Position numbers and translations under genes: made by a program. From assembly GCA_019454045.1 (NCBI GenBank), contig SKCR01006524.1, positions 124,001 to 188,000 on the forward strand: a DNA stretch of 64,000 nucleotides. Direction: 5' to 3'. Below the pieces are notes generated by a model, which had not been told where the DNA came from, did not search any database, and was given only the letters and a program-made list of their open reading frames with translations. Source of the DNA: Zanthoxylum bungeanum. Lineage: Eukaryota; Streptophyta; Magnoliopsida; Sapindales; Rutaceae. Shown one piece after another: positions 1-64,000 of the stretch (its first letter is position 1; each line of letters opens with the position of its first letter).

Positions 1-2854
1 TGTCAATCAATATATTTTTAATTTTGTAAGTATGAACAATGATATAGATAAATGACACAGTTTCAACTACATAAATATCTGTATTATTTATCGGTGTCCA
101 TAATATTTTCCTTCCATTATCAAATAATTTAGCCCAAATTAGCTTTCAATTCATTATTCACGTTACCAAAAGGCAACCAAAAAAAAAAAAAAAACTTTCA
201 TTGAAATTAAGCATTCATATTTCTTCTTTTCACAATTGGGTTGCCTTTTTTGAGGCTTTTCTTTTTTTAATGTTACGACTTAGTTATCTGGAAAATGCAA
301 AAAAGAAAAAAGGATTATAGTGCTTATGATTGATCACCAACAATATATTAAAAAGCTTTAATCAAATCTTTTTCAAGATGCTTTCTGCTTTTCCTAATGC
401 AAGAGAGGGCCACCAATAATTTTGCTATAACAATCTTTACATCTTGGTAGTATTTTTAAAATATATATATAATGTCATTTCAACACGTGAGATTTAGACA
501 TTTTAAAAATAATTATTATTATGGTTTTTTTTTTTAGTATTTCGACGGTAGAGAAAAACTAAAATTTTTACTTTTTACAAAATTCAATTTTTGAAAGTAA
601 ACATGATTAGTAATAGTAATTTTTTATTATTAACTAAATACTTAAAAACTGTATTTGAGTCAAAACACAATTTTATCACATAACCATAAGTCAAACCACA
701 ATATCAAACAAACCCGGAATTTATTCAAATTATTTCGTTTTGATATCCAAAAAAAAAACTATATATTGAGTTATATGCATCTTGCCACTAACACATATTA
801 GACAAATTGATGCAATTATACAATTAAGCTGAAACTTTTAATCTTGTCAATTGAAACAAAAGTTTTATAAAATATTTATTGTCTGCATGCCAAGCATGCA
901 TATTAGAGCTTAATTAACCAAACTAATTTAACTAAGCTAATGAATTAAGTAGTTGGTAAGGTGTAATTATCATAATTAATTGGGTTTCTTTTCCTTTTTA
1001 AGTTGTTAATTTTGTGTTATTGTCATAATGATACTTCACCTAAAATGATTTGTTGAAAATGACCCATTTTTGCTACATGCCACCATGATAATCTTATTTA
1101 TCCCTTTGCTTAATTTATTACTATAATTTGTTGAGCATTCATATGAATTGAAAACACTAATCATTGCAAAGACCTATATTCTTTTTGTTTTATTTTCTCA
1201 AGATTGGTTAATGATTATTTGATGCATGTTGGGCTTAACCAAATATATTTTTCCTACAATTACATTTATGTGAAGACTATGCTCATCTATATCATTTCAA
1301 CCCTCAATAATGAATATACATCCCGCATATGTTATTCATTTCACGATATCAATTCATAAGGATTGGACTTAACTAATTAAAAAACTAATATAATAGTTAC
1401 CGTCTCACAACCCACATATAAATATTTTTCCACCATTACATCTACCCGATGTAGGATATGGGATGACCGAGATTATCTATATCATTACCATTTTCTTAAA
1501 ATAATTTATAATAAAAATGATATATAAATAAATAAATAAATAAATAAGAGATCACGAAAAAGCTAACAAACCATCTTTAAAAATTCGATTGTAATCTTAA
1601 AATAGATTGTGATTTGAGATTTGGTGGGTTCTTCTCATTATTGTACTAATGAAGTAAATATGTATTCCAAAAACAAAAAGCGGGCGAAAATAATAAAAGT
1701 AAAAGCAGGGCCCGACCTTGCCCCGCCTGTCGATGCTCCATTTTTTGTACAACTCTAAATAACTTAATGATTAAGGGTTCTAACTTCTAACCTTTTTTTT
1801 TTTTAATGTATGTACTTTTGAAATTAAGTAGCACAATAGTTGGAAATATAACCTAATTCTAATGTGATATTTCTTGTTATATGTTGGGGTAATATTACAT
1901 TTTATATTTTTATATATATATAAACTGATGTGACACAAATAATTGCTTAAATTAAAATATATGATGATAATATAAATGAAATCATGTGAGTCGAGGTATA
2001 GTAAATGATCATTTGGCTGTTATTAGTTTCATCATATGGCTAAACATGGACAGTCGAGTTTTGGGGCTCAATGTGACTTCCTAAAATAAGACATATCGAT
2101 AAAATATAAAATATATAATAGTTATTTTATACACTTAAAAATTAAAATTTATATAAACTTGAATCATAATTTAAGGGCTGTCGGACTGTCGGAAGGCCAT
2201 CTCTGTGGCTAAGAGTGACTGTGCTTAGCTTCACTTGTCTTTGTTGACAGCTCCTTGTTCTTGTCCTTGGGAGGCTTTGAACATTCTTAAACATGTCTAT
2301 AACACCAAGCTTAGTCATGTTACATGTTGAGTCAGGTGCCAGATCAATGCTCGTTCATCAGAGCGAGTCACATGGACATTTACCGGGCGGCATTTCATCG
2401 AACACTTTGTGTATTTCATCGAACAGTCGATTCAGACATTCAGAACTTGTTTCATCAAGCACATTCTTAATGTCCGCAATATATTGATACTTGTGAATTT
2501 GTTACTCCTCCAGTGCTCTGAGGCCTCTCATAATTCCTCTGCTCAATAATAAAGGATGGCCCGAAGCATACTGTGGGCTATGGGGAGGATTCAATAAGTA
2601 GGCAGTCTTACCCTTATTTTTTTTTTGCAAAGTGACTGTTTCCGCGATTCCTGTAACCTCCAGTCATAATAGAATAATCTTATCATCAATGCTCATCCTC
2701 TGCTAGATAATATAGATACACAGTGACCAAAATAAGTTAAATAACCAATCATACACAATGACTATCTAATGGAAATTAAAACAGCATGATAACTTTCGTT
2801 ATTAGCTTAGTCTTACACATCACTCATTTCTGGCAATTCACCTTTGTTGCATTT
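1..2854. other. AT-rich intergenic region, no gene recognised
   Basis: No open frame here resembles a known protein. The sequence is strongly AT-rich, with short simple repeats such as an (AAAT)n run near 1518-1548 and several A or T homopolymers. A less AT-rich patch at about 2170-2660 could be a decayed exon or old transposon, but no domain is visible on either strand. Confidence 0.6.
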
Positions 2855-3056
2855 TGTTAGGTGTTAGTTGTGTGTTGTGATGATGTTAGTTGTGTTGTGT
2901 TATTAGTAGTTATTAGTTGATAGTTGTATAGATGTATTTAATATAGTAGTTATGCATTTATTGTGGTAGTTGTGTTTAAAGGTTATAAAAAGGCCTCTCA
3001 TTGTAATTCAAAACTTAAGTAAATGTAAATATACATTTTCTTCTCTAATTCTCACA
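2855..3056 (+). repeat. 5' LTR of the Copia element
   Basis: 202 bp, TG...CA ended. A TATA-like stretch (TTATAAAAAGG) lies at about 2981-2991, near the expected U3/R boundary. The matching bases in the 3' copy have lost this TATA form. Confidence 0.93.
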
Positions 3057-3068
3057 TGGTATCAGAGC
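3057..3068 (+). other. Primer binding site, tRNA-iMet type
   Basis: TGGTATCAGAGC abuts the 5' LTR with no spacer. It is the usual plant Copia primer site, complementary to the 3' end of initiator methionine tRNA. Confidence 0.93.
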
Positions 3069-3108
3069 TTAGGTTCTTTCCAGAGGTGTAGAAATTCGGT
3101 TTTCGGGA

Positions 3109-4077
3109 ATGGAAAAGTCAGATGCTATGCAACCCATTCCTACCATTCTCATAGGTTCAAACTATCGTCTATGGGTTCAGGGAATGCGTAGTTTTCTCAA
3201 GGGTCGGAAACTATGGCGTTATGTTACTGGAGATGTCAAGCCCCCCACTCGGCTTACTGATGAAACTGAAGGACAGCTCGCTGATCGTCTCGAGGATTGG
3301 GATAGTAAGAATCACCAAATTCTGACATGGTTCCGGAATACTTCGGTTCCAGCTATTCATCATCAATTTGGGCGCTACGAAACTGCCAAAGAAGTTTGGG
3401 ATCTGCTTGCATTAAGGTACACCTCTTCTGATCTCTCTAGTCAGTATCAATTATGGGAAAAGTTGTATAATTTGAAACAAGAGAAAGGTCAGTCTATTAC
3501 TGATTTTCTTGCACAAATGGAGAATATTTGGGACCAACTTGCTTTGTCAGAACCATCAATGAGTTGCACCGTTGATGCAACTAATTATACGGCACACCGT
3601 GACCGTATGCGACTATTCAATTCTTATTCTTATTGCCCTTACTGATGATTTTGAATCTTGTCGAGCTTCATTGTTACATCAATCTCCTCTACCTACAATA
3701 GAAGCTGCTGTCTCTCGATTATTGTCTGATGAAACTCGTCTCGGCTTACTTAAGCCATCTCACGATGATGTGTGCTTGCCGCCGCGGATAAACATTTCTC
3801 AAAAGGTGAAGGTAAATTTTGTCGTACCTGCAACAAATCTGGTCATATTCTGATTGAATGTAGTCTTACTGAATGTCACAAATGCAAGAAAAGAGGCCAT
3901 ATTGCCGCTCACTGTCCCACTAAGGTGAGTTGTCGCTACTGCAAGCTGTCTGGCCATTCCATTGAGCAGTGCCCCACTCGTCCCCCAAGATCTAATCAAC
4001 CCTCCAAGATAGCAATTCCAATTGCTGCTGCTACCTCTCTGAGGTTACTGTCTCTCCAACATCCACTGGTAACTTAG
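3109..4077 (+). pseudogene. Copia gag (nucleocapsid) relic with three CCHC zinc knuckles
   Basis: The first open stretch (3109-3645, 178 codons) carries the Copia gag N-terminal part, including a motif reading TARYTSSDL-like near residues 100-110 and a run of the UBN2 type. A frameshift follows. In a different frame (3772-4077) there are three consecutive CX2CX4HX4C knuckles: one starting FCRTCNKSGH, then CHKCKKRGH, then CRYCKLSGH. Knuckles of this type bind retrotransposon RNA during packaging. The frame changes mean no intact Gag can be made from this copy. Confidence 0.88.
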
Positions 4078-4147
4078 AAGCACTCTTTAGACAAATACTC
4101 TCCACCCATCCCAGTACTTCTACTGCCTTATCTGTCAATTCAGGTAA

Positions 4148-7100
4148 TTCTCCTTGGTATTTTGACTCTGGTTGTTGCAATCATATGACTTCTCAATCCT
4201 TGTTATTTTCTTCCACCTCTCCTACCACAAATATTTCTCTCCAATCTTCACTGCAGATGGCTCACAAATGCTTGTAAGTCAGTCTGGCCACATATCAACA
4301 TCTACACTCACATTACCAAACACATTTCTTATTCCCAAACTTACATTCAACCTTATTTCTGTTGGTCAACTATGTGAACTTGGATTAGAATTGATATTCT
4401 CCACTAATGGTTGTCGTGTGCAGGATCCGCAGACGGGACAGATTCTTGGGACAGGCCGTGAATTGGACGTCTGTTTGAACTCACCTCTCAGCATCTCTCC
4501 TTCAAATCGTTTTTCCCAATTATGCGATGTATCTACTCCATCTTCTCTTCACTTGTGGCATATGCGTCTTGGTCATGCCTCGATAAATAACTTCGTCATT
4601 TAGTTTCTAATAGTTCACTAGGTTCTGTTAAAGACCAGCCTTTCCATTGTGTCTCTTGTCAACTTGGAAAACAAACCAGCTTTGTCATTTCAACATAATA
4701 AACATAATCTGTTGCTCCATTTGATTTGGTCCACTCTGATGTATGGGGACCTTCACCTACAGCCACTATGGGAGGATCTAAATATTTTGTCTTGTTTATT
4801 GATGATTATTCTCGATTTACATGGATATTTCTTATGAAACAACGTTCTGAACTACCTCAAATTTATATTGACTTTGCAAACATGATCAAAACACAATTTT
4901 CCAAACTATAAAAATTTTGAGGACCAACAATGCCAAGGAATATCTTGACTCTCTCAAAATTCAACAATTTTTAAAAAGCCCAAGGAACCATTTCACAATG
5001 ATCATGCCCCATATACCTCTCAACAAAAGGACGAGCCGAAAGAAAACATCGTCATATTTTAGATTCACTCGATCCATGCTCATTTCATCATCTTGTCCTG
5101 AACGCTTTTGGGGTGAAGCTGCCCTTACGGCTGTTATGTTATTAATCGTATTCCTTCTTCAGTCACCAAACACAATTTGTCTCCTTATGATGCCTTTATG
5201 GTGTTTCCCCTCCTTATGATCTTCTCAAGGTTTTTGGGAGTGTTTGTTTTGTTCTTCTTCATCTCACAGAGCATCACAAGTTAGAATCCCGTGCCAGACT
5301 TTGTTGTTTCTTAGGATATGGTATTCAACACAAAGGTTATCGTTGTTGGGATCCCGTGTCAAAGAAACTTCGCATCTCTCGTCATGTTATTTTCTGGGAA
5401 CACGTTATGTTCTCTTCTATTTCTAAGTTCACAGTGTCACTTTCAGATCCTCCTCCACTTTTCACTAATCCATCTATTGAGTTGTTTCCATCTGATGCAA
5501 GTACTCATGGTGAACATACAGACGTCCAACCTCCATCCACCCCCACCGCCTGTTCTTGATGATGCCCCTCCTGCAGATACTGCACCAGAGACCATTGGTG
5601 ACTCATCTCCACCTTTCCTACCCGAGTAAGAAATCCTCCCCCTTATCTTCGAGATTATCATTGTTTCTCTGCTCTTGTTTCTTTGCATGAACCTCAGTCC
5701 TATAGGGAGGCTTCTTCTAATCCTCATTGGCAGCAAGCTATGCAAGATGAATTACAGCATTGACAAAGACAGATACTTGGGACTTGGTTGATCTTCCTCC
5801 CGGCAAAAATACAGTGGGATGCAAATGGGTTTACAAAATCAAACACATTCAGATGGATCTATTGAGCGTTATAAAGCACGACTTGTTGCTAAAGGATTCG
5901 CTCAAGAGTATGAGATTGATTATGATGAGACTTTTGCTCATGTTGCTGCCCTTACCTCAGTTCGCAGTCTGCTTGTTATTGCTGCTGCTCGGCAATGGAG
6001 TCTGTTTCAGATGGATGTCAAGAATGCCTTCCTCAATGGTGATCTCACTGAAGAAGTTTATATGACGCCTCCTCCAAGTCTTGATCATCCACTAAATACA
6101 GTATGTCGCCTGCGACGTGCCTTATATGGTTTGAAGCAAGCTCATCGTGCATGGTTTGCCAAATTCAGTACCGTTGTCATACAAATGGATTCACCTTCAG
6201 TCCACATGATTCAGCCTTATTTCTTCGAAAATCCAAAAAGGGTATTGTGATATTACTTCTTATGTTGATGATATGATTATTACTGGAGATGATATTTCAG
6301 GCATAGCAGATCTCAAGCAGGCTCTTAGTCAACAATTTGAAATGAAAAAGATTTTGGTCCTTTGAGTTATTTTTGGCCTTGAGGTTATTTGTTCTGATGA
6401 TGGTTATCATCTCTCGCAAGCCAAGTATGCCTCCGATCTTCTTTCTCGAGCTGGCCTTACAGATAGCAAGACAGTTCCAACTCCAATTGAGTATAATACT
6501 AGTCTTACACCTATAGATGAAGATAGCACTCCCCTTGATGATCCTACTCTCTACAGACATTGGTTGGAAGCCTCATTTATCTTACAGTCACTCGACCAGA
6601 CATTTCTTATGCAGTTCACATTGTCAGCCAATTAATGACCGCTCCCCGTTCCACTCATTATGCTGCAGTACTCGCATTCTTCGTTATGTTAAAGGAACTC
6701 TCTTTACAAGTCTCCATTTTTCTGCTACTTCATCATTGGTTCTTCGAGCCTATTCTGATTCTGACTGGGCAGGAGACCCTACTGATCGTCGATCAACTAC
6801 AGGTTACTGTATTTTTCTTGGTGATTCACTTATTTTTTGGCGTAGCAAGAAACAGACATTGGTTGCCCGCTCGAGTACTGAGGCTGAATATAGAGCTGTT
6901 GCTGCTACTACAGCTGAACTTCTACGGTTACGTTGGCTTCTAGAAGATATGGGAGTCCCTCAACCATCATCTCCCACTCTTTACTGCGACAACAAAAGTG
7001 CTATTGCAATAGCACATAATGATGTTTTTCATGAGCGCACCAAACATATTGAGATCGATTGTCATTTCATTCGCCAACACGTTGCTTCTGGCACTATTTC

Positions 7101-7218
7101 CTTGAAGTATCTCAAATCCACTGATCAGCTAGCTGATGTCTTCACCAAATCCTTTCTTCCGGGACGTTACACTACACTTGTTTCCAAACTCAATTTGGTT
7201 TCATCTAAACCACCTTGA
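4148..7218 (+). pseudogene. Copia pol relic: protease, integrase, reverse transcriptase, RNase H
   Basis: The protease active-site region reads WYFDSGCCNHMT at about 4150-4185. A GAG-pre-integrase motif (LWHMRLGHAS) lies near 4555-4590. The integrase core begins near 4726 (SDVWGPSP, then FIDDYSRFTW). Reverse transcriptase follows at about 5760-6300, with ARLVAKGFAQEY, QMDVKNAFLNGDL and a YVDDMI catalytic box near 6265. RNase H occupies about 6517-7218 (SDSDWAGDPTDRRSTTG, then STEAEYRA) and is the best preserved frame, ending at a stop 14 bp before the 3' LTR. At least five frame changes and some deletions separate the blocks. Confidence 0.92.
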
Positions 7219-7220
7219 GT

Positions 7221-7231
7221 TTGAGGGGGGA
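7221..7231 (+). other. Polypurine tract
   Basis: TTGAGGGGGGA immediately precedes the 3' LTR. It is the expected plus-strand priming site. Confidence 0.85.
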
Positions 7232-7432
7232 TGTTAGGTGTTAGTTGTGTGTTGTGATGATGTTAGTTGTGTTGTGTTATTAGTAGTTATTAGTTGTTAG
7301 TTGTATAGATGTATTTAATATATTAGTTATGCATTTATTGTGGTAGTTGTGTTTAAAGGCTAAAAAAGGCCTCTCATTGTAATTCAAAATTAAATACATG
7401 TTAATATACATTTTCTTCTCTAATTCTTCACA
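7232..7432 (+). repeat. 3' LTR of the Copia element
   Basis: 201 bp, about 95% identical to 2855-3056. Differences cluster around the TATA-like site and a stretch about 30 bp from the end. Confidence 0.93.
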
Positions 7433-8659
7433 CATTATTTAGAGCAGCCTCCACACTCAATTCCTTTCCCTTGAGCCTTGTTTCTGTTTATACTCCAAAA
7501 TAGATACATGGAAAAAGATGGAAAATGAAATCTAAAAATTACGTAAATCGGCTAGAACTTATTCCCTGCAGGAGCAAGTAAACAAAGAATTACCTAAATC
7601 ACAGCAACACCACCAAAAAATTTGCAATTCTTCTGCTAAGCTTCTCTTTTTCATGGTCCCGCTTTGCTCCCTGCATCATGATGCATTGATTACCAGAGAG
7701 TGGGACGCTCAACGAAGAAAATATAGCAAAGGGAATTTGAACTAAAAACACCTCAATAAGATTCCTGATCTGTGCAATTCTTTCATTTCCTTGGTGAACA
7801 CTACTTTGGCAAGCATGCCCTTTACTCAGTTTTTCCCAGTGATAATCCAACCTCATCCCTCATCCCAGTTAATAGTAACGAAAACTTTTTTAAAAAAAGA
7901 ACAAGAAGCAGACAAGTTTAAACTAGTGTCAGAAGTTATAAATTAACCTCCAGTAAGGATAGTAATATCGTCAAGATAATAGGTTTTGAACTCACCAAGA
8001 CCAGTGTTCCTCTAGAGTCACCACTCCTTTCCTGCCCACTTTACTTTTGTTCAAAGCTGTTTCCCGCACTGACTCCTGCCCTATCAGCTGGTCCACTGTT
8101 TTCAACTTGTATATTAAATCCATTGAATGCAATAAACGTTGGCAAGTTATAACTCAGAAAGCATCCACATTAAATGCTATCATAGTTTGAGCAAAGAATA
8201 TTCTAATTAATTACCTCTTTACCAGAGCATTAGTGGTTTTTGTGGTACCCCTCATAATCTGGATGAGATTTTGCAGCAGCTGCTAGCCTGCTACCACCTG
8301 AATGAACACCAAATAAGCAGTGGAACGCCTAACATAATTATTAAGATCAATCCAAGCCATGTATACTTGCATATATGTTGCCAACCTTAACAGGACAGAA
8401 CAACAAAACTAGTTGTGAAGACCGGGTTTATCAAGACAACCATTGAATCCATGTGAAGATAAGATTTGGAAATCATAATTAACATTTCTGCTTACGCCTG
8501 AAAAAATTGAAAATTGATTAAACACATATTAGTTTGCCGAAAACAGAAAGCAAGACTAAAAACTGGTGATTATTCCGGACCATAACAAAATAAATTTTGT
8601 TGATAACAGCAGGAGAAAGAATTACCTGAGGGTTGTAGTAACAGCAGCCGTTTGAGAAT
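7433..8659. other. Region downstream of the NBS-LRR gene, no domain recognised
   Basis: No protein domain is seen. It lies 3' of the minus-strand NBS-LRR stop. A GT donor-like site directly follows the coding end on the minus strand (TCAG/GTAATTC at about 8622-8631). Many plant NBS-LRR genes have introns in the 3' UTR, so parts of this stretch may be spliced UTR. That is inference only. Confidence 0.4.
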
Positions 8660-11511
8660 TCAAAATATATGTGTCTTAGGAATGTGAGATATCCTAGGCC
8701 ACTCCTCTCCCCTACCCTTCTCATAACGTTCTTGCAGAATAGAACAATTCTCAATCTTCAGTTCCTGCAGTGTTGTTTTTCGAAGTAGGTAATCTGGCAG
8801 TGCCTTTAATATGGGGCAATGACGAACTGTCAATGAAGAAAGGCAGGGCATGATTTCTTCATTTCTAGTAATCCTGTACTCCCACTCTTCCAATTCATTC
8901 ATACTCCAAAAGTGGAGTGATTTCAATTTAGGAAAGCTAATAACATACGAAGATGAAGAAGCAGAAGTTGAGCCATGATTGCTTTCTATTCCCAAAAATT
9001 CATCACACACCCTCTTCACACTATCGAATCCCCATATATTGAGTTCTTCAAGGGATGGCAATTTTCCCAAAGGAGGTAAATGCTCACAATTTTTGCAGCT
9101 GTTGAGACTTAAAGACCTTAGATTGGTTAATGACATCATCCAGTTCCAACTAGGGAAACTGTTGCCTCTGTACCAAACTATCTCCAATCTCTTTAAATTT
9201 GGAGATAGTTGCAAGGCTTCAAGTAGTTCTTCATCTTCCTTGTTCTTCCTCCTCCCTTCCAAGTCCCTACTAGCAAACTTAAGACTCAAATCAAAGAGGT
9301 TTTTCTTTTTCACAAGTTCAGATCTCTTAGCCTCACCTACATTTGACACATTACCCAGCCCCTCTATACAACATTCTCGAAGAAGGTTAAGGGTTTCTAA
9401 ACATTCAACCTTACATCCTCGGCCACCATTAACACCTCCACCACCCACAACCAACTTTTTTAATGTTCGAAGACTAGTTACTCTCGCAATCCCTGTTGGC
9501 ATGCAACTTAATGAATGAGTGTAACCATTGAGTAAATGCCTCAGGTTTATTAACTTTCCAATACCTTGAGGCAATTCTTTAAGATTAGAACACAATGTGA
9601 TATCTAGGATTTGTAAATTATTTACCTCACATAATGTCTCAGGCAGTTGCTCCATATTTTGCTGAGATAAGTTAAGATATCTCAAATGTATCATTTTTCC
9701 AACCTCCCTTGGAATCTCCTTTAAGTAGAAGAAACCTCCATTTATGTCAAATGTCCTTAAACATGCGAATTCAGAAAATAAATTTGCTACCACCTCAGTA
9801 TAAGGTGAAGGTGGTGCAACAATTACATCTTCAATTATGAGGCTACGCAATCTTTTGGCCTTAGAAATGGAGACAGGAAATGAAGCTCTGTTATACAACT
9901 TTAACATCGAATGACGAACATTCTCGCCAAAAGATTTTGTGAATGATTCCTCACTACCATTAATTTCCATCGTAAAACATTCATTTTTACATAGAAATTG
10001 GGCAAGGTCATGTACCATATCATGCATCTTGCAACTTACAATATCATGATTATATTTGTCAAACTCCTGAAAGAAAGACCGAGATGCTAAGATATTAAAA
10101 TATTCTTGACCAACTATCTCCATCTCTTCATCTTGCTCTACACTAAGGTAACCTTGAGCCATCCACAATTTAATCAATCTATCTTTATAAATTTTGTAAT
10201 CTTTTGGAAATACAGCGCAGTATGAGAAACATCGTTTTACCATAGAAGGCAAATCGATATAACTCAACATCATAGCAGGCAAAAGACCTTTCTCCAACTC
10301 TTTTAGCTTCCATAATTTACTATCTAAGATTCTTTGCCATTCTTCTTCAGTTTGTTTAGACTGCAGGAGGCTCCCAATCGCCTTTGCTGCAAGAGGTAAG
10401 CCTTTACACTTGCCTGCAATCTTTCGCCCAATATGCTCTAATTTTTCACAATTCTCATTAGACCGATCAAAAAATGCTAATCGCTTAAGCAATGACCAAC
10501 ATTCTCCTTCTGCCAAATGCTTGATGTGTATATTATCAGTTGATCCCATCATGCAAGCAACTGTCTCATTACGGGTCGTAATCAAAATCTTACTTCCATG
10601 TAGACCATTTTTCAGACATTGGCAGAATGGTTCCCATTTATTGTAATCTTCATTCCACACATCATCTAGGATAAGAAGAAATCTCTTATTCACAATAGAT
10701 TTGTTAATATGTTCCATAAGAGATTGAAATTCAACTAAATTAGAAGCATAGCCTTCTAGAGCTTCAATGATCGCCTTGGCAATCTTAAACTCATCAAAAG
10801 GGTCTCGGACCCACATAGTTTTGTCAAAGTTTCTTTTCACCCGATCATTGTTGTAGGCAAGTTGAGCAAGAGTTGTTTTTCCAATGCCTCCCATACCAAC
10901 AAGTGAGATGATGCGGAAGCCCTTTTGTTCTCCACTACTCAGACACAACAACTTACTTATGAGTGTGTTCTTATCATCATATCTCAGACTCATCAATTAA
11001 GGAGATACTTGGAACTCTCTCGGATTTCTCAACACTTTTAATCACATTCACATTAAAGTTAAACATGTCTTTTGCTTTGGCAAATATCATCAAGATTTTC
11101 ATTGATCTGTTTTATCTTGTAAGCAATGTCACTACGCAAACTGACTTGTTTGAAACCAAAGCAAGGTGAGGTGATGAAGGACAAAGGGCATACCTTCTTC
11201 CGAGGAAAAACATCAGCAGTATCATCACCTCCCTCGATTTGCAATTTGAGCCTTGCAGTGATCCACTCATCCAACACATCTTCCATGTCATAGGAAGCTT
11301 GTTTGAGCTGATCCAGCCAGAGTCTCACAGTTTCCTCATTCACTTGTCTTTGCTCTGCATCAACTAGTACTGCTTGAAGGGCTTGGAGATTCTTGATGAG
11401 CTTTCTCATTTCTTTATCAGTACCCGTTACAAGCCTCACCTCTTCTTGTATTTCTCGAGCCATCAACGTGGTCAGCTGCTGCACGAGACTGGAAACAATT
11501 GCGTCCGCCAT
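8660..11511 (-). pseudogene. CC-NBS-LRR (RGA-type) disease-resistance gene, frameshifted
   Basis: The family comprises intracellular immune receptors. The coiled-coil part starts at the MADAIV methionine (11511) and stays open to a stop at 11059. It has the Rx-type N-terminal features LWLDQLKQASYDMEDVLDEW. The NB-ARC and LRR part is open from 10996 to 8660 (778 codons). Its motifs are P-loop GMGGIGKTT, kinase-2 LLILDDVW, RNBS-B GSKILITTRN, GLPLAAKAIG, RNBS-D CFSYCAVFPKDY and MHDMVHDLAQF, followed by degenerate leucine-rich repeats to the end. The two parts are out of frame. One extra base at about 11082-11084 and a deletion of about 11 bp at about 10983 break the linker, where related genes encode a GRDDDK-like stretch. 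RNBS-A is also about two residues short (MWVRDPFDEF). A truncated NB-LRR starting at 10996 remains possible. Confidence 0.88.
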
Positions 11512-12146
11512 AGTCTGATGATTTTGTCGTAAATGCAGCAAAATGAGGAGAAATTGGGTTATTAGATAGCGCTTGTGACTTTGGAAAAGCTGACCATCCT
11601 TCCAAATCTTCCCAATTTTCCAAAGAAAATTAAAGCACATGGACCCACATAATAACATGATTAATTAACAGAACCAATAAAATAACCTCTCATGCAAATA
11701 TTTGTGGATGGATGTAGAAACAGATATAATTTATGCCTTCATGCCCATTATAAACCGCGCCTCATGAAGAACATTCTTCAACATTTTTTCCTTCAATCTC
11801 CACCAGCAATGGCTGATGATTCAGCAAAGAGTTAGTTGAATTTAGATATATATTCAATAAAAATGATTAATTTATCAATGTACGATATTATAAAATATGA
11901 AGGGAATAGATATATGTCAATTCGTTTATCGCACTACGTTGACGCATCGAGGATCGACCTGCCCGGACAGAGTGCGGTGGGTCGAGAGGGCAGCGCCCCC
12001 GAAAGGAAAACGAAATTCAAAAACAAAATTAATCGAAATAACTGATTTTGTGTGTTCTGGTGCAAAAAATGTATTTTGATTTCCATTGTCGCAACAATGG
12101 ATATTCATTGGCGTGACAATGAGACCTTAAAACATAAAGAGCATTT
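11512..12146. other. Upstream region of the NBS-LRR gene and left flank of a solo LTR
   Basis: No gene is seen. A minus-strand TATA-like sequence (TTTATAATG, about 11746-11754) could belong to the NBS-LRR promoter. A GC-richer patch at about 11940-12005 is unexplained. At 12083-12100 there is an 18-bp near-palindrome, CCATTGTCGCAACAATGG, with a related copy at about 12107-12120. More copies lie beyond the solo LTR, so the LTR landed inside a palindrome-rich repeat. Confidence 0.45.
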
Positions 12147-12467
12147 TGATGAACACTAAAAATGTACATTTATTAAAAAGAAAACTAATCATTTTTACAC
12201 TTATAATTTCATTAATCCCTTTAATTTAGCACATATGTAAAATAATAATTATATTTATATTTTATTTATTTTTATTGTGATTTTTACTTATTGTGTAGGT
12301 AAAATATTGTTTCGGATGCTGAACAAGAAAATAAATATGAAATTTGAATTCCAAGACCCAGAAACCCAAAAGAGCTTGACAACTATATTTAAATCGGACT
12401 TGGAAAATATTCACCATATTTAGATTGACAACAAAATGAGCTTATAATGTATTTACCCACACATGTA

Positions 12468-12509
<42 letters not shown>

Positions 12510-13430
12510 AATATATTTTGGAGGACCCATCAAGATTTTTTATATTTAATATTATATATATTATATTGGAGGTCCCAACAAGATTATATATATATATATA
12601 TATTAATTTTTTTTTAAAAAGGTTGCCATCGTAATTAATAATAATAATAATAAAAATAAGAAATAAGAAATAAGAAATAAGATTTGCAAAGCTAGAAGTG
12701 CTAAGCCCTCTACTATAAATAGAGGTGCTCAACATCTCATTTTCTTCCATAGAATTCTCTATGAGATTTTATGAAGTTCAGCTCTTGTTTTTTTTTTTTT
12801 TAATTTTTCAAGCTTTGTTGTAATTTTTTTTTCTTTTAATAATAAAATTATGTGTGTTTTTATTCAAAGTATGAGTAGCTAATTTCATCATGTTATGGTA
12901 AATGGTGAAACTCTTAATATGAGAATATATATTAATATTACTTATATTGTAATTTATGAATTATAATCTGAAAACTAATATTTAAATCTGAACTAATTAT
13001 TGACAAACTTGGCTATCGCCTTTATGGCTGGTTTTATATATTTGCCATAATTAAGTACCTAATTGGATTTGTTATAGACAAATGTTATCACCGCTTTATG
13101 GCTAGTTTTATATGTTTTAGCATAATTAATTCATGAGGTAAATTAACTAGATAATAATGACAATTCATATATTATAAAAAGTTAGATTTCTCTATATTTG
13201 AAATATTAAGAGTGGATCTTCTAGCCCCAATATTTTTAATTTATTGTTGCATCCCAATTTAAAAATCGTCTATCACTTCAATCAATTCAGCATTTTTAAT
13301 TTTTTTCACTTGAATTATTATTTTATTTTACTAAATCTATTCTCTGTGGATCGACCCCGGACTTACCGGGTTATTTTATTACTTCGACACTCTTATACTT
13401 GGGAGTAAAGAACCACTTGTGAGTGTGTCA
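12147..13430 (+). mobile_element. Solo LTR, gypsy-type (Athila/Tat-like)
   Basis: The sequence starts TGATGAACAC and ends GAGTGTGTCA. It is flanked on both sides by CATTT (12142-12146 and 13431-13435), a perfect 5-bp target duplication. A TATA box (TATAAATA, 12714-12721) and downstream AATAAAA signals fit the U3-R order. The end region (GTGGATCGACCCCGG, about 13347-13361) resembles the 3' ends of Athila/Tat LTRs. No internal region remains, so this is most likely the product of LTR-LTR recombination. Confidence 0.8.
12470..12508 (+). repeat. (ATT)n microsatellite
   Basis: About 13 uninterrupted ATT repeats inside the solo LTR. Shorter (AATA/AAT)n and AAATAAG repeats follow at about 12637-12680. 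Confidence 0.95.
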
Positions 13431-13590
13431 CATTTGAGACAGTCAGACGCTGATGCAAAGTAACATTCTAACTTATATTGTCGCTACAATTGATACTCAT
13501 TTGGCGCGACAATGAGATGCTTGTGCATATTGTCGCGATAATGGTTTCTCATTGGTGCGATAATGTGACGCTGATACAAAAAAACATAAT
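13431..13590. repeat. Right half of a palindromic ATTGTCGC-type repeat
   Basis: Four more variants of the ATTGTCGCGACAAT-like palindrome lie at about 13477, 13501, 13528 and 13551, spaced roughly 25 bp apart. Two copies lie left of the solo LTR (12083 and 12107). They appear to be one repeat locus split by the LTR insertion. Confidence 0.6.
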
Positions 13591-13859
13591 AAAAAAGTAT
13601 GTATTTTGGAGGCAATTTTTGATTGCCTATATAGAGCACAAATTTGTTTATATTATATGACATTTTTCTTTTCCAAATTCTTAAGTAGAGATTCAATAAG
13701 GTGTTGTATTGCATCTCTAAGAATTTTATTGTATTCTACAGTGAATTTACTTGCAACCCGTACAATACATAATCAGGATAAATATTACTTAAAAAAATGT
13801 AAGACACGTCTCAAAATTAGACTCCCCACAATCTTTCCCCAACACAAAAAACTTTACTG

Positions 13860-14090
13860 CTTGCTTCCAAACGCTACTGCAGGCTATGGATAATGGAGCT
13901 TGCTTTTTTCAGAGTTCATCTTGCAAGACAGACAGGCTTGTATTGGTTTCCACTAACAGAATTACAACCCCGACCATTCCTTGGCGACAGGCTTCATGCA
14001 ATGGAGTTTCAAACTTAATAATTTCTTCCATCAATTCGATGCGTCCATTCTTTGATGCAACGTGTAATGCTGTACATTGTGTTCTACCGT
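13860..14090 (-). pseudogene. Ankyrin-repeat protein relic
   Basis: Reading the minus strand from 14090 gives CTALHVASKNGRIELMEEII, then ETPLHEACRQGMVGVVILLV, then an in-frame stop and a further PLSIACS block. These are the TALHVAA and TPLHEA signatures of plant ankyrin-repeat proteins of the ITN1/BDA1 type, which often act at membranes in stress or defence signalling. Only about two repeats survive and no start, end or transmembrane part is seen, so it is a decayed fragment. Confidence 0.7.
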
Positions 14091-14822
14091 ATCGGATTTG
14101 TATTCAGTGTCGAGTTGAATTTTATGTTAAGTTAATAATTTTTAAATAATTGAATCTTAACTCCTATTTCCATGATTTTTTCTACCCGTTATTAGATCCA
14201 TCTTCTAAAATATGCTTAATTTTTTTGGTAAATTGTGAATGATTGTTATTGTATAAAAGTTTATATAATTAAATCTTAATCAATAATAAATATTTGAGTG
14301 AAAGAAGAATACAAAAATTTCAAAACTAACTTTACACTCAATCTAAATTCTCCCATATACACTTGCAGTATAGAAGATAATGTAATTCAGATTACAAACC
14401 CTCCATTCAGACAGAAAAATGACCAACTTTGACTGCAATTCTAGCCAAATAATGTACCTGCAATTCTAGTCAAAATTTATTTTATACATACAGATTTATT
14501 ATATGATATGAATTTGATTCCATATAATATTTTCATTGACATTATAGTTTATTTTCGACGACTTAAATTTCTCTGTTTAGGTTTCTGCACAAACATCAAG
14601 CAATGGATCATTGAAGAAAGATCATTAATAGCTGACTAAGAATTTATATTCCAGGGGATTCATATAAATCAGTAATTAGACCAACAATGTCCAAAATGAA
14701 ATGAATTACATAAATCAGTACCATAAATTCTCAAAACAAAATAAAGATTCCAACTGAATGAAATCTAATATAATAACAATAAAGAAATTAAATTAACCAA
14801 ATAACAAATACCATGAAACGAT
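14091..14822. other. Non-coding stretch downstream of the phytocyanin gene
   Basis: AT-rich. The part next to the phytocyanin stop probably includes its 3' UTR. No other gene is seen. Confidence 0.5.
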
Positions 14823-15516
14823 CTAGATTAGAGTAACAATAATAATAAAAAGAGCCATAAAGACTGAATAATAAGATGTCACTGAGACAAGTGCTGCTGA
14901 ACTTGGAAGCGGCCCCGGTGCCAAATACGAGTCCGGCGGAAATGCTACGGCGGCCGGCGGCGAGTGGGAGATTATCGGGTGCAGACCCATCACTTCAACA
15001 AGCAATCGCTGGCCATTTTTGCAGTGACCAAGTGTGCCACTGATGAAATAGAAAGGCCCTGGCCTGTCAAGCTTGAATAAACTCTTGCCATTGTTGAATG
15101 CAATGGTTGCTTTGCTTCCATTGCAGTGGTAATATCCCCACTTGTCCACTTCAAGCACTGAATCATTCTTGTACTCAAATGCTACATTATTTTTATAAAC
15201 ATAAGAACAAAATATTAGAACTTTGGACTGTTTGTTAAATATAAAAAAAATTGAACTATATTATATTTTTTTATATACATAAATAACAGAACTTACAAAG
15301 AGAGTCGCCAATGTGAAACCTATTTCTTGTAGCCCACTGACTGTACCTAGCAGTATTGTTGGGGCTAGGAATTTGCCAACCAAAATCATCACCCACTTTG
15401 AAAACCTTCATTGCTTCAACAAGAAAACCACCATTCATGGAGACTAATAAGGGCAAGAGCAGCAGCATAAGAGTGCCAAGGGGACTCAAAAGAGACGCCA
15501 TTTTTGCCACCTTCAT
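14823..15516 (-). CDS. Early-nodulin-like phytocyanin (cupredoxin-fold, GPI-anchor type)
   Basis: Two exons, 15516-15297 and 15181-14823, give 192 residues with a clean GT-AG intron. Position and phase are typical of phytocyanin genes. Residues 1-35 form a signal peptide (LLLLPLLVSM core). The plastocyanin-like domain follows: VGDDFGW, YSQWATRNRFHIGDSL, FEYKNDSVLEV, YYHCNGS, FKLDRPGPFYFISG and GHCKNGQRLLVEV. Two cysteines fit the structural disulphide. The first copper-ligand histidine of stellacyanins is absent, so copper binding is doubtful, as in other ENODL proteins. A short Pro/Ala/Ser stretch and a hydrophobic C-terminus (VFMALFIIIVTLI) suggest a GPI anchor at the plasma membrane. The alternative start MASLL at 15501 is also plausible. 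Confidence 0.92.
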
Positions 15517-16694
15517 GTTCCTTTTTTGTCTTTGTTTTCCTCTGCTAGAGAAACGTTTATATAAACTTCAAAGCAATTTGGGTAATAATTTTGCCATTTG
15601 CATGAAGAATAAAATATGTATATATATGACACAGGATAAGGAGAGTGGCTTGTGGCGGTTTTTGGCAGTTACGACGGTTAAAGGAGAACGTGCGAGTGCC
15701 ACGAAGGTGGTGGCGGTTAAATTTTGGCATTTTGCTGTGAAATTCGGATTCTTGATGATGTGAGAGAAGAATTGGTCAAAAAAGATTTAAAAAGAAATCA
15801 TGTGGAAAAAAAAATAAGAAGAAGAAGAAATTTGGTAACGTGTAGTTACTTCATGCCTTCATTTAATCAGAATAATTAAAAAATAAAAATAAAAATAAAA
15901 AAATTAATGAACCCGCTTGCAGAATTTATGATACTCGAGCTTAATCTCAGTATAAAGAATTCGTCCCAGATTTTGCATATGTATTATCAACAAAGAATAA
16001 GCAGCATATTGTGATATTGAATGTATTGTTAGATAATTTTAATATATTAGTAATGTTTTAGATATGTGTTTAAAATAATCAAAATAGACATGGTACCATA
16101 TTTTGCAAATTGGAAACACCGTTCACAGCTGCCGGAACAACAACAAAGGGTTCGGTGGCACAGTGGGTGGCCGTCGGACCACTGGTGGCAGCCGACGACA
16201 ATAATAAAGGTTTACATCACAAAATTCAATTACATAGAAACTGTATTATAATGTATTAATGTCATATTTTTGTTAGAGGGCATTTTTGAAATTGTAAAAT
16301 ATGGTATGCCATTCCAAGTGCTACTAGCCAAAAAAAGAACGTGATTTTTCATGAAAGCACTTGTAAAAACACTAATACAAAATAATTCGCTCTTTGAAAA
16401 TATTTTTATTAAATAATAGAATTTAAGAAATGAGATGACAGCAGCAAATTACAAAATGGACAATACATAATACCGTGTTGCTCCTGTGGCTTCTATATCC
16501 GATCCTGTTGTTGCATCATGTACTTCTTTCAGCTAAGTATATGGAGTGCAGGTTCTCACACCCATTTGAGAAAAAATATTTTGCAGGGGATTCAGGACAG
16601 ATTTAGGGCTGCTCTTCAAACATCCGATGACTCAACTCAAGTGATGCTGCTCCCTCTAGATCGAAGGTGAAGCAACTGTCGAATGATTTTTAAT
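15517..16694. other. Intergenic region between phytocyanin and FTSHI2
   Basis: It holds the phytocyanin promoter on the left and the FTSHI2 3' UTR on the right. No further gene is recognised. A GC-richer patch at about 16120-16200 has no clear identity. Confidence 0.5.
15556..15565 (-). promoter_or_regulatory. TATA box of the phytocyanin gene
   Basis: TTTATATAAA lies about 40-50 bp upstream of the ATG. If used, the 5' UTR would be very short, about 10-20 bases. Confidence 0.55.
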
Positions 16695-22589
<5,895 letters not shown>

Positions 22590-22919
22590 GAAAATGTAAA
22601 TACTTCAATTTAACAAAAATGTGAAGAAAATTTTAATTTTTTTTTGATGAAACAATTAAAGGGCGTGAAGTGAAGATAAAAACTTACATAGTGAAATGAG
22701 AGTGAGAGAGTGAGAAAATGAAATAATTCATCTCTGGTTGATTCGAAATCGAAGAAGAAAGCAACAAAAGCAAGCCTCTGCGTTCTCGTAGATATGAGGA
22801 GACTGACGTGATCAACTAAGCATGCGAACGACATCGTTTTCATTTAACAATGAGAATGGTTTCGATTGTTAGTTTAGGCCCAATTTATTGGAAGCCCAGT
22901 TCGTTTATCCGAAATGATA
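22590..22919. other. FTSHI2 5' flank
   Basis: Holds the 5' UTR and promoter of FTSHI2, read on the minus strand. Pyrimidine/purine-rich stretches such as GAGAGTGAGAGAGTGAG occur at about 22702-22717. No clear TATA box was identified. Confidence 0.5.
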
Positions 22920-24090
22920 TTTCCTCCATTAAATAGTATATATATATATATAAGTTAAATATTTTTAAATCTCTTCACCATACCACGTGGCAGCTTCATA
23001 TTAAAGTTATAAAATTAAATTAATAAATCTATTAAATAAAAATAATAATACAATAAAAATACATATTATAAATTTATAAGAACTTTATTATACTAAAAAA
23101 CATATTATACTATATTATTAAAATAAGAAATATTATTAAATTATAAAATTAAATTAATAAATCTATTAAATAAAAAAACCTATTACAATAAAAATTTATA
23201 TTATAATTTTATAAGAATTATATTATTCTGCTAAAATAATAAATACTACTAAATTATAAAATTAAATTAATAAATAAAAAAATAAAAAACCTTATTATAA
23301 CAAAAAAATATTATATGATCTGATAACTTTTTGAATAATATCACATATTATCCGGATATATAAATAATAAATATGTGTGTGTATAAGTTAGATATTTTAA
23401 AACTTTTCGACCATGTCATGTGGTGTCTAATCTCTACAATTATTATTTTTAATTAAATTATAAAATTAAAATAATAAACCTATTACAATATAAACATATA
23501 ATATCCTAATAAAATAAGAAACATATTACTTTAATTAATTAGTATTGTAATATATATATATATTTGTAAATTAAAATGGTCATTTATTATTTTTAAGTCT
23601 CTCCACCGCGTCACGTGCCACATTCATATTAAAGTTATAAAAATAAATTAATAAATCTATTAAATAAAAATTATAGTGCAATAAAAATACATATTATAAT
23701 TTTATAATAATTCTATTATAATAAAAAAAATGTTATATTGTCATATTAAAATAAGATATATTATTAAATTATAAAATTAAATTAATAAATCTATTAAATA
23801 AAAAAAATTGTTACAATAAAAATGTATATTATAATTTTATAAGAACTATATTATGATAAAAAAACATATTATATTATCCTATTAAAATAAAAATACAACT
23901 AAATTATCAAATTAAATTAATAAATATAAAAATAAATACCTTATTATAAAAAGAATAAATTAAACGATTCGATAATTTTTTGAATAATATTACAGATGAT
24001 CCGGATATATAAATATAAATATGTGTGTGTATATATAATATATATAAGTAAAACATTTTAAAATTTTATGATCGTGTCATGTGGTATATA
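22920..24090. repeat. AT-rich reiterated repeat block, left part
   Basis: Very AT-rich DNA built from recurring blocks. The landmark CATATTAAAGTTATAAAA occurs at about 22998 and 23626. A second landmark (TATGTGTGTGTATA) occurs near 23370 and 24024, giving a repeat unit of roughly 630-660 bp. No coding potential. The same material continues at 26125-27106 and 30580-31268, split by two solo LTRs. Confidence 0.65.
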
Positions 24091-26124
24091 TGTTGGACAA
24101 AATGACCCATAGCGTCACTATTTGCACAGATCATTGTGTTGTTGTAACAAATTAACTATGTGACAAGGAAATTGCACTCTCATCATTTGTGATTAGATCA
24201 CCATAAATATATATAAATAAAGAGAGGTCCCTATGATTAGTTCATGTACTGAGAATGATATGAGACAGTATCAGTCCCCGAAGGATTAATCATTAAATAT
24301 CCCTAGCCGTAGTATTATCGAGACTGGACATCGATAATGCGGAATAGGCTAGTATTGCACTTGTGTGCGTTGTGAGGGCACAACGACATAGTTCTCATAT
24401 ATATAAGTATTGGATACTTATGCAAGTGCGATAGGAGGTCGTATTTCACCGATGGTACGGGAAACAGCTTCGCTCTGGATAGACCCCTCGGAATCCCATT
24501 GGTATTATGACTATGTGTCTATGGGAGGCCGAAATCAAGGTAGGTGTGTATAGTCTTAACCTGAGACTTACATCGCTAATACTTACGATAATCGATAAAC
24601 TTTGGTCTTGGTGGTACAGGCTTTAACCGGTTCTGCGTACACCACATCTGGGTTTATCAGAGAGTCGTAGTATATTGGGTGTGATGTCGAGACGGAAGTG
24701 TCACTTCAGTCATTATGGAGATGATGTCACGCAGGATACGGTACTAGTGCTCTTGAGTGTTGCGCAAACCAATCGGGATATTGTGACCAGGTCATAACTA
24801 TCCGATTATAGAGACTATGTTACCAGACATCCGATATGTGCTTCGGACGGGGCAGACACTTATCCAGCCCCAGCCCTAGCACGTGACTATCCGATACTGG
24901 GCCGATATGCACAATACATTAGTATACTACGCTTGATACAGATCTTTGATATTCTTAAATGGATATGTCCGGAGAATTGGGTAGACTTGGTGCTTTGCTA
25001 GGAGTCGACTTGTCTCGTAAATCGGTAGAACGTAGTACTTGGTACGTACGTGATTCGGATACTCCGACGACCGTATTTACTGCCAGCTAATCCGGGGATC
25101 TCATGGGTCGCTTCCCGATAATCCACCGATGACGCACAACTCGCACTCTTGAATAATCTGGGATTATATAGAAGAGAGAGAAAATTAATCTAGGATTAAT
25201 TACGGAGATATTTTATCTAGGATAAAATATCGTCAAGAGAGAGATAACGATTAATTTGGAATTAATCGATTAAATTAATATATTCGATATATTAAATGAA
25301 ATTAGATTTCGATGCGGAATTAAAATTAGATTTTAATTCGGGCGAACGAATTAATTTAGAATTAATTCGTTAGCGACGTGAATAGTGAATTCGCTAGGCG
25401 TAATCATTTAATTACGACGCGACGGAAAAATCGTTAATTTGGAATTAACGAACCCGAGCCCGGGTGTGATTGCGCGCGCATTCGTATTTCAAATTCGAGT
25501 GCGGCGACGCAAGTCGCATCAAGCGTCAAAGACATGTCACTTTATTAAAGTTGATATGACTTAAAGTTGACATAAAGTGTAAAAAGCATTTTGGAGGGAA
25601 AACTTTATGCTTTTGGCTCCAATTTTTGCTTGATTTTGAATTAAAGCAAAAGGTAAATCATTTTATATTTTTGGAAAATATAAAAGGTAAAGCTTTTACA
25701 CCTTTTGTAACAAGTCAACACATTTCTATCTCTCCATTTTTCTTTCTCTTCTCTCACGCACAAAACAGAACAAAATGGACTGGTTCAGAACCAGAAATGC
25801 GTGACACTAAGGGGAAGCAGAGTGGGTTTTCATGGTGAAAATTCAAGTGCTAGCACACTTACGAGTCTTGCGAAGGTGGTAGGGAGGTTCACCCATGAGC
25901 CGGGATCCATCCGACGAAGTTAGGAGCTTCATTTCGCAGCTCAAAAACAGAAGACAGAAGGCAGTGAACTGCATGCAGTGGCGCCAAACCAGTGAGCATT
26001 TTGTGCTTTGTTTGTTGCCGATTCGACTCAACCAACCGATGTAAGTATTCCGCTATCTTCGTTGGTGTATTCACGCATTGTTTTCATGTCTTGTTTGATC
26101 TTGGGACCTAGATAATAACCAACT
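24091..26124 (+). mobile_element. Solo LTR of the Copia B family
   Basis: Starts TGTTGGACAAAATGACCC and ends CCAACT, with the final A apparently mutated. It is flanked by ATATA on both sides (24086-24090 and 26125-26129). An uninterrupted paralogue of the target is visible at about 23415-23432. The sequence is clearly homologous, in inverse orientation, to the LTR at 49336-51382: they share the start, the hairpin array and the length of about 2.03-2.05 kb. No internal region remains. Confidence 0.88.
25151..25466 (+). other. Array of consecutive short hairpins in the Copia LTR
   Basis: At least ten back-to-back inverted repeats, most with three-base loops. Examples, arm length and loop: GATATTTTATC (11, TAG), CGATTAATT (9, TGG), TTAATATAT (9, TCG), GAAAT (5, TAG), GAATTAAAAT (10, TAG), ACGAATTAATT (11, TAG), TCGTTAATT (9, TGG), ACCCG (5, AGCC). 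The homologous LTR at 50030-50345 keeps the same architecture. Confidence 0.9.
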
Positions 26125-27106
26125 ATATAATCTCTACAATTATTATTTTTAATTAACTTACAAAATTAAAATATCCCTAATTTTTTTTCATTATTAAATT
26201 ATAAAATTAAAATAATAAATTATTAAACTATAAAAACATAATCTCTTAATAAAATAAGAAACTAATTACTTTAAATAATTAATATTGTAATTTATTATTT
26301 TTTAAAATTAAAATGGTAAAATATTAAAATAAGAAATCATATTATAATCTCTCATTAAAATAAAAATATGTGTGGCTCATAATCTCTACAATTAATTTTT
26401 TTTTATTAATTTATACAATTAAAATAATAAATTATTAGAATAAAAAAAACTTATTATAATATAAAAATAGAATCTCATATTTATTATTAAATTATAAAAT
26501 ATAATATCTTTAAAATTAGATTTTTATTATTAAATTATAAAATTAAAATAAAAAACATATTACAATATAAAAATATAATATCCTCTTAAAATAAGAAACT
26601 TATTAATTTAATTAATTAATATTGTAATTTAGTATTTTTATATTATAAAATTAAAATGATAAAACTATTAAAATAAAAAACCTATTATAAAAAAAAAAAA
26701 ACATATTATAATCTCTCATTAAACTTAAAAAAAATGTATGTGGTATTTAATCTATAATTAATTTTTTATTATTAAGTTATAAAATTAAAATAATAAAATT
26801 TTAAAATAATAGACCTATTACATTATAAAACATAATTTCTTATTAAAATGAGAAAACTAAATAGCAGTCGTTCATAAAATCTAACCATTTTTTTTTATTA
26901 TTTTGGGTATATTGTTGATTATTATTTGTTATTTTACTTTAAATTATTTTTATAAGTTTTTTCCATGATCTTATTATTGTTTGTTGTGTTTCAGGATGTA
27001 AACTCTGGCTATTAGTTATTGCAAACTTAATATACACTTTAAATGATTTTTATAAGTTTTTTTATGAACTTTTTATTATTTGTTATGCTTCAGCATGAAG
27101 ACTCTG
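26125..27106. repeat. AT-rich repeat block, middle part
   Basis: Continuation of the AT-rich block after the Copia solo LTR. It has repeated TCTCTACAATTA-like and TTATAAAATTAAAATAATAA segments. No gene. Confidence 0.6.
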
Positions 27107-29937
27107 TGTAATATCTCGAAATTTTTCGGAACAGTTCTGGTAGGTTTTCGAATTGAAGTTTAGGTTTCGGAACGAGATGATATTGGAAAATAAGAGCATA
27201 TGTGTTGGAAAATAGGTCGGAATATTTTAAAGTGAAGCTTCGTCGCGTTGGAAAATGCGTGGGTTCGAGAACCGGTTACACGACTCCTATCTATATTTGT
27301 ATTGGAGTAAAGTTTATTATTTCGGCTATAAAAATAGCAGACGAACTCCGATTGAGTTGATTCTTAAATCATTAGACTCATTTTTCTGAGACGAACAACT
27401 TTCATGTTGAGAACTTTTCGAAATTAATATCATAATGACTTCCAAGATATGAATTTATGAGAAAGCCCTATATTAGAGGACTAGCAGCAATTTCACGGGG
27501 TCAAAACGTAATTTACAAAAATTTTATTATATATACCCACGTATTTTTTTTAGTTACAAAGGAAACAAAGCTTTTTAACCTAGTTCACTCTACCCCACAT
27601 CTCTAATTCGTTTGGGTGGTGGCCTGGTCGTGCCGGCCCGGAGTGGTACGTCGGCCACTCCTCAGTCTTGTAGTGGCCGACGGCAGCCCCAGAATGCCAG
27701 CATTGGCGGCGAGAGAGAGAGACGCGCGAGTGTGAGTTTTCTGATCCCGGCTTGTCACTTCATTTCACGGCTCGAGCCACTCGCCAAATCGAAACCCTCT
27801 GAGAGTACTACAAGATGGTGGTGACGGTTTTTCCAATCCGTGCACGGTTGTGAGTAAAATAATGAAAAAAGAAATGATGAATAGTAATCTTCGAATCTGA
27901 TTAAAATTCCATGATTCCAGCTCGTTTGTGGGGTCATTAGGAGCCCGTATATGCCCTCAAAATCTCGATAAGATCTCTCGATAAAAATCCACTAATTTCA
28001 AATATTTGAATGTATCAAGTAGCTTCATAGAGTAGCATAATGATATAAATTGAATTTTTTGGGCTTGAGTATGTTGGATGTGTGTATATGGTAGAATTCG
28101 AGTGAAAACAGAATGAATTGGATCAATCCGACAGATTATGCAAGTTTCCGATAAAAGTGGATTTCACGTGTATTGATGTTTTTCTAAATGTAATGTAACA
28201 TATGAGTTATATATGATGATATGATAATTTTTAGATGAATCCGGGTAGATTCGGAGGGTTTGAGACTTTTTCGTAGCGTTGTGCAGAAATTTTTTCGGAA
28301 GATTTTCCAAAAATACATAAGCATAGGATTTAAGTTAACTGGTTGCTTGAATTAGTGTGTAATGAAGTTTTAAGATTAATGAAACTGAAATCATTGAAAT
28401 CAGACTTAACCTGGTTATCCCGGAAAGATCCAAAATTTTGTCATAGTTAAGTCGAGAATTCTGTAAAGTCGCGATTCTGACGGCGTATCGCCTTTTTATT
28501 TTAACAGATGTGACTAAGACCAAGATTTCTCTCGAAGTCAGATAAGTAACCCATGCCATGAGTACTTGATTTGTTGATTCGTGTTTTAAATAGGTTTAGA
28601 GATATTTGAAATGTTTAGGATAAGACGATGATAGTTAAGATATGGTTTGGGAACGAAGCTTGAGATGAGTTGGTTTGTTTCATTTATGAAATATGGTAAG
28701 TACATGGGTCATATATATATGGGCGCATGTGTTTCCATTTCTATAGAGATTATGTATAGTTTAAGTTAACCAACCACCACGGGTTTAGATTTGTTTTATT
28801 GTTATGATATGAAATGTGATAATTGATTAGTTTAATATTCATATGCATGTATTTATGTACGTAAGTGTATGGATCTGTAATGGTATGTATATGCATATGT
28901 ATATATAAATGTATAAGTATAAGCATGTGTACACATATTCGTATATGTATATGATGATCAGATATATATAAGTTGAGTATATAGAATCGATAAATGGAAT
29001 AAGTTATAATTTCTGAATTTGTATATACATGTGTTTGTGTACGTAATTTGAATAAGCTCGTTATTGACTAATACATGCGATTTGTATGTATGGAGTTTAT
29101 GTAGGTTAAGTGTGATAAAAAAAATTGATATAAGTTAAGCTCATCATGAATTGTTAAGGTACGTGATTAAGAGGATGTGTATATGACTGAATATGTTTAA
29201 TGGTAGGTTTTTGTATCAGGATTGTTTCCAAATAAGAATTATGAAACTGATTATGTTTGATCGATAAGTCAAAGATGTGAGGATTGTTATAAGGTATGGT
29301 ATCTGAATTCGTAGTAATGTGTATATGCATATGTTTGAAATATATGTATGTATATGAGTTTTTGGATGATGAGTCATAGTGTTTGTCATGTATGTTCCTG
29401 TGTATGGGCAATTGTGTTATGAGTTTGTGTTACGTGATTTGTGCGTATGTGTGTATGTATGTTTTGGTTTGGTTATGTGTTCTTTGATGTATTGAAGGTT
29501 ATGAATGTTTCGCTGTCGATTACACGATGATTGTATGTATGTCTGAGTGTACGTGTGTATGTGATAGAAAACCATGATATGACTAGATTGGGTATGTTTC
29601 GGTGAAATGAATGGTCTGAAAACCAATGTGAGTGGAAAATATTATAAATTGTGTTTGCTAAGTTCGTAAGTGTATATATGTATGTTTTGGTAAAAGATTG
29701 AATGTGTTTGTAGGTTTTCGGTATCAGAAACGTCTCCAAGTAAGAATTCTGAAATTTAAACTTGCATGACTGTAAGAGAGTGAATTATGATTTTCGAATT
29801 GATATGTGTGAATGCGTATAGGTCACGAATATTAAGTTATCGTAAGGTTATTGAAATTAAAGACAGCGTATTTAACTTACCGACTTAATGATATTTTAGA
29901 TATGCTTATTTGTGATAAAATATAAAAGATATAACTT

Positions 29938-29973
<36 letters not shown>

Positions 29974-30579
29974 GATTTGACATGTGTAGAGAATATAAAT
30001 ATAATAAAAAATTAGAAATTATGATCCCGTAACAAATTGGTAAATCTAAAAACTTATGGTATATAACATGATATGTTTGACTTGTATGTTTTGTTTGTAG
30101 TATGAGCATGATTACTTACTGAGTTTTATAACTCACACCAAAATAGTTTGCTAGTTTTGCAGGTTGGCTACCAGATCGGCCAGCTAAGTCATACTCAAGA
30201 TGCCGGATCACTCAAGTTGCAGTCACTCTCTCCAGTATCCTAGGAAATATCATAGAGGTTTAAGGTCCATGATTATTATGTTATTTGTCGTGTTCTGCAT
30301 ACTGTTTTGTATTTGTGTAAATAAATATTTTGATTATTTACGACGTTGTGGGCATAGAGCCCTTAGGTGTTGAGTATGAACTTGATGTGTCTTGTGTGGA
30401 CCTGAGGTCATTTTGTATATTTGATACTTATTACATGTTTCATTTTGGGGATTGACTGTGTTCCAGGTTGTCCAATTTTATGATACATCATGCTCGTTTT
30501 ACAGTAGATTTAGAGGCTTATGAAGATGAGTTAATCTTGTCTCCTACCGGTAACATCCTACCTCTAGCGGGGTGTTACA
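27107..30579 (+). mobile_element. Large solo LTR, probable Ty3/gypsy Tekay (chromovirus)
   Basis: A 3473-bp segment that starts TGTAATATCTCG and ends GGGTGTTACA. It is flanked by CTCTG on both sides (27102-27106 and 30580-30584), a perfect 5-bp target duplication. The terminal bases and the unusual length fit Tekay/Del LTRs. An (AT)n run lies at about 29939-29970. There are no internal genes, so it is a solo LTR. Confidence 0.82.
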
Positions 30580-31268
30580 CTCTGACTATTAGTTATTAAA
30601 ATGAATCTAAATTGATCTTTATTTGAAGTTAGATAAGAAAATTTATGCTTAAATTTAATAAATTACATTAAATTTCATTGGAATTCATTGGAAAGAAAAT
30701 TAAGTATTTTAAAAGTTATTTATAGTTAGTGATATGATTTCAAATGAGAGATAAAGATGATAGAGAAACTCTAATATGAATAAGAAATATTATTTGACAA
30801 ATTGCGAGACAAATGAACATGATATATATATTAAATATAAATAAATCAAATTGTCTCATTTAGTTTATAAAATCGATGATAACTAAAATATTTACAAGAT
30901 CAATATCTAAAATAACATTATGTTTCTTTTAGGATATGAAATTATAATTAAAGATATGCTTAACCCGCGGAAAGAGCGGGCCCTGTGCGTAAATATTTTT
31001 AAGTATCATCATTGCGCCACGTGTCGGCTTCATATTAAAGTTATAAAATTAAATTAATAAAATTATTAAATAAAATCATATCACAATAAAATACATAGTA
31101 TAATTTTATAAGAATTCTATTATAACAAGAAAATATATTATAGTATTAAAAAATACTATTAAATTATTTACAATTAACCAAATCTCAACAATTAATTTGT
31201 TATTATTAAATTATAAAATTAAAAATCTCTACAATTATTTTTATTATAAAATTAAAATAATAAATTAT
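30580..31268. repeat. AT-rich repeat block, right part, with a GC-rich hairpin
   Basis: Last part of the AT-rich block. A short GC-rich hairpin, CCCGC-GGAAAGA-GCGGG (30964-30980), resembles a Helitron 3' hairpin, but no CTRR terminus follows. The CATATTAAAGTTATAAAA landmark appears again at about 31030. No gene. Confidence 0.5.
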
Positions 31269-31778
31269 TGTGGATATTGATTTTCATCCGAGGTCCACAA
31301 TCGAGAATTTGTAGTATGGGGCACTAGCGATCTTGTAAAACAAAGGTAGAATGAGTGTGGAGGATACTGTCTACCGGTGTGGTGGGTGCCGTAGGTACTT
31401 CGACGCTCAAGTCAGTAAAGAAGAGTGAGCTATAAATAAAATGAAGAGAATGACAAAGTTTGATATTATCTTGAACTTCTGGGCTGCCGTGAGGGCGAAA
31501 GGTTAGTGTTTATAAGCTTTGAGAGCTCAAAGTCTCAGAAGTAGAACTTGAATGAGAATGTTCTGAATTATGTTGCTATTTATAGATGGAGAAATGTGAC
31601 TTTATTAGTTGGCATAAGTCTCACAACGTGCTCAAGCATTCGGTGAAAAACCAAACATGTGGAAATATGCTTTGTGTTAGGAAAATGAAGGAAATAATTG
31701 GTATATAATAAAGATGGGCTGTCATTATGCGGCTGGATTAGTTATAGTTTAATGATGTAAAGTTTTCTGGGCCGGGTT
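31269..31778 (-). repeat. Tat 3' LTR, distal part
   Basis: Begins TGTGGATATTG on the plus strand, that is, ends in ATCCACA in element orientation. A minus-strand TATA box (CTATAAATAG) lies at about 31577-31586. The LTR is interrupted by Copia A and resumes at 39301-39368, where it ends next to a pyrimidine-rich stretch, the complement of a polypurine tract. Total length is about 578 bp. Confidence 0.65.
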
Positions 31779-34394
31779 TGTAGGGGTTTTAGGGGCTAAA
31801 TCTGGTAACGCAGCGGAAGCGGTGGAAAATCAGATTTTCCGATTTCAAAATTTTTTTCTCGGATTAATTAAATAAACATATTTATTTAATTATCCAATAA
31901 TCAAATTATGAAATAAAATTCAAATGAATCATATTCAAGTGAATTTACGAAATGCCCTTACATTGGTATTTTGTCCATTTTAGTCCGAAATTGATCAAAT
32001 AAATTTTGAATGATTCTAAATCATTTCTAAGATGAACTTAGCATGTTCAAAACATCAAAACACCAAAAGCAAAAATCCCCAATTTTCACTCACTTGGCCG
32101 AATGCTCCCAATGGGGGCCATTTGTGCACTTTGTCATTTCATGCTTCAAAACACATCAAGATGTAATCCAATCAACATGAAACTTTATATGCATCATATA
32201 CACATCCAAATACACAACATATATGAAAAGCCCCAAATTTGGAATTGGTCATGAACCCTAATTTTTCAATTTCATCAAATTGGACAAATTAGACCAAATT
32301 GGTTAAATCCAATACTTCAATCATGTTCTTCCATCCAATCAAAGTCTCAACACAATGAAACAACTCAAGATCAAATCTAGGTCATCTAAGAGTGGGTCAA
32401 CAACTCTAGATTAGCAACATGGTTTCCAAAACCTTAAAAGAAAGCTTATAACTACAATAGTCACAACCTTCCTTCATCATACATGCTCAACACTTCCATC
32501 AAAACTTCCATCAACAAAAACACAAGGAATAAAGAAAGAAATAACCTAAGAACATCATATGTTAAAGCCTAGATCCTAAGGAACATTTTCCTTTCTAATA
32601 GCAAGTTGAAAAACTCACTAAAATCCAAGCTTTCTTTGATTTCTTCTTTCTTTCTCACAAGCTTCCTTTGCTTCCATTAATGGAGTTTTCTTTAAAGTGT
32701 GTATTAGGTTAAGATAGCAAATGAAATGAAAAACAATATATACTTATTTATTTTTGCCTTGGCCGAATTTGCCTTAAAATAAACAAGACTATTAATTTCA
32801 TCTTCATTTGATTTTCATTTGATCAACTTGACATAAATATCTAAAAAAAACTTTAAAGATATTTAATTAAGTCAACAAATGCAACTAAGAAAAATATATC
32901 TCTTATATTTTAAGTGTATGGCCGAAATTATGAAGAAATAAAGAAAAAAGATATTTTTATTTTTCAAACATTTTGAACAAATATCTTAAGAAGTCAAAAT
33001 CAATTTGACAACCTTTTCCTTTAATGTATAAGTCAACAATTGCAACTTATAATCATTTCCTAACTTTATCATTTGGTGATATATTTATATTTTAATTATA
33101 TTAATCATTTAACAATTAAATAATTAAATAATTAATTAAATACAAATATATCAAATATATGTATTATATTTACTTTAAATATCTCAAATACATATATTAA
33201 TGATATATGTCAAATACCTTTATTTGACTATTTATTAATGTGTATTTAATAATATCATATATTAAATACAAATACACATTAATTAGGAAATGACGGTTCG
33301 GCCTGTTCGCATGTATTTTTCGTTTAACGATTAAACGATTTATAAATAATCATCATTATTCATAAATGTTGCTCTAGTGCTCTACGAGTATGTTTCATTA
33401 TTGAGACTCTCTAGATTCAGGTATATCCGTCATGAAATCCAATTTCATGTGCATAATCTATCCACCCGTAGATTATGACGATCACGATAAACTAGCTGAA
33501 TCATACAGGTCGAGGTCATTGCATACGTATAATCTCTCCGTCACAGGTATCCAGATAATCCCAGAGATATAGATTTAAACGTCAAATCTCTATAGGTATT
33601 ATCTCGTCGACGTATCTATTAGCAATCTTTAAATAACACTCGGAACTTACTTCCGATGTATACTGTGGCCACAGATTTAACAGACTGCTAATTATATATG
33701 GACTACCTATGCTCTGTACACAGAACTGACGGATCCTATCTTGACACACACAGGATATCCTGAGGATCGGTCCACACCCAACGAACAGGCGGAGGTCTGA
33801 TCTAAATAGATCGGTGACGTGACTGCCATCTAAGTGTGGAGGATGTCTCATACATCCACAGTGGTATCTCAAGTCGAATGACCACTATGTTACTCAACCC
33901 GAGAAGATTCTTATTGACGTTGGTGTACCATCCATTAAGAATCTTCGGTGAGCCGTTCAGTGTTTATACACTATAAACACCTACACGTCTATACGAGTCT
34001 CCATAGACTCATGGTTCATTGGGATAAACCATCGGACCAAGTCTCGATATACAACATGTACTGGTCTCAACGGATTTGACTAACCGACCCGTGTTAGCAA
34101 ATCTTGACCAGGAACTATGTTTGATAATATTCATATAGCAGTGACACTTCCCAATGTCAATTACAAACTAACTTTGTAACTGTGTACTGCATTTATATTA
34201 TCGGGCCTTTGTCTAATATATACATATCACTAAACCACATTTAGTTTCAATCTAATCGTAATCAGATCGAATACGTATATAAGAACAAGAGGTGCAACCA
34301 TAAATAAGTAATATTATGGAATAAGGGGATGTTCGTATTCATGAATCAGTCATAAATACGGTCCGGATTGGCGCTCTGAGCACCAACCCCAACA
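31779..34394 (-). repeat. Copia A 3' LTR, full length
   Basis: 2616 bp. In element orientation it starts TGTTGGGGTTGG and ends CCCCTACA. Contains nested inverted repeats, for example 14-bp arms at 33234-33247 and 33270-33283 enclosing 10-bp arms at 33242-33251 and 33260-33269. Confidence 0.82.
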
Positions 34395-34407
34395 ATTTCT
34401 CCCACTT
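34395..34407 (-). other. Copia A polypurine tract
   Basis: Reads AAGTGGGAGAAAT on the minus strand, directly before the TGTTGGGG start of the LTR. The same arrangement is seen in Copia B. Confidence 0.8.
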
Positions 34408-37400
34408 GCTCTAGTGCCAATCCACGGTATCTTATACACGTCTCAATGTGCATCGTATGCACATGGCCTCAAAAGCTCACCCAGTACTTAAGAGGTAGGC
34501 AACAAAAACAAGTCCGCTATGACATATTGAGTTTGTCAAACAAACTCCATCGTTTCCCATAGTCAGCATCATTCATATTTTGTAGAATCTAGATTATACA
34601 TTAATATGACTCTGATGCTACATCAGTATTGTGCTACAGCTACTGAGTTGTCCAAGTATTTAAGGATCAAATCCAAAATACTATGAAGACAACCGCAAGC
34701 ACAATAACAATTCAAAAACTTCTAATTTAAAAGGTCACTTTGCAACTTCATAAGTCAATACTTCAAAAGTTGCATTTGATTCCACTAAATAGTAGAATCC
34801 TTCGTGACACTCCCACTGCATCTTTTGTGACTCTTTATGACGTAGACTGTCTAACGTCATAATTAGTCTCAAAACTAATATGACCATAATGGTTGCAGAC
34901 TATATTCTCCATGAATTAGAAACTCGTTCTTAATATCTCAAAGATCACAAAGAACGTGTTTCAAGATCCATCATATGGTCTATAGATGTCAAAATAACTC
35001 GTAACAATTACGATTAAATCGACATCGATAATCGCATATAATAAAGTATTCACTGTGTCATCATCAAATGATACATAATATTGTTTAGACATTCTAATCA
35101 ATATCTCTTTCGAAAAAGGAATCATCCTTTACGAAAGATGAATACTATGTATAAGACACAATAACTGTCGAACAGTTATACTAACTGTCATACAGATAGC
35201 CTTGTTATGTCCTTCATTAGATCATATCTAATGTACGACTAATAGGGGTATCTCACAAGTCTCCAAGTTTCATATCATATATAAAACTTTATATCAATAT
35301 AACAGAGACTACTCCCACTGCTTTCACGGAGTAAAGAAGACTTAGGTAAATCTTTTACCTAACAAACATCTCATTATTACTATAATAATGATAATGTTGT
35401 TAGGATATATAAAACTAGAAAGTAATTTGTACGCTCCCACTAACCCTTTTATCACATATGTATTCTATATACTTTGACAAGATCAGACAATCTGACGATA
35501 CCAAAAATAGAGAACACATATTTCTGGAAGACTTATCCGAGTCTACAATAGGCTCTGTAAGCTAGCACACTAAACTGCGATCTCAGCAGAACACAAACTC
35601 TAGGGCCATTTCAGAATGAACTCTTCAAATAAGGAAATCACAACTGATCTCTTATCTGAATAAGTCATCATCAAAAATGCCACTTTGCATTCTTTAGCTA
35701 AAATATACAGTTTATTATCAACATTAACCAATATATCTTTAATTGTTCATTTAGTGTGACTAGAGATAAGTTTTCTCAGAATCTACAATAGATTGCTGAG
35801 TATAACTTTTCTCACTGTCATACTGTAAAGGTCAAACCTTTAATAAGCTCACAATGCTTTCGCTGCGCAAACAATTAGCACATTTCATGAACTAATTCAT
35901 AATGAAAGCTTAATCAAGTTCAAAACTTGATCGTAGTAAGCTATGAACAATCTTGGATCTATGGTTCAATGGTGAACTTCCAGAATCGATATCAAATATC
36001 GCTTCCATTATAAGTTATAGGATAATTTTTCTTCAGTAAGAAAACAACGGAACCATTAAGTATCAAATACTCGTGAATGATTCTGTTATCCTATTGGACT
36101 TGTACGGAAGATGTATAAGGGTTGTTTCATCTTATTAATTACGTAGTTCCATTTATAATTTATCATTCTCACATTTGACTTCAATAAGTCAAGTCTTTTC
36201 TACAATAGTTAACATCTGATGTTATACACCAAGTAATAAAACGATTTTATTACTTAGAATCGTAGGAAAGATATTCTATTAAATAGAATACAATATTTTA
36301 TTAAACAGAATAAACGATAAACTTTTTACTTATACCTCCGAGGTGTAAGTAATTTCCATTATATAACTATTATATAAAAGAAACATTCAAATCTTAAACT
36401 TTTCAAGATTCGGATTTTCTACTATACATATATCATTATGTAGAACTGTAGAAATTAATGGAAAATTAATTAAGAGATGAATTAGTGTTCTGGAGCATAA
36501 CCCCAAGAGTATTGAAACTAATTCGGTAACATTCAATATCAGACGAATCAAATCATAAGATTCGATTGCTCCCACTACTCAATTCCATAAAGATGGAATC
36601 GTGGAAGAAAATATTGAATATGAATCATATTCACTGAATAACCTTAGAACTAATTGCTTTAAATTCAAATGTTTGATCGTATCAAAGATCTTTGAACAGT
36701 TCAAAGACATGTAATGAATTTTAAGGATCAAGTTTTCAAAATACTTTAGATTGAATATATTTGAACAAGTCAAAAATGTTCAATCTACGTTTCATCAGAA
36801 CAGATTGAAAGTTCTTGATACTTTCAAGACTTTCAATATGTGTTCCTTCAGAAACACGTAACTAAGTTATGACAATTCATCAACTAAGTTACGAAATAAA
36901 GAAAACTACCTTAAGCAATTATTATTTATAAAACTACATACATCCAATGTATCAGTTAAATAAATTTGTGTGTCCAATGACAATCATTGGTTAACGAGAT
37001 CTTAATCACTTCCTGAATACAATATTCATTAAATGGAAAGGATGTGTGGTGTGATCTAGTATCAAACCATCCTTTACCATACGGAATAAGCATCCAATGC
37101 TTAAGTGATTAAACTCATAAAGCACCGTTATAAATTATTTACTTTTACCGAATAATTTTTCTTAATGTTTATCTCTAAGTCAATGACACTACTAGTCATT
37201 ATTTAAAATATATAACAATTGTTTATAAAAACAAATAACTATCCAATAGTCGCAAGTTCGATATCAAATATCAAAACAATCGTTAACTAATATTTTAAAT
37301 AACTAGACGGGAGATCTGATATCCAATACCTATAGTTGTAGTATTGTGAAAATCGATATTTTCTATACATAACTATACACATCTCATTTCTTTAGCTTTA

Positions 37401-38571
37401 CTATTTGCAATCAACTATTCACAACAATTGTAAATAATTGATTAGCAAATCGTGTCGGACACATTGCCTCTAAAGGTAATTAAAGCTAAGAAACGTCATT
37501 ACTAGATAAACAAATACCTAATGAGGCTTTCTTAATGTCAGTCAAGAATCTCGAGACATGAACTAATTCAAGTCAATTCTTACTGCATAAGAAACTATTG
37601 TGTCTAAAGTATTATATCCTAAAAGGGATATCTATCTAGATTATCTATTGTGACTTAGAAACTAAGTCATTAACCATCTTGATTTTTGAAGAAAATCAGA
37701 ACAACAGTTCCCGATGTTCTAGACTAATCTAATAATATCCTGTCTAATAGTATCTAGAACCTATTCTAGAATAATGCAACCAAGAGTCTAGTCAGATAAC
37801 ATATCATAATATGTGTGCAGTAAATAAAAGTTTAATTCTATATAAACAATAGAATACAGAAACAAACAAGCGGCAATTTCCAAAATAACATACACTGCCT
37901 AAGTTATGGAATATTTTAAACTTAGCAGTGCCTCCCACTATTTTTACGTAATGTCGTAATCCCCAACGGAAAGACGAGAATTCAATAATTAAATCGAATT
38001 CCATAATGGGAAGAGGACCCCATGAATATACTTCGACTCACAGCAGAGGCACGGTCTCGCCGACGTATATTCACAGGTAGACAACTAATTGTCAATCACT
38101 TACTAGTGACTCCAAGATTCTGGTCCTGGCCATTTCTCGTTGTCGCTGCGAAGGCAGGCCCACAAGGAGACATACCAAGGTTAAACTCGTCAATGATAAA
38201 CTCAAGTTACTTGCGTAACCCTGACAGCTAGGGCACGTTCAGGATTCCGCTTTCGCTTGAATTTATCTAGTATCTAATATACATTCGGCATAAATAAATT
38301 TCTATCAGCTACACCCTCACAGCAGAGGCACGGTCTCGGATGTAGTCAACGAAAAGATATTTATAAACCGTATTGACAAGACGGACCAAGAAACAAGTAT
38401 TCCAAATACTAGTTACTTTTAAAACCTTATTAAGCGGGGATATTCCATTAAGTGTCATACACCCTAAAACTAATCAAATTAGATTATAACATGCATGTAT
38501 AAAGTCAAGAAAACATGATTAAACATTGAATAAAATAAGCTAATCATTTATGGAGGCCTAGAATCAGACTC
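34408..38571 (-). pseudogene. Copia A internal region, coding capacity lost
   Basis: About 4.2 kb, the usual Copia internal length, but stops occur in every frame. A likely trace of the reverse transcriptase is the minus-strand stretch KRVSGSV near 35434, matching the KKVSGS block before the catalytic aspartates in Copia B. The octamer AGTGGGAG (minus strand) recurs at 34399, 34810, 35312, 35434, 36569 and 37932. The block near 37932 matches one in Copia B at 63864. No gag, integrase or RNase H could be traced with confidence. Confidence 0.6.
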
Positions 38572-38583
38572 GCTCTGATACCA
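38572..38583 (-). other. Copia A primer binding site, tRNA-iMet type
   Basis: TGGTATCAGAGC on the minus strand, three bases after the CCCCTACA end of the 5' LTR. Confidence 0.92.
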
Positions 38584-38586
38584 TTT

Positions 38587-39295
38587 TGTAGGGGTTTTAG
38601 GGGCTAAATCCGGTAACGCAGCGGAAGCGGTGGAAAATCAGATTTTCCGATTTCAAAAACTTTTTCTCGGATTAATTAAATAAACATATTTATTTAATTA
38701 TCCAATAATCAAATTATGAAATAAAATTCAAATGAATCATATTCAAGTGAATTTACCGAAATGCCCTTACATTGGTATTTTGTCCATTTTAGTCCGAAAT
38801 TGATCAAATCAATTTTGAATGATTCTAAATCATTTCTAAGATGAACTTAGCATGTTCAAAACATCAAAACACCAAAAGCAACCAAATCCCCAAATTTCAC
38901 TCACTTGGCCGAATGCTCCCAATGGGGTGCCATTTGTGCACTTTGTCATTTCATGTTTCAAAACACATCAAGATGTAATCCAATCAACATGAAACTTATA
39001 TGCATCATATACACATCAAAATACACAACATATATGAAAATCCCCAAATTTGGAATTGGTCATGAACCCTAATTTTTCAATTTCATCAAATTGGACAAAT
39101 TAGACCAAATTGGTTAAATCCAATACTTCAATCATGTTTCTTCCATCCAATCAAAGTCTCAACACAATGAAACAACTCAAGATCAAATCTAGGTCATCTA
39201 AGAGTGGGTCAACAACTCTAGATTAGCAACATGGTTTCCAAAACCTTAAAAGAAAGCTTATAACTACAATAGTCACAATCTTCCTTCATCATACA
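38587..39295 (-). repeat. Copia A 5' LTR, truncated to 709 bp
   Basis: Matches 31779-32483 with roughly 15 differences. It stops at ...TCATCATACA, exactly at the GGGTT target duplication, and lacks about 1.9 kb that would be the U3 side of the LTR. Confidence 0.88.
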
Positions 39296-39460
39296 GGGTT
39301 ACCATTTTTGGGCTTTTGTTTTGATGTTGGGTTTGAAGTGAAAGACAGTTTTGCCCTTGGCCCGTACATGTTTTTCTCTACTCTCTAAGTCGAAGAGTCT
39401 TTGACTTGTAGAGTACTTTATCGAGTGTATCGTTTGGGATCTGATTTATAGTATGTTGGG
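39296..39460 (-). repeat. Tat 3' LTR, proximal end, and junction to tandem repeats
   Basis: After the GGGTT duplication the Tat LTR resumes and probably ends at CCCGTACA (39368). The following pyrimidine-rich TTTTTCTCTACTCTCT is the complement of a polypurine tract. The remaining stretch leads into the tandem repeats. Confidence 0.55.
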
Positions 39461-40620
39461 GTCTTCAATGTCTTCTGGACCAGATGAATGCCAGGTTTTC
39501 AACTTGAGTCTACATGAGCCATGGGGAATGCTTAATGTCGACTTAACCAGATTCAGGTAAGGATAATCCCCATATTACGAGTCAAAGTACCAGAGGAGTC
39601 TTCAATGTCGTCTGGACCAGATGAAGACCAGGTCTTCAACTTGAATCTACATGAGCCATGGGGAATGTTCCAAGTCGACTGAATCAGATTAAAGTCAGGA
39701 TAATCCCCATACTATGGGTCAAATGACCAGGGGAGTCTTCAATGTCATCTGGATTTGATGAAAGCCAGGTCTTCAATTTGACTCTACATGAGCCATTAGG
39801 AATATTCTCAGTCAACTAAACTTGATGAAGGTCATGATAATCCCCATACTACAAGTCAAATGACCAGTGGAGTCTTTAATGTCGTCTGGACTTGATGAAA
39901 ACCAGGTCTTCAACTTGACTCTACATGAGGCATGGGGAATATTCCCAGTCGATTGAACCAGATGAATGTCGGGATAATCTCCATACTATGGGTCAAATGA
40001 CCTGGGGAGTCTTCAATGTCTTCTGAACCAGATGAATGTCAGGTCTTCAACTTGACTCTACATGAGCCATGAGGAATGTTCCAAGTCGACTGAACTAGAT
40101 TAAGGTCAGGATAATCCCCATACTACGGGTCAAATGACCATATGAGTCTTCAATGTCGTCTGGACTTGATGAAAGCATGTCTTCAACGTGACTCTACATG
40201 AGTCATGAGGAATGTTCTCAGTCGACTGAACTTGATGAAGGTCAGGATAATCCCCATACTATGGGTCAAATGACCAGGGGAGTCTTCAATATCGTCTGGA
40301 CTAGATGAAAGCCAGGTCTTCAATTTGACTCTACATGAGCCATGGGGAATGTTCCCAGTCGACTGAACCAGATGAAGGTCAAGATAATCCCCATACTATG
40401 GGTCAAAGGACCAGGGGAGTCTTCAATGTCGTATGGACCAGATGAAAGCCAGGTCTTCAACTTTACTCTACATGAGCCATGAGGAATATTCACAATCGAC
40501 TGAACCAGATGAAGGTCGGGATAATCCCCATATTACGGGTCAAAGGACCATAGGAGTCTTCAATGTCGTATGGACCAGATGAAGTCTAGGACTTCAACTT
40601 GACTTTACATGAGCCATGAG
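39461..40620. repeat. 137-bp tandem repeat array in the Tat 3' region
   Basis: The start word GTCTTCAATGTC and its variants recur at 39461, 39598, 39735, 39872, 40009, 40145, 40282, 40419 and 40556, so the period is 136-137 bp. Units share CTCTACATGAGCCATG and GTCGACTGAACCAGATGAAG. Non-coding. Confidence 0.95.
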
Positions 40621-41090
40621 ATCCTCAACAAGTCCCAAGCTACAGATGTGTAGTGTAGAATGGGATGTACATCAAGCCCCAAGCTACACACGTGTGTCCG
40701 GAATCCACAACAAGTCCCAAGCTACACATTGAGATGCCAATTAGGTCATACTTAATTAGTATCAAGTCAATGACTGTGATCTACTTCAAGCCCCAAACTA
40801 CACACTCGTGGTGTCGAATTGGATATACATCATTCCCAAGCTATACACGATAGATGTCAAATGGAATATACATAATTACCCAAGCTAAACTCGCGAGGTG
40901 TCGAATGAGATATACATCATTCCCCGAGCTATACACGCGTGGGATCCACAACAAGTCCCAAGCTACATATGTGTAGTGTCGAATGAGATCCACATCATGC
41001 CCTAAGCAACACTTATGGAGATGTCCATTGGGGCATAGGCTTCATTTTGAATCTTCATTCGTGAACATCGACTGCGATGTCCTAACACCA
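40621..41090. repeat. Degenerate repeats of about 60 bp
   Basis: The phrase CAAGTCCCAAGCTACACA and variants recurs about seven times with changing spacing near 60 bp. Flanked by the 137-bp and 81-bp arrays. Confidence 0.75.
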
Positions 41091-42080
41091 ATTCTTCATA
41101 TATGTAGTGTCGAGTGGGATGTCCATGTCAAGTCTTCATTCATGCATGTCGACTGGAATGCCTTCACACCAAGTCTACATATAATTTCGTATCGAGTGGC
41201 ACATGCTTGTCAAGTCTTCATTCATGCATGTTGACTGGAATGCCTTCACACCAAGTCCACATACATGTATTGTCGAGTGGGACATCCATGTCAAATCTTC
41301 ATTCATGTACGTCGACTGGAATACCTTCACACCAAGTCTACATATAATGTAGTGTCGAGTGGGACATCCATGTTAAATCTTCATTCATGCATGTTGACTG
41401 GAATGCCTTCACACCAAGTCTTCATACATGTAGTGTCGAGTGGGATGTCCATGTCAAGTCTTCATTCATGTATATCGACTGTAATGCCTTCACACCAGGT
41501 CCCAATACATGTAGTGTCGAATGAGAGATTAATGCCAAATATTCATTCTTGTATTGTAGATTGAGACCTCTCTGCCAAGACTTCATTCGTATATGTCGAC
41601 TGGGATGTTCATGTCAAGCCTTCCATGTTGTATTATCGAGTGAGATATCCATACTAAGTCTTCTTATGATATCGTGTCGAGTGGAACCTCTTCATGTGCA
41701 AAGTCTTCATACGATGTCATATCGAGTGGCACCTTCATATTTTCCAAGTACTCATATAATGTCATGTCAAATCTTCATTCATGCATGTCGACTAGAATGC
41801 CTTCACACCAAGTCCCCATACATGTATTGTCGAGTGGGACATCCATGTCAAATCTTCATTCATGTATGTCTACTGGAATGCCTTCACACCAAGTCTTCAT
41901 ACATGTAGTGTCGAGTGAGACATCCATGTCAAATCTTCATTCATACATGTTGACTGTAATGCCTTCACACCAAGTCTTCATACATGTAGTGTCGAGTGTG
42001 ATGTCTATGTCAAGTCTTCATTCATGCATGTCGACTGGAATGCCTTCACACCAGGTCCCAATACATGTAGTGTCGAATGG
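41091..42080. repeat. 81-82-bp tandem repeat array
   Basis: TCGAG occurs in the same context at 41110, 41192, 41273, 41355, 41436 and 41517, giving a period of 81-82 bp, and similar units continue at about 41760-42080. Because 81 is divisible by three, some frames stay open and give repetitive peptides. These are not genes. Confidence 0.92.
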
Positions 42081-44345
42081 GACATTAATGCCAAATATTC
42101 ATTCTTGTATTGTCGATTGGGACCTCCCTGCCAAGACTTCATTCGTGTATGTAGACTGGGATGTTCATGTCAAACCTTCCTTATTGTATTGTCGAGTAGG
42201 ATATCCATATTAAGTCTTCTTATGATATTGTGTCGAGTGGAACCTCCTCATATGCAAAGTTTTCATACGATGTCATGTCGAGTGGCACCTCTATATTTTC
42301 CAAGTACTCATATGATGTCATGTCGAGTGACACCTCCATATTTACCAAGTACTCATATGATGTCGTGTCGAGTGACACCTCTAAATCCGTCACGTCTCGG
42401 CATTTGTCGATCACGAAATGTCAACCAATCATGACTTCCCTCAGTCGACAATAATGAATATACCTCTTATTCGATTGGACGAACAATGGGCCTTTAAACC
42501 TTTCTAGGCCATTCCTCAAATATCAATGCAACCCTAGTGGGACTTACGAGGTGTTTTAAGCAGGAATTCGAGGCGCAAAATGGAGTGTATAAGAAAGGTT
42601 TTTGAGACTCCTTTTGTTCCATTCACAAATTTTATCTTGATTCAACAAGTTAGGAGAAGTCTCAAGCCTTCAAGGTATTCTTCAAAACCCTTCTTGTGTT
42701 CTTGTGTTCTTCAATATCTTTAATTATTCATAACGTAGATTCAAGCTATTCTTAGTTAGAATAGGTTGTTTGATCTTTTGAATTGTGGTGAAATAATTGG
42801 AATTATTTTTTAGGAGCTTGATCTCTAGGGAGTAGTGATTGTAGGAAGTTTAGTTTTTGTATGCTTGTTGTTTGGAGAATGTCGAGTGAAGAGTCTCTGG
42901 ATAGCCTAGGTGCTCAAATTGACAGATATGTTGAATCATCGTCAAGTGAGTCGAGTGATCTTGAAACATATAAGGATTGGTCGCATGAAGATCTTATTGA
43001 GGTTGGACTTATAACGATTGTTGAGCCACCTCTTGGGGTTCCTATTCATACATGTATTGTCGAGTGGTACATCCATGTCAAATCTTCATTCATGCATGTC
43101 GACTAGAATGCCTTCACACCAAGTCCCCATACATGTATTGTCGAGTGGGACATCCATGTCAAATCTTCATTCATGTACGTCTACTGGAATGCCTTCACAC
43201 CAAGTCTTCATACATGTAGTGTCGAGTGGGACATCCATGTCAAATCTTCATTCATGCATGTAGACTGTAATGCCTTCACACCAAGTCTTCATACATGTAG
43301 TGTCGAGTGTGATGTCTATGTCAAGTCTTCATTCATGCATGTCGACTGGAATGCCTTCACACCAGGTCCCAATACATGTAGTGTCGAATGGGACATTAAT
43401 GCCAAATATTCATTCTTGTATTGTTGATTGGGACCTCCCTGCCAAGACTTCATTCGTGTATGTAGACTGGGATGTTCATGTCAAACCTTCCTTATTGTAT
43501 TGTCGAGTAGGATATCCATACTAAGTCTTCTTATGATATTGTGTCGAGTGGAACCTCCTCATATGCAAAGTTTTCATACGATGTCATGTCGAGTGGCACC
43601 TCTATATTTGCCAAGTACTCATATGATGTCATGTCGAGTGACACCTCCACATTTACCAAGTACTCATATGATGTCGTGTCGAGTGACACCTCTAAATCTG
43701 TCACGTCTCGGCATTTGTCGATCATGAAATGTCAACCAATCATGACTTCCCTCAGTCGACAATAATGAATATACCTCTTATTCGATTGGACATACAATGG
43801 GCCTTTGAACCTTTCTAGGCTCTTCCTCAGATATCAATGCAACCCTAGTGGGAATTACGAGGTGTTTTAGGCGAGAATTCGAGGCGCCAAAATAGAGTGT
43901 ATAAGGATGGGTTTTGAGACTCCTTTTGTTCCATTCACAAATTTTATCTTGATTCCACAAGTTGGGAGAAGTCTCAAGCCTTCAAGGTATTATTCAAAAC
44001 TCTTCTTGTATTCTTCAATATCTTTAATTATTTATAACGTAGATTCAAGTTGTTCTTAGTTAGAATATGTTGTTTTATCTTTTGAATTGTGGTGAAATAA
44101 TTGGAATTGTGTTTGAGGAGTTTGATCTTTAGGGAGTAGTGATTGTAGGAAGTTTAGTGTTTGTATGCTTGTTGTTTGGAGAATGTCGAGTGAAGAGTCT
44201 CTGGATAGCCTAGGTGCTTAAATTGACAGATATGTTGAATCATCATCAAGTGAGTCGAGTGATCTAGAAACATATAAGGATTGGTCTCATGAAGATCTTA
44301 TTGAGGTTGGACTTATAACGATTGTTGAGCCACCTCTTGGGGTTT
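41764..44345. repeat. Direct duplication of a 1.3-kb segment
   Basis: Copy 1 is about 41764-43041 and copy 2 about 43075-44345, offset 1304-1311 bp and nearly identical. Each copy contains 81-bp repeats, the 50-bp repeats, a TATA-like promoter stretch and the first 50 or so codons of the extra ORF. Copy 1 ends by running back into the repeats, so it holds only a stub of the ORF (ATG at 42879). Copy 2 leads into the full ORF. Confidence 0.92.
42230..42400. repeat. Short repeats of about 50 bp
   Basis: Three to four copies of a unit with GATGTC(A/G)TGTCGAGTG and CAAGTACTCATAT. The same block recurs at about 43540-43700 as part of the larger duplication. Confidence 0.85.
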
Positions 44346-46408
44346 CTACTGATGCGACACCTCTTAGGAAATTTCCAGCCGTGGGGGAGTCGAGTGGGAC
44401 TGCAAGTACTAGTGAACCAACAAATTTTCTAACCAAAAATCCTGCTAGTCGCGTGACTGAAAGATCAATGAGAGAAATGAGGTTGACATATTGGTTTCCA
44501 AATTCTATAGAAGTGAAGTTAGCCATGTCGACTGAGAGGATAGATTACAAAGTTCCAGGGTGGATTGAGTTTTATGAACGACCTTTTGCGGATGGATTTA
44601 GGTTTCCAATACCAAAGTTAGTTTGGGAAGTTTTAAACCATTATGAGTTAGCTCCTTCTCAATTGACGCCAAACACTTAGAGGATCATGTTGTCGATTGA
44701 ATGTATGGCCTTTGAACTAGGCGTGTTGTTTGAAGTAAAGGACTTATTATACACATATTACTTAAAGGAGCATCTGACAGAAAATAGGAGATACACTTTG
44801 TATCTTCGCCAAAAGGAAAAACACTTAGTATCTGGACATCCAACAAATGATAAGGGGAACTGGATGTTCTATTATTTCTTTGTGATGGGTGAGGGTGTTT
44901 TTGGGTCGGCTGGAGCAGGTCGAATCCCAGAGTTCTGGAGTTTGACGAGTGAGTATTAAATCTTACACATGCATTATTTTCGAGTACTTAGGTGAATGAG
45001 ACTAATGTCTTTATCCTGCAGGTCCTTATCGAAATAGGTCGTTTGAAACTACTAGTCGAATCATTTCAAACACTAAAGCCATCCTTACTATGCCCGCTGA
45101 AGATATGGATTGGAGAATCATCTTGGTAGAGAGAATGTTGAGGTCGACTCCGTTGTGGAAGGAAATCTATGATCCAGAGGTATCCATTTGGCCCTCGTAA
45201 ACACGTTTTAGCAGTGATCTACTCTAATTGGGCGAATCGAAATATATACGGAGAGCCAATTTTTTTAAAGGCTTTAACGTCTGAAGAATTTTTATGCGCA
45301 GCTGATATCATGTCAAAGCCATTCAAAGTGTCACCAGTCGATGAGCTGAAGAGCAGAAGGAAAGCCAAGAGGGCCAAAGGGAAGGAACCAGAAGCGAAAA
45401 TGGTCGAGATCCCAAAGCTAAAAGAAATATTTTCGGCTGAGGCTAACATTACGAAAGGACAGTCGACTGAAATGACTGTGACGACAAAGAAAAGGAAAGC
45501 TACTGTTGAGGTGGATGATGACTTAGAGAATGTCATTGTAAGGATTCATCATGGGTCGACTACGATCTCAGATCCTTCGAGTCTTTCCAAGTTCATCAAA
45601 GGGCTTCTCATTGAGGAGGATGAAAACAGGCTCACTGAGATAGGTCCAATAAAAGCGATGAAGAAAGCTGCAGCCTTAAGTTACCAAGTATGTATCTCTC
45701 AAGATCTATTCTTTTAATATTTCTTTTATTTTTTGGTCAAATGAGAGCTAACTTTGAGTTTTTAAGAAAATGGAATGTAGCCTATTTATGCAGCAGTATG
45801 CCGAGTCGAGTCAAATGAGGATAAGAGAATTGGATAAAACCAATACTGCAATAAGGAATGAAGCAGCTGAGTTGAAGTCTGGACTAGATGCTTCTGAGAA
45901 AAAGGGAAAAGGGATGGAGAAAGAATTGAAAGAGACCCAGATGATACTTAAAGTGGAGAGCGAAGTATCTGAAGCTACACTTGAAGCCTACAAGCAAGGC
46001 TTTAACAATGTGAAGAAAGCAAATGAGCAGCTGTTTGAGCAACTCGAGGTGATTGCCCTTGAATCCATGATAAAAGAGAGAAGCAACTTGATGAAGGAGT
46101 ATCTTGAGGGGAGACACGTCGCATGGAAGCCTGAAAAACGGATCCAAGAGAATGATAGGCTGGTGGCTAGGCTTTCTCTTTCCAGTGAAGATGGAGAAGA
46201 AGAGAAAATAGAAGAGGTTCAATTGAAGGAGATTGGTGATAAGAAAGCTGCAATAGCTGAAGTTGAGATGGTGATGGCTGAAGGTCAGGAAAATGAAGGT
46301 GAAGATGTTGATCCAATGGGAGTCGGCTCCGCTTCTCAAGATCATGATGTTCCCATTGGTGTCAACGTTGTTTCTGAAGACCAGCTAATCGAGACTCCAG
46401 AAGCTTAA
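44183..46408 (+). pseudogene. Tat antisense extra ORF, three exons, disabled
   Basis: It runs opposite to pol and ends about 26 bp from the pol end. Exons: 44183-44948, 45022-45687 and 45767-46408, with clean introns (GTGAGT...CTGCAG and GTATGT...TTTAAG). Exon 1 encodes a domain with REMRLTYWFPNSIEVKLA, VPGWIEFYERPFADGFRFP and GNWMFYYFFVMGEG. This resembles the putative gypsy-type transposon domain (Pfam PF04195 type) found in extra ORFs of plant Tat elements. Exon 2 has basic and acidic low-complexity segments. Exon 3 is a coiled coil with an acidic tail. Stops at 44219 and 44678 and a frameshift near 45177 disable this copy. The unit-1 duplicate has CAA where 44219 has TAA. Its function is unknown. 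Confidence 0.75.
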
Positions 46409-46433
46409 ATTTATAATTTGTTTATAAGTTATA

Positions 46434-47677
46434 CTACACCAAGCATATCATCCGTGACTTGCAATTTGTAAGCTCTTTGCCCAACGACCTTTGTAATAAA
46501 GTATGGACCTTCCCAGTTCGGTCCAACTTTACCATCCCCAACTTCCTTGGTGTTTTGGAAAACTTTACGCAAGACCCAATCTCATTTTTTAAAGGTTTCG
46601 CTCCTAATATTTTTGTTGAAGTACTTGACCATTCTCTACTGATGGGCTGCAAGTCGTATAGAAGCTCGTTCTCTTAATTCATCAATAGTATCAAGACTAT
46701 GACTCATAAGTTGTCGATTCGAATCTTCATCAAGCCATTGGTAGCGTGGGGAGGGGATGCTTTCCTCTGCTGGAATTACTGCTTATGTTCCAAATACTAT
46801 AGAGAATGGGGTTTCTCCAATGGATGATCGGATCGTTGTTCTGTAGGACCACAAGACTCATGGGAGTTCTTCTGCCCACGCTCCTTTTTGATTTGTCCAA
46901 TCTTTTCTTCAATATGTTCATAATTATTTTGTTGGATGACTCGGCTTGACTATTAGCTTGTGGGAAGCGTGGGGTCGAGAAGCTCAACTCGATTCCCCAA
47001 TTCTTGCAGAAGTCTTGGAAATGATGGCTGATGAACTGTGAACTATTATCAGTCATAATTTCTCTAGATATCCCGAATCGGCATATGATATTCTTCCAGA
47101 CGAAAGTTTGTACTTCTTTATCTCGTATCCTGGCAAAAGATTCTGCTTCAATCCACTGAGAGTAGTAGTCTATAAGTGCCAACATGTAGACTCGTTGTCC
47201 CGGGGCTGTTGGAAGTTTCCCAATGATATCCATCCCCCACTTCATGAATGACCAAGAAGAAAGAATATGATTGAGTTTCTCTGGTAGTAGGTGTGAGACT
47301 GGGGCGAATATTTCACATTTCTCATATTTTCTTATGTAGCCTGCAGAGTCAGTTCTCATGGTAAGACAATAGTAATTTGTCGAGTGGGCTCGACATGCCA
47401 AGCTTCTCCCTTCTGAATGGTTCCCATATTCTCCTTCATGTAGTTCCGCCAACACGTGTTGCGCTTCTTCATAGGTGAGGCGCTTAAGGTAGGGTTCGGA
47501 GAAAGATATTTTCAGTAGTTGTCCATCATAAATAGTGAACCTGACAGCTTGTCTTTGGATTCTCCTGGCTTCATTTTTGTCTTCTGAAAGCGTGACATAT
47601 TTGGGTACCTTACAAGGGGTGTCATCCATGTATCGACTGGAGTAATTGAGATGACCTCTTTTGTTTCTTCCTCCCAA
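46434..47677 (-). pseudogene. Tat integrase
   Basis: Open from 47677 to 46730. It has a zinc-finger-like N-terminus (only partly conserved) and a catalytic core with aspartate in MDIIGKLPTAPG, aspartate in EIMTDNSSQF and glutamate in QANSQAESSNKII, the D-D-E triad. The C-terminal part continues in another frame to about 46434, so at least one frameshift is present. Integrase inserts the cDNA into the genome. It meets the antisense ORF tail to tail. Confidence 0.85.
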
Positions 47678-47862
47678 ATAGCTGGCTACTGTAAGTATAC
47701 TATTAGAATAGATTGAGGTTTGTCCCCTAACATGGTCGAACCAAGAGTGGCCAATGCGTCTGCTTGAGAATTTTCATTTCTTGGAACTTGTATTATCGTT
47801 AGTTCCTCAAATGTCGACTGGAGATCTTTCACCTTTTGTAAGTAGGACGCCATTTGTGGGTC

Positions 47863-48444
47863 TCATGCCTGATATGACCCTTGGAATTGGTTGACGATCA
47901 ATTGAGAATCAAATTTTACTTCTATCCTTTTGGCTCTAAGTTCTTTGGCCAAAGTTAGACTATCTATTAATGCCTCATACTCTGCCTCATTATTGGTAAC
48001 TTTAAAACCACATTTTACTGCTTGTTGTAGCATGTCATCTACAGGAGTAATGATCACCACCCCCAACCCGCAACCTCTCTTATTACTGGATCCATCGACT
48101 GTAAGTTTCTAAGGTGTAGTTGAATGGACACAACGGACTTCTGATTCAGCTATGACTTGAAGGCCGGTATTGAAATCAACTATAAAATCTGCTAAGGCTT
48201 GAGATTTGATTGCAGTCCGAGGTTGGTAAGTGATATCATGTTCTCCAAGTTCCACAGCCCATTTTGATAATCTCCCGGACAACTCCAGTTTATAGAGTAT
48301 GCTTCTCAAATGATATGGAGTATAAACTGTGATTGGATGCCCTTGAAAATAGGGGCATAGCTTCCGAGATGTCGTTATTAAGGCCAACGCCAATTTCTCC
48401 ATTTGGGTGTACCGTGACTCCGCATCTAGCAATGTTTTACTCAC
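47863..48444 (-). pseudogene. Tat RNase H and additional archaeal-type RNase H
   Basis: 48444-48109 carries the usual gypsy RNase H end (ESRYTQMEKLALALI, then GRLSKWAVELGEHDITYQPR). 48066-47863 carries a second RNase H-like domain (NNEAEYEALIDSLTLAKELR, then FDSQLIVNQ), the aRH type typical of Tat. The two parts are separated by stops or frame changes. The first removes tRNA and RNA template; the second is a lineage-specific addition. Confidence 0.85.
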
Positions 48445-48618
48445 ATAGTAGACTGTGAGTTGTGTTCATTCTTCTTCTCTGATCAAAACTGCGCTGACTG
48501 CGTGTTCAGAAACTCCTAAGTAGAGAAAAAGTCTTTCATTGACGAGTGGTTTCGACAGTAGTGGTAGGGAAGTCAGATAGCTCTTGAGCTCTTTCAAAGC
48601 TTCTTCGCAGGCTTCGGT

Positions 48619-49335
48619 CTATTCGAAGTTCTTCATTTTTTTGAGAGCTGAAAAGAATAAGAAACTTTTATTTGTTGACTTGGAGATAAATCTATTCAGA
48701 GCTGCAATCCTCCCTGCAAGTCGCATGACATCTTTTGGGTTGGTGGGTGAGGGAATATCAAGGATGGACTTGATCAGGTCTGGATTTGCTTCTATACCTC
48801 GTCGAGTGACCATGTAGCCTAGAAATTTTCCTGAAGCGACTCCGACGACGCATTTTATGGGATTCAACTTCATCCCATACTTTTTCATTATGTTGAAAGC
48901 CTCGTCTAGGTGAGTCAGATGTTGTTCAGCTTTGGTCGATTTTACTAGCATGTTGTCTATGTATACCTCCATGGTTTTCCCAATTTGTTGGGAGAACATC
49001 TTGTTGACTAGACGTTGATAGGTAGCTCCAGTATTCTTGAGTCCGAATGACATCACCTTGTAACAATATATACTCATGTTGGTGACAAAAGTTATCTTCT
49101 CTTGGTCATTTGGATGCATGGGGATTTTATTGTAGCCTGGATAAACATCCATGAAGCTTAACAGCTCATGCTCATTTGTAGCATCAACCATTGAATCAAT
49201 GTGAGGCAATGAGAATGAATCTTTTGGACAAGCTTTGTTCAAATCTGTGAAGTCAATGCAAACTCGCCACTTTCCATTCTTCTTCCGAAACACTACGACG
49301 TTTGCGAGCCACTCGGGATACTGCACTTTTTTGAT
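48619..49335 (-). pseudogene. Tat reverse transcriptase, cut by Copia B
   Basis: Open from 49326. Motifs are VVFRKKNGKWRVCIDFTDLN, KDSFSLPHID, LSFMDVYPGYNKI, VMSFGLKNTGATYQ and YIDNMLVKS. In active gypsy RTs the last reads YIDDMLVKS, so the second catalytic aspartate is asparagine here. The N-terminal part (up to IKKVQYPEW) is cut at 49335 by the end of the Copia B LTR and should continue beyond 64000. Confidence 0.88.
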
Positions 49336-51382
49336 TGTTGGGTTTCTAGGTTAGTCCCAAGATCTATTCAAGCAAGAAATCATATGCGAATACAACAAAG
49401 AAGCATGGCGGAATCATACTTACATTGATCGGTTATGCGATGCGAGGAACGACAAAACTTTTTCTCCCTTCATTGAGCTCTCGGTAATGGACTGTTTTGT
49501 CCTCCTCCATTTTCGGTCATCACTTCCATGGATGCTCCAAGCTCCAAGCTTTGCAAATGGTGATTCCATGCTCACAAGTTGGTTTCCCTATCACCTTCGG
49601 ATGACCCTTCATGTGCTAGTATTGGAAAAATTGCCACAATCTTTCCTTGTTCTTCTTCTATGTCTCGGCCAAGCAAGAAATGAGAAGAAAAATGGCTTCC
49701 AAAAGCCGAATGGGAGAGAAGGGAAATTTTGGCTCCAAAGCCATGTGAGTGATTTAGAGAGAGAGAGAAATTGTGTTGTGTATATGGTTTTTAATTTTCC
49801 AAAAATCAAGTACCAAAAACAATTACCAATTATCCAAAAAAAGGTACAAGACTTAAAGTCTTCAACCACCTCCATCAATCAATGAATAGTGACTGGTTGT
49901 CAATCACTCAAAGTGACAAGACATCCATCACTTGAATGACGAGTGATGTGACGCGTGATGTGACTTGTGGGCCGCACTTGAATTCGAAATGCGAGTGCGC
50001 CCGCAAACACTCCCGGGCTCGAGTTCGCTAATTCCGAATCAACGAATTTTACGTTGCGACGTAATTAAATCAAATTTAATTAAATAATTATGCATAGCAA
50101 AATTACTATTCACGTCGCTAGCGAATTAATTCTAAATTAACTTGTTCGCCCGAATTAAAATCTAATTTTAATTCTGCGTCGAAATCCAATTTCGTATAAT
50201 ATATCGAATATATTATTTTATCGATTAATTCCAAATTAATCGTTCTCTCTCTTTAAATAATATTTTATCCCAGATAAAATATCTCCGTAATTAATCCCAG
50301 ATTAATTTTCTCTCTCTTATAATTAATCCAAGATTAATAAAGTGCGAGTCATACGTCATCGATGAATCTTCGGGAAGCGACCCATGAGATCCCCTGATAT
50401 GTTGGCAGTAAATCCGATCGTCGGACTATCCGAACACGTACGTACCTAGTACTACGTTTTTACCGATTTACAAGACATGGTTGGCTTCTAGCAAAGCACC
50501 GTGCCTACCCAATTTACAGAAATATTCTTATAGGAATATGTGATCTATATCAGGCGTAGTATACGTAGTATTGCGTATTACGATCCAGCATCGGATGTCA
50601 CGTGCAAGGCCTGGGGCTGGAATTGTGTCTGCCCCGTACGAAGCACATATCGGATCTCTGGTAACTAGTCTTTATAATCGGATAATCATGACCTAGTCAT
50701 ATTATCCCGATGACTGCAGTACATAAGAGCACTAGTTCTGTATCCTACGTGATCATCATCTCCACTATGACTGGAGTGATACTTCCGTCTTGACATCACA
50801 CCCAATACACTACGATTCTCAATATACCCAGAAGAGGCGTACACGGAACCTGTTAAAGCCCTGGACGACCAAAACCAAAGTATATTGATTGTCGCAAGCA
50901 TTAGCGGTGCAAGTCTCAGGTTAAGACCAAATACACCTACCCTGATTCGGACTTCCATAGACACATAGTCATACTACCAATGGAATTCCGAGGGGTCTAT
51001 CCAGAGCGAAGTTGTTTCCGTACTATCGGTAAACACAACCTCCTATTACACTTGCATGAGTATCCTATACCCAAATATATGAGAATTATGTCGTTATGCT
51101 CCCACAATGTGCACAAGTGTAATACTAGTCTTTTACGTATTATCGATGTCCAATCTCGATAATACTCTTACTAGGGATATTTAATGATTAAACCTTCGTG
51201 GATTGATACTGTCTCATATCATCTCAATCCGGAACTAATCATATAGACCTTCTATCATTTATACATCTTGGTAATCTAATTACAAATGATAAAAGGGTAA
51301 TTTCCTTTGTCACATAGTTAATTTGTACAACAACACCATGATCTGTACAAATAGTGATGCTATGGGTCATAATTGTCCAACA
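49336..51382 (-). repeat. Copia B 3' LTR
   Basis: 2047 bp. In element orientation it starts TGTTGGACAATTATGACCC and ends AACCCAACA. It is homologous to the solo LTR at 24091-26124. Contains the conserved hairpin array at about 50030-50345. A GA-rich run occurs at about 49760-49770. Confidence 0.9.
50030..50345 (-). other. Hairpin array in the Copia B LTR
   Basis: Plus-strand hairpins, arm and loop: TTAATTAAAT (CAA), GAATTAAAAT (CTA), GAAAT (CCA), ATAATATAT (CGA), CGATTAATT (CCA), ATATTTTATC (CCA), AATTAATC (CCA), ATTAATC (CAA). The loops are the complements of the TNG loops in the solo LTR, as expected for the opposite orientation. Confidence 0.9.
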
Positions 51383-51397
51383 ATCTCCCACTTGGCC
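51383..51397 (-). other. Copia B polypurine tract
   Basis: Minus strand GGCCAAGTGGGAGAT directly before the LTR start TGTTGGAC. Confidence 0.85.
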
Positions 51398-51399
51398 TA

Positions 51400-54300
51400 T
51401 AGCCAATCACTCAAGTGTCCTACACCCGAACTATGTACGATTCGCTCAAACTTCTGCTGAGAAAAAGCTTTCATCAGCGGATTTGCATGGTTATCATCTG
51501 ATGCGATTTATTCGATCATCACATCGCCACGATGTATGATCCGAACGAATCAGATGAATATTTGAAGTATATATCTGGATCGTTGATGAGACCATTAATT
51601 CTTTAGCCTGTGTTGTAGCCTAGCTCAACTGCTAACAGAACTACTCCTAATCTAATTAGGATTATTATCGATCCATAAGGCTTCTATTGCTGCCTCAGCT
51701 GCAGCAATATTCCGCTTTTGTTGTTTATTCAGTAATAGTATCTTGCTTGGAAGATTTCCAGCTCATTGTTCTGTTATTCAAACTATATAGTACATTTGTT
51801 ACGATTTATAGTCGTTTTTGTCGGTTAGGAAACTTGCAGCAGTGAACCTAGTCACTTCAAGTTCTCCTTCTCCATAGTTTAAGAAAACATCATTAGTTCA
51901 TCTAAGATATTAAATGATGTTCTTAACATCAATCCAGTGACTATCACTTGGATTGGCCCGATTGTGACTCCACATGCTCAAAGCATATGAGACACCAGGT
52001 CGCGTACATTTCTTTCATTGTACGAGTTCTCGGAGAGTACGAACAACTTTTAGATCTATCCTAGTAGATCCTTATTCCTAGAATAAAGGTTGTTTCTCCC
52101 AAGAATTCTACGGAGAATTTTCATGAAAGCCAAGCTTTCACCGATTTTATTATGGGAAATATCATTTCCAAGAAATGACATATCATCATTATTTAGGACA
52201 TTCATTGTCAGTGCACTCCCACTAACCTTCTTATATACACAAGAATCATTTTCGTTTTGAATTAAATCATACACCATCATGATTACATCAAAACGATAAT
52301 TCCAAGAATGTTATGCTTGCTTCAATCCATCCATGGATCGAATTAACTCGCAAACCTTGTTTGCTTATTTTGGTACGAAAAAACCATCAGGATATTGTAA
52401 ACATCCTCCAAAAGGTTTCCGTTAAGGAAGGCGGTTTTGGCGTTCAGCTGCCATATTTCATGAATGAAACATGCAGCATTGGCAAGCATTATCCGAATGG
52501 ATTTAACCATGGCAACGAGTAAAAGGTTTCGTCGTAATCGACACAATGTTGATAACGATACATTTTCGCTACAAGCCCAGCTTAGTACATTGGTATGTTG
52601 CCTTCCACGTATGTCTTCCTTGAAGACTTATATAGTACCAATAGGCATAATGTCTTCCGGTACAACAACTAGTGTCCAAACTTGGTTGGTATACATGGAA
52701 TCCATTTCAGACTTCATGGCACTTTGCCATAATAGGGAGTCGATACCTTGTATCACTTCCTCATACGTAGTCAGTTCGTATTCCTCAATAAGATTGACAT
52801 CTTTATAAGGTGAGATCAGAAACCTATACCTCCCAGGTTATTTTCTGACTCTCTCCGACTATCGCGGTTCTTGTGTATTCAAAGATTATTGGTATAGTTT
52901 CATCATTGATGAACTATTTGTGTTCCATTAAGGAATCGGTGCCTTGAATAGTATTACTCCGATTTTCATCGAGTTTTACTTTTCTCCCACTTACCACTGT
53001 ATATAGGTGTTCCTCTTAGGAAAACCGCATGGCGAGCAACAATTACATTGTTCTCTTGTGAGTTGTATAAGTGTTATATTTTGGTTTCCCTAGGATAACC
53101 CATAACTTAGGCACTTATCCGATTTGGGTTTTAGTTTGGTATCATCCAAACATATGCCCAGCATTCCCAAATCTCCAGGAATGAGAAACCCGGTTTCTTT
53201 CCTGTTCATATCTAATATGAAGTCTGTCAAACAGATTTTATGGAACCTTATTCAAAATAAGTTTTGCACTGTTTAAAGCTTATCCCTTGAAGGAAATGGT
53301 AGCTCAGAGCGACTCATGATTAACCTTATCATGTCCAATAAAATTCGGTTTCTCTTTTCGGACACACCGTCAAATTGACGTGTTCCGGGAGGAGTCCTCA
53401 TTGAAAGAATATTATACTCTTTCAAGTATATGAGAAACTTATTGCTTAAGTATTTTCCACAACGGTCTAACCGTGACGGTTTTAATACTTTAGCCGATCT
53501 GTTTGTCTACTTCGTGTCGAAACTCTTTGAATTTATCAAAAGTTTCCGATTCGTGTTTCAAAAGAAACACATAACCATAATGCGATGCCACATCCGTAAA
53601 GGTCACGAAACATTCATATCAACATCTAGCCTAGCTAGACATGGGCCCACTTACGTCACTATGACCGAGGGCTAACAGATCGGTGGCACTTGCACTTTTA
53701 CCAAGTAAAGGTGTTTTAGGCACTTTGCCCAATAAACTAGATTCGTAGACATTATTTGAATAGAATCAAATCTGTCCTAGTATCCACTCTTCGAAAGTGT
53801 GGATATATGAGTCTTGTTAATTGTGTCTCAGACAACAATGCCACTTATAAGTCTCAACTGATTAATTCAGTTTGAGTTATTTGTTTGTCATGTCATACGT
53901 TTGAGATTTATTTATATTTATAAATACTGTTATTCACATCTAATGTGTTTATCTCAATATCATCTTTATAAATTAAAACACTTTAGTGTTCTAGAATATA
54001 AAGGTATACCTGCAACGGGTTAAACCCTGATATAAAGATAATGTTTCTAGTCAAACTGGTTACATTGTAACAGTTTCCTAATTTAAGTACACACCCGAAA
54101 GGTAGTTCCTAAACTTAGGTTTCTACTTTCTACGGTCAAAACAGCGACTATCGTCCCATTTCCGATTCGCAGATCAATCTCATCTGAAGTCAGTATCATG
54201 CTTGTCAGCAGATTCTGCACATCAGTACATATTTATGTACCACATTTAGTATCTAAAATCCAATTTTAATACTAATAGTGAACATGTTTATGACAAACAT

Positions 54301-54554
54301 ATTTGAAGTCAGAGCCTTGCCCCTTCTTAACTTCCTTCATGTCTGCCTTGTCCATGCAACAGTCACGCTTCAGTGACCCCGTTTGCCACAGTTTAGGCAG
54401 ACATCTTGGGATATGTCATATGTCTTCCCAGAAGATTATAATGATTTTGCCTTTGCCCTTTTTCCACACCCCAGAAGCCTTTGCCAAGCCTTGGCCTTCT
54501 GGGATGTCGAAGTAAAATGTGCCTTGCGCTTCTTGCCATATTGCAAACTCTGGC
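51400..54554 (-). pseudogene. Copia B gag-pol relic
   Basis: On the minus strand, from right to left. A gag zinc knuckle CLNCGKRGH lies near 54370-54400 and has lost one base before its last cysteine. A poorly preserved protease/integrase region follows at about 54250-53000. RT comes next, with VAMVKSIRIMLA and LNAKTAFLNGNLLEDVY (52546-52343), then NENDSCVYKKVSGSA (about 52260-52210), where the catalytic YVDD reads NNDD. RNase H traces follow (AAAEAAIEALW, about 51720-51680). Many stops and frameshifts leave no functional protein. The ZnF-to-PPT span of about 3.1 kb is somewhat short for Copia. Confidence 0.8.
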
Positions 54555-54829
54555 TTTCCCACTCATTTAACTTAATATTTTGTATAGTTTCTTGAGTTTT
54601 ATGAACGTTTTGATGTGTTTTATTGTTATTTTGCAGATAAATAAAGTTTGGACAGCACTGGAGGCAATTTGGGGCAAAACCGGACAAAAATGCGTCAACC
54701 GGGTTATTTTCGTCTTATTCGCGTCGCGACGCAGGAGCACTGCGCGCCGCGACGCCCAGCGTGTGCCGGTTCTGCTAAAATGCGCCATGGTCAACGGGTC
54801 AACAATTAGAAAAGTTTGACTTTGCTAAA

Positions 54830-55260
54830 ATGCGCCGTGCCACGTGTCACCATCACATCCGATCTGCTAACGTGCGCCGTGCCACGTGTCAACATCATAT
54901 GCTGCCGACACTCAGACTTGACACGTGTCGCCTCGTCATCAGCCACATCATCGGTCAACAAGTCAACCTTGCCACGTGTCGTGCCACATCATCAGCCACG
55001 TCAGCAAGTCAACCGAGTCAACTTGCCACGTCAGCCTCAGCCAATCACACACAGCATGACACGTGTCGCCACGTGTCGCAATCCCATTGTGCCGACAGTT
55101 GTACAGTCAGCCGCCACGCCACGTCATCGCCACGTCATCGCCACGTCATCAATGACGTCATCACAATAATTGAGAATTAGCCGCCTTGACACGTGTCACG
55201 TGAATAGTCAGCCGCCTTGCTACGTGTCGCCGTCTCATTGTGCCACGTCGACATTTGAGC
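54830..55260 (+). promoter_or_regulatory. Dense ACGT-core (G-box/ABRE-like) cluster in the Athila C U3
   Basis: About 16 ACGT cores in 430 bp, mostly (C/A)CACGTGTC and GCCACGTCA, plus one TGACGTCA. ACGT cores are bound by plant bZIP and some bHLH factors, including ABA-response factors. The cluster sits about 70-500 bp upstream of the TATA box. The 3' LTR has the same cluster at about 61885-62280. Confidence 0.85.
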
Positions 55261-55327
55261 GTCGCGACGCGCAACTCCTTAGCGTCGCGACGCGCTCACA
55301 GTTCCCAAACAGTGAATTTTGTGTTGC

Positions 55328-55335
55328 TATAAATA
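55328..55335 (+). promoter_or_regulatory. TATA box of the Athila C 5' LTR
   Basis: TATAAATA in the context GCTATAAATAGGCCGCG, followed by a CT-rich stretch (CTCTCTCTAGAGAGAG-like) typical of the transcription start region. The same box lies at 62362-62369 in the 3' LTR. Confidence 0.85.
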
Positions 55336-56605
55336 GGCCGCGAATTTTCATATTTCATATACCTTTTCTCTCTCTGATTTCTCTCTCTAGAGAGAGTTTC
55401 TCTCTCTAGAATTTTTATTTTTTACTTTTTAATTTTTAGTTTTGTAATTTATTTTAATTACTTTTTATAATAATAGTAATTTAATTTTTTTTTTACTTTT
55501 TACAGTTTTTACTATTCACCATGTTGAAATAATTTCCTCAGCTAGGGTGAAAGGTAATTCTTCTACTATTGCTATTTAGATTAATCTCCCTTAAAAATAA
55601 TATATTAACTAATTAAAATATTGACTTAATAAGGAATACCGCTATATTGGTCGGTTGGTAATTAATTTTAATGGCTGGTTGGACTTAACCTGACTAATCA
55701 CGGATACCGCCAGACTGGTCGGTTGGTAAATTCAACACAAGTTTATATATTATTTTATGGAGATATCTAAATTAGTAGTAGTAAAAGTAATTCCTTTTAC
55801 CTTAGCATTTTTTTTATTGTAATTTACTTTTCAGCATTTTTACTTTATGTTTTTTATGTTTTTACTAGTCCTAATTATGTGTTAGTTAATTAGAGGTTGT
55901 GACGACTTTTAATATCACCGTTTATAAGGGATTATTTTATAGTTGGGTAATTTAAAAGTTTATTTATTAAGTCTTAAGCTTAATGCTTCTTGTTGTCTGA
56001 TCACCAATAAGATTGAAATGGTAAATCTAAAATGAACTAGACATAGGGATTTTAGGTTTCAGCCTTAGACTTAATAGCTCACGATCTTCCTTGAGGATAG
56101 ATAACCCTTTAATAGATTTCCTTACAGGATAGGAATATACCTGTCGGGCGGGGGTAGCCATAATTGGAACTTAGACTTAATGAATCCAGGTAATGTGGTT
56201 GACATAGGAATATGGTTCAATTGGGTTATACTGGGTATTTGTAGTTGACCATCGACAGAGGCTTTTACATAATTTAGTGTTCCAGGTTAATGAATCAATA
56301 TATTACCAACTTTAAGATAACCACTTCATCTTTTAAATGATATTAAAAGAATTCACAACCTTAGATTTTTTGTATTTTGTTATTTTCCTTAGTATTTTCT
56401 TTTATCTTTTTATTATTTATTTATAACCACTTTCAACAATCAAACAATCATTCCCTTCTCCCTATAATTAGATATTTGTAATTAAATAGATTCAATAATT
56501 AATAACAACAGTAGGAATTAAGTCCTCGTGGGATCGATATTTTTATACTACTTGAACGATACGTGCGCTTGCGTTATACGTGTGTGTTTACGCCGGTCAA
56601 GTTTT

Positions 56606-56623
56606 TGGCGCCGTTGCCGGGGA
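56606..56623 (+). other. Athila C primer binding site, tRNA-Asp
   Basis: TGGCGCCGTTGCCGGGGA is complementary to the 3' end of plant tRNA-Asp, the primer used by Athila elements. It lies six bases after the LTR. Confidence 0.92.
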
Positions 56624-56730
56624 CTTAATTTTCTTGAGTTGTTAATTTTGAAACTATCTAATTTACTTATATCTAATTTTCTTTCTTTTATTTTGTAATT
56701 TTTATTTCTTCTGTTTTCAGGTGACTTAAA

Positions 56731-57588
56731 ATGGAACATTACTGGGAGATTGAAAGATCACAAGCTTTACAAGAAGATACACCCCACATCTGGGAGCAAC
56801 AGTCCGGTTTTCTGAGGCCTGTTGTTGAGCCCAACAATTATCACTGGATACCAGAACCAAGCAACCCTACATTTGCTCAACAGAATTCAATGTGGATATG
56901 TGACATATGTAATGGTGACCACCCAAGCGATTATTGCGAATACAACTACCATCCAGGGTGGCAGAACTATCAAGATCCTTCATGGTACGAAGAACCATCA
57001 CATTTCACAGAACCACATTTTCCATCTTATCCACCATCTTCCTTCGATCCTTATCAAGAACCAGAACCATCCGAGGAAGATCAATTGATTCACATGTTCA
57101 AAGAACAAGCAGCTCAATTTGATGCACAAATTCAGAGTCAAACAGAATCCATACAGAGAATGACAGATCAAATCAGACAAATAACAGAAAACCAGAACTA
57201 TATACCTCAAGAACCATTCTCAGATGACACTGATGAAGCCTTCGAGTACCAATCATTTTATAATGACACGTCAACAGAGGAGGAGGCTGAGCAGTATCAA
57301 CAACCAGAGGTATCAGTTCAGGAACTTGAACCGACAAAGTCTCGATTTGATTTTTATTTTTCAGATTCTGACGATGATGAAGCTGATCCATTTATACCAA
57401 CTGCACCAATAATTGAGGATGGAATTCTGTGTCCTCAAAACGAAGATCTTGGAGATTCCATTTCACAAATGTTTGAAGAAAATCTTCCTGAACCATCCAA
57501 TCCAGTCATATCAGAGGATGAAGACCTAAAATCTAACATTCTTTTCATTCTCAGGTTGACAATTTTGAAACATGTATTTCACAGATGA
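56731..57588 (+). CDS. Athila C gag-like ORF (C-terminal gag remnant)
   Basis: An open frame of 285 codons that begins about 110 bp after the primer site, where gag should start. The product is acidic and rich in Glu, Asp, Gln and Pro. Near residues 56-68 it has CDICNGDHPSDYC, a CX2CX3HX4C variant of the retroviral zinc knuckle, similar to the compact knuckles of Athila Gag. The matrix/capsid-like retrotrans_gag domain is missing, so it is probably a remnant of the Gag C-terminal part. It may still bind RNA, or the frame may be kept only by youth. The frame ends close to a region where several frames open briefly (57585-57982). Confidence 0.6.
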   Translation: MEHYWEIERSQALQEDTPHIWEQQSGFLRPVVEPNNYHWIPEPSNPTFAQQNSMWICDICNGDHPSDYCEYNYHPGWQNYQDPSWYEEPSHFTEPHFPSYPPSSFDPYQEPEPSEEDQLIHMFKEQAAQFDAQIQSQTESIQRMTDQIRQITENQNYIPQEPFSDDTDEAFEYQSFYNDTSTEEEAEQYQQPEVSVQELEPTKSRFDFYFSDSDDDEADPFIPTAPIIEDGILCPQNEDLGDSISQMFEENLPEPSNPVISEDEDLKSNILFILRLTILKHVFHR

Positions 57589-58070
57589 CAGATGAAGAAC
57601 TAAATACAGAAATTTTAAAATACATCTGTGAAGAAAATGTGAGCAAGAAACAGAGCAAATGGAGGAGCAAATATCTGAACTTAATAAAAATCCAGAGCAT
57701 TCAGGAAAAACATCGCTGTTTTGGGGAGTACAAATCAAAGATATCACCCAGAAGTTTGACAGAATGGAACTTCCATTCCAAGTCAAGCACCATACGAGAC
57801 CTCCTGATTTTCTTTCTTTCTTTTCAGGAACCACTGGAGTAACAAAGATTAAAAAGGTGGAACGAGCACTGAATAAGACAAAATTATTTTTGCCACTTTA
57901 CCGTTGGAAGAGACCCTTCAAAAGCAATGCTCACGGGATTGTCCTTAATCGGACATCCAAAACGACACTGAAACCTCCTTAACAGATAAATTTCAGTCAC
58001 GTCTGGCTGAAGACGAAAAATTTAGCGCTAGCAGGGAGGCAACCCATGCAATTTGTTGTAATTTATTTTT
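57589..58070 (+). pseudogene. Athila C post-gag relic up to the GGGAGGCAACCCATG landmark
   Basis: Broken frames (for example 57659-57982), probably left from internal deletion of pol. The stretch RTSKTTLKPP followed by AGCGCTAGCAGGGAGGCAACCCATG matches the conserved Athila region that normally follows pol. Confidence 0.55.
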
Positions 58071-58287
58071 CATATTTTGTGTGAACTTTTTAATTTTTTG
58101 TGTTAGTTTTGCAGGAAAAATAAAAACGGAATTTTTCAGGACAAAAGAGGCCAGTACAAGCGGGATTTTCAAAATAAAAATTTGACAAAATCACAAAGAT
58201 ACAAAGTTGATCCAGGAGACGGCCGAGTAAAAAGACACTTCTTAAAGGCGTCCCTATGGAGTTATCTGTCACAAGACATGGTTTTGC

Positions 58288-58326
<39 letters not shown>

Positions 58327-59149
58327 GAGTCAAAACCCTAAAGGACCGAGTGTCGCGACGCTAGGAAAGTTTTGGCGTCGCGACGCTGACTCAAAAGACA
58401 GAACATAAACAGAGGCGCCGCAGATCTCATTTTCACTCCTTCTTCTTCCTCAAACACCACGAAACCAGAAACCTTCACCAAGCCTTCTCCAGCCAACACC
58501 GCCGAGATCCACCAGCCACGCCACTGCCAAAACCGACCAAAGCCGAGATACCCACACCGTGAATCACCAAGACAGTCACCAAACCCACGATCAAAACCTT
58601 CCATAATCAGATCTGATTTTTGTGGATAATTTGTGTGGTTAATTTTGAAATTGAATGTTACAGGTTTTGAAATTTTGGCAGTAAAAGGGGGATAATCGAA
58701 AAATTGAATGAGTTTGTGGTTGATTTTGTTGAAATTGGAGGATTGTGAATTGGAAGTTTAGCGGTGAATAACTGGCTGAATTCTGAGTTTAGAAATTGCC
58801 AGATCGATGGAATTTGGTAGAATTGGGGGCGAAGAAATTGAGTTTGATATTTGGTGTTTGTTTGTGGCATTTGATAGATTTAGGTTGTATTGGATAATCA
58901 AAAATTCAGGGGAGACTCTGTCGGATTTTTCTTAAAAATACCAAAGTTGGGATTTGATTGGTGATAATTTTTTAAGGTAAATTTTGGGGAAATTTTGAGA
59001 TTTTAGAAGTGATTCTGCCAAAATTTTTAATGAAAAATGGTCAAATAGCAATTGTGGTAAGAACCGTAATTGGACAAAACTCTTAATCGGTAATTTTTCC
59101 TGTAAAATTTCAGCTGACTAGGTATTATCTTCTAAACTTTTTGTGTATA
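58071..59149 (+). other. First cargo-slot-like segment of Athila C, decayed
   Basis: Bounded by a left motif (TGTGAACTTTTTAATTTT, about 58080) and a right motif (GTGGTAAGAACCGTAATTGG, about 59056) that recur around the LOG gene. It contains a 34-base poly-A run (58289-58322), two GTCGCGACG palindromes (about 58350 and 58376) and a C/A-rich stretch at about 58420-58610 that resembles a gene 5' end. No intact ORF is recognised. Confidence 0.45.
58289..58322 (+). repeat. Poly-A run, 34 bases
   Basis: Uninterrupted A tract inside Athila C, upstream of the LOG gene. Confidence 0.95.
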
Positions 59150-59577
59150 CATAGTGTGAACTTTTTAATTTTGTGTGTTATTTTTGTAGGGAAAAGCACA
59201 AACGGAGCATTTTAATACATAAGGAATTGTGTTTGACAATAAAAAAAGAAGAGAGCTAATTCATTTGTGATGGCTGAGTAAAGAATTAAGTCTTGAGACA
59301 CATCCTAATGAATTTTTACTATGCGAGTGGCGTATTGCATACACAATTCCGTTGCCTTAATTATTGCTTTGATTTGCTCTTCTTTTGTAATTATCTTTAT
59401 TTTCGTAGACAGGATCCAGACTTTTTGACCTTTCACGATTCATTTTGTTGTTTAGCTAACAATCGTCCTTTGAAAGATATTAGTGCTATTATTACTCACC
59501 CTTTTTCAGGTACTATAAATTCAGCCCGTCATTGCACTTTAGAAGGCATTCAGAATCAAGAAAGAAAACATAGAAAA

Positions 59578-60171
59578 ATGGAAGCCACTTCAAGAAGACG
59601 AGTTGAAAACATTTGTGTGTTTTGTGGTAGTACTGTTGGTACTAAACCACAATACATAGAAGCAGCACAGGAGTTGGGTCGAGTATTAGCCGCAAGGAAT
59701 ATGCACTTAATATATGGCGGAGGAAATCTCGGACTTATGGGGATCGTTTCAAAAGCCGTACAGGAAGGAGGCAGTCATGTTTTGGGAATCATACCAAAAC
59801 CCTTGGCAGAGGCAAATCTTATTGGATCATCAAACGGCGAGGAACTAATCGTGCCAGGTATGTCTGAACGACTGGTAGAAATGATTAACCGTGCTGATGC
59901 TTTTATCGCTTTGCCAGGTGGCTTGGGTACGTTGGAGGAAATTTTTATAGTGCTATCTTGGGCGAACCTGAATATACACCAGAAACCGCTTGGACTACTC
60001 AACGTTGATGGATTTTATGATTTTCTTTGTGTGTTTCTTGATGATGCTCGGAGAAATGGGTTCGTGTCGAAACCTATGAAAGAACTCCTCTTTACTGCCA
60101 GAACTGCTCCGGATCTAATTGACCAACTCGTAGCTTATGAACCACAAGTTGACCCTCTCCTTCAAAGATAA
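59578..60171 (+). CDS. LOG: LOG-family cytokinin riboside 5'-monophosphate phosphoribohydrolase, captured by Athila C
   Basis: Intact 197-residue ORF. LOG enzymes release active free-base cytokinin and ribose 5-phosphate from cytokinin nucleoside 5'-monophosphates, in the cytosol. The Rossmann-type fold signatures are ICVFCGS (12-18), YGGGNLGLMG (46-55), MSER (95-98) and the family motif PGGLGTLEE (113-121). Arg98 and Glu121 fit the conserved catalytic Arg and Glu. The usual RK after the MxxR position is RL here, so activity is not certain. The ORF has no introns, whereas known plant LOG genes are multi-exon, which suggests capture through RNA. It is slightly short at the C-terminus (typical 210-220). 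I chose the MEATSRR start because homology begins there. The frame is open upstream to 59293, but that part has no recognisable domain. Transcription would depend on the LTR or a captured promoter (TATAAA-like near 59513). Confidence 0.93.
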   Translation: MEATSRRRVENICVFCGSTVGTKPQYIEAAQELGRVLAARNMHLIYGGGNLGLMGIVSKAVQEGGSHVLGIIPKPLAEANLIGSSNGEELIVPGMSERLVEMINRADAFIALPGGLGTLEEIFIVLSWANLNIHQKPLGLLNVDGFYDFLCVFLDDARRNGFVSKPMKELLFTARTAPDLIDQLVAYEPQVDPLLQR

Positions 60172-60188
60172 AATGGTCCGAGGACGAT

Positions 60189-60275
60189 CGTGGTAAGAGG
60201 CGTCGAATTAATCTGGACCTTAACCTTTAATTTCCTTTAGATTTCAGCTAACCAGGTACAACCTTCTAACTCTCC
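60189..60275 (+). repeat. Right flank repeat of the LOG slot
   Basis: GTGGTAAGAGGCG...TTTCAGCTAACCAGGTAC... resembles 59056-59135 (GTGGTAAGAACCG...TTTCAGCTGACTAGGTAT...). It marks the right edge of the LOG insert and hints at a duplicated module. Confidence 0.6.
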
Positions 60276-60742
60276 TTTTACTGTTTAAGACATTGGGGAC
60301 AATGTCTCATTTAGGTTTGGGGGAGGGATTTAGTTGATTAGTACCTTGTTTTTAGTTTGTATGTTGTTTTTATTTTTAGTCCAAAATTTTTCGAAAAATA
60401 CAAAAAAATTGAAAAATTTTCAAAAATTACAAAAATATTTTGCATTTTTATTTTTATTTTGACTAAAAAGGTGAAATTGGTGAGAGGTAGCTGAGTAAGG
60501 AGTTTTCACTCCTGATACGTATCTCAAACCATTTATTTCAAAACAAGTTAATTTTTGTTTATTTCCTTTTGAATTATTAATTTGTGAATTCTCCATAAAT
60601 CTGACTAAAATGAATCTTCATATATTCAGTTGACAGGTATTATGAACTTACATGGAAACATACAGTCATGAGCTAAAATTGAAAAGTTTGTAATATTCCG
60701 TGCTATAGTTTAATTGGAAGAAGCATCTCTAAATAGTGATGG

Positions 60743-60781
<39 letters not shown>

Positions 60782-61569
60782 GTCCGAGATCCGAGTTATT
60801 AAGTCTGTAAGGGTATTTTAATACCTAGTGCCCTAAAACCAACTGGTTTGGGAGTCATTGGCCCAAAGCTCGTTACATGGATCGAAGATGCTGCAAAAAT
60901 ATATATATATATCTGAAGTCTGAGTAATTAAGTTCGTAGGGGTGTCTTAACACCTGGTGCCCTAAAGCCAACTGGTTTGGGAGCCACCGACCCAAAGCTC
61001 GCTACATAGACGGAAGGTATTGTATATAAATAAAAAATAGAGAAAAAATCAAAGAAAAAATCAGAAAAATCAGAAAATTATTCCATTACTACAAAAAGGT
61101 GTGAAATCTGATAGAACTTTAGGACAAAAATATTACTCTCTTATCAACTGCACTTATGACTGTTGTGAGCAAAAATGAGTTGATTAATATTCTGTTGGCT
61201 GTATATATGGAGAATGGTAAAAATAATCGGAGAATTTACTTATTCGGTAATTTAGAAAGAAACAAAACAACTAGTAACTTGGAGTAGATTTTTCACCTGA
61301 TTAGTCACTTACTTTCTTTATTCTATTTTCTCTTGTCTTTTTGCTTTTGTGTGCATTAGTTTTAATACCTTTTTACTTTTGTAAAATGTTTGTGGGTATC
61401 ATTGCTGTAAGCCCTCACGAGACTACACTCGTCCACTAGGGACACCTAGGGGTTTAAAGGCTTGTTGCATATGCTAAATGCAACCGTGATCCCTACGAAA
61501 AATGGCTTAGTTAAATTTTGTTATGTTATTTTATTTTGTATTTTGCTCGAGGACTAGCAAAATGTTAGG
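60276..61569 (+). other. Athila C 3' untranslated region
   Basis: Starts with the Athila landmark (60291-60328). Contains a 35-base poly-A run (60746-60780) and two diverged copies of a roughly 115-bp unit (about 60783-60896 and 60913-61018) sharing CCAACTGGTTTGGGAG and CCCAAAGCTCG. This arrangement is usual for Athila 3' regions. No gene. Confidence 0.8.
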
Positions 61570-61579
61570 TTTGGGGGTG
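61568..61579 (+). other. Athila C polypurine tract
   Basis: GGTTTGGGGGTG directly before the TGATGAGTGG start of the 3' LTR. The exact border could be two bases earlier. Confidence 0.8.
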
Positions 61580-63643
61580 TGATGAGTGGTATTTATATCA
61601 CTATTTCCCACTCATTTAACTTAATATTTTGTATAGTTTCTTGAGTTTTATGAACGTTTTGATGTGTTTTATTGTTATTTTGCAGATAAATAAAGTTTGG
61701 ACAGCACTGGAGGCAATTTGGGGCAAAACCGGACAAAAATGCGTCAACCGGGTTATTTTCGTCTTATGCGCGTCGCGACGCAGGAGCACTGCGCGCCGCG
61801 ACGCCCAGCGTGTGCCGGTTCTGCTAAAATGCGCCATGGTCAACGGGTCAACAATTAGAAAAGTTTGACTTTGCTAAAATGCGTCGTGCCACGTGTCACC
61901 ATCACATCCGATCTGCTAACGTGCGCCGTGCCACGTGTCAACATCATATGCTGCCGACACTCAGACTTGACACGTGTCGCCTCGTCATCAGCCACATCAT
62001 CGGTCAACAAGTCAACCTTGCCACGTGTCGTGCCACATCATCAGCCACGTCAGCAAGTCAACCGAGTCAACTTGCCACGTCAGCCTCAGCCAATCACAGC
62101 ATGACACGTGTCGCCACGTGTCGCAATCCCATTGTGCCGACAGTTGTACAGTCAGCCGCCACGCCACGTCATCGCCACGTCATCAATGACGTCATCACAA
62201 TAATTGAGAATTAGCCGCCTTGACACGTGTCACGTGAATAGTCAGCCGCCTTGCTACGTGTCGCCGTCTCATTGTGCCACGTCGACATTTGAGCGTCGCG
62301 ACGCGCAACTCCTTAGCATCGCGACGCGCTCACAGTTCCCAAACAGTGAATTTCGTGTTGCTATAAATAGGCCGCGAATTTTCATATTTCATATACCTTT
62401 TCTCTCTCTTGATTTCTCTCTCTAGAGAGAGTTTCTCTCTCTAGAATTTTTATTTTTTTACTTTTTAATTTTTAGTTTTGTAATTTATTTTAATTACTTT
62501 TTATAATAATAGTAATTAATTTTTACTTTTTACTTTTTACAGTTTTTACTATTCACCATGTTGAAATAATTTCCTCAGCTAGGGTGAAAGGTAATTCTTC
62601 TACTATTGTTATTTAGATTAATCTCTCCCTTAAAAATAATATATTAACTAATTAAAATATTGACTTAATAAGGAATACCGCTATATTGGTCGGTTGGTAA
62701 TTTAATTTTAATGGCTGGTTGGACTTAACCTGACTAATCACGGATACCGCCAGACTGGTCGGTTGGTAAATTCAACACAAGTTTATATATTATTTTATGG
62801 GAGATATCTAAATTAGTAGTAGTAAAAGTAATTCCTTTTACCTTAGCATTTTATTTTATTGTAATTTACTTTTCAGCATTTTTACTTTATGTCTTTTATG
62901 TTTTTACTAGTCCTAATTATGTGTTAGTTAATTAGAGGTTGTGACGACTTTTAATATCACCGGTTTATAAGGGATTATTTTATAGTTGGGTAATTTAAAA
63001 GTTTATTTATTAAGTCTTAAGCTTAATGCTTCTTGTTGTCTGATCACCAATAAGATTGAAATGGTAAATCTAAAATGAACTAGACATAGGGATTTTAGGT
63101 TTCAGCCTTAGACTTAATAGCTCACGATCTTCCTTGAGGATAGATAACTCTTTATAGATTTCCTTACAGGATAGGAATATACCTGTCGGGCGGGGGTAGC
63201 CATAATTGGAACTTAGACTTAATGAATCCAGGTAATGTGGTTGACATAGGAATATGGTTCAATTGGGTTATACTGGGTATTTGTAGTTGACCATCGACAG
63301 AGGCTTTTACATAATTTAGTGTTCCAGATTAATGAATCAATATATTACCAACTTTAAGATAACCACTTCATCTTTTAAATGATATTAAAAGAATTCACAA
63401 CCTTAGATTTTTGTGTATTTTGTTATTTTCCTTAGTATTTTCTTTTATCTTTTTATTATTTATTTATAACCACTTTCAACCAATCAAACAATCATTCCCT
63501 TCTCCCTATAATTAGATATTTGTAATTAAATAGATTCAATAATTAATAACAACAGTAGGAATTAAGTCCTCGTGGGATCGATATTTTTATACTACTTGAA
63601 CGATACGTGCGCTTGCGTTATACGTGTGTGTTTACGCCGGTCA
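61580..63643 (+). repeat. Athila C 3' LTR
   Basis: About 2064 bp, TGATGAGTGG...CGCCGGTCA. Almost identical to 54555-56599. Includes the ACGT cluster, the TATA box at 62362-62369 and GTCGCGACG palindromes, one of which is mutated (GCATCGCGACGC at about 62318). Confidence 0.92.
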
Positions 63644-64000
63644 ATAATCAACTATAATTGATTGGTTAAATTCAATTATATTGATTACTATAATCCAATT
63701 ATAAAATCAACTATTAATTGAAATAGTTTGAATACAGTCCAACTGTTTAATTAAAACAACGATTAAATTATTAGTCCAACTAATATATTAATATAACGAC
63801 GAAAAATTGGAATGAGCGCGTATTGGCAAGTAACTAAACGAATATTGCAAATTTAATACTTGCCTCCCACTATTTTTCGGCGAGCCTCTAACTCTATGTG
63901 CAGTACTCGGGAAACCTTGTTTCCTAGTGGGCTAAGATCCCGTTAAATAACACACAATCTTGACTTTGGACAACAAATTGTATGATAATTAACTAGGTAT
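63644..64000 (-). other. Copia B, 5' untranslated region continued
   Basis: The block TGCCTCCCACTATTTTT (63861-63877) matches one at 37930-37946 in the 5' untranslated region of Copia A, about 650 bp from its primer site. This supports continuation of Copia B to the right of Athila C. No coding frame. Confidence 0.6.

Follow-up and report, generated by a model that had tools for sequence, protein, structure and literature searches.

Plant LOG genes normally have introns, and the occurrence of an uninterrupted LOG-family ORF between the LTRs of a retrotransposon of Zanthoxylum bungeanum raises the question of whether the element spreads a hormone-activation gene, as a sequence-only reading of the locus had proposed, or carries a LOG protein that serves other ends. 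The locus lies in a stretch of 64,000 nt (contig SKCR01006524.1, positions 124,001 to 188,000) that was analysed as a whole and is referred to below as the window.

The LOG-family ORF and its carrier element

The following features were recognised in the window copy of the element.

54555..56599, + strand: 5' LTR, lacking the first 24 nt present in the 3' LTR (LTR comparison)
56606..56623, + strand: primer binding site-like sequence, TGGCGCCGTTGCCGGGGA (motif)
56731..57588, + strand: gag-position ORF of 285 aa containing a CX2CX3HX4C knuckle (ORF reading)
58034..58046, + strand: GGGAGGCAACCCA motif
58079..58135, + strand: block X, T-rich tract with GCAG, candidate 3' splice site
59051..59135, + strand: block Y, homologous to Y'
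59154..59213, + strand: block X', duplicate of X lying before LOG
59578..60171, + strand: LOG-family ORF, 197 aa (TIGR00730, PF03641, motif reading)
60162..60230, + strand: tail-coding stretch (SKIKWSEDDRGKRRRINLDLNL), here not in the LOG frame
60187..60269, + strand: block Y', homologous to Y and tail-coding in its initial portion
61570..61577, + strand: polypurine-tract-like TTTGGGGG, immediately before the 3' LTR
61580..63643, + strand: 3' LTR

Two near-identical LTRs, a primer binding site and polypurine-tract-like runs (at 60316 and 61570) identify the structure as an LTR retrotransposon. The LTRs are 99.46% alike, with 11 substitutions over 2029 aligned sites (K2P 0.0054) and 13 gap events, a divergence that corresponds to an insertion age of about 0.2-0.4 My under two assumed substitution rates; the window copy is a recently inserted member. 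We take TGGCGCCGTTGCCGGGGA to be a primer binding site of the tRNA-Asp type and GGGAGGCAACCCA to be the Athila post-pol landmark, and by these two labels the element is Athila-like. Its gag-position ORF is broken, since two sister loci (L032 and L084) have 416-419 open codons at this place. The internal region has 42 ORF pieces of at least 45 codons; scanning 20 of them revealed no pol domain, no RT and no Pfam match above cut-off. ATHILA ORF1 (PF03078) was likewise absent among the Pfam matches of these 20 pieces, a domain found in just 16% of the Athila elements surveyed according to the part of PMC6317226 available to us. The sequence to the left of the 5' LTR was recognised by eye as a Copia-type element in decay, lying on the minus strand.

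The internal region contains two tandem cassettes, X...Y followed by X'...LOG...Y'. The X/X' alignment scored 72 against a null maximum of 36, and the Y/Y' alignment 43 against 22 (100 shuffles each); no recognised ORF occupies the slot between X and Y in the window copy. X and X' each contain a T-rich tract followed by GCAG or GTAG and are candidate 3' splice sites through which the accessory ORF might have a message of its own, the model for this being the spliced env-type messages of barley Bagy2 described in the accessible portion of PMC7264820.

The ORF at 59578-60171 matches TIGR00730 with 166.7 bits (cut-off 96.35) and PF03641 with 122.9 bits, and contains both YGGGNLGLMG and PGGLGTLEE in a frame without interruption. 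The presence of the PGGxGTxxE motif and of the catalytic Arg and Glu assigns its product to the type I LOG phosphoribohydrolases. AtLOG3 is the closest solved structure (203 bits) and also the best Foldseek match of a predicted model (pLDDT 85.8), by which the protein is predicted to adopt the LOG fold. Within the internal region, the LOG frame stays open for longest, with 293 codons from stop to stop, and this exceeds what chance provides, since 1000 letter shuffles of the region gave at most 216 codons; in simulations of neutral drift, 99 of 2000 runs were still stop-free at 70% identity, which alone is weak evidence. The 197-codon LOG-family ORF claimed in the sequence-only reading is thus confirmed, as is, with the LTRs and the plant grouping given below, an intronless plant-type LOG gene within an Athila-like LTR element.

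Scans of the window for tRNAs and Rfam families gave no match. Elsewhere in it, dense tandem repeats with units of 81, 137 and 45 nt occupy 39355-44302, with decayed gypsy-like pol pieces nearby at about 46.7-49.3 kb, and two minus-strand ORFs resemble an NB-LRR resistance protein (8660-11658) and a chloroplast FtsH-like protein (21213-22589), the last three being recognised by eye.

Copies, selection, substrate pocket and C-terminal tail

A search of the source assembly (3.96 Gb, 51,709 contigs) with the LOG protein gave 67,468 first-look candidates, the best 150 of which, the only ones scored, were all full-length, stop-free and 96-100% identical, in agreement with the proposed spread of LOG-carrying elements. 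Twenty of these 150 constitute the protein-chosen set. Since these are best-scoring copies, a second set was picked by 3' flanking DNA with the LOG disregarded (2,216 candidates, 40 scored, 30 fetched). Twenty-nine of the 30 fetched loci cover the LOG, one of them being the window itself and L063 being the exception, which leaves 28 flank-chosen copies. In LOG DNA, identity to the window is just 94-96% for copies that match it at 99-100% in the 3' flank (60172-60420), so that the window element may be mosaic, with parts from two subfamilies.

By Nei-Gojobori counts over 190 codons with a codon bootstrap, LOG dN/dS was 0.095 between the window and the 28 flank-chosen copies (0.035-0.196), 0.076 within these 28 (0.034-0.148, bootstrap on the first 150 of 378 pairs) and, for the 20 protein-chosen copies among themselves, 0.062 (0.032-0.111). 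Differences per site among flank-chosen copies were 0.0072, 0.0056 and 0.0571 at codon positions 1, 2 and 3, and the first 190 codons of all 28 were free of substitution stops. The dN/dS check named in the sequence-only reading accordingly gives the signature of purifying selection, and the codon comparisons show the element LOG protein to be preserved by it; the low ratios could instead stem from gene conversion or from a small number of active source copies. Neighbouring non-coding stretches are uneven yardsticks, with a K of 0.135 among flank-chosen copies for the stretch preceding LOG and of 0.043 for 60430-60740 after it, which is close to the flank used for choosing copies. Twenty of the 28 flank-chosen copies together have 44 indels of 1-2 nt within the initial 575 nt of the ORF, where the other eight are indel-free; these indels represent either decay or assembly error.

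Residues of the active site have been assigned in CgLOG, where the part of PMC4979012 available to us gives Arg99 and Glu122 for catalysis, Met96, Lys100 and Glu121 for adenine binding, and Met96, His97, Lys100, Glu125 and Trp129 for a proposed prenyl site; alanine at AMP-binding or catalytic residues, Ser19 excepted, nearly abolished activity. In a type-II LOG, according to the accessible text of PMC5379747, Lys156Ala at the position matching the Lys lost all AMP activity, which was not lost with alanine at three prenyl-site residues. At these sites the window protein has Met95, Ser96, Arg98, Leu99, Glu120, Glu121, Ile124 and Trp128. Catalytic R98 and E121 are kept, and the pocket Lys is replaced by Leu99, the Glu by Ile124 and the His by Ser96, each change needing at least two base changes, so that three of the five residues of the type Ia prenyl-site set (Met, His, Lys, Glu, Trp) differ.

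The window protein was compared with 20 LOGs, namely five solved structures, two genome contigs, two of eight viral contigs and 11 plasmid loci (fetched from 40 listed plasmid matches, 173 records in all). Sixteen columns are invariant among these comparators, and two of them, the pocket positions Lys99 and Glu124, are changed in the window protein; position 96 is His in 17 of the 20. When each comparator was left out in turn, three others broke two or three otherwise invariant columns, one at the pocket Trp, and none of the 20 broke Lys99 or Glu124; the enrichment of pocket positions among conserved columns is borderline (Fisher p 0.042). Six distant IMG/VR loci (L005-L010) stand outside this column count. 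Five of them (L005-L009) have Gln at the Lys position and the fragment L010 has Thr at the Glu position, and the two positions are therefore not universal beyond the closer comparator set.

Across 48 element copies, Ser96, Leu99, Ile124 and Asn80 are fixed. Leu99 is encoded by TTG, CTG, TTA and CTA, as expected if the changed residue itself is kept. Thr118, Glu120 and Glu121 also occur in all 48, Arg98 in 45 with a gap in the other three, and Trp128 is Gly in one copy.

These kept residues, together with the affinity to plant LOGs described below, speak for element proteins that are still cytokinin-activating LOGs and that would raise active cytokinin where the element is transcribed. From what could be consulted of PMC8234997 and PMC4979012, prenyl-site residues differ between LOG types, and the M. 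tuberculosis LOG is cytokinin-specific despite the different prenyl site of its relative M. marinum, whose LOG differs at three of the five proposed residues, which also favours this explanation. Against it stand the Lys to Leu change at the adenine position in 48 of 48 copies, where the matching Lys156Ala lost AMP hydrolysis (PMC5379747, accessible text), the accompanying Glu to Ile and His to Ser changes, and the missing tail of the window copy. Judging from the pocket residues, cytokinin activation by the element LOG is doubtful and we consider this explanation unlikely; with the adenine/prenyl pocket altered in every one of the 48 copies, the notion of an element spreading a hormone-activation gene is not upheld.

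In many copies, a 22-residue tail ending in GKRRRINLDLNL is added after LOG. Reading continues in frame to SKI(K/N)WSEDDRGKRRRINLDLNL, with small variants, in 13 of the 20 protein-chosen copies, and the tail is also in frame in all seven that were read of the eight indel-free flank-chosen copies. The seven remaining protein-chosen copies leave the tail frame earlier, L049 and L050 ending in the short form of the window. In the window copy, a frameshift within the last few LOG codons, relative to tailed copies, precedes the tail, which is the reason why its description as intact was wrong. Taken on its own (upstream indels affect most of the 28 flank-chosen copies), the tail is gap-free in 26 of these 28, all 26 protein-identical (differences by codon position 0, 0 and 0.047), and in 16 of the 20 protein-chosen copies (0.047, 0.022 and 0.083; one with an internal stop). 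All 42 gap-free tails end in NLDLNL and thus carry the LxLxL form, as do three of five older copies described below (L087, L088 and L090). We take KRRR in the tail to be a basic patch resembling those of nuclear localisation signals, and LDLNL at its end is presumably the LxLxL form of the EAR repression motif, which is short enough for six of the 2026 stop-ended frames in the window to end so.

Sister elements and ancestry of the LOG lineage

The comparison extended to seven sister loci, each of which covers 8-10 kb on the upstream side of LOG. Four have a window-type gag-position ORF, with a double cassette in L032, L084 and L086 and a single one in L033. The other three (L030, L031 and L085) have a different gag, with Retrotrans_gag above cut-off in L030 and L085, the two whose gag ORFs were scanned, as well as aspartic-protease matches below cut-off and an integrase C-terminus recognised by eye. 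Six of these loci, all except L032, were scanned for a YxDD motif, and no RT was found. The presence of two gag types beside LOG indicates that LOG is a component of at least two element families in this genome, and since no autonomous element was seen, we infer an unseen partner supplying pol. Of the earlier proposal that the element lost pol, the lack of pol stands for the 20 of 42 ORF pieces scanned.

Two observations concern the architecture of these sisters. In L032, two tandem LTR copies (2511-6656) lie upstream of one LOG element. An ORF is found just upstream of LOG in L030 (9206-9751), L031 (450-920, minus strand) and L085 (7336-7740), matching Carla_C4 over 31-37 residues with 28.0, 26.1 and 28.8 bits, respectively (cut-off 20.9), and Viral_NABP above cut-off in two of the three; a crude dN/dS between the three copies is 0.29-0.41.

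Searching the genome with the pattern PGGYGT[LM]EE gave five matches (L087-L091), all of which are older, broken relatives of the element LOG, with pieces 62-89% identical and one 31-residue piece at 45%. They read PGGYGT like plant LOGs where the window has PGGLGT, an observation of existence only as they were selected by that pattern. All five have Leu at position 99 and Ser at position 96; position 124 is Ile in L087 and L091 and Thr in L088, L089 and L090, and the catalytic Arg is lost in L089. The altered pocket therefore predates the present copies, position 124 being less fixed. A tree of 21 LOGs joins the window protein to AtLOG3 and AtLOG8 with support of 99/97 (100/96 for the two Arabidopsis proteins) and gives it a long branch, at 0.99 changes per site; it is 50.5% identical to AtLOG3 and 44.4% to AtLOG8, which share 70.4%. 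This grouping, made with two plant LOGs in the tree, and the low identity point to plant ancestry and not to a recent copy of an ordinary LOG.

Recent capture of an ordinary LOG transcript was rejected on the 51% identity, the old diverged copies and the two carrier families. Capture by the window element itself, as had been proposed, is not supported, given the two gag-distinct families, the 51% and 44% identities and the older copies with Leu99. Possible sources other than an ordinary LOG include a divergent host LOG-like gene that already had the pocket and tail, was captured more recently and whose host relative is selected for its own sake. Such a gene could have been missed by a genome search that used the PGGYGT[LM]EE pattern; that search gave no intron-bearing gene, and hence no multi-exon parent, its five matches being the older broken element relatives, and the copies themselves show low dN/dS and are carried by two element families, so that we regard this source as improbable. 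Horizontal acquisition from bacteria is very improbable. PGGLGT and some other residues look bacterial, and the P. aeruginosa LOG is 48% identical to that of the window, but the tree places the latter with the two plant LOGs (99/97), and in the plasmid search all 173 records with a match fell below 60% identity, the top-ranked at 47.6%. The protein query (P0001) matched two bacterial loci at 38% in genome contigs and found no relatives in IMG/VR, where a search with an alignment gave eight distant loci. An assembly chimera or a chance ORF, for which the missing first 24 nt of the 5' LTR and the resulting lack of a target site duplication comparison might be invoked, can be dismissed given 150 scored copies on many contigs and LOG coverage in 29 of the 30 flank-fetched loci.

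Proposed role and comparison with known systems

With slightly better than even confidence, we favour an old plant-derived LOG lineage that became the 3' accessory gene of high-copy Athila-like elements and that would act through a nuclear, corepressor-recruiting mechanism. Related Athila-like LTR elements in which no RT was found carry this LOG lineage, and LTR-driven RNA, perhaps spliced, would yield a putatively dimeric LOG-domain protein. The basic patch may carry this protein into the nucleus, where the EAR-type end may recruit TOPLESS-type corepressors and alter host or element transcription to the benefit of the element. The substrate of the LOG domain may be another nucleotide, or the domain may simply bind one; in the window copy the frameshift removes the tail. 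Going by pocket and tail, the probable role of the protein is to serve the element and not just to make plant hormone, and a nuclear, corepressor-recruiting element protein is our preferred reading of these sequence features. A more tentative extension, which we see as possible though not likely, takes into account the ORF with a carlavirus-like, cysteine-rich nucleic-acid-binding motif that adjoins LOG in sister elements: the captured LOG would be a nuclear effector, a dimer with a new-ligand pocket and an EAR tail, and would form with the carlavirus-like ORF a virus-like module for anti-silencing or transcription tuning.

Compared with plant type-Ia LONELY GUY proteins (AtLOG3, 2A33; AtLOG8, 1YDH), the element LOG shares the (predicted) LOG fold, PGGxGTxxE and the catalytic Arg and Glu, and the window LOG aligns with AtLOG3 without gaps over 186 residues. 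Unlike these proteins, to which it is 51% and 44% identical, it has the Lys to Leu, Glu to Ile and His to Ser pocket, is encoded by an intronless gene in an LTR element and bears, in other copies, the GKRRRINLDLNL tail.

In Athila elements with a sense env-like ORF at the 3' end, this accessory ORF likewise lies after the pol position and ahead of the 3' LTR, as far as the available parts of PMC7264820 and PMC11728184 go. The element described here, which has a putative Athila type of primer binding site and post-pol motif, differs in the LOG that occupies the accessory slot, in that no RT was found, and in the two tandem X...Y cassettes present in the window and in three of the seven sisters. 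Another cellular-type enzyme encoded by an additional ORF of an LTR element is the AlkB m6A demethylase of an orchid Gypsy element, a different enzyme that was tested in vitro (PMC9289625, part available), whereas the window LOG is known from sequence alone. Most descriptions of accessory ORFs in plant LTR elements, in the literature that was accessible, assign them no known function. The element LOG offers a recognisable enzyme fold, strong purifying selection, a defined active-site change and a specific C-terminal motif, and a role for the element, in host transcription or in hormone steering is directly testable through the protein and its tail motif.

The sequence-only reading had also considered that the ORF might be a normal component of such elements, and this is the situation found within the genome, in view of the copies and the two carrier families. 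The consulted part of PMC9289625 reports a YgdH domain in LTR-element consensuses of Citrus sinensis and C. clementina and, with a looser filter, of Populus trichocarpa, in agreement with Steinbauerova 2011 as cited there; these Ty3/gypsy elements resemble ours in that a plant Gypsy element carries a LOG-type domain, a likeness at the level of the domain. Besides this paper, we recognised no literature describing a LOG in a retrotransposon, mostly as judged from the listing of publications, and EAR terms are absent from its available text, the sole source examined for EAR motifs in retrotransposons. A LOG domain in plant Gypsy elements is thus already known, and relative to that part of PMC9289625, which contains no pocket, tail or selection analysis, the selection on the LOG protein, its altered pocket and its tail are new.
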